From a virus: a stretch of DNA of 41,344 nucleotides. This document shows positions 1-41,344 of the stretch, piece by piece (the first letter of the stretch is position 1; every line of letters starts with the position of its first letter). The notes below the pieces were generated by a model. It did no database searches. It was not told the DNA's origin and worked only from the letters and a program-made list of their open reading frames with translations. Both the position numbers and the translations under genes were made by a program. The DNA lies in IMG/VR virus record IMGVR_UViG_3300034198_008491, positions 1 through 41,344 of that record, one strand, 5' to 3'.

Positions 1-2129
<2,129 letters not shown>

Positions 2130-2131
2130 AC

Positions 2132-2641
2132 TCAGACCGTAATACGGAACAACCCATTAACGTGCCAAACAATGGTGAGCGTGCCGTTAGAGACACTATT
2201 CGGGCCACCGAAATAATTGAAGCACACACCTTGGTTCTGGGCAGCAACTTCCGTGCAGTACAGCAGGCTTCCGTAGACATCGGTAAGCGTGGTGTCACTA
2301 GCAGTACTGGAAGTGTCATCAATATCAAACATGATGACCCCGGTAGCAGGGCTGGTTAAGGACATACCTTCAGCGACAATACCACCCTGTGCCCACTTAC
2401 CGGCTTGGTATTTCTCGTTAGCGGTCACCCACGCACTATCGGCACCGTCGTATTTGGTCAGCGTGGTACGAGCAGCGTCGTTAGCACCGGTCGGATCGAC
2501 CTCAGGAAGTGCGCTGTTGCCATACAGTGCAACACTTAAACCATCATTGAGAAGGTCAATACCCTTGACAGCCCCATTGAAAGCAAGGTTGTGCTCAATG
2601 AACGTACGGAAGATACCGGAACCAGCAGAAGACCAAGACAT
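2132..2641 (-). CDS. Putative minor tail or structural protein (169 aa)
   Basis: Start ATG 2639-2641 follows directly after the stop of the zinc protein gene at 2644. A longer in-frame start at 2689 would run into that gene and is not needed. The protein starts MSWSSAGSG and contains a phrase suggesting a defined fold (residues 12-35, '[21 protein letters not shown]'-like). It is rich in Thr, Ser, Asp and Gly, with few charges and no signal peptide or membrane segment, a composition usual for phage virion proteins. It lies between connector candidates and the collagen fibre, with 2-3 base gaps on each side, so it is probably co-translated with them. Its exact role (tail tube, minor tail or fibre-associated) cannot be read from sequence. 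Confidence 0.75.
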
Positions 2642-2643
2642 GA

Positions 2644-2988
2644 CTAACTCCTTAGATTGAGATTTGTGGACGGTGCAAGGATAACGCAATCCTCACCATC
2701 GTTACGCTTTACAGACACAGATTGAATGATATTACCATCACCATCGGTAACCGCGATATCCTTCTTAATATAGTCCTCACGATAGTTTACCTGAAGACGG
2801 CCCTGCACACCGGCCTCAACGAAGGGCACCCACGCCCCACGCAGACTGGCACACTGGTGCATCTGGGTATGGGGATCAGACATCTTTGTGACGTGGGTCT
2901 TGCCACATTCGGGGCAGTACCAGTTCTTGGGGGGGCTGTTCAGGATCACTCCACCGAACGCTGACGCTTTGCCGTTTGCCATGCTCAT
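2644..2988 (-). CDS. Small zinc-binding protein of the structural operon (114 aa)
   Basis: ATG 2988 has a GAGGAG Shine-Dalgarno eight bases upstream, which favours it over the in-frame ATG two codons later. Residues 23-47 carry a CPECGK...H..H...C cluster (Cys24, Cys27, then His and Cys), consistent with one zinc ribbon. The rest is beta-rich with a Lys/Asp/Gly turn. It sits between the putative head-closure gene and a tail protein gene and is packed against both. A zinc-binding protein in a virion operon could be a structural accessory or an assembly factor. No family was recognised. Confidence 0.75.
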   Translation of the reverse strand: MSMANGKASAFGGVILNSPPKNWYCPECGKTHVTKMSDPHTQMHQCASLRGAWVPFVEAGVQGRLQVNYREDYIKKDIAVTDGDGNIIQSVSVKRNDGEDCVILAPSTNLNLRS

Positions 2989-2993
2989 AGTCT

Positions 2994-3563
2994 CTACTCC
3001 TCAGTATCCCTAGGTGGAAACCACGCTAGCGGAGTGGAGTCCAGATTTAGTTCATCTGAATGGTGTATTTCTATTCCACCAACACCGATGATGATGTCCT
3101 CGCCCTGTAACCGGCCCCTAATCTGGAAGTTGCTAATCCCATAAAAACGGCCATCATAAAAGATGATGTCATTCAGACGATCATCGTGCCAGACCTCTGA
3201 AGCGGAATGATCCCAGACACGCCCACCGTGCGCTTCCGTAACAGAAATTCCACATTCCCAGAGTGACCGGGCACCTACGGCAAACCGCACGTTTTGGGTC
3301 GCACGACGGCCCTCAGCCGTGAGATATTCGGAGTCTTCCTGCTGGTCAATCCAGAGGACTGGCACTTTCACGGGCGGCAGATACTGGCGGTAACCCTCGT
3401 CGTAAATGGAGTCGTACTGACTGGTAACGGTATCAAACTGATACCACGCAACCGATTCACCGAAGTTTTTCTGGTAACGCTGGAACTGCTTATGGATATG
3501 TGCGGCCTCACGGCGCGCATCGACGGCCATCAGCCGGTTCCTGACGTACCGAGCGTCTGCCAC
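2994..3563 (-). CDS. Putative head-closure / head-tail connector protein (189 aa)
   Basis: GTG start at 3563. The gene overlaps the end of the upstream gene by 34 bases, so translational coupling is likely. The central region has the pattern seen in actinophage head-closure proteins as I recall them: a 'YDEGYRQYLPPVKVPVLWI' type segment (about residues 54-72), then beta strands ending in 'IIFYDGRFYGISNFQIRG' (about 133-150). That family caps the portal after DNA packaging and joins head to tail. The assignment rests on pattern memory and position between structural genes, not on a search. It could instead be a tail-completion protein. Confidence 0.6.
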   Translation of the reverse strand: MADARYVRNRLMAVDARREAAHIHKQFQRYQKNFGESVAWYQFDTVTSQYDSIYDEGYRQYLPPVKVPVLWIDQQEDSEYLTAEGRRATQNVRFAVGARSLWECGISVTEAHGGRVWDHSASEVWHDDRLNDIIFYDGRFYGISNFQIRGRLQGEDIIIGVGGIEIHHSDELNLDSTPLAWFPPRDTEE

Positions 3564-4414
3564 TCACCAAAGCCAAAGTCAACAGAGGCACGCCCGATCT
3601 CCTCAACATCCGCAACCTCTACGCCAGAGCCGTCAGCAGGACCGGGGGCCGAGGTAAGCCCAACGGGAATTTCGGGCCTAATGCGCACGGGAGCATTGTG
3701 GTCGTCGTATTCCTGCGAACGATAAATAGGCACATACCGGTTAGTCATGTAAGCCACCCGACGTAGGGAGAAGATATCGATGTTTCCAAGACCCACGTTG
3801 AGGATCTTGGTCCTGTCTGAGTAAATGCCCTCCCAATGCTGGAGCATCTGCCACAACTGCTGGAATCGCTGGTGTGCTGGAATTGACATACCCTCAGGAG
3901 ATGCGACATCGATATCCGTGGAGAATTCCGTCATCAGCGACCATATCGCTTTTACGATGGCACCGATAGCAATAACGTCCAATTCTACTGGCGATATCTG
4001 ATCAAGGTTTCCGTCCCCTGCCGGGAAACGGTTGTGCATGTGCTCATCGACAACGAGGCCAACGTAGAACGCCAGATCACTGTCGATGAACCACTGGAAG
4101 TGATATCCAGATATAAAGATCCGCTTACCCATGTACGTGTTGTCCACGAACTTGAGAAGACCATTGCGCTCATCAACGGCCCACTTATTGGTGGGTACTG
4201 CGCTCAGGGACACCGTTTCCGTAGATACGGTGTCAGGACCGGGCTGCACGGCTGCATATACCTGAAGCGTCCGTGCATCAACATTGGGGTGCGGCAACCG
4301 AATGGTGGACACATTGACTGGACCAAGATCAGTCTCAAAGAAGATCGGGAAATCTCGCAGCATGTTGCGGGTGCTGCTGACGATGCCGTCTACGGTGGGT
4401 GCGGTAATAGCCAT
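3530..4414 (-). CDS. Structural protein, candidate portal-adaptor/connector (294 aa)
   Basis: The start ATG at 4414 overlaps the upstream stop in a TAATG junction. An in-frame ATG five codons earlier lies inside the upstream gene and is less likely. The protein has a beta-rich N-terminal half and a helical centre (about residues 150-225, with repeated Trp, Gln and Leu), followed by a Pro/Gly-rich tail. No signal peptide or membrane segment was seen. Coupling to the putative head-closure gene downstream suggests a head-tail connector or adaptor. Size and position fit, but no motif is diagnostic. Confidence 0.65.
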   Translation of the reverse strand: MAITAPTVDGIVSSTRNMLRDFPIFFETDLGPVNVSTIRLPHPNVDARTLQVYAAVQPGPDTVSTETVSLSAVPTNKWAVDERNGLLKFVDNTYMGKRIFISGYHFQWFIDSDLAFYVGLVVDEHMHNRFPAGDGNLDQISPVELDVIAIGAIVKAIWSLMTEFSTDIDVASPEGMSIPAHQRFQQLWQMLQHWEGIYSDRTKILNVGLGNIDIFSLRRVAYMTNRYVPIYRSQEYDDHNAPVRIRPEIPVGLTSAPGPADGSGVEVADVEEIGRASVDFGFGEWQTLGTSGTG

Positions 4415-4809
4415 TAGAACTGGAACCATTCGCCAACGGTGTCGATATCGGTTGCACCGAACGGATACACGGTTACACCAGTGGTCACTTCGCCAGAATC
4501 GAACTGAGCGTTGAAGAACACCAGCGGCTTGTTGGTGGAGTCCGTAAGGATAATGTCATAGATGCCCATAGGAACATCTGGGATAACTACCGGAAGGCTG
4601 GACGCTACGCCGGTAGACGACAGCGTCCCACCAGTGAGTTCCCCATACGAAACGGTAGTACCACCAGCCGCCTCAATATCGGGAATTGAGGCATGGTCGC
4701 TACTGAAGGTATAACCACTCACGGCATGAAGCCGAAACGTGCCGTTCTCCCAGTCAAGACCGGTCGTACCGGACAGGTACCGGAGATAGTCGTACTTAGC
4801 GTCAGCCAT
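4414..4809 (-). CDS. Small structural-operon protein of unknown function (131 aa)
   Basis: ATG 4809 has AAGGA about nine bases upstream and overlaps the previous gene by eight bases. The stop overlaps the next start (TAATG). The protein is rich in Gly, Thr, Ser and Asp, predicted beta, with a C-terminal run 'GEVTTGVTVYPFGATDID'. It looks like a small virion or baseplate component. No family recognised. Confidence 0.7.
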   Translation of the reverse strand: MADAKYDYLRYLSGTTGLDWENGTFRLHAVSGYTFSSDHASIPDIEAAGGTTVSYGELTGGTLSSTGVASSLPVVIPDVPMGIYDIILTDSTNKPLVFFNAQFDSGEVTTGVTVYPFGATDIDTVGEWFQF

Positions 4810-5719
4810 GTGTCACGTCCTTGGAAAACTTGAACACACCATACCGCAGCGTACTAATCACGCCGTCGCTATCAGTTTCCTGAATGTCGTAGTAGTAACG
4901 ACCCTGCTCGGCCCCGGCGGTTTCAAGTCGAACCTTAATCACTCCAGTGGCTGCGCTTGACGTATCAAACGTGGCGCTAAATGCAGGAGAAACGTCATCC
5001 TTCAGGCGGCGCAACTGCATCTCGTAGGTGCAGTCCGACTTATTGATAACCCCATTAGAAGCGGTACGGAACGTCAGGGTACGGGTCCAAGTGTCCCCAG
5101 TGAACATTGCGTAGTTAGCACGTACCGGATTAACACGGTTATCGCCGTACAAATACTCGTCGGATAGGTGTGAGACACCCTGTCGAACCGTCACACGGCT
5201 TTCGGGAATGACGGTAAACGAGTCACCAGAGTTGGTCGTGATTTCCAAGTCCCACACTCCCTGCGTGATCTGTGATGCCATCCAATGCGTTTCGTCTGGG
5301 GAAAGCGTTAAGCGCAGCGATCCCGTAGGACCGTCCAGAACCTCATAATCGAAATCTCCCAGAACGGTGGTGGCTTTTCGATTGGCCTTGATCTGTGCCG
5401 TAAAACTGGCGTTAGTGATGTCCTGAACCTCATCGTTCAAGGTCACGATGATATCTAGGATAAAGGTTCTACCACCAATAATGCCTAAAGGCATAGCATC
5501 ACCATAATAATTAGGTGATGTAAACAGAGGAATTGCATCGTACCTAGGCTGACCTAACAAGATGTCACTTCCTTCCGAAAAAACCGACGTAGTTGTGGCA
5601 ATACGATTATACCCGTCAACTCCACTACGGAAAGCCACACGAATCCCGGTCTGGGCAAGCACTGCTGCCCCAAACCCTTCGGCGGTAACATCCGCTAATT
5701 CACCGTCTACATCAGCCAC
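4802..5719 (-). CDS. Baseplate-type protein with two Ig-like repeats, BppU-like (305 aa)
   Basis: GTG start at 5719, overlapping the upstream fibre gene by eight bases. There is no clear Shine-Dalgarno, so coupling is likely. After an N-terminal lead of about 80 residues there are two similar units, roughly 82-185 and 205-305. Each opens with 'G(R/D)T(F/W)...L...' and continues with '(T)...A.(L/I)(K/R)', a Gly-rich turn, then 'G.(W/Y)(D/Y)(L/I)'. This resembles the beta-sandwich domain of BppU-type baseplate proteins that hold receptor-binding proteins in Gram-positive phages. Position next to a collar fibre supports a baseplate or fibre-anchor role. The homology is by eye only. Confidence 0.6.
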   Translation of the reverse strand: MADVDGELADVTAEGFGAAVLAQTGIRVAFRSGVDGYNRIATTTSVFSEGSDILLGQPRYDAIPLFTSPNYYGDAMPLGIIGGRTFILDIIVTLNDEVQDITNASFTAQIKANRKATTVLGDFDYEVLDGPTGSLRLTLSPDETHWMASQITQGVWDLEITTNSGDSFTVIPESRVTVRQGVSHLSDEYLYGDNRVNPVRANYAMFTGDTWTRTLTFRTASNGVINKSDCTYEMQLRRLKDDVSPAFSATFDTSSAATGVIKVRLETAGAEQGRYYYDIQETDSDGVISTLRYGVFKFSKDVTHG

Positions 5720-7334
5720 GGATATAAGTGTACACCGTCAGATACGGCGGCATCACACTAAAACTCTGTCCTTTACCAACACTAACCTCTGTAATAGAGT
5801 GTTTATGGGCACTATTTACAATGTTATCATCCGTAAATGAAATAGTGTGACTATGCGCACCATCTGTACTAATTGTATGCGAATGATTTGAGAGGTTAGA
5901 GTCGTTGACCTTAAGATTGGTCTTGTTAGAGGCAGTGGATTGCGCAGTCCACGTATAGTGGCTGTGGCCGGTATCGGTCTTCCACGGATCAAGTCGTGAA
6001 TCCCACCACCTCGCACCCTCTTCGTTGTACTGAGGTGTGTACTCACCAACAATGAACTGAGGAGGATTGTTGTTGGAAGAGTAATTGGTGGCGTTATGAA
6101 AGTGAGGATTCTCAGTTACATCGTGTGCATGCTTACCGGTGCCAGCCACAGTGCTGCCGCCGTGATTGTGTGAACCCTGAGTCGCTGCGGCCACGCTGTG
6201 CGTGTGCTTGCCGTCCGTTGTAGACGTGACATTGTGTGCATGCGCAGGAATGTTGTCTGTCGTCAAGGTAATGGTTCCATTGGGAACGCCGCCCAACGTG
6301 GCAGCGTTTGCACCAACACCGAGCAGCATACGGTTCCTTGCATCGGGAAGGACCATCGACACTGGGTTATCGTCCACAAACGTAATAGCAGATTGCAGAG
6401 CAGCAATGCTGAACAGTTGAGCATAACCAGCGCTATACGCCAGCGTCTGACCGACGAGGGGAATCCACGAACCGGATATTAATGCCATCTCAGATGGCGC
6501 AAGCATGGACTGGATAACGGTGCCAACCGGGGTGATGTCATTTGGAGTGACGATCTCTTCCCAACTGTTATTGCGGCCCAGATAAACCTTTTCGCCCACA
6601 CGCACGATCACGCCGTTAGTAACGGTTCCCGGTAATGCACTGAGGACTTTCAGGTTACTACCAGTTACCGTTCCTGTGGCCGCAATATTGCCGGTAGCCG
6701 TAATGGTGGTTGTGGAGGACAGTGCCTTTGCGGCCAGCGAACTGTTCGTCGTAAGCGCCATATCACCGCTTCGATACAGCGTGGCATTGTCGTCGGACCA
6801 GCCCAACTTTCCGTCAGCGTAGATCCTGAAACTGTCAGAACCATTGGTGCTGTTGGTGTTCTTGAAGATGATCTTGCTGGTATCCGTCTCACTGCTGACG
6901 AATACCGGAGCGAGCATGTTCCGCTTGTCAATAACGTAGTTTGCGAGATTGGATTCAGAACTGGGACAGTACACAGACGCAAGCGCCACATGTTCCGAAC
7001 TGATATCGGGGAATACCGGGTTAGCGCTTGACAGTCCCGCCACACCTTCTGCCTGCCCCGTGTTCTTTACACAGATGAGATAGAAACGGGCAGGGTCACC
7101 GACGTTCAAGGTGACTGATCCACCGGCCGTATACACCACAAGACCATCGACCAGCACGATGCCGGGGGCCACACTTGCGGTGGTCCCCGACACCGTTACT
7201 GCGCAACCACGAATCACACCATAGCGGTTGTTACCGAGCGTATTGAAATCAATAGCGTCCGGTTCCGACATTACGGGCGCAACAACGTCCGTAGCGTTAG
7301 GGATAAAGAAACCGCTGTGGTTGAGACTAGACAT
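5712..7334 (-). CDS. Tail fibre with phage tail-collar domain and His-rich metal-binding knitting domain (540 aa)
   Basis: ATG 7334 has GAGGA seven bases upstream. The middle (about residues 275-340) shows the tail-collar pattern: 'GSWIPLVGQTL', then a Phe/Leu-rich stretch, 'LPDARNRMLLG' and 'NIPAHAHN'. From about 355 to 520 there are many H-x-H pairs (HAHN, HTHS, HNHG, HAHD, HFHN, HSHY, HSHT, HKHS). In T4 gp12-type fibres such pairs bind metal ions and knit the trimer. The C-terminus 'MPPYLTVYTYIRG' is the usual end of the collar family. Role: receptor-binding or short tail fibre. N-terminal 1-200 would be the virion anchor. Confidence 0.85.
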   Translation of the reverse strand: MSSLNHSGFFIPNATDVVAPVMSEPDAIDFNTLGNNRYGVIRGCAVTVSGTTASVAPGIVLVDGLVVYTAGGSVTLNVGDPARFYLICVKNTGQAEGVAGLSSANPVFPDISSEHVALASVYCPSSESNLANYVIDKRNMLAPVFVSSETDTSKIIFKNTNSTNGSDSFRIYADGKLGWSDDNATLYRSGDMALTTNSSLAAKALSSTTTITATGNIAATGTVTGSNLKVLSALPGTVTNGVIVRVGEKVYLGRNNSWEEIVTPNDITPVGTVIQSMLAPSEMALISGSWIPLVGQTLAYSAGYAQLFSIAALQSAITFVDDNPVSMVLPDARNRMLLGVGANAATLGGVPNGTITLTTDNIPAHAHNVTSTTDGKHTHSVAAATQGSHNHGGSTVAGTGKHAHDVTENPHFHNATNYSSNNNPPQFIVGEYTPQYNEEGARWWDSRLDPWKTDTGHSHYTWTAQSTASNKTNLKVNDSNLSNHSHTISTDGAHSHTISFTDDNIVNSAHKHSITEVSVGKGQSFSVMPPYLTVYTYIRG

Positions 7335-7344
7335 GGGTTATTCC

Positions 7345-7617
7345 TCAGTGCCAGACGTAGCCGAGGCCATCCAGATACTTGGCGATATGGATCGGCATGC
7401 TGTAGCGCTTACCGGCTTCCAGTTTGTAATGGGTATTCGGGTCACCATAGGTGAAATCGTCAAGGGTAGTATTCATGCGAATCGTCACCTTGCTGTTCTT
7501 GTTGCCCTTAAGGTTCAGGGGCTGGACGGGATCGACCTCAATCTCCCGGTGTCCACCCATGAGATCAGCGGTAGTCGTGACCTCACCTGCGTCCTCAGTC
7601 TTCTGTCGCTGTGCCAC
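7345..7617 (-). CDS. Small structural-operon protein (90 aa)
   Basis: GTG start at 7617 with AAAGGAG eight bases upstream. The N-terminus is polar, while the C-terminal half ('YKLEAGKRYSMPIHIAKYLDGLGYVW') ends in aromatic residues. It lies ten bases before the collar fibre gene and is presumably co-transcribed with it. This compact beta-type C-terminus is common in small phage proteins next to capsid or tail genes. Function is not known. Confidence 0.7.
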   Translation of the reverse strand: MAQRQKTEDAGEVTTTADLMGGHREIEVDPVQPLNLKGNKNSKVTIRMNTTLDDFTYGDPNTHYKLEAGKRYSMPIHIAKYLDGLGYVWH

Positions 7618-7655
7618 TTTTTGTGCTCCTTTGTTAGTGGTTCGATAGGACTATA

Positions 7656-8174
7656 TCAGTCATTCCAATGCGTGCCGTCCCAAAAGATCGTATACGTGCT
7701 TGTTGGAATACTGGAATCATCTCCAGTAGTCCAAGCGCCACGGCCACCTACGCCGGGACCGCCTACAATTGGAAGCGATGGTTTGCCCTCAACGTCGTAG
7801 TTGGCCTCAACGTACTGACCTGACGGGATGACATCTGCGTATAGGTTGGTCGAACGGGGACCGGTTCCGTGGGCAAAGCGTGAGTTTCCGTTTCCTGCTA
7901 CATACTTGACACGATCATACGAGTCCCAAGGTGCGTAACCGGACTGCCAATCGGAACCGTCCCAATATGCCCTGCTGGCGTTACCGAGCACGATGTAGGA
8001 ATCGTTAGCCCAACGCTGTGAACCAACAGGCAGTACCTTGGCCCGAAGTTCGGTCAGGTTTGCGGGATCCACTTCCGTAGGGCCACCGACAAAGTAACCG
8101 GGCCAACCCTCTACGGCACCATGCTCGTCATCATCGAACATGGTATTCGGACCATGAATAGTAATGATGCTCAT
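7656..8174 (-). CDS. Putative virion protein with MSI..HG N-terminus, member 1 (172 aa)
   Basis: ATG 8174 has AAGGAG five bases upstream. The first nine residues, MSIITIHGP, match the starts of the genes at 8184 and 9073. After that the protein is rich in Gly, Trp, Tyr and Asp and ends with 'YTIFWDGTHWND'. The shared N-terminus followed by dissimilar bodies suggests a common anchor or assembly tag with variable exposed domains, for example decoration or small fibre proteins. Function is inferred from position between capsid and fibre genes. Confidence 0.7.
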   Translation of the reverse strand: MSIITIHGPNTMFDDDEHGAVEGWPGYFVGGPTEVDPANLTELRAKVLPVGSQRWANDSYIVLGNASRAYWDGSDWQSGYAPWDSYDRVKYVAGNGNSRFAHGTGPRSTNLYADVIPSGQYVEANYDVEGKPSLPIVGGPGVGGRGAWTTGDDSSIPTSTYTIFWDGTHWND

Positions 8175-8183
8175 CTTGACTCC

Positions 8184-8711
8184 TTAAACATCAAGTCTAA
8201 TGACTTGTAGTGTTTGATAAACTTCTGTATCGGCAATGTCAGAGGGTCCAAATTTATATGCAGAAAATTGTAGTTTACAATCACTTGTCCCGTCATCAAT
8301 CAACTGAACGGTACCTGAAAGACCAATTTCCATAAAAGAGAATTCAGAATAAGCCGTATTTATAAACTCTACATAGTTACCCGTTCCAGTTTGCTGCGTG
8401 TTGGGAATCAATGCAGAAATACTAGGGGTTGTGTAGGCAAACAGTGCTACGTCTTTAGCGGTGTCTGTATACAAGTACCAATTAAAAGTATACATTCCCG
8501 GTGGAACTATTAAATTTCCACTATCTATATACCATCCGTTTGGAATATACATAGCATCAGGATTATAATCATCAAGTGGATTATACAAACTCGTATTGGC
8601 TGACCATACATCTGGATGGTAGTCACCGTCATAAAAACATTCAGTGTCGTAAACAAAGGTGGGGTAGCGGTTGTTCCCCATTGTTGCTCCATGTACTGAC
8701 ACGATACTCAT
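8184..8711 (-). CDS. Putative virion protein with MSI..HG N-terminus, member 2 (175 aa)
   Basis: ATG 8711 overlaps the upstream stop by four bases (ATGA). It begins MSIVSVHGATM. The remainder looks like a beta-sandwich: 'GWYIDSGNLIVPPGMYTFNWYLY' at about 58-80, alternating hydrophobic strands, and an ending 'VYQTLQVIRLDV'. The C-terminal line resembles that of the gene at 9073 ('VYHDLTVTRIDR'), so the two are probably paralogs along their whole length. Local base composition is more AT-rich than its neighbours, which may mean separate acquisition. Likely exposed on the particle; role not established. Confidence 0.7.
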   Translation of the reverse strand: MSIVSVHGATMGNNRYPTFVYDTECFYDGDYHPDVWSANTSLYNPLDDYNPDAMYIPNGWYIDSGNLIVPPGMYTFNWYLYTDTAKDVALFAYTTPSISALIPNTQQTGTGNYVEFINTAYSEFSFMEIGLSGTVQLIDDGTSDCKLQFSAYKFGPSDIADTEVYQTLQVIRLDV

Positions 8712-9076
8712 GCTGTCGGACGGGGGCCACGACCACGGCTACGGTGAACCACCGGGCTGGGAGCGCCTGCCTCTGCCGCTGCCCACGCCTGTGCCTCTGC
8801 AATGAGTTGTGCAGTGTCACAACCTGCGATATTTGCGGCATCGGCGAGGGGCAACGTACCGTTGACCACGAGCAAGGTCGCCAGAGCGCCCGTCTGATCA
8901 AGGGCCGGGTAACCCCGATATACCGTGGTATCGGGCGGTGCGGTAGTGATCTCAACACCATCGGGAAGTTCTACAAGAACAAAGCCCTTCTTTGGCGTAA
9001 CCACTGCACCGGCAGGAAGCCATGCGTACCCGTTGTTACGGGGATTGGGGCGCTGGATAACGGAATAGATGTTCAT
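8708..9076 (-). CDS. Small protein of the capsid-fibre interval (122 aa)
   Basis: ATG 9076 overlaps the upstream stop by four bases and the 3' end overlaps the next gene by four bases, so it is coupled on both sides. The N-terminal half is beta-type ('GYAWLPAGAVVTPKKGFVLVELPDG'). The C-terminal half is Ala-rich and helical and ends in a basic tail, 'HRSRGRGPRP'. It lies between two related MSI..HG proteins but lacks their N-terminus. No family recognised. Confidence 0.7.
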   Translation of the reverse strand: MNIYSVIQRPNPRNNGYAWLPAGAVVTPKKGFVLVELPDGVEITTAPPDTTVYRGYPALDQTGALATLLVVNGTLPLADAANIAGCDTAQLIAEAQAWAAAEAGAPSPVVHRSRGRGPRPTA

Positions 9077-9570
9077 CGGTCAATCCTTGTAACTGTCAGG
9101 TCGTGGTACACATCGGTACCGTTTTCGGTAAGGAACTCAAAGTAAGGGTTATCCCAATCAAGGCCCGGTTTTGCTGGAGCGTCAAACTTTACAACAACAG
9201 TAAGAGTGGAATCACTGTAAGAGTTGTTGTTTTGCTGCTGTGAAGTGAGCCATTGGTTAGTGTACTCGTCATATTCAGCAAAGTACTCAACATTATTTGC
9301 GTATATGTACTGGGTAAATTCGGTATCACCACCCCAGTGAGTGCAGTTCCACGTAACGGCGTACGTGCCCGGTTCTACAAAGAGCGTCTCCGGTTCCTCT
9401 TCATACACCCTGAATCCGCTTGGAATACTGAGAAGTTCGTACTCTGGATCCCGATCAAGCAGGTCTAACCAACCGTCATCCCTAGAATAACCGTCCCACC
9501 AAGAGTTAAAAATAAACCTAGGGTTACGGGTGTCGTACATTGACGGGCCGTGTACAGAAATAATGCTCAT
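9073..9570 (-). CDS. Putative virion protein with MSI..HG N-terminus, member 3 (165 aa)
   Basis: Start ATG at 9568-9570, chosen because it gives MSIISVHGPSM, matching two neighbours. An in-frame extension to 9798 would cross the terminator and the capsid gene and is rejected. There is no Shine-Dalgarno; a TATACT box ends seven bases before the ATG, suggesting a leaderless message. The body is beta-rich and acidic ('YEEEPETLFVEPGTYAVTW') and ends 'VYHDLTVTRIDR', like the gene at 8184. First gene after the capsid terminator, so it probably opens a new transcript for minor virion proteins. Confidence 0.75.
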   Translation of the reverse strand: MSIISVHGPSMYDTRNPRFIFNSWWDGYSRDDGWLDLLDRDPEYELLSIPSGFRVYEEEPETLFVEPGTYAVTWNCTHWGGDTEFTQYIYANNVEYFAEYDEYTNQWLTSQQQNNNSYSDSTLTVVVKFDAPAKPGLDWDNPYFEFLTENGTDVYHDLTVTRIDR

Positions 9571-9577
9571 AGGTATG

Positions 9578-9583
9578 AGTATA
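9578..9583 (-). promoter_or_regulatory. Candidate -10 box of a leaderless promoter for the 9570 gene
   Basis: TATACT on the minus strand ends seven bases before the ATG at 9570. No ribosome binding site is present, and the box lies just past the capsid terminator. No good -35 is visible because that position falls in the hairpin. Other genes in the window have the same spacing. Confidence 0.45.
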
Positions 9584-9585
9584 GC

Positions 9586-9625
9586 AAAAAAGGGCCGTGG
9601 GATGTATGTAATCCCACGGCCCTTT
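9586..9625 (-). terminator. Intrinsic terminator after the major capsid gene
   Basis: A perfect 12-bp stem (9592-9603 with 9611-9622) and a 7-base loop, followed on the minus strand by six T (9591-9586). It starts about 18 bases beyond the capsid stop. Flanking A and T runs would let it also act weakly on the plus strand. It should limit transcription of the minor protein genes relative to capsid. Confidence 0.9.
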
Positions 9626-9643
9626 CTGATTGATATGGCTATA

Positions 9644-10930
9644 TCAGTTGGTGACCATCTTGCAGACGGCCGACTCCGTGATAAGACCCCAACCCCAGAT
9701 GGCGTACCAAGCGAGGGCGTGCTCACGACCGAAGTCAAGAACACCACCATCACGCAGTTCCACCGGGAGGCTGATGGCCTGACCGAAGGCGTTGTCACCG
9801 ATCATCAGAGCCTCGTAGGCGTTGCCCTGCGGCACCCACGGCTGGCCCCACGCCGGGGTAGCGATACCGTCAACACCGGTCTGACCGTCCGCACGACCGT
9901 CCTCGTAGGCCGCTGGAACACCGTCGGGCGTGATGAGATCCTCACGGAAATCGGCCGAGTACTGACTCGGCTCCACGGTACGTCCACCGGGAACACCGTC
10001 CTGCGGATCATCCATCGTGGACGAAAGCGGTGCGCCGATCTGGGTCGTCTCAATGAAGACAACGTCGTTCAGACGGCCAATTTCGCCAAGCATGAAGTTA
10101 CCGGGGGCGGCGTACTTGGTGACCTCAATCCACTCAGGAGTGTCACGCAGACGGCGTGACTGGTGCGGGTGGATGAAGGCTACGTACGTCTCGCCAAGGC
10201 GAGGGATGTTCTTGGAGGCCAGAACCTCAACTGCGTCCTTCACCGTGTGCGGGTGGAGGAAGTAGTCGTCACCAGCAACAACCGCAGCAACGTCCGAGGC
10301 CGGAGTACCGGCCTCGTAGATGCCGTAGCCGGTGTTGATAGCGGACGGCTTCTGACGGCCGAACACCACCGAAGCGGCACGCTGGAGGGTCTGACGAGCC
10401 TGCGTGTCCATGTAGAGCGCCATGTTGCGACCAAGGAGACGCGAGGCCGAAGCCATAACGTCATCGAACGAAGCGTTCAGGAGCAACTCCGAAACGGCAA
10501 CGCCGAAGCCCTGCTCTGCAACCGTGATGCTGTACTGGTTGGCCGTGATTGCGTTGGTACGCATACGGACACCTTCAACCAGCGGACCCGCCGGGATGGG
10601 GAGGTTGTTGTAACGCATGAAGTTGACGACCAGACCCGGCATAACGCCAAGTTCCGTCTTCTTCACGGCGAACTGCTCAAACCGCAGGACCGGCATGGAC
10701 TGGAACAGGATCTCCTTAGACCAAATGGTCTGGATAGCCGGTCCCATCATGGAGGTACCAGTGGTAATGCCAGCAGCGTTACCGACACCCGTGTTGTTGA
10801 AGCCGGTGGAGGCATCATAGCCAACCGCCGACGTGTACTGACTGTTTGCACCACCGGTACCGACTCGCGTCGTACCCGTGATACCGGACGAAACGGGCAA
10901 CTGCCCGCCGAGGCCATCTCCTACGGCCAT
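9644..10930 (-). CDS. Major capsid protein, N4-gp56 family (428 aa)
   Basis: ATG 10930 has AAGGAG seven bases upstream, a strong site that suits high expression. The N-terminal 50 residues are Gly/Thr/Ser-rich. The body has patterns I associate with the N4-gp56 (DUF4043-type) capsid family: 'LLGRNMALYMDTQARQTL' (about 165-182), 'YVAFIHPHQSRRLRDTPEW' (about 248-266) and 'GEIGRLNDVVFIET' (about 281-294). This family has an HK97-type fold and builds the icosahedral shell. It follows a coiled-coil scaffold gene and a portal gene, the usual head order, and is followed by a strong terminator. Length is normal for the family. Confidence 0.9.
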   Translation of the reverse strand: MAVGDGLGGQLPVSSGITGTTRVGTGGANSQYTSAVGYDASTGFNNTGVGNAAGITTGTSMMGPAIQTIWSKEILFQSMPVLRFEQFAVKKTELGVMPGLVVNFMRYNNLPIPAGPLVEGVRMRTNAITANQYSITVAEQGFGVAVSELLLNASFDDVMASASRLLGRNMALYMDTQARQTLQRAASVVFGRQKPSAINTGYGIYEAGTPASDVAAVVAGDDYFLHPHTVKDAVEVLASKNIPRLGETYVAFIHPHQSRRLRDTPEWIEVTKYAAPGNFMLGEIGRLNDVVFIETTQIGAPLSSTMDDPQDGVPGGRTVEPSQYSADFREDLITPDGVPAAYEDGRADGQTGVDGIATPAWGQPWVPQGNAYEALMIGDNAFGQAISLPVELRDGGVLDFGREHALAWYAIWGWGLITESAVCKMVTN

Positions 10931-10967
10931 AATTTTACTCCTTGTTAGAGGTTAAGTTGATAACGGC

Positions 10968-11792
10968 CTATCGGCCCCTGTACTGGTTCCTTGCCTGAGC
11001 GAGGAGACTGTCTCGGTAGCGTTTGTACGTTTCGATGTCCATTGACCGGATGTCCTCCGGTGTCAACGATTGGTATGTCTGCATTTGCTCCAAAGGACCG
11101 ACTGGCGGGGCTGTCGGAGACGCACCCCGTGGCATCGGCATTTGCTGCTGATATGTTACAGCAGATATGTTTCCAACAATTGCATTCGTACGCGCTTTTG
11201 CGTCTTCAATTGATTGGTCGATTTCCTCAATCGTGTTTCCACGAATATAGTCTCGCAGTTCGGGCAGAATTTCTTCTGCATCCTGCTGAATGCGCTCACT
11301 GCGATAGCGCTCCAGTTCGCCAAGGCGCTTCTCCATCTCGTAGACGGCCCGATCATTCTCGGACTTCTTCTCAAGTTGCTGGAAGCGATCATTCCACTCC
11401 TGCTCCTTGCGAGAAAGGAGATCCCGAACTTCAAGTTCGGCCTCTTCCTTGCGCTTGGCTTCTGCCGAAAGACGAAGTGCCTCCTCGTCCTTCTGACGCG
11501 CGAGTTCCTCACGCTCCTTCTGCATGGCCTTGAGTTGCTCCTCCATCTGGTTCAGACGGGGGTACAACTTGTCCTTCTCCTGCTGGCGTGCCTTCTCAAT
11601 ATCCTCTTCAGAGAAGAATCGGCTATTGGTCGTGACCCCATTAGGAACATTTCCGTTAGTAACAACAGCCTGAATCGGCTGACTCACTGACTGTGCCGCA
11701 TTCTGCGTCGGCCAGTCCATTGCATTTCGGGGCTGTGCAGGCTCCACGCCTGCGATAAATCCCGTACCAGTGTCAACTGCATTTTGACCCAT
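10968..11792 (-). CDS. Capsid scaffolding protein (274 aa)
   Basis: ATG 11792 follows AAAGGTGAAAA. Residues about 1-65 are polar and unstructured. About 66-190 form a long coiled coil rich in Glu, Lys, Gln and Arg, with repeated 'EEL', 'KEREEL' and 'RKEEAEL'-type heptads. The C-terminal part has a Pro/Met/Gln segment and a basic helical end 'SLLAQARNQYRGR'. This layout, between portal and capsid genes, is that of phage scaffolds, which direct capsid assembly and are then lost. No protease domain is visible here, so any cleavage must come from elsewhere. Confidence 0.85.
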   Translation of the reverse strand: MGQNAVDTGTGFIAGVEPAQPRNAMDWPTQNAAQSVSQPIQAVVTNGNVPNGVTTNSRFFSEEDIEKARQQEKDKLYPRLNQMEEQLKAMQKEREELARQKDEEALRLSAEAKRKEEAELEVRDLLSRKEQEWNDRFQQLEKKSENDRAVYEMEKRLGELERYRSERIQQDAEEILPELRDYIRGNTIEEIDQSIEDAKARTNAIVGNISAVTYQQQMPMPRGASPTAPPVGPLEQMQTYQSLTPEDIRSMDIETYKRYRDSLLAQARNQYRGR

Positions 11793-11866
11793 TTTTCACC
11801 TTTTTCTAAACAGTACGTTGTCCGGTAACTCAAATGTATAGCACATTTTGCGCCATTGCACCGGTA
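11793..11866 (-). promoter_or_regulatory. Portal-scaffold intergenic gap with possible promoter
   Basis: This 74-base gap contains a TATACA box (minus strand, near 11832-11837) after TGTGC, about 40 bases before the scaffold start, and a TACTGT box nearer the start. No convincing -35 accompanies either. It could supply extra scaffold and capsid transcript. No hairpin was seen. Confidence 0.25.
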
Positions 11867-13534
11867 TTACGGATTTGAAGAATCAAAATCCACGGTTTCC
11901 GGTGGGATAGGCTGATAAGCAAGTGTAAATAGTTCCTGAGCAAGTGCGGGATCGACAACCGGCGTAGGCCCGACCGGATTGCCATTTTCATCTACTTGAC
12001 CGGGTACCACGAGTGGTTGACCGTCGGGGGTCATACCGGTTGCCTGCATGATGAACTGTGCGATTTGGCTCTGGATAAGTTGCAGGGCACCCTGCTCCTT
12101 GGAATCCTCAACCAACTCTTCAAAGATTTCTCGGACCTTCTGATCTGGGAACTGAACCCCAAGATCACGAAGCGCTCCACGCTTGGACTCCAGACCCATA
12201 GCCATCTTTGCCTGAATCTCGTTGATCTTGACGAACACGTCCATCGGGAGTGGTGAGGGCCAGTCGATGTAGGTCCGGTAACTCGTGGAGTCACGGGGAT
12301 CAAGTTCGGGATACTGCCCCGGCTTCAGCATGGCCCCAGAAATCATGGGGTTATAGATCGACTTCTCAGGTGCGTACAGGAAGACGTGCTTCATAATGAG
12401 ACGGTTGATTGTCTCAAACAACTTTGTATAGACGACCTTCTTGCGCTCCCATTTCAGCATCAGCGGCTGATACTGCATAGCCAGAGCGGTGCCCGACGTA
12501 TTGGAGATCGGCTGTGTCTGTCCAAGCGCACCGGTAGGAACGCCGGTGAACTCGTGCATGGACTGCTTCAGCAGTTCCATGTAGCCAAGGGGACCGGTGA
12601 AGTTGGTCTGCAACTCCAAGTTCTGGATCGTTGCGTCCTTGTTACCGATGGCCCAAACCTTCTTGGGACCCTTTTCAAGGTTCGATGCCTTGGCACCGAT
12701 AATGACGGTAACCGGGCTGGCGTGGTAGTTGATCACGTCAGAGATGTTGGTGGCACGCTCGTTGTACTCACGGTTCAGGCCAATGATGTCCTGAATATCA
12801 GAGAGTCCCCAAGGGCTGGAGGCGACCGGGAAGTTCGGACAGAAGGCGACAGGAATCTCGCCAAGGGGATTGGGGCGAGCATCGATCAACTCGTCGTTGA
12901 TGTACTCCTCAATCGTGTCCTCGGTCATCAGTTCAACGTAAGTGAAGACCTGACGGGTGCCGTCCTGTGCGGTGCCCCAAAACTTGTACTTCAACTTGAA
13001 ACGGATCAAGCGGGTACGGTCGTGAGGGTGGAACTCGGGGAAGCAGAAAGCCGGGTTCAGTGGAAGGATACGAATCTTGCCGTTATGAGGAATACCGGCA
13101 GCATCGACGTACGGGTCTTCCCATGCGACCTTGACGAACGAGTCACCGGAAACCGAACCCAACTGGCCGATTTCCATGATCACGTCGGCCTTGTGATTGT
13201 GGATCTCCCATACCTCTTTGAGGATGTGCGGAACAATCGCAGACGTGGCCTCGGGGCTGTGGAAGTTAACGCCCTTACCGAACGTGAAGTTGACGAGATA
13301 ATCGGAGAATGCCTTGACCCAGTTGAAGGTCAACTGCGGTTCGCCAGCCTCACGGCGATATGCCCAGTGGTGGCCCAGATACCAAGCCCAGTTAGAGGCA
13401 TATCGGTTTAAGCGGGGACCGTGAACCTCAAACTCTTCATCAGCAAGTTCCACCAGTCCAAGTGGACTGATTGCGATGGTAAGATCAGACTGCGAAGCCC
13501 GGTAGGATGGAGACTGAAACGAGATGCCTGCCAC
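11867..13534 (-). CDS. Portal protein, SPP1 gp6 type (555 aa)
   Basis: GTG start at 13534 with GAGGG a few bases upstream. Features of SPP1-type portals are visible: an N-terminal Trp-rich segment (about 48-70), 'VKVAWEDPYV' (about 153-162), 'NPLGEIPVAFCPNFP' (about 241-255), 'SDIQDIIGLNREYNERATNISDVINYHA' spread over 264-291, and the clip/crown approach 'FTGVPTGALGQ' with 'SGTALAMQYQPLMLKWERKK' over 350-385. The C-terminus is acidic and Pro-rich. The portal forms the dodecameric DNA gate at one vertex and docks the terminase. The gene precedes scaffold and capsid, as expected. Confidence 0.92.
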   Translation of the reverse strand: MAGISFQSPSYRASQSDLTIAISPLGLVELADEEFEVHGPRLNRYASNWAWYLGHHWAYRREAGEPQLTFNWVKAFSDYLVNFTFGKGVNFHSPEATSAIVPHILKEVWEIHNHKADVIMEIGQLGSVSGDSFVKVAWEDPYVDAAGIPHNGKIRILPLNPAFCFPEFHPHDRTRLIRFKLKYKFWGTAQDGTRQVFTYVELMTEDTIEEYINDELIDARPNPLGEIPVAFCPNFPVASSPWGLSDIQDIIGLNREYNERATNISDVINYHASPVTVIIGAKASNLEKGPKKVWAIGNKDATIQNLELQTNFTGPLGYMELLKQSMHEFTGVPTGALGQTQPISNTSGTALAMQYQPLMLKWERKKVVYTKLFETINRLIMKHVFLYAPEKSIYNPMISGAMLKPGQYPELDPRDSTSYRTYIDWPSPLPMDVFVKINEIQAKMAMGLESKRGALRDLGVQFPDQKVREIFEELVEDSKEQGALQLIQSQIAQFIMQATGMTPDGQPLVVPGQVDENGNPVGPTPVVDPALAQELFTLAYQPIPPETVDFDSSNP

Positions 13535-13567
13535 TACGCCCTCAAACTATCCGTAAATGTTGAACTC

Positions 13568-13597
13568 ATCTTACACCCGATTTAACCACTTGTTGAA
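13568..13597 (-). promoter_or_regulatory. Possible promoter for the portal operon
   Basis: On the minus strand TTCAAC (13597-13592) and TAAGAT (13573-13568) are 18 bases apart, about 33 bases before the portal GTG. The stretch TGTTGAACT occurs twice in this gap (near 13559 and 13591), which could be operator sites serving the portal promoter and the opposing plus-strand gene. Weak evidence, from motif match only. Confidence 0.3.
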
Positions 13598-13613
13598 CTA
13601 ATTGGAGAATTCT

Positions 13614-13832
13614 GTGATTGAACTTACTGTTTCAGATGCCGCAGTAGTATTTAGTATTGTTGAGGCCTTGTCGGGGCCGCTTGACGATGCTACATATGTG
13701 AAAGTGCTTCAGGAAGCACGCTTTGTACTTCCAAAAATTGTTGAGGCATTTGACAAGGCAGGCTTAAGTGTCCTTGATGTAGACTTGCCAAAGATCCCGC
13801 TCATAGCACCCGGTAGTAAGCACCACTGCTAA
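13614..13832 (+). CDS. Isolated plus-strand small acidic protein (72 aa)
   Basis: GTG 13614-13616 is chosen because GGAG lies six bases upstream. A TTG at 13602 would extend it by four codons but would overlap that GGAG. The product is helical: 'SDAAVVFSIVEALSG', 'ATYVKVLQEARFVLPKIVEAFDKAG', then a Pro-rich end with HHC. The pattern suggests a small helical bundle. It runs against the surrounding minus operon, and its stop overlaps the stop of the gene at 13829 by four bases. It may be a separately timed regulator or a late insertion. Function unknown. Confidence 0.65.
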   Translation: MIELTVSDAAVVFSIVEALSGPLDDATYVKVLQEARFVLPKIVEAFDKAGLSVLDVDLPKIPLIAPGSKHHC

Positions 13833-14743
13833 CGGTAAAAGCCCTCAGGGGTTTTTCCAGTGTATGGGTCAAAGTATGCCTGACCCACACGAGTGGGACC
13901 GCTTCCTCTAGTTTCGTTTAACTGCTCAATACCGTGCTTCATGTGAACCCATGAAATCGCTTGGCTTTCTGAAGGAAGTAAGCCCATAGCATTAGCAACA
14001 GCAGTGTAGATATTCTGCATGTGCTCATATCTAGTGACTTTTCCTGTCTTAGTTCTAAACGAGTCAATACCGCGACCCGACTCCCAAGGCCTGAGTCTGT
14101 TGGTAGCAACGTCATATGCACGTCCGTCTACCGTCAAGAATCTGGGGTCAGATGGATCGTGAATGTTATGCATAAAGTTGTACGTCTTAGGTCCGTGCAT
14201 TACCGCTTCAGGATCTTCACCTTGGATGAGGCGACCGGCTGTAATTAAAGCGTGCGTTGGAGCACGAGACACGGACAGACCTTTTACATGCTCTCTAGCG
14301 CCGGGACGGTTATTAATGATGTCATCCCATTGATGCGGCTTAAGTCTTTTTAATTCATCCAGAGCGTGAATATTGCTCTCTTCCCAATCCATATTGGGGC
14401 TAACCGCTGCAACAAGTCCTGAGCCTGAAAGGTGAGGATCAGATGCATTCGATAAGAATCCACCGCTAACCGCTTTAGATACAGCGTCGTGAACGCTTGG
14501 ATACCAAATCTTGCCAGCAGCAACTTCACGGGGAGAAGCGTTTTCTATTGAGTGGATGACATTCGACATGGCAATATGTCGATTTGCACCGTGATCAAGG
14601 TTAACCATTGGAAAACTCCACGACATTTCTGGAGCACCACTTGGGTGGAATTTAGGTTCTCCAGCCTTTGTGTGAACTTGGTACTGATGGCCTTGCCCGC
14701 CCAATTGAGGAAACAGTAACGTCCCACGAGAAGTTTGCCTCAT
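13829..14743 (-). CDS. Conserved phage protein resembling DUF7178 (304 aa)
   Basis: ATG 14743 follows the upstream stop directly (TAGATG), with AAGGAT before it. Motifs I associate with DUF7178-like phage proteins are present: 'LVAAVSPNMDWEESN' (about 109-123), 'KTYNFMHNIHDPSDPRFLTVDGRAYDVA' over about 186-213, and 'PSESQAISWVHMKHG' (about 262-276). The family is common in actinophages and its biochemical role is, as far as I know, unsettled. It sits in a run of small unknown genes between TerL and portal. The family name is from memory and should be treated as a pointer. Confidence 0.7.
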   Translation of the reverse strand: MRQTSRGTLLFPQLGGQGHQYQVHTKAGEPKFHPSGAPEMSWSFPMVNLDHGANRHIAMSNVIHSIENASPREVAAGKIWYPSVHDAVSKAVSGGFLSNASDPHLSGSGLVAAVSPNMDWEESNIHALDELKRLKPHQWDDIINNRPGAREHVKGLSVSRAPTHALITAGRLIQGEDPEAVMHGPKTYNFMHNIHDPSDPRFLTVDGRAYDVATNRLRPWESGRGIDSFRTKTGKVTRYEHMQNIYTAVANAMGLLPSESQAISWVHMKHGIEQLNETRGSGPTRVGQAYFDPYTGKTPEGFYR

Positions 14744-14893
14744 CTATAAATCCTTTTTAATAGTGTCAACATGTTCGTATCCAAACATATACATGGGGGG
14801 CAACGACAGTTCTCCCGTCGCCTCAATCTCAGCGATTGCGGCCTCAAACCACTCCATGCGCTTAATTTCCTCGTTTACGAATTCCGGTGTCAA
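14744..14893 (-). CDS. Small acidic protein of 49 aa with TTG start
   Basis: The frame from TTG 14893 has TTGGAG eight bases upstream and lies just after the stop of the gene at 14913. Longer starts in this frame would overlap that gene fully and give unnatural sequence. The product is 'TPEFVNEEIKRMEWFEAAIAE' then 'TGELSLPP' and a Tyr/His end. It is acidic and helical, then turn-rich. It is coupled to the DUF7178-like gene by a TAGATG junction. No function assigned. Confidence 0.6.
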   Translation of the reverse strand: MTPEFVNEEIKRMEWFEAAIAEIEATGELSLPPMYMFGYEHVDTIKKDL

Positions 14894-14912
14894 TTTATAT
14901 GCTCCAATTAGT

Positions 14913-15707
14913 TTAACTTGTTGTACCAGTTTTTGCAGCGTTGCGCTTGTTCTGCTTGTTCTCTCGGTCCTTGCGCTTACGCTCTTCTGCCTGCTCGGGA
15001 GTCTCGTTACGCTTCTCGCTCTTGGGATAGTTCTCAAGGTCAGAAACTTCCCAGTCAGGATTACCTGCAATATATGCACGGGGATCACGTTCTACGCTGC
15101 GGCCGAAATACGTGGAGTGGGCAGCGTTGATATCGGCAAAACCGGGGTTCCCCGACCAATCTTCATACACGAGGTTATCGGCCATATTTGCTGCAATAAA
15201 ATTGCGCACACGGGAAGCCTGCTTGGACGTTTTGTCATCTGGGTAAATCTTTTTGCCACTGAAGAAAGTGCCGCTTTCGTCAGGTTCAATGCCATTTTCC
15301 CTAAGGAAATCTCGAGCCGTATCAAGATTAGGGTGCCCTGAAACCCCAGTACGCTGCTGGGAAAGAATGTTATAACGCTCTAACAGACCACGGCGATAGG
15401 CGCTCTCACGCTGCGCAGCGTCATCCAAGATCAAGTTCTTGGGGACATGGGTAGGCAGACCACGTTCAAGCGCAAGTGGCTTATGGATAAGCGCATCCTC
15501 ATTTGCGCCAAAGGATGTGGGATCAGACCGGTCAACCGATGCGGGCATTACGACCCCATTGGTCTTGGGACCGCCCGCAATCTTCTTGGACTTACCGGTG
15601 TCCTCGCCGTACATGCTGATTGCATCAAGGCCGCTCTGCCAGTCAACAGCACTGGGAGCAGGCTGCTGACTAACAAGCCGATAAGGCTGTCGTCTAGAAC
15701 TAACCAT
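14913..15707 (-). CDS. Basic-tailed protein of unknown function (264 aa)
   Basis: ATG 15707 has GAGGAG about five bases upstream, and its ATG lies within the end of the previous gene (stop at 15700). The N-terminal 100 residues are polar and contain 'HVPKNLILDDAAQRESAYRRGLLERYN'-type helix starts (about 88-114). The centre has 'DINAAHSTYFGRSVERDPRAYIAG' (about 193-216). The last 40 residues are a strongly charged Arg/Lys/Glu segment ending TGTTS, which may bind nucleic acid or act as a linker. No family recognised. It is part of the TerL-portal accessory run and may be a head-associated protein. Confidence 0.7.
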   Translation of the reverse strand: MVSSRRQPYRLVSQQPAPSAVDWQSGLDAISMYGEDTGKSKKIAGGPKTNGVVMPASVDRSDPTSFGANEDALIHKPLALERGLPTHVPKNLILDDAAQRESAYRRGLLERYNILSQQRTGVSGHPNLDTARDFLRENGIEPDESGTFFSGKKIYPDDKTSKQASRVRNFIAANMADNLVYEDWSGNPGFADINAAHSTYFGRSVERDPRAYIAGNPDWEVSDLENYPKSEKRNETPEQAEERKRKDRENKQNKRNAAKTGTTS

Positions 15708-15993
15708 TGTGGCTCCTCGGCTTCTTGAATCCCTTTGAAATGTTCACCCGCCGCTTGTTCTCCAGTACGGCAGGCATACTGATATATCTGGGCTGCAATG
15801 TGGGCGGTAACTGGTACTTCTTCAGATATTTCGTGTGTACATCAGCAAGGTGTTTCGGCACCGTGTTGAGATACTCAAATCCTCCCGGCACCCGGTCAGT
15901 CGGCTTAATGATAAACGGCTTGACATTCACCTTGGGTCGCCCCGGCATAGCCGGGGCAATGACCTTAGGGGTGAGCGGTTGGAAGTTAGTCAT
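15700..15993 (-). CDS. Basic Pro-rich protein (97 aa)
   Basis: ATG 15993 overlaps the upstream stop in a TGATG junction. A start 11 codons earlier lies inside the upstream gene and is not needed. The protein is rich in Pro, Lys and Arg ('PKVIAPAMPGRPKVNVKPFI', 'KKYQLPPTLQPRY') and ends 'GFKKPRSHNG'. The predicted fold is loose, perhaps a DNA- or capsid-lining peptide. Function unknown. Confidence 0.65.
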   Translation of the reverse strand: MTNFQPLTPKVIAPAMPGRPKVNVKPFIIKPTDRVPGGFEYLNTVPKHLADVHTKYLKKYQLPPTLQPRYISMPAVLENKRRVNISKGFKKPRSHNG

Positions 15994-16268
15994 CAGTCGG
16001 TAGTACCGTTTCGTAAATCGATCCACGGGGTGGACTGATAACCTTTCACATTGCCCATGGCAAGGTGATGCATCAGCGCTTTATAGCGGGGTCCTTGGTG
16101 CTCAACCTGCCACTCCCACCTACTTTGATCAAGACGACCTTCCGTCGCCCTGTGTATATCGTAACCAACAGACATACCAATATCTGCAAGTCCGATATGT
16201 CGATCTACCTTGCGGTTGGGATCGTTCTCTCGGCGTGGGTGATGGTCTGGATGATATCCAATTCCCAT
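15993..16268 (-). CDS. Small His-rich protein of unknown function (91 aa)
   Basis: ATG 16268 lies four bases after the upstream stop. GGAT is the only weak Shine-Dalgarno, so coupling is likely. The N-terminus has clustered histidines ('GYHPDHHPRREN') and the centre has 'RWEWQVEHQGPRYKALMHHLA'. Metal binding is possible but the spacing matches no known finger. Its stop overlaps the next start (TGATG). Confidence 0.65.
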   Translation of the reverse strand: MGIGYHPDHHPRRENDPNRKVDRHIGLADIGMSVGYDIHRATEGRLDQSRWEWQVEHQGPRYKALMHHLAMGNVKGYQSTPWIDLRNGTTD

Positions 16269-16272
16269 CAGA

Positions 16273-16638
16273 TCAATCCGTGACGTTTGCGATGTTCGGA
16301 CGGAGCAGACGGTACTCCGACCCTAACTCCAACTCAAACTCGGGCATGCCCATGCCAGCATGAGCACCGTAGACAAAGTCAGAAAGCATGGCCGGTGCCT
16401 CAATCCAAGTGGAGGAACCCATATGCACACGCTCGCGCATCGTCTCCATCGGATCCTTGATCACCGTGAACGAACGGCCACGGTTGTCACCAGCGGTGTC
16501 GCCATAAGCGCCACGGCCAAACTCAAACGGGACATCGGTATCAGTAGCGATGCCCTCCTCAAAGCGAAGGGGACCACGACGGTTGTAGTTAACCGCAAGA
16601 TCACGCTCGTACTGAACCTCGGGCGGCGGGTATGCCAT
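16273..16638 (-). CDS. Unknown protein at the head of a small operon (121 aa)
   Basis: ATG 16638 has an excellent AGGAGG seven bases upstream. The product is polar with an N-terminal Pro/Glu segment, a Gly/Asp-rich centre and a C-terminal 'MPEFELELGSEYRLL' strand-like run. It follows a plausible promoter (16671-16700), so it likely leads the transcript covering the genes down to 13829. No family recognised. Confidence 0.7.
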   Translation of the reverse strand: MAYPPPEVQYERDLAVNYNRRGPLRFEEGIATDTDVPFEFGRGAYGDTAGDNRGRSFTVIKDPMETMRERVHMGSSTWIEAPAMLSDFVYGAHAGMGMPEFELELGSEYRLLRPNIANVTD

Positions 16639-16670
16639 GTTAATTCCTCCTAGAAAGGACCGGTGTTGTA

Positions 16671-16700
16671 ACTATATCAAACTATGAAGGGTATGTGCAA
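16671..16700 (-). promoter_or_regulatory. Candidate sigma70-type promoter upstream of the 16638 gene
   Basis: On the minus strand TTGCAC (16700-16695) and TATAGT (16676-16671) are separated by 18 bases. The expected start point is about 25 bases before the ATG at 16638, leaving room for the strong AGGAGG. It lies in the only non-coding gap of the local operon. Confidence 0.5.
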
Positions 16701-16702
16701 AA

Positions 16703-16849
16703 CTATTGGTGACTATTGCAAGTCCCCTTGCAGCCACATCCGCATTCCGTGGATTTGGCATTGGGGAAGTAGTGCGGATATGCAACTTGCGGTGGAGTCT
16801 TTCTCTCGCTGGAGAATCGCTGAAACACCGATGTAGGAATTGTAGTCAT
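16703..16849 (-). CDS. Small Cys-rich protein (48 aa)
   Basis: ATG 16849 overlaps the upstream stop by four bases (ATGA), the junction typical of this operon. The product begins MTTIPTSVFQRF and ends with four cysteines in a Cys-Gly-Cys-Gly-Cys-x-x-x-x-Cys spacing, followed by N-S-H-Q. This could bind zinc or another metal or form disulphides. It is the last gene before a probable promoter. No family recognised. The exact overlap and the clean frame support it as real. Confidence 0.6.
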   Translation of the reverse strand: MTTIPTSVFQRFSSERKTPPQVAYPHYFPNAKSTECGCGCKGTCNSHQ

Positions 16850-17130
16850 AATGATGGCTTCTCTACAGGCAACAGTTGGGTAGTTAAAACCTTCTCTATT
16901 GATAATACCATATTCATGGGTATACCGATAACGTGGTCAACCGTGTCATTTGAGACATCGCAGGACTGTGCCAAAACAATGTGGCCGGGATCCAAGTCTG
17001 GAATAGCAAAACCTATGGAAACGATAATCCTCGGCTCTACCTCTAGGTCACTTACTTCCGTCCAACTGAAACTTGGATGTATCGCCTGAGCGTCCATCCA
17101 TCGGACAACGACCATTTGAAAGTCAGTCAT
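16846..17130 (-). CDS. Small beta-rich protein (94 aa)
   Basis: ATG 17130 overlaps the metallophosphoesterase stop by four bases. An earlier in-frame start at 17160 lies within that gene. The product alternates strands and turns ('VDAQAIHPSFSWTEVSDLE'-type region, then 'RIIVSIGFAIPD' and 'MVLSIEKVLTTQLLPVEKPSL'). Small beta proteins that end in this way often modulate cellular processes in actinophages, but no known family is evident. Confidence 0.65.
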   Translation of the reverse strand: MTDFQMVVVRWMDAQAIHPSFSWTEVSDLEVEPRIIVSIGFAIPDLDPGHIVLAQSCDVSNDTVDHVIGIPMNMVLSIEKVLTTQLLPVEKPSL

Positions 17131-18281
17131 ATGCTCGCCTTGTACGTTTGACCTCTCCAAGAGGCTCTACCTTGATGAATCGGAATCACTTCAACATGCC
17201 AGAAGCCGTCCTCTTCTTCCGTGACGACTGCCATGCCTTGCTGCCAATTCTCCCACCTTTTGAACGGTCGGCCGTGCTCATCCTCACCGGATTTGGTGGA
17301 GGGGACTGGCCCGTCAATGCGACAGAGGCAACCGGGACTGAAGGCGACGACAGTCTCAGGATTGCCCCTGTATTCAAAGGTTTCGGTATGGAGAGCGATC
17401 CGGTGGATATGCCCTTGAACGAACGATTGCCTTTCGGACTTGGCTACCTTGACAACGTCAAGTTTCTCACCGTGGATTGCCCATAAGGGTGTAACACCGT
17501 TTCCACCCTCTGTAATCTGGATACGGCCCGCCGGGTACGCACCCATGTACTTGACACCAATGTCATCCAGTCGGAGTAAGTACGGGATTGACAGGAGGGG
17601 CCATTCCTCGGGAGCGTTCGCACGCCTGAGCCGCATTGCGGCCATAGCGTTCTTTGCCACAGAGATCCCCAGCCGGTTATCATGATTACCGCCCAGCATG
17701 TAAATCTCGGCATCGGGAGCAGCCGCCCGCTGTTTAGCCAAGAACGTATGGGCGTAGTCAACGGTCGGCTGTGTCGTGAGGACAAACTCAGGCAGAACGA
17801 GGAACTTGGATGACCACTCTGGCAGGTCCAGCGTGTCGCCCAGATTAACGATTTTATCTGGTTTGATTTTGCTGGTAATTTGCAGTGCTACATCTATGGC
17901 ACTTTCATCATGCGTGGCGATCATCTCACCATCAAGCATGCGTCGATACCCAATCTGGGGATCGGGAAGGATCACCGTGATCTTTGTAGAACGGTTGATC
18001 GGCGCAGCCTTTATGGGCTTGATTACCGTCGGTGCCGCTGGCTGCACTACCGGCCACTCTGGCCCGGTTTCCCATGAAGGGCTGAGAACAACACCGGCCA
18101 TATCGACCGTGTGTGCCTCACCGTCTGCATCTTTGTAGAAGCCCTGCCAAATTTTGAGGGACTGGACCGCTCCGATGTCATCTACATCGATACCGGAGCG
18201 TTCTAACAGAGAGGCTAGTTTGCCCAGACGTTCTTTCGGCGTAACGGACTTCGCTGCAAACTCGTCACTTAATTCTCCCAC
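17127..18281 (-). CDS. Calcineurin-like metallophosphoesterase (384 aa)
   Basis: Two GTG starts are possible, 18287 and 18281. The later one is preferred because AAAAGG then lies seven bases upstream. Metal-binding motifs appear in order: D-P-Q (about 107-109), GDTLD (148-152), GNHD (198-201) and QGHIHR near 290. These are the five-blocks signature of metallophosphoesterases that bind two metal ions. Residues 1-90 are a helical then linker region that may bind a partner. Phage members can cleave phosphodiesters such as cyclic dinucleotides or RNA ends, but the substrate cannot be read here. The gene directly follows terminase, coupled through the HTH gene. Confidence 0.88.
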   Translation of the reverse strand: MGELSDEFAAKSVTPKERLGKLASLLERSGIDVDDIGAVQSLKIWQGFYKDADGEAHTVDMAGVVLSPSWETGPEWPVVQPAAPTVIKPIKAAPINRSTKITVILPDPQIGYRRMLDGEMIATHDESAIDVALQITSKIKPDKIVNLGDTLDLPEWSSKFLVLPEFVLTTQPTVDYAHTFLAKQRAAAPDAEIYMLGGNHDNRLGISVAKNAMAAMRLRRANAPEEWPLLSIPYLLRLDDIGVKYMGAYPAGRIQITEGGNGVTPLWAIHGEKLDVVKVAKSERQSFVQGHIHRIALHTETFEYRGNPETVVAFSPGCLCRIDGPVPSTKSGEDEHGRPFKRWENWQQGMAVVTEEEDGFWHVEVIPIHQGRASWRGQTYKASI

Positions 18282-18537
18282 AGGCACACCTTTTCAGTTT
18301 GTGTCGTCGCACGGAGAAGTCCGAAATCACATAACCACGGTTGGTCAACACGGTGGCGATCACCGTGGCCTTGATGTTCGGATTATCCAGTGCGGCTACC
18401 AAGTCGTCTTTGTCCTGCTCAGACAGTTCTGACAGAACCAGCCAAACAGAGCATTTGACCCTATTCGGACCCTTGCTGTTCTCACGGTCGATCTCCTCAA
18501 GAAGACCTTCACGCTTCGATGTGTTCGCCATCGTCAT
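18265..18537 (-). CDS. Small HTH-type DNA-binding protein (90 aa)
   Basis: ATG 18537 overlaps the TerL stop by four bases. A second ATG at 18531 is better spaced from AGGGG, so either may be used. The layout 'KCSVWLVLSELSEQDKDDLVAALDNPNIKATVIATVLTNRGYVISDFSVRRHKLKRC' (in pieces over 28-84) is a helix-turn-helix plan found in small actinophage proteins: a short helix, a helix-turn-helix, a recognition helix after 'SDFSVRRH', and a Cys-containing end. A DNA-binding or terminase-accessory role is possible. No direct evidence for either. Confidence 0.7.
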   Translation of the reverse strand: MTMANTSKREGLLEEIDRENSKGPNRVKCSVWLVLSELSEQDKDDLVAALDNPNIKATVIATVLTNRGYVISDFSVRRHKLKRCACGRIK

Positions 18538-20120
18538 CCCCTAAAGAAAGGACTGTCGTATACTTCAACTGTTGGAACCGTCTCGTGAATTGTACACGCA
18601 CAGGCTAACGCCAAACTGTCAACATAGTCATCGTGAGCCTCTCGCTCATTCTCCGGTGCCTGTACGAGCATATATTGCCCCTTCATCACCTTTTCTACGT
18701 CAGTCATCTGCTGCCTGAAACGCCTCCAAACACGCGTTCGACGGGCTTTGGAATGGCCGGGGTATACGATCAGTCCTCGCTGTAACAGCGCAATAAGGTG
18801 CTTCCAGCGCTCCGCTTGGTTCTTGGAGTCACTGTTGTACGGAATGACCTCGCACCGGCCCGAAAAAAGGCGCTTCAGACGGTCGGCTACTGCGGACCCC
18901 ATGCCCTGTGCGTCCACGCCGATGTAGAGAATGTTGTACTGATCAAGGAATTCCATGATCTGGAAGTACTGCTCCTCCCATTCGGCGTTGTGAATCTCCA
19001 GCCAGTTGAGGATGCGGTGCTCACGGAAGCCAGCCGCATCCGTGTAATCCCAGTCCACCCATAGCACGGTTACAACCGTCGAATCTCGCACACGGGCTGG
19101 GTCAATACCGACCACGACCGGCGTTCTCCACCACGACCGGACAAGTTGCATGGAGGGGTCACCGAGACGATCAAGGTCGTCTTCGGTGATCAACATTCCT
19201 CGCTCAATCATCCATTTGAGGTTGTAGGACATCTGGAATTCTTCCGAGTCCTCACCTAGACGCAGTTTCTCCTTTTCGATGAACTTTGCGTAGGAGGCGT
19301 TGTACTTGCCGACCGTCTTGTAGTCGTACTCAAAGTGATTCTGGCGCTTTCTGGACTGAGAGCCACGGCGCTTGTTCAACTGGATTGCCTTGTAGAAGTC
19401 GCCAGTGTGATATGCCGGGGTCCCGATCTTCACGATGGTGCCTGCATAGGCGGCAAGCATGGGGTGGACGGACTTACGGATGACTTGGTCATCTGCGGCC
19501 TGAGCCTCGTCAACAACGATGATGTGGTACGACGAACCCTCAATCTTGGCTCTAGGGTTGGCGGTCTGCCGTCGGCACATCGAACCCGATTTGAGACTGA
19601 TCATCTTGGACCGACCGTCAGGCCGCTCATCGATTTCTGGGTCCTTGAAGATTTCTACCGCACGGTCTGAGGTCAGGCGCTTGACGATACGACCGAACAC
19701 GATCTCGCTCTGATCGTCCACTGGCGCAAAAACACCAACCCAGAGGCCACGGTTGAACCTTTCCAGCATCGGGAACGACTGCGCCAACTTGGGAAGCACC
19801 ACCATGCATCCTGCGAGCACCGTGGCGAGCGTCTCGCTCTTACCGGACTGACGTGCCCAAAGGGCTGTGATCTCTTCAGCGTCATTGATTACCAATGATT
19901 CGATAAGGCGATATGCCAGTTGACGCTGATATGGGCGCAGTTCAAAACCAGCAAGTTCTTCGCAGAAGACGATGATCCGCTTGATCAACTGGTCAACGAA
20001 ATCCGCATCCTCTTCAGATAGTTCCATTTCCGGTTCGTCATCAAACGGTTGACTCTCGTCAGGACTCTCGTCCCACACGGAATCTTCTGGATATCCCAAA
20101 TCTTCGATCATTTCAGACAC
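18534..20120 (-). CDS. terL: Terminase large subunit, ATPase and nuclease (528 aa)
   Basis: GTG start at 20120 with AGAGGA about eight bases upstream. Residues 1-40 are acidic. The ATPase has a Q-motif-like 'FELRPYQRQL' (59-68), Walker A 'RQSGKSE' (90-96), Walker B 'IIVVDEAQ' (200-207) and the coupling motif 'GTP' (233-235). The nuclease half has Asp340 in 'VVGIDPARVRDS', Asp403 in 'IGVDAQG' and Asp498/Asp501 in 'HDDYVDSLAL', the RNase H-like acidic triad. It cuts concatemeric DNA and pumps it into the capsid through the portal. No small terminase is obvious. The 20613 HTH protein is the best candidate by position. Confidence 0.95.
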   Translation of the reverse strand: MSEMIEDLGYPEDSVWDESPDESQPFDDEPEMELSEEDADFVDQLIKRIIVFCEELAGFELRPYQRQLAYRLIESLVINDAEEITALWARQSGKSETLATVLAGCMVVLPKLAQSFPMLERFNRGLWVGVFAPVDDQSEIVFGRIVKRLTSDRAVEIFKDPEIDERPDGRSKMISLKSGSMCRRQTANPRAKIEGSSYHIIVVDEAQAADDQVIRKSVHPMLAAYAGTIVKIGTPAYHTGDFYKAIQLNKRRGSQSRKRQNHFEYDYKTVGKYNASYAKFIEKEKLRLGEDSEEFQMSYNLKWMIERGMLITEDDLDRLGDPSMQLVRSWWRTPVVVGIDPARVRDSTVVTVLWVDWDYTDAAGFREHRILNWLEIHNAEWEEQYFQIMEFLDQYNILYIGVDAQGMGSAVADRLKRLFSGRCEVIPYNSDSKNQAERWKHLIALLQRGLIVYPGHSKARRTRVWRRFRQQMTDVEKVMKGQYMLVQAPENEREAHDDYVDSLALACACTIHETVPTVEVYDSPFFRG

Positions 20121-20142
20121 TGTTGATTATCCTCTATAAAGT

Positions 20143-20337
20143 CTAGGCTTTCTTTGCCTTTTTGTCTTTTTCTACTGGGGCTTCGCCCTCTTTCAAGACA
20201 AACGGCCTGACCGTCAGTGATTTCAGAGAAGGACAGCGATGCACCGGTACGCTCGTCAGGCGTACCGGTGACTTGTAAACATTTGAGCACTTAGGACAGT
20301 GCCATATGCTGGAGAACTGATCAGTCGCCTTCGACAC
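20143..20337 (-). CDS. Small zinc-ribbon protein (64 aa)
   Basis: GTG start at 20337, overlapping the upstream gene by 17 bases. Cys residues in 'WHCPKC' (about 13-17) pair with a distal 'VHRC' (about 32-35) to form a probable zinc ribbon. The C-terminus is Lys-rich ('EKDKKAKKA'). It lies 22 bases before TerL in the same transcript. Nucleic-acid binding or a partner role in packaging is plausible. No family name. Confidence 0.65.
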   Translation of the reverse strand: MSKATDQFSSIWHCPKCSNVYKSPVRLTSVPVHRCPSLKSLTVRPFVLKEGEAPVEKDKKAKKA

Positions 20338-20620
20338 TGATCGTGACTTCCATCAGATTCTTCTTGAGTCGGCGCTCGTTCGCACGATAATGCTGATAGT
20401 ACGTAGCACTCTTCGTACGACAAGCGTCCCCAAGGCACCCCTTCTGCCGTCGGTAGAGCGATGAACTCGTGCATTCAGCAGAGTCACAGTCTGGGTCCAG
20501 ACCACAAACGCCAAGTTCCGACACCAAAACCGGCTTGGGTTTGCGTCCCGGTCGCTCTGTAAGCAGGTGGGCAATGGTTTGTTCAAGTGAAGTAATACGA
20601 TCTTCTAACCCGTCAGACAT
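20321..20620 (-). CDS. Small Cys-rich zinc protein, actinophage type (99 aa)
   Basis: ATG 20620, overlapping the previous gene by eight bases. Residues about 38-78 contain 'CGLDPDCDSAEC', 'YRRQKGCLGDAC' and then 'YYQHYRANERRL', a Cys-rich block followed by a basic amphipathic helix. Similar small proteins with 'GC..C' and a following Tyr/Arg-rich helix recur in actinophages and are probably DNA binding. Residues 1-25 look like a short coiled coil ('LEDRITSLEQTIAHLLTE'), suggesting a dimer. Position upstream of TerL suits regulation or packaging. Confidence 0.65.
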   Translation of the reverse strand: MSDGLEDRITSLEQTIAHLLTERPGRKPKPVLVSELGVCGLDPDCDSAECTSSSLYRRQKGCLGDACRTKSATYYQHYRANERRLKKNLMEVTISVEGD

Positions 20621-21017
20621 TCTGTGTAGTTCCCTTCTTACGTCCCGGCTTCCGACGCTGCAAATCCAAATCTTTTGCCATGCGACGCGTCGTCGCCAAA
20701 CTTAACTGCATAGCGCTGGCGATGTCATCAAGAGACATCGTTGATTGCTGCCACAAAAGTTTAAATCGCTCAATCACCGTCACATCGACGTTCTTGCGGT
20801 TAGAGGTGAAAGAGGTATTTGGGGAGGTGCGTCGCTTGGTCTGGACAGACTTGACGGGCTGGCACATGCTGAGTACTGCTGCGTCAATGTCTTCCTGAGT
20901 CCAACCGGAACGGGTGAGTGCTTCGATTACAACGGGCTTCCACTGGTTACCGGCCCGACAGGCCAGAATCCGTTGGTCGTAGGAAATATCCGCTTCAGGA
21001 TAGTTGTCAATGGTCAT
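20613..21017 (-). CDS. HTH protein, candidate small terminase or regulator (134 aa)
   Basis: Start ATG 21017 is chosen because the coding-like sequence begins there. An open frame upstream reads into unrelated composition and overlaps the 21031 gene. Residues about 5-48 are helical ('WTQEDIDAAVLSM'). About 70-118 hold a classic HTH: 'SLDDIASAMQLSLATTRRMAKDLDL' (in parts). The end 'RRKPGRKKG' is a basic tail. It lies three genes upstream of TerL, where a small terminase would be expected, but the size and HTH also fit a transcription regulator. Not resolved. Confidence 0.65.
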   Translation of the reverse strand: MTIDNYPEADISYDQRILACRAGNQWKPVVIEALTRSGWTQEDIDAAVLSMCQPVKSVQTKRRTSPNTSFTSNRKNVDVTVIERFKLLWQQSTMSLDDIASAMQLSLATTRRMAKDLDLQRRKPGRKKGTTQNV

Positions 21018-21030
21018 GTGTGCAAAGATA

Positions 21031-21288
21031 TCAACGATTTTGCAACAATACAACCCGTCGGCGTAGAAGTGAGCGGATTCCTGCCTGCGCATCTGACAGG
21101 GCAGTGTCGCAGTAGTCCAGCATTGCTGGTGCGCTGACGGCGTTTGAGGTGCGGAAACTATCAAACTGCGCCTGAGCAGTGCCCAATGCCTGTTCAACCA
21201 GTAGGTATAACGTCTCCTCGTCCAGCCGGTCGAACCTTGAAGGTTCGGGGATAGACGGTGCTTTGGGGGTCTTCTTCAGCCGAATCAC
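21031..21288 (-). CDS. Small helical protein (85 aa)
   Basis: GTG start 21288 overlaps the upstream stop by four bases. The product is a basic N-terminus followed by helices rich in Ala, Leu and Gln ('ETLYLLVEQALGTAQAQF', 'DTALSDAQAGIRSLLRRRVVLL'). It could be a small bundle. It lies between two zinc/HTH genes in the TerL operon. No family recognised. Confidence 0.6.
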   Translation of the reverse strand: MIRLKKTPKAPSIPEPSRFDRLDEETLYLLVEQALGTAQAQFDSFRTSNAVSAPAMLDYCDTALSDAQAGIRSLLRRRVVLLQNR

Positions 21289-21647
21289 TCCAGTTCACCA
21301 TCCACGATCTCGTATCCGGTACCCCAACAGGCGGGACAGTAATCGTCTGGCTCCTCACCGCAGTACGGGCAGACCCGTACCTTCTCGCCCCACAGAGAAA
21401 TCTGCTTCGGACGGTGCTCTAGGTTCCTGCCACCGAGTTGTTCAACAAGATCTTTGCTGGGCGTACGCCTACATAAACCAATATGGAATGCCCGGTCCTT
21501 GATCCTAATGCGGATTCCAGATCGTCCAAACGACTTCCTGAATGGTGGGTCTAGTTCGACAAGCCATGCCAGCGAGAAGACCTTCGGATCCGTCGGTTCG
21601 TCCTCCTCGCCCCAATAAAGCGGACCAAAACCGTGTACCTCAATCAA
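21285..21647 (-). CDS. Zinc-finger protein with DnaJ-like CxxC pair (120 aa)
   Basis: TTG start at 21647 with TAGGAG seven bases upstream. The C-terminal part (about 93-113) has 'CPYCGEE' and 'CPACWGTGY', two CxxC motifs resembling one DnaJ zinc-knuckle unit. The N-terminal 80 residues are a compact beta/alpha region with 'EHRPKQ' near its end. Protein or nucleic acid binding is likely. Cotranscribed with the KTSC gene. Confidence 0.65.
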   Translation of the reverse strand: MIEVHGFGPLYWGEEDEPTDPKVFSLAWLVELDPPFRKSFGRSGIRIRIKDRAFHIGLCRRTPSKDLVEQLGGRNLEHRPKQISLWGEKVRVCPYCGEEPDDYCPACWGTGYEIVDGELE

Positions 21648-21660
21648 TTGTGTGCTCCTA

Positions 21661-22014
21661 TTAGCGGCGGCGGGAACCCGGTGCGCCTGTGTGTGTAGAT
21701 GCTGCGGTGATCTCGTCCGGTGTCATGCGCTCATATGCATAGTCATTCAGGACAGCGTTGATTCGCCTACCCTTCGATACCGCACGGACAAAACTTCTGA
21801 AGCCCTCATAATCGACCTCACGGTAGATGTAGCCCTCGTCGGTACCACGGTTGGTCCATCGGACCTGCAAAGCATGGTTCTTGTAGTCATACCGATAATC
21901 ACGAACACGGGACGACGCTGTAGCGCTGATCCACGGACCACAGTCGGTATCAATGCCGAGATAGCCCTGTGAAGACGGCTTAACAATTCCACTGCTAGTA
22001 CCTACATACGGCAT
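21661..22014 (-). CDS. KTSC-domain-like protein (117 aa)
   Basis: ATG 22014 has GAGGA seven bases upstream. Residues about 40-98 follow the KTSC pattern: an Asp/Tyr strand ('YRYDYKNHALQVRW'), 'GYIYREVDYEGFRSFVRAVSKGRRINAVLNDYAY' in pieces, ending 'YERM'. KTSC domains are small and found in phage and bacterial proteins; their role is not well known, perhaps RNA or translation related. It heads the minus operon that runs to TerL. The match is by eye. Confidence 0.65.
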   Translation of the reverse strand: MPYVGTSSGIVKPSSQGYLGIDTDCGPWISATASSRVRDYRYDYKNHALQVRWTNRGTDEGYIYREVDYEGFRSFVRAVSKGRRINAVLNDYAYERMTPDEITAASTHTGAPGSRRR

Positions 22015-22025
22015 AAGGTTTCCTC

Positions 22026-22031
22026 TAAACT
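22026..22031 (+). promoter_or_regulatory. Candidate leaderless -10 box for the 22038 gene
   Basis: TAAACT ends six bases before the ATG at 22038, with no Shine-Dalgarno. It overlaps the -10 of the opposing promoter (22027-22032), so only one polymerase could bind at a time. No clear -35. Confidence 0.4.
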
Positions 22032-22055
22032 AGTGAGATGGAGAGTGAACTGCAA
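22027..22055 (-). promoter_or_regulatory. Candidate promoter for the terminase operon (minus)
   Basis: On the minus strand TTGCAG (22055-22050) and TAGTTT (22032-22027) are 17 bases apart, about 13 bases before the ATG at 22014, with its GAGGA in between. It overlaps the plus-strand promoter of the opposite gene. Confidence 0.5.
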
Positions 22056-22289
22056 ATTGGTGTAGCCTACGACGGTGAGACACTTGGGATCATTCTCATT
22101 GTACACGACGATGATACTGACTTCTCATGTGCCATGACACCATCTCAGGCCGGTTATCTAGGGACACGTTTGATTGCACTAGGCAAGGCAATGGGCGGTC
22201 TGGAGGATGAGGTCGCTGGTATGCCTCTTGAACGTGCTGAGGCGTATATTGACACTTGGGTGAAGCGACTGCTCGCTGAGTACAACTAG
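22038..22289 (+). CDS. Small acidic protein (83 aa), plus strand
   Basis: ATG at 22038 lacks a ribosome site, and the upstream box suggests a leaderless message. The product is acidic, starting with a beta pair ('LQIGVAYDGETLGIILIVHDDD') and ending in helices ('LERAEAYIDTWVKRLLAEY'). It is divergent from the TerL operon and followed by another acidic gene and a tRNA. A regulator or inhibitor role fits the location, but the sequence does not show one. Confidence 0.65.
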   Translation: MESELQIGVAYDGETLGIILIVHDDDTDFSCAMTPSQAGYLGTRLIALGKAMGGLEDEVAGMPLERAEAYIDTWVKRLLAEYN

Positions 22290-22313
22290 TTGCTTTCCGT
22301 TCACAGGAGAGGA

Positions 22314-22319
22314 TACACT
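22314..22319 (+). promoter_or_regulatory. Candidate leaderless -10 box for the 22327 gene
   Basis: TACACT ends seven bases before the ATG at 22327. TTGCTT lies 18 bases upstream as a possible -35. The GGAGAGG nearby is 14 bases from the ATG, too far to act as a Shine-Dalgarno. Confidence 0.45.
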
Positions 22320-22326
22320 GCCCCAC

Positions 22327-22836
22327 ATGGATCCGCAATTTGAAAAGGGTTTCATAGCCAAGGTTGAGCAGGACGAGGACACCGAGAAGTACCGATTGGT
22401 GCTGAACTGGTATGACCACGACGCTGTTGACGAGGTTGTTCTTCCACAGGAGTTTGACTCTCTGGAGGAAGCGATGGTCAGTGCGAACCACATCAGCAAT
22501 GACGTGATCCAGAGTTGGGGTGATCTGGAGGACTTTGATAGCCCTGACGATGCGGATATTGACGGCATCCCACAGGCGCTCGCAATCCTCCTGAAGTTTG
22601 CCAAAGAGTACAAGAACGTCGATATTCAGGGAATCAAACGCACCCATATTCCAGAGGAACTACTGGAGGCATTCGGGGACATCTCCGATGACTACATTTC
22701 TGGACTCCTGTTCGGCTTACCGATGGCGGTAGCGGCTCTTCCCTATCTAGACGATACGAATCTGGGCGAACTGAAGTATCTGGGTTGCCTCGCCAGCCTG
22801 CTGCAAGGGCTTCTCGCCCTTCGCAAAGCGGGATAA
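22327..22836 (+). CDS. Acidic helical protein (169 aa), plus strand
   Basis: ATG 22327 preceded by TACACT and seven bases. The N-terminal 60 residues are strongly acidic with a beta start ('LVLNWYDHDAVDEVVLPQEF'). The C-terminal part is helical and hydrophobic ('SGLLFGLPMAVAALPYL', 'LKYLGCLASLLQGLLALRKAG'). This tail could be membrane-associated, though its helices are short and mixed. No family recognised. It precedes the tRNA by eight bases and may share a transcript. Confidence 0.65.
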   Translation: MDPQFEKGFIAKVEQDEDTEKYRLVLNWYDHDAVDEVVLPQEFDSLEEAMVSANHISNDVIQSWGDLEDFDSPDDADIDGIPQALAILLKFAKEYKNVDIQGIKRTHIPEELLEAFGDISDDYISGLLFGLPMAVAALPYLDDTNLGELKYLGCLASLLQGLLALRKAG

Positions 22837-22844
22837 GACTTCCT

Positions 22845-22926
22845 GCCCGAATGGCGAAATAGGCAAACGCAGGGGACTTAAAATCCCCCGTCTAACGACT
22901 TGTGGGTTCGATCCCCACTTCGGGCA
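22845..22926 (+). tRNA. tRNA-Leu (UAA anticodon)
   Basis: An 82-base cloverleaf: acceptor GCCCGAA/TTCGGGC, D-arm GGCGAAATAGGCAAACGC region, anticodon stem GGGGA/TCCCC around CTTAAAA (anticodon TAA), a variable arm of about 13 bases, and T-arm GTGGG-TTCGATC-CCCAC. The discriminator base is A and CCA is not encoded. It reads UUA, a rare codon in high-GC actinobacteria (in Streptomyces the host gene bldA supplies this function). It may support TTA codons in the AT-richer phage genes. Confidence 0.95.
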
Positions 22927-22930
22927 CTGA

Positions 22931-23557
22931 CTACCGTGGGTTCAGATCGTCTGGATAACCAGCGTCTGCCCAGCCCTTGTACAGAATTCCTAAGCGATCT
23001 ACCTTGTGCTTGTCAAAGATGTACGACAAGTTGCCGGGAGTCTCCAAGTGATTGACAAACGGGATGACGGCGTTAAGCCTGACGGCATCCATGCGCTGCG
23101 CAGGGAGTGCAGAGAATAGATCGTGGTGTTCCTGACCCGGAGGTGGTCCTACGTGTTCAACCTGACGACCGTATGCCATACTCATATCGTCTGCATACGT
23201 AACTGGAAGTATTGAGCGCTTGGGGATCAAGTACTGGTGCCAGTACTTGCGTTCAGGCCAACTTTCAAGCGTCTTAATATGTGGTGCCGTAAAGATAGTT
23301 CGGTGTGAGCCGACGTAGTCGTGAATATGTCCACCTGTGTACTCAAGACCCATGTTGGCAGCAATCCGAGGATCGTTTAACGCCTCATGGAACTTTGTGC
23401 CCGGTGCCTCGTTCAGACGGCTTTCCTGCTCAATACCAAAGCCTGCGTCGTATGCTCCTGAATAAGTACTCAGGTGTGGTGCCATTTTGCGATCTGAGGC
23501 ATGCCAAGTAGTAATCCACTCGTCCCTAGTGGGAGCGGCAACATGTAAGCGTCTCAT
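22931..23557 (-). CDS. Probable ADP-ribosyltransferase-like protein (208 aa)
   Basis: ATG 23557 adjoins the upstream stop (TAAATG). The N-terminus has 'TTWHASDRKMAPHLS' followed by 'GAYDAGFGI', and the C-terminal half has 'VIPFVNHLETPGNLSYIFDKHKVD' (about 165-188). These correspond to the YH-x-S, H-x-G-x-x-A and 'YVNEVE..SYIV' type lines of phage ART-like proteins as I recall them; catalytic His in the first motif and Glu in 'HLE' are candidates. ARTs transfer ADP-ribose from NAD+ to proteins. The substrate is unknown. Convergent with the tRNA across only four bases. Confidence 0.5.
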   Translation of the reverse strand: MRRLHVAAPTRDEWITTWHASDRKMAPHLSTYSGAYDAGFGIEQESRLNEAPGTKFHEALNDPRIAANMGLEYTGGHIHDYVGSHRTIFTAPHIKTLESWPERKYWHQYLIPKRSILPVTYADDMSMAYGRQVEHVGPPPGQEHHDLFSALPAQRMDAVRLNAVIPFVNHLETPGNLSYIFDKHKVDRLGILYKGWADAGYPDDLNPR

Positions 23558-24106
23558 TTACCGATTTCTCTTGAAGTCAAACTGTGGCTTATTTGGATCT
23601 CCCAAATCCATCTTGACGACACCTTCGCCGGGATGCATACGGCTGATCAGCGGTTCTGCGGCGATGTATACCGGAATATGCACTCCTTGACGCATTGCTG
23701 CAACTGCTCGGTGGTGTCCGTCAAGAACAAGGTTTCTGTCAAGACCGATACCACCGATATTGTGTTTAGTCTGCGCAGCGATAACAGGCCGTAATACACC
23801 GTGCCTAAGCACTGACTGCTCTAAGTCTCTCATCTTGTAATCAATATTGCCGTTCAGTTGGTCGTCTGTAAGGTTATGCCAGTCAAACTCATGCTGCGTT
23901 GGAGCAAAGTGGTTCTTAAATTCTAAGGGATGAAGGATGTTATGAGCACGAACCCAAATCTTGTCGCCGTGGTTCCAGAGCGGTGCCACAACTGCGCGAC
24001 GGTTGTTTTGCAATGAATAGTTAAAACGCTCCATATGCTGGGTATCACGCTTGGTAAGGCGGCTATCAAGAGGCACACCGCCGCTACGTGTGTTTAAGTA
24101 GACCAT
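23558..24106 (-). CDS. ParB/Srx-type domain protein (182 aa)
   Basis: ATG 24106 with AAGG eight bases upstream. The core has 'LEQSVLRHGVLRPVIAA' (about 95-111), 'LDRNLVLDGHHRAVAAMRQGVHIPVYIA' (about 122-149). This is the ParB N-terminal pattern with the 'DGHHR' nucleotide-binding loop. Such domains occur in ParB CTPases, in phage nucleases and in toxin proteins. No DNA-binding HTH follows, so it is probably not a partition protein. It is placed among ART- and protease-like genes in one operon. Confidence 0.75.
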   Translation of the reverse strand: MVYLNTRSGGVPLDSRLTKRDTQHMERFNYSLQNNRRAVVAPLWNHGDKIWVRAHNILHPLEFKNHFAPTQHEFDWHNLTDDQLNGNIDYKMRDLEQSVLRHGVLRPVIAAQTKHNIGGIGLDRNLVLDGHHRAVAAMRQGVHIPVYIAAEPLISRMHPGEGVVKMDLGDPNKPQFDFKRNR

Positions 24107-24117
24107 ATGAGTACCTT

Positions 24118-24654
24118 CTAAACCTTCCTAGAGCGTCGAATAGCATTTCTTACCCATAATCTAGCATCTTTTAATTCATCTTTAGAAACAGGTTGAGTAG
24201 TGTCCATAAGATAACTAACATCTGCAACGCCTCTACCATGTACGTAACTTGACGGCCACTCTGGATTGTACCCAAGATTATTTTCTTGCCATTCCGATGG
24301 GTCCCTATCGGGAAGAATAAGTCCGGCCTTAATGGCTCTTTCCACTAAGGGTCTACTGTTGCTAGACAGACTACTTGAGTGGGTAATTGGACCTAAATCC
24401 TTGTACCTATTAAACAATAGTCCCAAAACCGTAGGGACATGAGTTCCGTGAGCCAGCGAACGGTCAGCCATGAGATAGTGAACCACAAGAGGATCGTGCT
24501 CACTAACACTATTGCCGCTATCGGTTTCTGACTCAAGGTCAATCGTAGGGTGATACTCACCAACGTAATCAGTATAAACAGGAGTTTTGCTTACTGCGAA
24601 AAACTGTGATCCACTCCTGTTGTATAAGTGGCGCTGTCTATACTCAATAGTCAT
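24118..24654 (-). CDS. Paralog family A member (178 aa)
   Basis: ATG 24654 overlaps the upstream stop by four bases. The N-terminus 'YRQRHLYNRSGSQFFAVSKTP' resembles 'MIRYLRRR...YAAIGRP' of the other three members (29507, 30226, 31588). The centre 'GTHVPTVLGLLFNRYKDLGPITHSSSLSSNSRPLVERAIKAGLILPDRDP' (in pieces, 90-140) aligns with their 'PTLLAMAH...LS..SSRLA..G...GL..PN' segment. It is the shortest and most diverged member and lacks the AHPNMR motif. Function unknown. Confidence 0.6.
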   Translation of the reverse strand: MTIEYRQRHLYNRSGSQFFAVSKTPVYTDYVGEYHPTIDLESETDSGNSVSEHDPLVVHYLMADRSLAHGTHVPTVLGLLFNRYKDLGPITHSSSLSSNSRPLVERAIKAGLILPDRDPSEWQENNLGYNPEWPSSYVHGRGVADVSYLMDTTQPVSKDELKDARLWVRNAIRRSRKV

Positions 24655-25343
24655 TTTTCATCCCAAGGCACTTCAGAAATAGTCCAACCGTCATCTGTAA
24701 CTTTAGTACTTGTATTCCTATGGCGACGCTGCATCTTACGGATGTGCTTGGTGTGATCACTCTCATGTACACCAACCCAGTCATTAGGCAACGGTGTAGG
24801 TAACGGCTTACGAGCATTAACATGCATCAAGTTAAAAGCAGGCGACGGTACCAGCAGCGACAATCGGGAATAGGAACCGGGATGGATCCATTTAGGTACC
24901 TCTACATCGTTTTGGTACGCAATGGTCTTGTTAGCGCCCAGTGCCTCTACGGCCTCGTCAACCTCTTCGGACTCCCAGTCAGGGATATTTCTACGGTTTG
25001 ATGACGAAATTGCCGTCTTGGTAGGAACGCTGAATCCGTGGCGTTGAAGCATTACCTTCTGTGCAGCGTTTGCGGTCCAATCGGTAAACACGTTTGGGTG
25101 AACCTCAACGTGGTCAGCAAACTGTAAGGGGTTACTCCGGTACCCCTTTTCAAGGGAATGCTTCATGTATCGGGAAGTTTCTTCATAGCCAACGTGCAAA
25201 AGGGGAGCATGGATGAACGTGCGGTACGGGCGATCAGAGACGTGGTACACACGCTCCTTGGGCAGGTACTCAAATTCAGTGTCATCCCAAGGTTCCTTGA
25301 AATATTGGAAACTTTCGGCAGTTCGGCGCAGGCTAATAGGCAT
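24651..25343 (-). CDS. Probable ADP-ribosyltransferase-like protein (230 aa)
   Basis: ATG 25343 is chosen for GAGGA seven bases upstream; an ORF start 11 codons earlier overlaps the metallopeptidase gene. It has 'RVYHVSDRPYRTF' (about 30-42), 'LLHVGYEETSRYMK' (about 47-60), then 'HPNVFTDWTANAAQKVMLQRHGF' and 'KTIAYQNDVEVPKWIHPGSYSRLSLL'. These match, as I recall it, the phage ART layout (YH-x-S, H-x-G-x-x-x-S, 'NP..l.D' and 'YxNevE...SY'). The Glu in 'NDVEV' is a candidate catalytic residue. Fold assignment needs a profile search. Confidence 0.5.
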   Translation of the reverse strand: MPISLRRTAESFQYFKEPWDDTEFEYLPKERVYHVSDRPYRTFIHAPLLHVGYEETSRYMKHSLEKGYRSNPLQFADHVEVHPNVFTDWTANAAQKVMLQRHGFSVPTKTAISSSNRRNIPDWESEEVDEAVEALGANKTIAYQNDVEVPKWIHPGSYSRLSLLVPSPAFNLMHVNARKPLPTPLPNDWVGVHESDHTKHIRKMQRRHRNTSTKVTDDGWTISEVPWDEK

Positions 25344-25354
25344 ATGAGAGTCCT

Positions 25355-26839
25355 CTACAGGTTGTGCTTGTCCCAAAGTTTGTCAACGCTGTTGCGCGCC
25401 TTTTCTGCGTGCTCTTCCTTCAGACCCTTAGGAAGTTCGGGAGCGGGACCCATACCAGCACGGTGACGTGCGTATGCCTCCGCATATACCTTCTTTTCCT
25501 TATGAACAAGTTTTCCAAGCCACTCATGGACGACAGGATGTAGTTCTCCAGATACAGCACGTTCCTGAGCAGTACTTGCCTGCTGATCACGGTTCAGTTT
25601 GTCAATGTGAGCCTTGACAAGCCTTCCGTGAAGCGGACTGACACCCCAATCCGTAACTGGCCTGTTGTTCCTGCGCTCAGTCCTGAGAATATCCGCTTGA
25701 TGTTCTCTCCAAATAATAGTGTCTTTATATGACTTTTCTGAATTAATACCGGCAGCAAGCGCCTCTCCACGAGGAGAACGCTCCGGTGTGCCTGTGGGGG
25801 TACCACCGAACTGATCTGTCTCTGGCACAAGATCGGGGAACATGGACAACTGAACACGCTCACCATCAATAGCCTTCATGCGTGTACGCCACTCATCACG
25901 GTGTGGGTGTTCGCCAGTCACAGGATCGGGATGAGAAATAGCGTGCATCAACATCCGCTGCGCTGCACCGATATCTGTGGCGATATCCCGCTTACCGTCA
26001 ACAAGGTCACTCTTCAAGACACCAGCCAGCCGTGCGGCTCCGTGAGCAGTTGAGTCAGGAACTACCTTGCCAGAAGAGAAGGTTTCTGCACGAGCCTGCT
26101 CAAATAGTTGCGGCCCAAGTGCAGAATGGGTTGAGAAGTATTCAGGACGGTAAGCCCACTGTCCTTTACCATTGGTGTGAAGTAGACGATAGCCTTCAGC
26201 ACTACCTTCTGCTACTGGAAGTGACATGTCGTGGATGGGAATAGACTCAAGTTCTGACAGTCCACCACCGGCCCGATAACGGGCTGCAAGTTGCTTGGAT
26301 ACATCAGAATGCGGATCAAGCGCTACACCCAACCTTGCCGACTTATCATTCTCAAGCATTTCGTGGCGGCCAAGGTCGTTCTGGAGCGAGTGCGCTGACT
26401 CGTGGACCAAAGCGCCACGCTTGTCATCCATAGAATCAAGCCTGCCAGCCTTATACCTAATGTTTTTACGGGCTGGATCGTACTGACCACCAGTATTTCT
26501 TCCTAATTCATGTGCTCCGTAGAAACGCATATAGTCTGAATCAGACTCACTGGCTACACGTACACCGGCTTCCTTGATATCTGCAAGAGGCATAGTGCTG
26601 CCAGCAATAGCGTCCCTAACCTCGTTAGTTGGACCCATGCGCCCACTTTGAGCGTCATGCTTGTCAACCCATTCACCAATTTTTGATCTACCAATAGCAG
26701 CGTCATACCCATAGTGACTCTCAACAACACTTTTACGGGTCTGGGACGGGGTCATCAGCCCCTCTAGGGGCAGCACGTATTGGCCGTTGTCCTCCATATG
26801 AGGCTCATCGCCGCCGCCACGCCTTCTGCTAACGACCAT
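25355..26839 (-). CDS. HExxH zinc metallopeptidase-like protein (494 aa)
   Basis: ATG 26839 overlaps an upstream TAA in a TAATG junction. 'ALVHESAHSLQNDL' contains HESAH (146-150) and 'VAEGSAEGYRLL' (about 209-220) supplies a downstream Glu, the gluzincin-type zinc ligand plan (HExxH plus Glu). The rest is polar, long and charged with helical segments and a Lys/Glu-rich end. 'VQLSMF' (about 329-334) resembles a clamp-binding motif, which may be chance. No signal peptide. It could process phage proteins, act on the host, or be carried in the virion. Confidence 0.65.
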   Translation of the reverse strand: MVVSRRRGGGDEPHMEDNGQYVLPLEGLMTPSQTRKSVVESHYGYDAAIGRSKIGEWVDKHDAQSGRMGPTNEVRDAIAGSTMPLADIKEAGVRVASESDSDYMRFYGAHELGRNTGGQYDPARKNIRYKAGRLDSMDDKRGALVHESAHSLQNDLGRHEMLENDKSARLGVALDPHSDVSKQLAARYRAGGGLSELESIPIHDMSLPVAEGSAEGYRLLHTNGKGQWAYRPEYFSTHSALGPQLFEQARAETFSSGKVVPDSTAHGAARLAGVLKSDLVDGKRDIATDIGAAQRMLMHAISHPDPVTGEHPHRDEWRTRMKAIDGERVQLSMFPDLVPETDQFGGTPTGTPERSPRGEALAAGINSEKSYKDTIIWREHQADILRTERRNNRPVTDWGVSPLHGRLVKAHIDKLNRDQQASTAQERAVSGELHPVVHEWLGKLVHKEKKVYAEAYARHRAGMGPAPELPKGLKEEHAEKARNSVDKLWDKHNL

Positions 26840-26911
26840 TAGAATCTCGTGTTTCCGGTAGACGAGTGACCTGCTGAGTTGTTACTCGTGTTGGGTAATT
26901 CGTATACGACG

Positions 26912-27133
26912 TTAGATCCGTCTACTAATGACGCCACTAAGGAACGACCTGACACGACCCTTGGGGATCTCGGGTCGGGGGATTCCGTGAGGGGATGCCC
27001 AGTCTTCACCTTCCTCCTTGGAAGGGCGCTGACCAGAGCCTTCTGGATACGCACCCTTAGGAAATGGGCGAGGAATGGGACCGGCGTGGTCGGCTTCCGT
27101 GTAAACATCATCATTGTCCCGATTATTAGTCAT
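26912..27133 (-). CDS. Small Pro/Glu-rich protein (73 aa)
   Basis: ATG 27133, leaderless by appearance: TATCAT ends seven bases upstream and no Shine-Dalgarno exists. The product is disordered-looking and rich in Pro, Gly, Glu and Arg ('PIPRPFPKGAYPEGSG', 'EEGEDWASPHGIPRPEIPKG'), ending 'SFLSGVISRRI'. An overlapping second frame ends at 26839 in TAATG with the next gene. No function is evident. Confidence 0.55.
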   Translation of the reverse strand: MTNNRDNDDVYTEADHAGPIPRPFPKGAYPEGSGQRPSKEEGEDWASPHGIPRPEIPKGRVRSFLSGVISRRI

Positions 27134-27140
27134 GGTTTAT

Positions 27141-27146
27141 ATGATA
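27141..27146 (-). promoter_or_regulatory. Candidate leaderless -10 box for the 27133 gene
   Basis: On the minus strand TATCAT lies seven bases before the ATG at 27133 and directly after the stop of the gene at 27147. No ribosome site is seen. Confidence 0.35.
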
Positions 27147-27770
27147 TCAGTAGTCTGTGTGGCTGTTGTGTGCTCGCCTGAATTGATAGTTACGGCCAGC
27201 AAAATGCCCAGATACGGACGAACTTCCGCTCAGATCGTGCCAAATACTCCGTATAGAGGATGGATCTGTAGTGCGTAATTCTTCTGCATTTGTAGCCTTA
27301 GTATCTGGATCTAAGTGAATTTTTCCAGATCTAAGTTGTTCATTAATATCACTATGATGCTTAGAAACCAAATCATGTAGGTGCTCTGGACCTTCATACT
27401 TAAAGTCGTCAACATCTTTAAGCGAGTTAAAGTTAGTAAGCGGAATACCACCCTGCTCTACACCGAAATGAGTGAGTCCCCAACCGTACAGGTTTGAACG
27501 ATCTCGCTCCCTCTGCATAAGTTCTACATGGGTTAGAGCGCCAGACTCGTGTGGGAACTGTAATACTAAAGAGTTAGTAATACTGCCGTGCGGACTGTCT
27601 GATGTCCAAAAATCGGGACGGTTAGCCCATCGGTCAAAATGGGGTACGGCAGGCAACCGCTTACCGCCAAGCGCTGCGTACGTCCCCCCCAGTTCAATAC
27701 CAGCCTTTTCCTGCAAATTCAGGAAATGCTGTCGGAATTGATGAGAATCAAATGCTTCAGGTGTGGGCAT
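27147..27770 (-). CDS. Paralog family B member (207 aa)
   Basis: ATG 27770 has AGGAG six bases upstream. It shares with 28776, 32333 and 32973: an N-terminal 'F+.HF.NL....GI.LG' helix (here 12-29), a Leu/Gly turn 'LGGKRLPAVPHFDRW', then 'LQFPHESGALTHVEL' (about 89-103) matching 'IPHETG..T.L', and a late 'HLHDLVSKHHSDINEQLRSGKI' matching 'LRALLG.HF..+NE.+R'. The order is beta/helix mixed, with conserved P-H-E-S/T-G in the middle. No known family. Confidence 0.6.
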   Translation of the reverse strand: MPTPEAFDSHQFRQHFLNLQEKAGIELGGTYAALGGKRLPAVPHFDRWANRPDFWTSDSPHGSITNSLVLQFPHESGALTHVELMQRERDRSNLYGWGLTHFGVEQGGIPLTNFNSLKDVDDFKYEGPEHLHDLVSKHHSDINEQLRSGKIHLDPDTKATNAEELRTTDPSSIRSIWHDLSGSSSVSGHFAGRNYQFRRAHNSHTDY

Positions 27771-27772
27771 GT

Positions 27773-27919
27773 CTAACTCCTACCACCGGGGCGGTTTCTG
27801 GGCGATATTAAAAGCGTTATTGGGTCCACTGATTCTTCCAAATACACGGCGTACGCCACGGGATCCACCTGACCATGCTGTCTGAACCGGTTAGGGTCAA
27901 AATCCTTGTGGACGCTCAT
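27773..27919 (-). CDS. Small protein of 48 aa
   Basis: ATG 27917-27919 directly follows the stop of the metallopeptidase gene at 27920 (TAAATG), and the gene ends three bases before the next. The product starts MSVHKDFDPNRFRQHG, then 'VDPVAYAVYLEES' and a basic 'SPRNRPGGRS' end. Tight packing and clean frame support it as real. Function unknown. Confidence 0.55.
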   Translation of the reverse strand: MSVHKDFDPNRFRQHGQVDPVAYAVYLEESVDPITLLISPRNRPGGRS

Positions 27920-28741
27920 TTACATGCCCTCCAAATCCAGTTTTAACTGGTTTTCATCTACTCCACGCTTACGCCGTTTACCGGCAGTAGAGGTGAGTGC
28001 GTGTTCGATACGGTCATAGTTGGCTAGAGGAATGTTGCCGGTACGGTTGACGTGGCTACGAGCGAGAGAGTAAAGCCGTTGCATTTCTGGAGACTTCTCT
28101 TTAAACAGTTTCGGATATCCAGAAACGCTCATACCCTTAGGTATTCCGCTGTAGCGGTCGGCGTAGCCGTCTGCAATCCCTTCCACAATAGGATCAGCCG
28201 TTCCACCCTTGAACTCAACACCACGCTGCTTATCGTCGTTTGCGGATTCCATGTGTTCCCAATACTGGGGATGTGACTGCCAATGCTTGGCATGACCAAT
28301 TTCGTGAGCCATTGTCCGTTGCCAAATATGGGCTTTATTAGGATTCACTAAATCTGTGTAGTTGACAACAATGCGCCCAGATAAACCATTACCAATTGTT
28401 CCGAACGCAGCGCTTGCGTCGTAATCCTTCTTTAGGGCGATCTTCATATCCATATCGTTGAGGTCGGCAAGATGCTGAAGAGGAATTTTCGACGCAATAA
28501 TCGGCATAGCAGCCCGTGCGTACAACTTCCCTAACGCTTTGCGCATATCTGGGGAAGCGCTTTCTGGCATCTCGGGGAACAACTTTGCCGTGAGATCAAT
28601 ACGACGATTGGCGCTAATCGGGTCATCGATCATGCCGGTACCGGTATTAGGGTGGAACAACTGGCCCCTACCCTGCTTATCCCAATAAAAACCGTGCTCG
28701 TCCGGTGTGGGTTCCTCGTCGTAATGTGCCTCTTCAGTCAC
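27920..28741 (-). CDS. Second HExxH zinc metallopeptidase-like protein (273 aa)
   Basis: GTG start at 28741 with only a weak upstream ribosome site (AAGAAG). 'RTMAHEIGHAKHWQSH' contains HEIGH at residues 146-150, the same position as in the 25355 protein, and 'IVEGIADGYADRYSGIP' (about 185-201) gives the downstream Glu. The shared E-G-x-A-x-G-Y line suggests the two are diverged relatives. The C-terminus ends 'QLKLDLEGM', matching a short tail seen elsewhere in this island. Zinc peptidase of the gluzincin type is likely. Target unknown. Confidence 0.7.
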   Translation of the reverse strand: MTEEAHYDEEPTPDEHGFYWDKQGRGQLFHPNTGTGMIDDPISANRRIDLTAKLFPEMPESASPDMRKALGKLYARAAMPIIASKIPLQHLADLNDMDMKIALKKDYDASAAFGTIGNGLSGRIVVNYTDLVNPNKAHIWQRTMAHEIGHAKHWQSHPQYWEHMESANDDKQRGVEFKGGTADPIVEGIADGYADRYSGIPKGMSVSGYPKLFKEKSPEMQRLYSLARSHVNRTGNIPLANYDRIEHALTSTAGKRRKRGVDENQLKLDLEGM

Positions 28742-28775
28742 GATCTATCTTCTTTCCCATACCGTTCCCTAGCCA

Positions 28776-29435
28776 TTATATATCAAGGTTTTTATCTTCA
28801 GTGAACTGGAACCGCTTACGTGGATCGAAATAACCATGCTTGGTATCTGCTATGTCGTCAATGTGCTTGCCAAGCACTATTCCACTTTTTCCAACACCAT
28901 ACGAGAAGTGGGAGCCAGTAATAATGGGAGGATTACTGCGTATTTGAGCACGTTTAAATAAACCAGTTTCAGTTACTTCGGGATCAACCTTTAATGATCC
29001 CCCCTTTAATCCTTGCCGTATCAAATTAATATGGTCTTGGATTGCGGCACCCAAATGATGTGGACCCTCCATTGGTATACGGTCATCATCGTAGCCCCGG
29101 TAAACCTGTTCTCCGTGCCGATCTTGAACGCCCCACGTAAAGGGTGGGGCCATCGTCCATGAGGGACGATTGGTGCCAATTCCTCTACCCTCCATTAACA
29201 TTTCCGTAACAAGACCGTTTTTATGGGCGAGATGAAAACCTAGGGTTTCTTCTTCTGGATTTGTTTCGTCATCTGAAAAATATCCGTAATCACCCGCTTC
29301 AATAGGGTAAAGGCGACCTCCCACTCGGACATGCCGTGGGGTACGGAAGTTTATGCCAGCCTCAACTTGAGCGCGAGTAAACAGGTGAGTCATATTTTCA
29401 GGGCTGTATGGCATCCCTCGTCTGGGTCCAAGCAT
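28776..29435 (-). CDS. Paralog family B member, most diverged (219 aa)
   Basis: The start is taken as ATG 29435, with GGAAG eight bases upstream. A GTG at 29444 would abut that site. N-terminus 'MTHLFTRAQVEAGINF' then 'RVGGRLYPIEAGDYGYF' corresponds to the family B lead. 'EGPHHLGAAIQDHINLIRQGLKGGSLKVDPE' matches the late helix of 27147. The middle 'HE(T/S)G' motif is replaced by 'AHKNGLVTEML', so it may have lost a function. C-terminus 'RFQFTEDKNLDI' resembles 'KFTEKN' ends of the other members. Confidence 0.55.
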   Translation of the reverse strand: MLGPRRGMPYSPENMTHLFTRAQVEAGINFRTPRHVRVGGRLYPIEAGDYGYFSDDETNPEEETLGFHLAHKNGLVTEMLMEGRGIGTNRPSWTMAPPFTWGVQDRHGEQVYRGYDDDRIPMEGPHHLGAAIQDHINLIRQGLKGGSLKVDPEVTETGLFKRAQIRSNPPIITGSHFSYGVGKSGIVLGKHIDDIADTKHGYFDPRKRFQFTEDKNLDI

Positions 29436-29462
29436 GTGAGTCACTTCCGATCAAATGAGGGA

Positions 29463-29497
29463 ACGGTACCAATCATTATACTGATGATTGGTACCGT
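29463..29497 (-). promoter_or_regulatory. Perfect 14-bp hairpin with TATAAT in the loop
   Basis: The arms 29463-29476 and 29484-29497 pair over 14 bases around a 7-base loop. On the minus strand TATAAT spans the loop and stem edge (29481-29476), about 40 bases before the start of the 28776 gene. No T-tract follows, so it is not a classic terminator. It could be a promoter with a palindromic operator, or an RNA processing hairpin. It begins nine bases after the stop of the gene at 29507. Confidence 0.6.
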
Positions 29498-29506
29498 ATG
29501 CAGGTA

Positions 29507-30226
29507 TTAGATGCCGGGAAGTCGCTCTCCAAAAAATGGGGCTAAATCGTGCTCCCTCTCCTTATCCCTGCCCAAAATCCTTCTTAAATGTGACTTAGCA
29601 AGGTGAAGATCGTTTTCTGGCACTGTGTGTTTGTCTAAATCAAACTTGACACCCATTATACTACCCAAATTATCAGCCGCTCGGTTATTGGTCCAATCCC
29701 ACCCCGGCATCCAAGTGGTAGATAACGTGTCGCTAAAATCGTGGTTGTTAATTTGTTCAGCGTGAACATTTCTGGGATTAGGAATAATAAGCCCACTCTG
29801 TAATCCACGCTTGGCTAGGCGGGAACTAAAGTGTGAGAGGTTTCGATCTGCTGTCAGGGGTGACAGTTCACGGTGTGCCATAGCCAACAACATGGGAACA
29901 GCATGCCGCATATTAGGGTGTGCGAACGCCGTAACGTAATTACCGGGCTTTACAGAAAACAATGTTTCTGGATCTGGGTAATCACCGTAACGTTCTTGGG
30001 CACCGTGGTCGTCAAACATCCATGAAGGCGATACTTCCATGCCGTGCTTGTCTCTGTTATAAAAATTAGTCCAGATATCTGGGTGCTCTACAGACACGAT
30101 TGCTGCATAGTGCCGAGCGAGAGTGTCACCCTCTAGCGGCTTTCCTATAGCGGCATATTCCGTAGTACCCCTAAGGATGCTTTCAGCATGGGGAGCGGGT
30201 TGGACGTTTCTCAAATATTTGATCAT
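29507..30226 (-). CDS. Paralog family A member (239 aa)
   Basis: ATG 30226 overlaps the upstream TAA (TAATG) with AAAGGGG before it. N-terminus 'MIKYLRN', then 'TEYAAIGKP' and 'YAAIVSVEHPDIW'. Core: 'AFAHPNMRHAVPMLLAMAHRELSPL' (in parts, about 110-134), 'LSHFSSRLAKRGLQSGLIIPNPRN' (about 140-162). C-terminus ends 'FFGERLPGI', with an LPG(I) tail like the 31588 member's LPGM. Compared with 30226 and 31588 it conserves all core motifs. No recognised domain; probably a host-interaction or virion protein. Confidence 0.65.
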   Translation of the reverse strand: MIKYLRNVQPAPHAESILRGTTEYAAIGKPLEGDTLARHYAAIVSVEHPDIWTNFYNRDKHGMEVSPSWMFDDHGAQERYGDYPDPETLFSVKPGNYVTAFAHPNMRHAVPMLLAMAHRELSPLTADRNLSHFSSRLAKRGLQSGLIIPNPRNVHAEQINNHDFSDTLSTTWMPGWDWTNNRAADNLGSIMGVKFDLDKHTVPENDLHLAKSHLRRILGRDKEREHDLAPFFGERLPGI

Positions 30227-30927
30227 TACTGACCCCTTTTACGGTGTTCAGAGATAATAGAGCGCAAATGGTGTCGGGCCGCTGCCACTTCTATCGATGG
30301 AACACGGTCCTCAATTGGATGGAATGACCTACCGGTAACAACGCCCCTGCTGGTATCCAACAACCCATGCTCTTTCCGCAGTTCAGGCGGCTCGTAGACG
30401 ATGTTGCTCCAATTAGAGGCTGCTGTGGTATCTGCATACGGATTCTCTGGGTTCGGAACGACCAGCCCACGCTCCTGCCCCCACTTGGCTAAACGTGAAC
30501 TGTGCTTGGAAAGAATTTCGGATGGCTGAAGCATTCGGTGCTCCATATGGGCCATAGCGAGCAAAGTGGGCATCGTGTGGCGCATATTAGGATGTGCGTA
30601 TGCGCTAAGAATAGTTCCCGGTATATGCGTAAACAGCGTGTCAGGCTCTTCAAACTCCAGATCGTCAGGACTGCTCTCAGGAATAAGTCTCCGCAAATGC
30701 TCCCGATGTTCCCAAGAGTGAACAACAGACTGGTTCGATGACCAAGTGGCGTTTTCCCAGTTAGTGATGGAGGTCGGCGCAGATACCTGCAACAGTGCAG
30801 CGGGACGGTTACCGGTACCGTATGTGCCATCATGCTGGCGTACCCCACGATTACTGACTGCCGCATACCAAGACGAGGCCGTACCGTGCTTGGCGCTACC
30901 TGTCCGGTTTCTTAAATACATAGTCAC
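30226..30927 (-). CDS. Paralog family A member (233 aa)
   Basis: Start GTG 30927 is preferred because AAGGA lies six bases upstream; ATG 30921 is possible. Starts 'TMYLRNRTGSAKHG', then 'WYAAVSNRG', 'AYAHPNMRHTMPTLLAMAHMEHRML' (about 129-153, in parts), 'LSKHSSRLAKWGQERGLVVPNPENP' (about 158-182) and an Arg-rich end. Stop and next start overlap (TAATG). Adjacent to its closest relative, 29507, suggesting tandem duplication. Confidence 0.65.
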   Translation of the reverse strand: MTMYLRNRTGSAKHGTASSWYAAVSNRGVRQHDGTYGTGNRPAALLQVSAPTSITNWENATWSSNQSVVHSWEHREHLRRLIPESSPDDLEFEEPDTLFTHIPGTILSAYAHPNMRHTMPTLLAMAHMEHRMLQPSEILSKHSSRLAKWGQERGLVVPNPENPYADTTAASNWSNIVYEPPELRKEHGLLDTSRGVVTGRSFHPIEDRVPSIEVAAARHHLRSIISEHRKRGQ

Positions 30928-31017
30928 GGTATGTCCTTTGCAAAAAAAATTTGATACACACACTGAGTGATGAAGCGCACTACTATCAGTCACAAAGAGT
31001 GAATATGTATACCCATA

Positions 31018-31587
31018 TTAGTGTATTGAACGCGGATCTACAAGAAACTCTTCTTCTGGACGACGACTCTTCCCAACAGTACGTGTACGTACACCGTGCT
31101 CCAGAAGCGATACCCCCCGTACCGAACCGGGTTCCTGTTTCCATACCCTGCCGGTAGGACCGCTGTACGACGGCTTTGCAAACGAGCGTGCTACGAACCT
31201 GTCGGTAGTAAACGACTGTGGATAATCGGGAGCAAGATCGGCCAGTTCCAGAGGTGAACGCTTGTCGCCACGGTACAATGGCAAGTCATTGGGCCTGCCG
31301 TGTATGCGCATGTTGGCATCAAAGGCAATAATGTTCTTGGCTACAGCATTCGGTTGCCCCACAAGGAATGACCGGTGGTCGGAAGCCCATCGCCGTAATT
31401 GGCGGTCAAACGGCTCTACCTTCAACTCTTCCATGTTTACGGGTCTATGCCACTTACCGTAGTACTCAGCAGCCTCGTCCGGTGACAACACTTGCCCCTC
31501 AGAATTACGCACATGACCGGTCAGTGCCTGTCCCAAAGACATTCCATGAAGTCTGGAGAACTGGTGGCTAAGAATAATGGGTTGCAT
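31018..31587 (-). CDS. ADP-ribosyltransferase, R-S-E type (189 aa)
   Basis: ATG 31587 adjoins the 31588 stop (TAAATG). The R-S-E ART triad is visible: Arg106 in 'LPLYRGD', Ser125 with following Thr127-Thr128 in 'PQSFTTDRFVARSFA', and 'EEEFLVDP' at 178-185 giving the ExE catalytic pair (Glu178, Glu180). 'VWKQEPG' lies between. The N-terminal 80 residues form a helical lead domain with 'WASDHRSFLVGQPNA'. R-S-E ARTs such as VIP2-like and Alt-like proteins modify arginine residues or actin-like and polymerase targets. The target here is unknown. Confidence 0.8.
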   Translation of the reverse strand: MQPIILSHQFSRLHGMSLGQALTGHVRNSEGQVLSPDEAAEYYGKWHRPVNMEELKVEPFDRQLRRWASDHRSFLVGQPNAVAKNIIAFDANMRIHGRPNDLPLYRGDKRSPLELADLAPDYPQSFTTDRFVARSFAKPSYSGPTGRVWKQEPGSVRGVSLLEHGVRTRTVGKSRRPEEEFLVDPRSIH

Positions 31588-32328
31588 TTAGCGCCACCAT
31601 TCCATACCGGGCAACGGGGTGCCGTGCGGCTTGGACTCCTCCTCAACGGGCTTGTTCCTGCGCAGCAGGTGCCTGAGGTGGTCCTTTGCGGCAAACACGT
31701 CTAGATCGGGCATCTTGTCATCCTCCCAGTCCCAATCGTCATTACCGATCATGCCACGAGCATTCGTGGGCTTATCGTTCTCATCATCCCATGACGGCGT
31801 CCACACACTGCTTGCCCAAGCGGAATCAAAGTTCAGGCCGTTAGTCGGGCGGTTGCTGGGGTTTGCCCTGTTTTGAACAATCAGACCCATGTCCATACCA
31901 CGCTGTGCCAAACGGGAACTGTAGATAGATAGACTGTTGGAAGGTTTGAGCATTCCAAAATCTCTGTGCGCAGCGGCCAACAGGGTCATAATGTGTGGGC
32001 GCATATTGGGATGGGCAAACGCCCTTTCGATAGTGCCCGGTTCGTGCCTGAACAACACGTCTGGGTCGTCTCGCATCTGATACGCATTGTTATGTGAATG
32101 TGCTTCACGCTCCGCATCCTCCCAGAGGGCTGAAGGTCGCTTTCCACCGCTATCAAATGCGGCATTGATCTTGGGGTGGTACACCTCTATGGTTGCAGCC
32201 TCACGGGTCGGAAAACGGTGACCAACCGTGTCCTCTGTGGGGCGACCGATAGCGGCATAAACAGTCGCACCGTGCGGATTACCGGCCCAGTCACGGGTTG
32301 CCTCTCGCCGACGAAGATAACGGATCAT
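31588..32328 (-). CDS. Paralog family A member, longest (246 aa)
   Basis: Start ATG 32328 gives MIRYLRRRE, aligning with MIKYLRN of 29507. Further upstream ATGs overlap the 32333 gene. Motifs: 'TVYAAIGRP', 'AFAHPNMRPHIMTLLAAAHRDFGML' (in parts), 'LSIYSSRLAQRGMDMGLIVQNRANPSN' (in parts), then 'DVFAAKDHLRHLLRRN' and end 'HGTPLPGMEWWR'. Its stop abuts the ART start. Members vary most in the acidic segment after the core. Confidence 0.65.
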   Translation of the reverse strand: MIRYLRRREATRDWAGNPHGATVYAAIGRPTEDTVGHRFPTREAATIEVYHPKINAAFDSGGKRPSALWEDAEREAHSHNNAYQMRDDPDVLFRHEPGTIERAFAHPNMRPHIMTLLAAAHRDFGMLKPSNSLSIYSSRLAQRGMDMGLIVQNRANPSNRPTNGLNFDSAWASSVWTPSWDDENDKPTNARGMIGNDDWDWEDDKMPDLDVFAAKDHLRHLLRRNKPVEEESKPHGTPLPGMEWWR

Positions 32329-32332
32329 AGTC

Positions 32333-32983
32333 TCAGTTGACATCCTTCCATGTATGGTTCTTTTCGGTAAAGCGTGATCCCTTCCCGAGATCGAAGGAGC
32401 CATGTGCCAAGTTGGACCATAATCCGTACAAGGATCCATGAATAGTGTTCGGATTAGCATTTGCGTACTTGGTCTGCATACGTAACTGGAGTTCACCATA
32501 ATCAATAGGATTTTTATTTTTACGTAAGTGTTCGTCCACTGCATTGAAGTGCCTGCCTAGCAGCGCCCGTAGATGCACAGGGTTGTCGATAGTGAAGTCC
32601 GTAGAATCAATGGCTTGGTCCGTCTCACCCGTCATAGTAAATTTCAACGGGTTCACAACCGTACGGAGACGTACATGAGCCAGTCCCTCGTTCTCACGAA
32701 CATGATAAAGGGTCAGATCGGAACGCAGTCCGGTTTCGTGAGGGATCTGTACATGGAGCATTCCGTGCCGTGCCCCACCCGAGGCATAATCCTCACCGGG
32801 GGCGACCACTCTGTTGCGTTCCTGTTCTACGATATAGCGAGAGCCACCGGGAATGGTTGGGATATGAATACCACCGATATTCATGCGACGAGCGTCCATA
32901 TCGATGCCCAACTGGTTCCTGAAGGTCAACAGGTGACCCCTGAAACGGTCAGCAAAGTCACTTCTACGGGGATCAAGCACCAT
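32333..32983 (-). CDS. Paralog family B member (216 aa)
   Basis: ATG 32983 overlaps the previous gene by 11 bases, with GAGG seven bases upstream. It opens 'MVLDPRRSDFADRFRGH', identical at its first ten residues to the 32973 protein, and continues 'GIDMDARRMNIGGIHIPTIPG'. Core 'VQIPHETGLRSDLTLYHV' and 'LRALLGRHFNAVDEHLRKN' follow. A recent duplication of 32973 is likely from the identical start, though the bodies have diverged. Confidence 0.65.
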   Translation of the reverse strand: MVLDPRRSDFADRFRGHLLTFRNQLGIDMDARRMNIGGIHIPTIPGGSRYIVEQERNRVVAPGEDYASGGARHGMLHVQIPHETGLRSDLTLYHVRENEGLAHVRLRTVVNPLKFTMTGETDQAIDSTDFTIDNPVHLRALLGRHFNAVDEHLRKNKNPIDYGELQLRMQTKYANANPNTIHGSLYGLWSNLAHGSFDLGKGSRFTEKNHTWKDVN

Positions 32984-33623
32984 GCTCGTACCTCATTTTT
33001 TCAGTGAACTTCATGTTGTTCGTCATGTCAAATGTTCCCGTAACCAACTCACTGGGACCGAACGTCTTAGCACCTACGTTATGGACTCCCAGCGCCCTGC
33101 CACGATGAACACTGTCGGTGCTGAGGTCACGGATTCTTGCAATACGCTCATAATCCTCAGGTTCCTCACGGATGCGTTCGTTCAATGACTTGAAGTGTTC
33201 TCCCAGCAGCGCTCGCAGTGATTGTGCTGACGAATGAATGTCAAAAGCACTGCGATTATGTATAGTCGTGTCGATTGGCTTGACCCTATTACTCAGCGGA
33301 TAGGTGCTCGTATTCACACTGGCAAGGGCAGTACCCTCCTTGGGACGTACATGTCCGATGAGTAGGGCGGTACGGTGCCCCGTCTCGTGCGGAATCTCCA
33401 CGTTGTATTCCCCGTGATACGGAGTCCCAACCTCAATGCTCAGTGGTGTCTCTCTCCCACTGTTGTCAACATCGTAGTGGTGAGTACCAGAAATGATGGG
33501 AATACGATAATTACCCAGTCCTAGGTGCCGCTCCCCGATGTCCAGATCTAACATGTTCGTGAAATTGGTGAAATGTTCCCTGAACCTGTCAGGAAAGTCA
33601 CTCCGACGTGGATCTAGCACCAT
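32973..33623 (-). CDS. Paralog family B member, first gene of the island operon (216 aa)
   Basis: ATG 33623 has GGGAG six bases upstream. It starts 'MVLDPRRSDFPDRFREHF', then 'IGERHLGLGNYRIPIISGTH', 'VEIPHETGHRTALLIGHV' (about 84-101) and 'LRALLGEHFKSLNERIREE' (about 142-160), ending 'KFTEKMRYEHGA'. Its upstream region is the ~1 kb non-coding stretch, so any promoter for the island lies there. Function unknown. Confidence 0.65.
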   Translation of the reverse strand: MVLDPRRSDFPDRFREHFTNFTNMLDLDIGERHLGLGNYRIPIISGTHHYDVDNSGRETPLSIEVGTPYHGEYNVEIPHETGHRTALLIGHVRPKEGTALASVNTSTYPLSNRVKPIDTTIHNRSAFDIHSSAQSLRALLGEHFKSLNERIREEPEDYERIARIRDLSTDSVHRGRALGVHNVGAKTFGPSELVTGTFDMTNNMKFTEKMRYEHGA

Positions 33624-33669
33624 TTGTGTCTCCCAAAGCGGTATGCACGTATATCACCATATTAGCCGA

Positions 33670-33688
33670 CCGACCATTCCCGCAGACA
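33670..33688 (-). repeat. 19-bp repeat, copy 1 (inverted)
   Basis: Minus strand TGTCTGCGGGAATGGTCGG. It matches the copies at 33874, 33910 and 38722, and faces copy 2 across a 185-base AT-rich segment. Confidence 0.75.
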
Positions 33689-33873
33689 GGAAAGTTGCCG
33701 AAATTACCCTAAAAACACCCGGCATAGCCAAATATGGCTCAAAAACACCCGAAAATGCCCGAATATGCAAAAATCATAGGCTCTAAGGCACTATTTCTAG
33801 GATTTTCATAGAAATTGCTCATAGGGCACTACTTTGGTGCATTTTTCATATCGCCTATACACGTCCCCTAGGG

Positions 33874-33892
33874 CATCTGCGGGAATGGTCGG
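33874..33892 (+). repeat. 19-bp repeat, copy 2
   Basis: CATCTGCGGGAATGGTCGG, differing from copy 1 at the first two positions only. Confidence 0.75.
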
Positions 33893-33909
33893 ATCTTAAT
33901 GGTGGGGGG

Positions 33910-33928
33910 TGTCTGCGGGAGGGGTCGG
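33910..33928 (+). repeat. 19-bp repeat, copy 3
   Basis: TGTCTGCGGGAGGGGTCGG, 36 bases after copy 2 in the same orientation. Confidence 0.75.
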
Positions 33929-34538
33929 GCCACCGGGGACGCCGGTGCGCTGCGGCGCTCGCCCACGGGGCATGTCGCCGTATGGGAACGGCACATGGGG
34001 CACGAAACCGGGCTATGGGTGGCTCCTACTCACCAGAGAGAGGACACACACCAGAGGCCCACGTTTCGGTGGCATGTGGAATACCTATGCACTCGCATGC
34101 ATGGCATGTTGCATATCCATACAGACCTATGCATTGGTCACTGCACTACTCAGAATGCAACCTCGTGCGAGACTTTCTGCACACATGCGTAGGGCAACAT
34201 GGGTGGTTCGACCTGTGTGAGTTGTTACTGGGCTGTGGCTCTGTGTGCTCTCGCTGCTGCTGCTGTGTGCCTGTCTCCTGTCTGTCTCTCTCTCCTGTCT
34301 CGTGGGTCATCCCCCCGGCCCCGGTTTCGGGGACCAGTGGGAATCCCACACGGTGGAATGTGTGCTCAAATATGGATTTGCCACGAGAGGTGTCTGTGTG
34401 GCTTTCTCACATGCCGTTCTGGATCGTCGGCTGTACGCATGCTTCCCCTCCATGTGCTCCTCCATATGGGGCTTACAGAGGCCTCTCATGGGATTTCCAT
34501 ATCTCCCTTAGCCCCGAATTCGGTGGCCCAGAAATGCG

Positions 34539-34571
34539 AAAGCCCCCGGCCCTGTGTGGACCGGGGGCTTT
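34539..34571 (-). terminator. Terminator hairpin after the 34588 gene
   Basis: Perfect 11-bp stem AAAGCCCCCGG/CCGGGGGCTTT (34539-34549 and 34561-34571) with an 11-base loop. On the minus strand it starts 16 bases past the stop at 34588 and ends in TTT. It is the left-hand end of the right-arm transcription units. Confidence 0.8.
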
Positions 34572-34587
34572 GGGGCTGTGGGGCTGG

Positions 34588-35448
34588 TCAGTCCTTGCTG
34601 GCCGTCTTCACCATCTTGGCGGTGACGGCATCGGGAGTCTCACCGGTCTTGGCAGCGAGCGCCAGTGCGACGGTGGCGACACTGGCGTGCAGTGCGACCA
34701 TCTGCTCTGCGGTGATGCGGTCGCCGTAGTAGCGAGCGTCACGCAGTTCGCTGATCGCCCAGTTGCGAGCGGCGACTGCGGTCTTGAAGTACTCCTTGCG
34801 GCCGTACTTGTCGGTGACCACGAGTTCACTGCCATCGACCGTTGCCGCCTTTGCGATGCGCTTGGCCTCACGCTCTGCCTTGGCTGCTGCACGCTCCTCT
34901 GCGGCGATCTTGGAAGCCTTGGAGGTGCCGTTCGTCCACTCCACGGGAGCAGACGGGAAGCAGACCGAACAGAGTATCTCGCCGTGCGCTGCGACCGCAT
35001 CGGCCTCCGTCATTCCCGACAGTTCGGGGAGCCATGCGAACGTGGTGGACGACAGGCAGGTGTGGCAACCCATGTGGCTGTGGACGTGACCGGCCGACGA
35101 GGTGACGAGGAAGAAGCGCGACCAGCGGTGCTCCACGAACAGGGCGGCGAGCGGCTGCATGTCCTCACGGATGCGAGCGATCTCCGCGTCGGCTGCATCA
35201 GCGGCGGCGCGGGCCTCCTGCTGGCGGTGGAGGTTGTACGACTCAGGGGCGACGTACGCACGGGCCGCGTTACGGGTGCCGCTCCACGCTCCACGGCGGT
35301 CCTGCGTGTGACCGGCAATGCGGTGGAGGGTGGCGTAGGCGTTGGCCCACTTGCGGTTGGCGTTGAATGCCTCACTCTCCAGCGCAGCGAGGGCCGTGTC
35401 GGTGGCGAGGGCGAGGGTGTGGATGTCGGTGGTGGTGGTGTGTGTCAT
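34588..35448 (-). CDS. Conserved actinophage zinc protein (286 aa)
   Basis: Start ATG 35448 is chosen because TACGCT ends seven bases upstream and an in-frame extension to 35592 would cross the operator. Residues about 105-175 carry 'RFFLVTSSAGHVHSHMGCHTC' followed by 'FAWLPELSG' and 'GEILCSVCFPSAPVEW'. The H-x-H, CxxC and CxxC set is probably a zinc site. This motif line is one I recall from many actinophage proteins of unknown role. The N-terminal part is helical ('ANAYATLHRIAGHTQDRR') and the C-terminal part is charged and helical. Possibly a DNA- or RNA-associated regulator. Confidence 0.75.
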   Translation of the reverse strand: MTHTTTTDIHTLALATDTALAALESEAFNANRKWANAYATLHRIAGHTQDRRGAWSGTRNAARAYVAPESYNLHRQQEARAAADAADAEIARIREDMQPLAALFVEHRWSRFFLVTSSAGHVHSHMGCHTCLSSTTFAWLPELSGMTEADAVAAHGEILCSVCFPSAPVEWTNGTSKASKIAAEERAAAKAEREAKRIAKAATVDGSELVVTDKYGRKEYFKTAVAARNWAISELRDARYYGDRITAEQMVALHASVATVALALAAKTGETPDAVTAKMVKTASKD

Positions 35449-35455
35449 GCCGGGG

Positions 35456-35504
35456 AGCGTATCGGGCAATGCGCTCACCACAACCTCAGTGCGCAGATTT
35501 CTGG
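35456..35504 (-). promoter_or_regulatory. Leaderless promoter with operator-like repeat, copy 1
   Basis: Minus strand: operator-like CCAGAAATCTGCGCACTGAG G (35504-35484), -35 TTGTGG (35483-35478), 16-base spacer, -10 TACGCT (35461-35456), then seven bases to the ATG at 35448. The plus-strand block 35481-35504 is identical over 24 bases to 36661-36684. Confidence 0.65.
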
Positions 35505-35562
35505 CTCGAGACTCAGCAGGCGCTGTGTTGGCCTGTGGGCATATCGGGCTATCAGCCAGAGC

Positions 35563-35606
35563 GTGAGCACGTTTGCGTTGCTCTGAGCGCATTCTGGAGG
35601 CCTCTC
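35563..35606 (+). repeat. 44-bp repeat, copy 1
   Basis: Starts GTGAGCACGTTTGCG and ends GGAGGCCTCTC. It matches the reverse complement of 40490-40533 at 40 of 44 positions by eye. It lies in the gap after the 41-aa gene and contains a palindromic GAGGCCTC core. Confidence 0.7.
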
Positions 35607-35608
35607 CG

Positions 35609-35734
35609 TCAGGCCTTGCCCTTGTCCTTGTCCTTGCGGACCTGCTCCCCGGCGGCCGTCAATTTGGCGGCGAACGCATCGACCGGGCTGGTCCGCTTGG
35701 TCTTCTTCTTGGGTGTCTTCTTGGGTTCAGTCAT
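35609..35734 (-). CDS. Lys-rich protein of 41 aa
   Basis: ATG 35734 lies seven bases after a TAATTT box and has no Shine-Dalgarno. The product opens with MTEPKKTPKKKTKRTSP, is followed by 'VDAFAAKLTAAGEQVR' and ends 'KDKDKGKA'. It is strongly basic with an amphipathic helix in the middle, which would suit DNA binding. It sits between two other right-arm units. No family recognised. Confidence 0.55.
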   Translation of the reverse strand: MTEPKKTPKKKTKRTSPVDAFAAKLTAAGEQVRKDKDKGKA

Positions 35735-35750
35735 GGCCCCGAAATTACAA

Positions 35751-35781
35751 CAGCCCCACCCCCGTGCTGGGGATGGGGCTG
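35751..35781 (-). terminator. Terminator hairpin after the 35797 gene
   Basis: CAGCCCCACCCC pairs with GGGG-A-TGGGGCTG (one bulge) around CGTGCT, 16 bases past the stop at 35797. Lacks a T-run. Overlaps where the -35 of the 41-aa gene would lie. Confidence 0.6.
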
Positions 35782-35796
35782 CGGTGCCGGGATGGC

Positions 35797-36627
35797 TCAG
35801 GCGCTGCGCTTGGCGACCTTGGCCTCTGCGAGCAGGGCGAGCGTCTCAGGGCTGTCTACCCAGCCCTCCACCTTGCGCACGCACACCGGGCCGACACCAC
35901 GAGACACGCTGACTGCGTCCTCCAGCGCCTTGCGGCAGAGGCCACACTCGCCCGTGATCGAAGCGTACGCAGCGAGCGCTGCCTGAGGGTCGGCGGCGAT
36001 GACGGCGAGCGCCTCGCTGATCTTGCCCACGTACCGCTGGCCGGGCCGCTGCGAGCCGTACTTGGTCTGCTGGCCGTAGGCAGCGCCGTCGGACACGAAC
36101 ACCCAGCCAGCCCACTTGCCGGTGGTCACGTTGCGCACGGACACCTTCAGACGGGTGTCGCCGTTCGGCACTGCGTAGTGGCCGGTGGGCAGGTTGCTGA
36201 TGTCGATTCCGGTCGGTGCCGGGGCTGCGACCGTCTCGCCGGTCACGGTGGCGACGAGGGTGGTGAGCGCAGCGGTGGTGGCGGCGGCGAGGTCACGGTT
36301 GCCCTCGTTGCAGACGGCCGTCACGTCGGCCATGAGCGCACCAGCGGTGGCGAGCACGTCAGCGGTGAACGCTGCCGGGTTGGCATCGTGCAGGTCGTTC
36401 AGGCGGTTGGCGAGGTCGGCCACGGGCTGGGCGAACTTGGACACGCACTTCACGAACATGTTGGTGGCGCTGGTGATCTGCCCATCGGACAGGCGGCGGT
36501 TGGGCTTGGCCTGACGGGCGAGCGACACGGCGAAGTCGGACCAGCCCTGCTGGGCGAGCCATGCGACGAGCGCCTCGTACGAGGCAGGGGCGACGACGGT
36601 GGACGGGGAGGTGGTGGTGGTGGTCAT
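35797..36627 (-). CDS. DUF6011-like zinc protein (276 aa)
   Basis: ATG 36627 is preceded by CAGACT and seven bases; an earlier GTG frame start runs into the operator. Residues 1-15 are a Thr/Ser lead. About 16-150 are helical with an Ala-rich core. About 150-230 are beta-rich with 'LPTGHYAVPNGDTRLKVSVR'. The end has 'ASITGECGLCRKALEDAVSVSRGVGPVC' over about 227-254, the Cys/Gly line typical of DUF6011-type phage and plasmid proteins (CxxC and a final GIGPxC). Role unknown; such domains often occur beside helicases, as here. Confidence 0.75.
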   Translation of the reverse strand: MTTTTTSPSTVVAPASYEALVAWLAQQGWSDFAVSLARQAKPNRRLSDGQITSATNMFVKCVSKFAQPVADLANRLNDLHDANPAAFTADVLATAGALMADVTAVCNEGNRDLAAATTAALTTLVATVTGETVAAPAPTGIDISNLPTGHYAVPNGDTRLKVSVRNVTTGKWAGWVFVSDGAAYGQQTKYGSQRPGQRYVGKISEALAVIAADPQAALAAYASITGECGLCRKALEDAVSVSRGVGPVCVRKVEGWVDSPETLALLAEAKVAKRSA

Positions 36628-36634
36628 GCCCACG

Positions 36635-36684
36635 AGTCTGGCAGCGAGGTGAGCGCATACCAACCTCAGTGCGCAGATTTCTGG
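36635..36684 (-). promoter_or_regulatory. Leaderless promoter with operator-like repeat, copy 2
   Basis: Minus strand: operator CCAGAAATCTGCGCACTGAG G (36684-36664), -35 TTGGTA (36663-36658), 17-base spacer, -10 CAGACT (36640-36635; imperfect), seven bases to the ATG at 36627. Identical operator to copy 1. Confidence 0.65.
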
Positions 36685-36701
36685 GCGTACCGGGATATGA
36701 A

Positions 36702-36732
36702 ACGGGCCACCCCCGATATGGGAGTGGCCCGT
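36702..36732 (-). terminator. Terminator hairpin after the helicase gene
   Basis: ACGGGCCAC (36702-36710) pairs with GTGGCCCGT (36724-36732), 22 bases past the helicase stop and before the next operator. There is no T-run, as is common in actinobacteria. Confidence 0.65.
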
Positions 36733-36754
36733 CGCTGGTATGGCACTCAGCGAA

Positions 36755-38395
36755 TCACGAGACGAACCTGCGGAGCACGGCCTCCATGACCGACTCGCTG
36801 GGCACCGTCACGTCGGGGTTGCCGATGTTGATGGCATCGGTGATCTGGGCCTTGGTCTGGAGCACGTCCCAGAGGTCCATGTCGAACGACGGCTCGCCGT
36901 CTGCGTAGGCGGTCTGGAGGACGTGGTAGTTGACCGTCTCGCCCCGGTCAGCACGGGCCTTGCTGAGATCGTCGCAGCGGAGCGTGCGGCCTGCGGCCTG
37001 AGCGATGGCACCGGCCGACCATGGCAGTTGCACGAACAGCGTGTCGCTGGCTGCGGTGAGCGTGACGGCCTGCGAGGCTGCGGCCAGTTGGGCGAGGATG
37101 ACGTTGTACCGGCCAGTCTGGAAGCCTTCCTCTGCGTCACGGCGGCTGGCGGCGGTGGACGAACCGTTGATCTCGCACACACGAGCGCCAGCGTTGAGGA
37201 ACGCAGCGGCGAGGGCCGTGTACACGGAGCGGTGCTCGTAGAACACGACGATGCTCTTGCCCTCGTCCAGCAGGGGCTGGGCCAGTTCGACGGCCGCATC
37301 GACCTTGGCGAGGCCTGCGTACTCACGGAGGCGCATCAGTTCAAGGATGACCTGCGCACGCTCTGCACGCCACGCTGCGTCCACGCCCTTCTGCTCACGC
37401 ACCCAGTCAAGGAAGTTTCGCTTGATGCGGTCGTACGTGCGCATTGCATCGTTGGCGACGGCGAGGGGCTGCACGAGCCAGCCGAAGCCGGGGAGCATGC
37501 CGGGGTCCATCTCGCGCTTCTCACGGCGCACGTAGCAGGTGCTGCGCAGGTTGTGGTGGAGGTCAAGCAGGTTGGCGAAGCCGTCGAACGAGTAGCCGTA
37601 GCCGTTGTTGACCGGGTTGCAGTACCGCCACTTGAAGGCGCTCAGGGTGCGAGCAGCAACGCCGTCCTTGGCGGCAACGGCCTTCACGAGGTCGTCCCCC
37701 CCGGCGATGCGAATCTGCATGAGCGCCTCAATCGGGCGGTTGCTGGTGAGCGTGCCGGTGGCGACCACGACGGCACCGCCACGGCTGCGCACGTCCTCTG
37801 CCACGGTGAGCATGACGTGACCACGGAGGTTCGGCTCGCCTGCGTTGCCCTTGTCACGGTGCGACTCGTCACGCACCACGAAGTCGATGGTCTGGGTGAG
37901 GGCGTTGGCGGTGTAGACCTTCTTGCCGTTCACCTTGGCGGTGTCGCAGAGCCACGCCTGAAGGGTGCGCGGGTCGTCGCCCATCCACACGATGTTGGCA
38001 TCGGCCGGGACGGCGGTCGGCTTGTGACCGAAGGCCTTGAACATGCGGAGGCCGGGGAACGTGGCGGCGAGTTCACGGACGTAACCGGAGTAGTTGGCGA
38101 CCGGGGTGACGATCAGCGCACGGGTCTTGCTGTGGATGGCGAGCAGGGCGAGCAGGACACGGGTCTTGCCCATGCCCATGTCATCTCCCAGCACGAGGCC
38201 ACGGCGGCGGCTGATCACGTCGATGCCTGCCTTGATGGCTGAGTACTGGTGGGGGTAGAGCGAGCCAGCGATGAGGCCGGGGATGTCGAACGGCTCGCAG
38301 GCAAGCGACTGCGATGCGGTGACGACTGCTGCGATGTCGTCAGCGGTCGGCTTGGGCTGGGTGAGGGGCTGCTGTGGTGAGGTGAAGAGTGCCAT
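36755..38395 (-). CDS. SNF2-type DEAD/H helicase (546 aa)
   Basis: ATG 38395, seven bases after TAGATT; a frame start further upstream crosses the promoter. Motifs: Q/I region 'LYPHQYSAIKAGI' (47-59), Walker A 'GDDMGMGKT' (70-78), motif II 'DESH' (176-179), motif III 'ATGT' (212-215), and motif VI 'QAAGRTLR' near 485. The C-terminal lobe is present ('LFVQLPWSAGAIAQ'), so both RecA-like lobes are complete. SNF2 proteins translocate on duplex DNA and remodel bound proteins. In phages they may aid replication or act against host defences. It is a single gene between its own terminator and promoter. Confidence 0.9.
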   Translation of the reverse strand: MALFTSPQQPLTQPKPTADDIAAVVTASQSLACEPFDIPGLIAGSLYPHQYSAIKAGIDVISRRRGLVLGDDMGMGKTRVLLALLAIHSKTRALIVTPVANYSGYVRELAATFPGLRMFKAFGHKPTAVPADANIVWMGDDPRTLQAWLCDTAKVNGKKVYTANALTQTIDFVVRDESHRDKGNAGEPNLRGHVMLTVAEDVRSRGGAVVVATGTLTSNRPIEALMQIRIAGGDDLVKAVAAKDGVAARTLSAFKWRYCNPVNNGYGYSFDGFANLLDLHHNLRSTCYVRREKREMDPGMLPGFGWLVQPLAVANDAMRTYDRIKRNFLDWVREQKGVDAAWRAERAQVILELMRLREYAGLAKVDAAVELAQPLLDEGKSIVVFYEHRSVYTALAAAFLNAGARVCEINGSSTAASRRDAEEGFQTGRYNVILAQLAAASQAVTLTAASDTLFVQLPWSAGAIAQAAGRTLRCDDLSKARADRGETVNYHVLQTAYADGEPSFDMDLWDVLQTKAQITDAINIGNPDVTVPSESVMEAVLRRFVS

Positions 38396-38402
38396 GACCC
38401 AG

Positions 38403-38453
38403 AATCTAGCCACGGGCTGGGCCGTTACCCACCCCAGTGAGCCGATTTCTTGG
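38403..38453 (-). promoter_or_regulatory. Leaderless promoter with operator-like repeat, copy 3 (helicase)
   Basis: Minus strand: CCAAGAAATCGGCTCACTGG GG (38453-38432), -35 TGGGTA (38431-38426), 17-base spacer, -10 TAGATT (38408-38403), seven bases to the ATG at 38395. The operator is a diverged version of copies 1 and 2. Confidence 0.6.
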
Positions 38454-38721
38454 CCCGATGAGCAGAAATAGCCTCTGACCTGCGGAAACGTGCTCACTAT
38501 GCGAAAGACCCTGTTGAACACTGGGTTTCTGACGATTTCACCCCCTCTGAGCAGGGCAAATGCCGATATCAGAGAATCGTCATTTCGCTCAGGATCGACG
38601 TGGTGAGCAGAAATGGGTGCGTAGTGCGCAGGATTCGTGCGTGGCTCTGAGAGCGAAATAGAGGCCTCTCAGGGAGAGATCATCCCGTATCCCCATATGC
38701 AACCTGTTTGTGGGATTTCTT

Positions 38722-38740
38722 TGTCTGCGGGAGGCGTCGG
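38722..38740 (+). repeat. 19-bp repeat, copy 4
   Basis: TGTCTGCGGGAGGCGTCGG, one base different from copy 3, about 4.8 kb away in a separate intergenic region. Confidence 0.75.
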
Positions 38741-38763
38741 TGCGACGAGGCCGGTTAACGGGA

Positions 38764-38791
38764 GAGGCCCACCCCGTTGGGGGTGGGCCTC
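38764..38791 (-). terminator. Terminator hairpin after the small zinc operon
   Basis: GAGGCCCACCCC pairs perfectly with GGGGTGGGCCTC across a GTTG loop, 47 bases beyond the stop at 38838. It lacks a T-run but is very stable. Confidence 0.65.
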
Positions 38792-38837
38792 AGTCACCGC
38801 TCCCCACCACAAGGAGCGTGGGTGGTGTAGGTGGGGG

Positions 38838-39044
38838 TCATCTCCTGAGCAGTCGTTCGGGCTGGAGCGCCGCCTCCCAGCGAGCGCACTCGTCGCAGCG
38901 GTGAGAGTCGATGCTCGTCGTATCGTCGGTGATGCCCACCGTGTGGGACCACCGCCTCGTGTGTGCCTTCAGGGCACGGAGGCTGCGGAACGACTTGGAC
39001 AGGCGGTCGCAGGAGTCGCACTCCAGTAGGTATCGCATCGTCAT
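38838..39044 (-). CDS. Small C2H2/Cys zinc protein (68 aa)
   Basis: ATG 39044 has AGGAGG seven bases upstream and overlaps the previous stop by four bases. 'CDSCDRL' with 'LKAHTRRWSH' forms a C2H2-like finger (about 9-33), and a second 'HRCDEC' (about 48-53) may add zinc. The pattern 'SFRSLRALKAHTRR' between Cys and His is that of DNA-binding fingers. Last gene of the operon. Could be a regulator of the repeated operator elements; no evidence beyond the fold. Confidence 0.7.
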   Translation of the reverse strand: MTMRYLLECDSCDRLSKSFRSLRALKAHTRRWSHTVGITDDTTSIDSHRCDECARWEAALQPERLLRR

Positions 39045-39268
39045 AGCGGCACCTCCTGCTGAGAGAGCGAGACACGCATACCCCGGTATCGATTGCCCAA
39101 GGCCCGAATCACGGCGAGCAGGAGGTCGTCGTTGTCAGGGTGGCGAATCGTCAGGGTGCTGTCCCCGAACAGGCGCATGTCCTGCGTGACGAGGCTGAAC
39201 TGGCCGCTGTGCTCGTCCCAGTACGAGGACAGGACATCGGCTGGCCCGGTGAGCGTGAGGTCGATCAT
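39041..39268 (-). CDS. Small protein (75 aa)
   Basis: ATG 39268 overlaps the upstream stop by four bases; a longer frame start lies inside the upstream gene. The product has 'DLTLTGPADVLSSYW' then 'TQDMRLFGDSTLTIRHPDNDDLLLAVIRALG', a beta-beta-alpha plan, and ends 'RVSLSQQEVPL'. No family recognised. Confidence 0.6.
   Translation of the reverse strand: MIDLTLTGPADVLSSYWDEHSGQFSLVTQDMRLFGDSTLTIRHPDNDDLLLAVIRALGNRYRGMRVSLSQQEVPL

Positions 39269-41344: not shown

What the first reader, a model, noticed from the sequence alone, without database searches (positions are those of the whole stretch)
22931..33623. An 11-kb phage island of toxin-like enzymes and expanded unknown families
One minus-strand block holds an R-S-E ADP-ribosyltransferase, two further probable ART-like proteins, two HExxH metallopeptidase-like proteins, a ParB-like protein and eight members of two paralogous families. 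Such a concentration beside the terminase and head genes suggests a coordinated effector set, perhaps packaged in the virion or used in host takeover, as Alt and Mod ARTs are in T4. The grouping is seen in sequence; the purpose is inference.
Basis: partly seen in the sequence, partly recalled or inferred. Interest (0 to 1): 0.85.

Follow-up and report, generated by a model that had tools for sequence, protein, structure and literature searches.

The report
Phage effector island with shared tags
A virus, probably of actinobacteria, carries just upstream of its DNA-packaging gene a block of small toxin-like enzymes; related viruses carry different mixes of such enzymes, and there unrelated enzymes share short end-tags that look like a common delivery or docking signal.

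Summary
The block is real: 14 minus-strand genes starting 2.8 kb upstream of terL. The window is a fragment of a phage related to Streptomyces phages BRock and LuckySocke; a 73-kb contig is the same phage. Confirmed: an R-S-E ART (31018-31587) whose relatives keep all three motifs, two HExxH proteins with relatives, a ParB-like protein, and two families of four. The two further 'ART-like' proteins are not established. Eight of 14 genes have relatives in islands of related phages. In those islands unrelated families share an N-terminal leader, [LI][SNGH]x(1,2)Q[FLW]: 61 of 200 proteins and 22 of 102 families, against 5 of 640 and 5 of 268 elsewhere; a held-out-family search also finds a leader. 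Peptidases and family A share a C-terminal QLxLF/QLPGM tag. The window keeps the tags only in part (leader 1 of 14, C-tag 3 of 14). Best reading: a modular set of accessory effectors sorted by terminal tags, most likely into the virion; the tags also resemble sliding-clamp-binding peptides. Delivery and function are untested.

The parts
31018..31587 (-). R-S-E ADP-ribosyltransferase-like protein, 189 aa; N-terminus carries the leader core LSHQF
   Evidence: 37-38% identity to L078/L080/L087 proteins, invariant YRG, SFxxD, RRPExE; leader core; relatives in 7 contigs besides the same phage
27920..28741 (-). HExxH zincin-like peptidase, 273 aa; N-terminal GQLFHPNTGTG, C-terminal NQLKLDLEGM
   Evidence: HExxH, downstream EGxA motif and C-terminal Q conserved
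25355..26839 (-). HExxH (HESAH...EGSAEGYRL) peptidase-like protein, 494 aa; QYVLPL near the N-terminus and QLSMF at residue 330
   Evidence: BLASTP E=2e-5 to L093 8393-9331; motif
23558..24106 (-). ParB-like protein, 182 aa, GHHR motif
29507..30226 (-). Family A protein, ends ERLPGI; possible GNAT-like fold
   Evidence: pLDDT 75; best VIA Z 5.6, RimI-type
30226..30921 (-). Family A protein (probable start at 30921)
31588..32343 (-). Family A protein (probable start at 32343), ends PLPGMEWWR
24118..24654 (-). Family A protein, short divergent member
32973..33623 (-). Family B protein; fold not identified
   Evidence: pLDDT 60; no PDB match at E<=0.001
32333..32983 (-). Family B protein
28776..29444 (-). 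Family B protein, divergent
27147..27770 (-). Family B protein; N-terminus DSHQFRQHF resembles the leader but does not meet the core pattern
24651..25343 (-).
   Evidence: no relatives
22931..23557 (-).
   Evidence: no relatives
18534..20120 (-). Terminase large subunit, downstream of the island on the same strand

Best explanation
The block is the accessory-effector island of a phage, probably a myovirus of Actinobacteria. It holds stand-alone enzymes of the kinds found in polyvalent proteins (ART, HExxH peptidase, ParB-like, perhaps GNAT-like), encoded on the terL strand upstream of terL. I propose that they are made with the head proteins, that a short terminal peptide sorts them into the prohead in the way T4's capsid targeting sequence sorts Alt and the internal proteins, and that they enter the next host with the DNA to modify or cleave host proteins. 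Shown here: the island, its enzyme kinds by motif and homology, its turnover between related phages, and the shared leader across unrelated families in the relatives. Inferred: contractile tail and host (from relatives), late expression, packaging, injection, targets. In this window's own lineage the tag is reduced or changed.
For: Leader [LI][SNGH]x(1,2)Q[FLW] in the first 32 residues: 61 of 200 island proteins (22 of 102 families) against 5 of 640 (5 of 268 families) elsewhere in the phages examined, family-level Fisher p=1.9e-9. Without ParB-like proteins 41 of 169 against 5 of 636; in residues 33-64 only 5 of 200. De novo pattern choice with held-out families: 10 of 92 against 2 of 267, p=3.4e-5. 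The leader sits on ParB-like, GNAT, peptidase and, by motif, ART-like proteins. Codons at conserved leader positions differ within some genomes, so there the peptide rather than the DNA is kept. Of 20 carrier records, all 10 longer than 45 kb have a terL of the window's family and 9 of these 10 its major capsid protein; over all 20 the counts are 13 and 10, one of each (G028) by construction of the models. Leader or ParB-like island genes lie on the terL strand in 8 of 8 records read almost whole. Published: ARTs near head genes are predicted to be packaged (PMC9503650); a 10-20-residue N-terminal sequence directs T4 internal proteins and Alt into the head (PMC5694885).
Against: Only 1 of 14 window proteins has the leader core and 3 of 14 the C-tag. 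No virion data exist. I identified no prohead protease or cleavage site, and made no dedicated search for one. None of 34 LuckySocke and 31 BRock CDS around terL has the leader core; one BRock CDS of unknown function has QLRMF near its N-terminus. The island is directly upstream of terL in 4 of 8 records (G010, G014, G019, G024); in the other four it is so only if the contigs are circularly permuted. Seven of 96 island genes have a TATAAT-like box 5-9 nt before the start codon, against 2 of 527 elsewhere, which suits expression of single cassettes in the cell. The leader pattern was first seen by eye in these loci, and the island set was fetched with ParB-like and peptidase queries, one of which used a QLxxF pattern. 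A first motif model (EM) did not settle on the leader.
Confidence: 0.45

Rival explanations
1. The tags are sliding-clamp-binding peptides. The enzymes are made in the infected cell, bind host DnaN through QLxLF/QLxLxL/QLPGM peptides and act at replication forks on host repair, restriction or replication proteins.
For: The established clamp motif is Q-L-x-L-F, often C-terminal (PMC4549789, passages read); the mycobacterial ImuB clamp motif is QLPLWG (PMC10421592, passage read). Around terL, QLx[LM]F occurs in 6 of 77 non-redundant upstream proteins (0.09 expected by shuffling) and 2 of 60 downstream ones (0.08 expected); stricter-spelled variants together in 10 of 77 (0.58) and 4 of 60 (0.47); of those 4 downstream, 3 belong to the same effector families (the patterns were chosen). 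In the larger set QLx[LM]F is in 28 of 200 island proteins against 4 of 640 others, of which two are ParB-like and two look by eye like cell-wall enzymes. Two unrelated families end alike, QPQLPGMED and DPQLPGMED, in neighbouring genes. WhiB in 11 of 15 records points to actinobacterial hosts.
Against: Many leaders are QF without a clamp-like continuation. No phage DnaN was found, 0 of 8 records with PF02768, so the host's clamp would be needed. QLx[LM]F falls in only 3 island families. Binding cannot be tested here. In ParB-like proteins QLxMF may be part of the first strand.
Confidence: 0.25
2. Ordinary early host-takeover or anti-defence genes, made from host-type promoters and neither packaged nor clamp-bound; the leader serves something else such as stability or partner choice.
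For: TATAAT-like boxes right before start codons in 7 of 96 island genes, all in G019 and G023, against 2 of 527; many small variable genes are typical of accessory regions (general knowledge).
Against: Does not explain why unrelated enzymes share a leader. The terL strand recurs in 8 of 8 records.
Confidence: 0.2
3. Toxins against eukaryotic grazers released when infected cells are eaten, as proposed for VIP2-like ARTs of freshwater phages.
For: PMC6802176 (passages read) reports 24 freshwater phages with ART genes and proposes this role.
Against: The island also holds ParB-like and peptidase proteins, and GNATs in relatives, without a known role there; I noticed no secretion or cell-binding part, but made no dedicated search for one.
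Confidence: 0.04
4. Degraded remains of multidomain polyvalent proteins.
For: Same domain kinds as in PMC5512222.
Against: Open frames with conserved motifs and relatives that are also single-domain genes.
Confidence: 0.03

Closest known systems
Polyvalent proteins of phages and conjugative elements (Iyer et al. 2017, PMC5512222; passages read, including part of the abstract)
   Same: ART, zincin-like peptidase, ParB-like and GNAT domains, near late virion genes, predicted to act early after entry; solo GNATs with late structural genes of mycobacteriophages are mentioned there
   Different: Here each domain is its own gene in a variable island, and in the relatives unrelated genes share an end-tag; the word clamp does not occur in that text
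Phage T4 Alt and internal proteins with the capsid targeting sequence (as described in PMC5694885; passages read)
   Same: Several unlike proteins, an ART among them, share a short N-terminal signal
   Different: No packaging or prohead cleavage has been shown here; many more families carry the leader; no sequence comparison with the T4 signal was made
ARTs near head genes in phages, above all myoviruses (PMC9503650; passages read)
   Same: Same gene place and same prediction of packaging
   Different: A leader shared with other enzymes was not in the passages I saw; 'targeting sequence' has 0 occurrences and the one 'leader' hit means a person (only 12 of 32 places shown)
Beta sliding-clamp-binding motif QLxLF of transposases and polymerases (PMC4549789, PMC10421592; passages read)
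   Same: Motif letters and terminal position
   Different: Found here on ART-like, ParB-like and peptidase proteins of phages; no binding data

Membership tests
Polyvalent proteins | Two or more domains in one polypeptide | tested here: not met
   14 separate genes of 178-494 aa; no protein with two recognised domains
Polyvalent proteins | Domain repertoire (ART, zincin, ParB-like, GNAT) | tested here: met
   in the window; GNAT only in relatives (PF00583 above cut-off for L081:5528-5965)
ART superfamily, R-S-E class | Conserved R, S and ExE | tested here: met
   4 of 4 sequences
ART superfamily, R-S-E class | Profile or structure match to a known ART | tested here: inconclusive
   No Pfam, PHROG or PDB ART match; no structure was predicted
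ParB-like (ParB/sulfiredoxin fold) | GxxR motif and profile match | tested here: met
   GHHR; PDB ParB 6t1f E=0.0054 with the family profile; PHROG ParB E=2e-4; Pfam ParB_N only below cut-off
Zincin-like metallopeptidases | HExxH with a conserved downstream acidic residue | tested here: met
   at motif level; Pfam peptidase matches only below cut-off; metal binding and activity not tested
GNAT acetyltransferases (family A) | GNAT fold | tested here: inconclusive
   VIA best Z 5.6, acetyltransferases mixed with metallo-beta-lactamases; Foldseek nothing at E<=0.001; profile comparison with island GNATs E=0.14
T4-type capsid targeting sequence | Short N-terminal sequence shared by unlike internal proteins | tested here: inconclusive
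   A shared N-terminal sequence is found in the relatives, in the window only in 1 of 14; that the proteins are internal to the head is unknown
T4-type capsid targeting sequence | Directs proteins into the prohead and is cleaved off | not testable with these tools
   Needs virion proteomics
Sliding-clamp-binding proteins | QLxLF-type motif | tested here: met
   in the window 25355 (QLSMF) and 27920 (QLKLDL)
Sliding-clamp-binding proteins | Binds DnaN | not testable with these tools
   Needs a binding assay

The most novel reading that the evidence does not exclude
These actinophages have a modular effector-delivery system: any enzyme fused to a short terminal peptide (N-terminal D-x-L-S-x-x-Q-F/L, or C-terminal QLxLF/QLPGM) is loaded into the head, or docked on the host sliding clamp, so that new ART, peptidase, ParB-like or GNAT cassettes can be swapped in and out of one island.
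Probability: 0.4. Interest if true: 0.82.

Novelty: new variant of a known kind. Interest (0 to 1): 0.62.

Why it matters
Phage ARTs and other effectors near head genes are often predicted to be virion cargo from gene place alone. A peptide shared by unrelated effectors makes this testable: it predicts which proteins go together, gives a mutation to make, and would allow effectors of unknown fold to be found by their tag. If the tag instead binds the sliding clamp, it shows phages steering modifying enzymes to the replication fork. Either way it turns a list of unknown genes in environmental actinophages into a set with one handle.

Tried and rejected
Streptomyces phages as direct models: none of the 34 LuckySocke and 31 BRock CDS around terL that I translated has the leader core; one BRock CDS has QLRMF. 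Their remaining CDS were not read. No match by tblastn in 50,697 phage records for eight island proteins (at E 0.01; at E 0.1); a ninth, the ParB-like L094 10553, gave only weak matches.

Xanthomonas 'putative head protein' as a head-fused ParB-like domain: it is a MuF protein without the GHHR motif, so the E=0.4 match was taken as chance.

Family A as GNAT by sequence: not supported. Family B as GNAT or as relative of family A: not supported; its model is poor (pLDDT 60) and Foldseek found no match at E<=0.001. (ParB profile against the window protein) is circular, because the profile contains that protein, and is not used.

Motif by expectation maximisation: unstable, different consensus in each fold, 7 of 92 held-out families above the 98th percentile against 1.84 expected, and six of those seven lack the leader. 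It was replaced by pattern enumeration with held-out families. Families were made by BLASTP on residues after 40 plus regex merging, so distant homologues may still be split. The null was only 20 label shuffles (best 6.6e-6 against 1.2e-7 observed). C-tag at family level: 4 of 102 against 3 of 268, p=0.095, not significant. Genome-wide leader count: 34 of 1,088 ORFs against 8.3 expected by shuffling, almost all in the stretches already seen.

ART relatives in bacterial genomes: none. ParB-like in bacterial genomes: one contig, labelled Kiritimatiellia MAG, not followed. Sigma-70 and terminator scans of 20000-34000: 11 found against 14.6 and 10 against 11.6 in shuffles. Repeats: only short, mostly diverged copies (no shuffle control).

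Rows set aside: opposite-strand ORFs of seven genomes and all ORFs under 85 aa were left out; all G010 ORFs were counted as outside although G010 has an island; near-identical phages inflate the protein counts, so the family counts are the safer ones. Eleven families occur on both sides; ten of them were dropped from the island side and the ParB family from the outside. In one search genes of some loci were treated as separate families, so some of its 68 pairs are within one family.

Papers: in the listings and passages of searches I saw no description of this leader; the library holds only open-licence papers and I read passages, no whole paper.
Full report
What the window is. The record is a 41,344-base virus contig. 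Its terL is 45-47% identical to that of Streptomyces phages BRock and LuckySocke, 112-115-kb phages annotated with a tail sheath; that the window's phage has a contractile tail is inferred from this. Contig IMGVR_UViG_3300032282_002092 (73,457 bases) is the same phage, 99.99% identical over 21.6 kb around terL, identical at window 1-7892 and matching window 30000-41344 at 100%; it ends at the window's right end. WhiB, an actinobacterial marker, is in 11 of 15 records examined; the window, its 73-kb twin, G002 and G018 have none.

The observation. Fourteen minus-strand genes fill 22931-33623. The ART 31018-31587 has relatives in seven other contigs; in an alignment of four, YRG, SFxxD and RRPExE are invariant. 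This is motif evidence: no Pfam, PHROG or PDB search returned an ART. Peptidase-like 27920 belongs to a family with HExxH and a downstream EGxA(D/G)GxxDR. Peptidase-like 25355 is related to an island peptidase of contig G023, E=2e-5, with EGxAEGYRL shared. 23558 is ParB-like. Family A and family B have four members each. The ART label of 22931 rests on a weak hint and that of 24651 on nothing I found.

Relatives. Iterative searches show relatives of 23558, the four family A members, 27920 and the ART in islands of related phages, plus 25355: 8 of 14. Family B, 22931 and 24651 were found only here among the sequences searched. Family A occurs in 5 of 15 records searched, four copies here and one or two in the others (its model contains members from these records). 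So the block as such is not conserved; an island of changing content is. Of 20 carrier records, all 10 longer than 45 kb have a terL of this family and 9 of those 10 its major capsid protein. Island genes lie on the terL strand in 8 of 8 records read almost whole; they are directly upstream of terL, by about 10-27 kb, in four (G010, G014, G019, G024) and would be upstream in the other four only if those contigs are circularly permuted. In BRock and LuckySocke a tRNA array lies upstream of terL.

The tags. In the relatives many island proteins begin alike, e.g. MSAEDNLSYEQLAMF (ParB-like), MSAQDNLSQQLFHGS (ART-like by motif only), MASSEHLSQQF (aligned with GNATs), MALGKQF (peptidase). The core [LI][SNGH]x(1,2)Q[FLW] lies in the first 32 residues of 61 of 200 island proteins and 5 of 640 others; by family 22 of 102 and 5 of 268, p=1.9e-9. 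One of the 22 families looks like a tail-type protein that fell inside a fetched locus. The pattern was first seen by eye in these loci, so I ran a blind test: patterns were enumerated, the best chosen on training families and scored on held-out families: 10 of 92 against 2 of 267, p=3.4e-5; the chosen patterns were [DE]xx[SNGH]xxQ in three folds and [SNGH][DE][SNGH]x[SNGH] in two, both of which cover the same D-N-L-S stretch. An earlier attempt with an EM model failed. The core is confined to the N-terminus: 61 of 200 in residues 1-32, 5 of 200 in 33-64, 1 of 178 in 65-96. Leader DNA is only slightly more alike than the gene body (0.64 against 0.58 mean identity, 68 pairs), and synonymous codons differ at several leader positions though not in every genome, which speaks for selection on the peptide.

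A second tag is C-terminal: QPQLPGMED, EQLKLPGI, PEQLNLFD, NQLKLDLEGM. It occurs in 14 of 200 island proteins and 3 of 640 others, against 0.56 expected by shuffling, but in only 4 families, mainly peptidases and family A, and the family-level test is not significant (p=0.095). The terminal Q is an invariant column in 7 of 7 aligned peptidases.

In the window itself only the ART has the leader core, 27147 comes near it (DSHQF), and 27920, 29507 and 31588 have C-tags. The tag system is thus a property of the wider group, seen here in reduced form. This limits how far it explains the given block.

Mechanism. Three readings fit. First, a packaging leader: unlike enzymes, one of them an ART, share a short N-terminal signal and sit near head genes, as T4 Alt and internal proteins do (PMC5694885; PMC9503650). 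Second, clamp docking: QLxLF is the published clamp consensus (PMC4549789) and QLPLWG is the clamp motif of mycobacterial ImuB (PMC10421592); QLx[LM]F is found in 28 of 200 island proteins and 4 of 640 others, and no phage clamp was found in 8 records, so the partner would be the host's. Third, plain early expression: island genes of two genomes have a TATAAT-like box 5-9 nt before the start, 7 of 96 against 2 of 527 over seven genomes. I give these 0.45, 0.25 and 0.2. N-terminal leader and C-terminal tag may also do different things.

Folds. Family A was predicted at pLDDT 75. Foldseek found nothing at E<=0.001; VIA put a RimI-type acetyltransferase first at Z 5.6, but metallo-beta-lactamases scored alike. 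Family B was predicted at pLDDT 60 with no match at E<=0.001. Neither is settled.

Novelty. The enzyme kinds and their place are a known theme (polyvalent proteins and their solo forms, PMC5512222; head-linked ARTs, PMC9503650). The island form with a leader shared by unrelated families is what I did not see in the searches named in Tried and rejected; I rate it a new variant of a known kind.

Noticed in passing
window 34000-41344: G+C jumps from about 0.50 to 0.61-0.67 at 34 kb while a helicase gene there (36755-38521) is conserved in related phages; the same stretch is in the 73-kb contig.
   Followed up: partly
window 41344 and end of contig IMGVR_UViG_3300032282_002092 (73457): Two contigs of the same phage end at the same base, which may be a physical genome end or a shared assembly limit.
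   Followed up: no
window about 35559-35606 and 40490-40537: 48-base inverted repeat, 90% identical, in the G+C-rich part.
   Followed up: no
window 13-974: Internal direct repeat of about 600 bases shifted by about 370 bases, 73% identical, with two long overlapping plus-strand frames.
   Followed up: no
window 22845-22927: Single tRNA-Leu(taa) on the plus strand at the island's edge, close to where BRock and LuckySocke have large tRNA arrays.
   Followed up: no
G019 and G023 islands: TATACT/TATAAT boxes 5-9 nt before start codons, suggesting leaderless single-gene transcripts.
   Followed up: partly
L073 5050, L074 5123, L075 7691, L083 4365: A second recurring N-terminus, MSRxx(x)FDxGH, on other small island proteins.
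   Followed up: no
L059: Another phage of the terL family has a HExxH protein with QGVLF and two proteins that look ART-like by motif between terL and portal; Pfam finds nothing in them.
   Followed up: partly
L017:3141-4004: Papain-like cysteine peptidase (Pfam C1 E=0.003, below cut-off) upstream of terL in another relative.
   Followed up: no
L028:570-851 (Streptomyces phage BRock): A 93-aa CDS of unknown function begins with a QLRMF motif.
   Followed up: no
L146: One relative of the tagged ParB-like family in a contig labelled Kiritimatiellia MAG.
   Followed up: no
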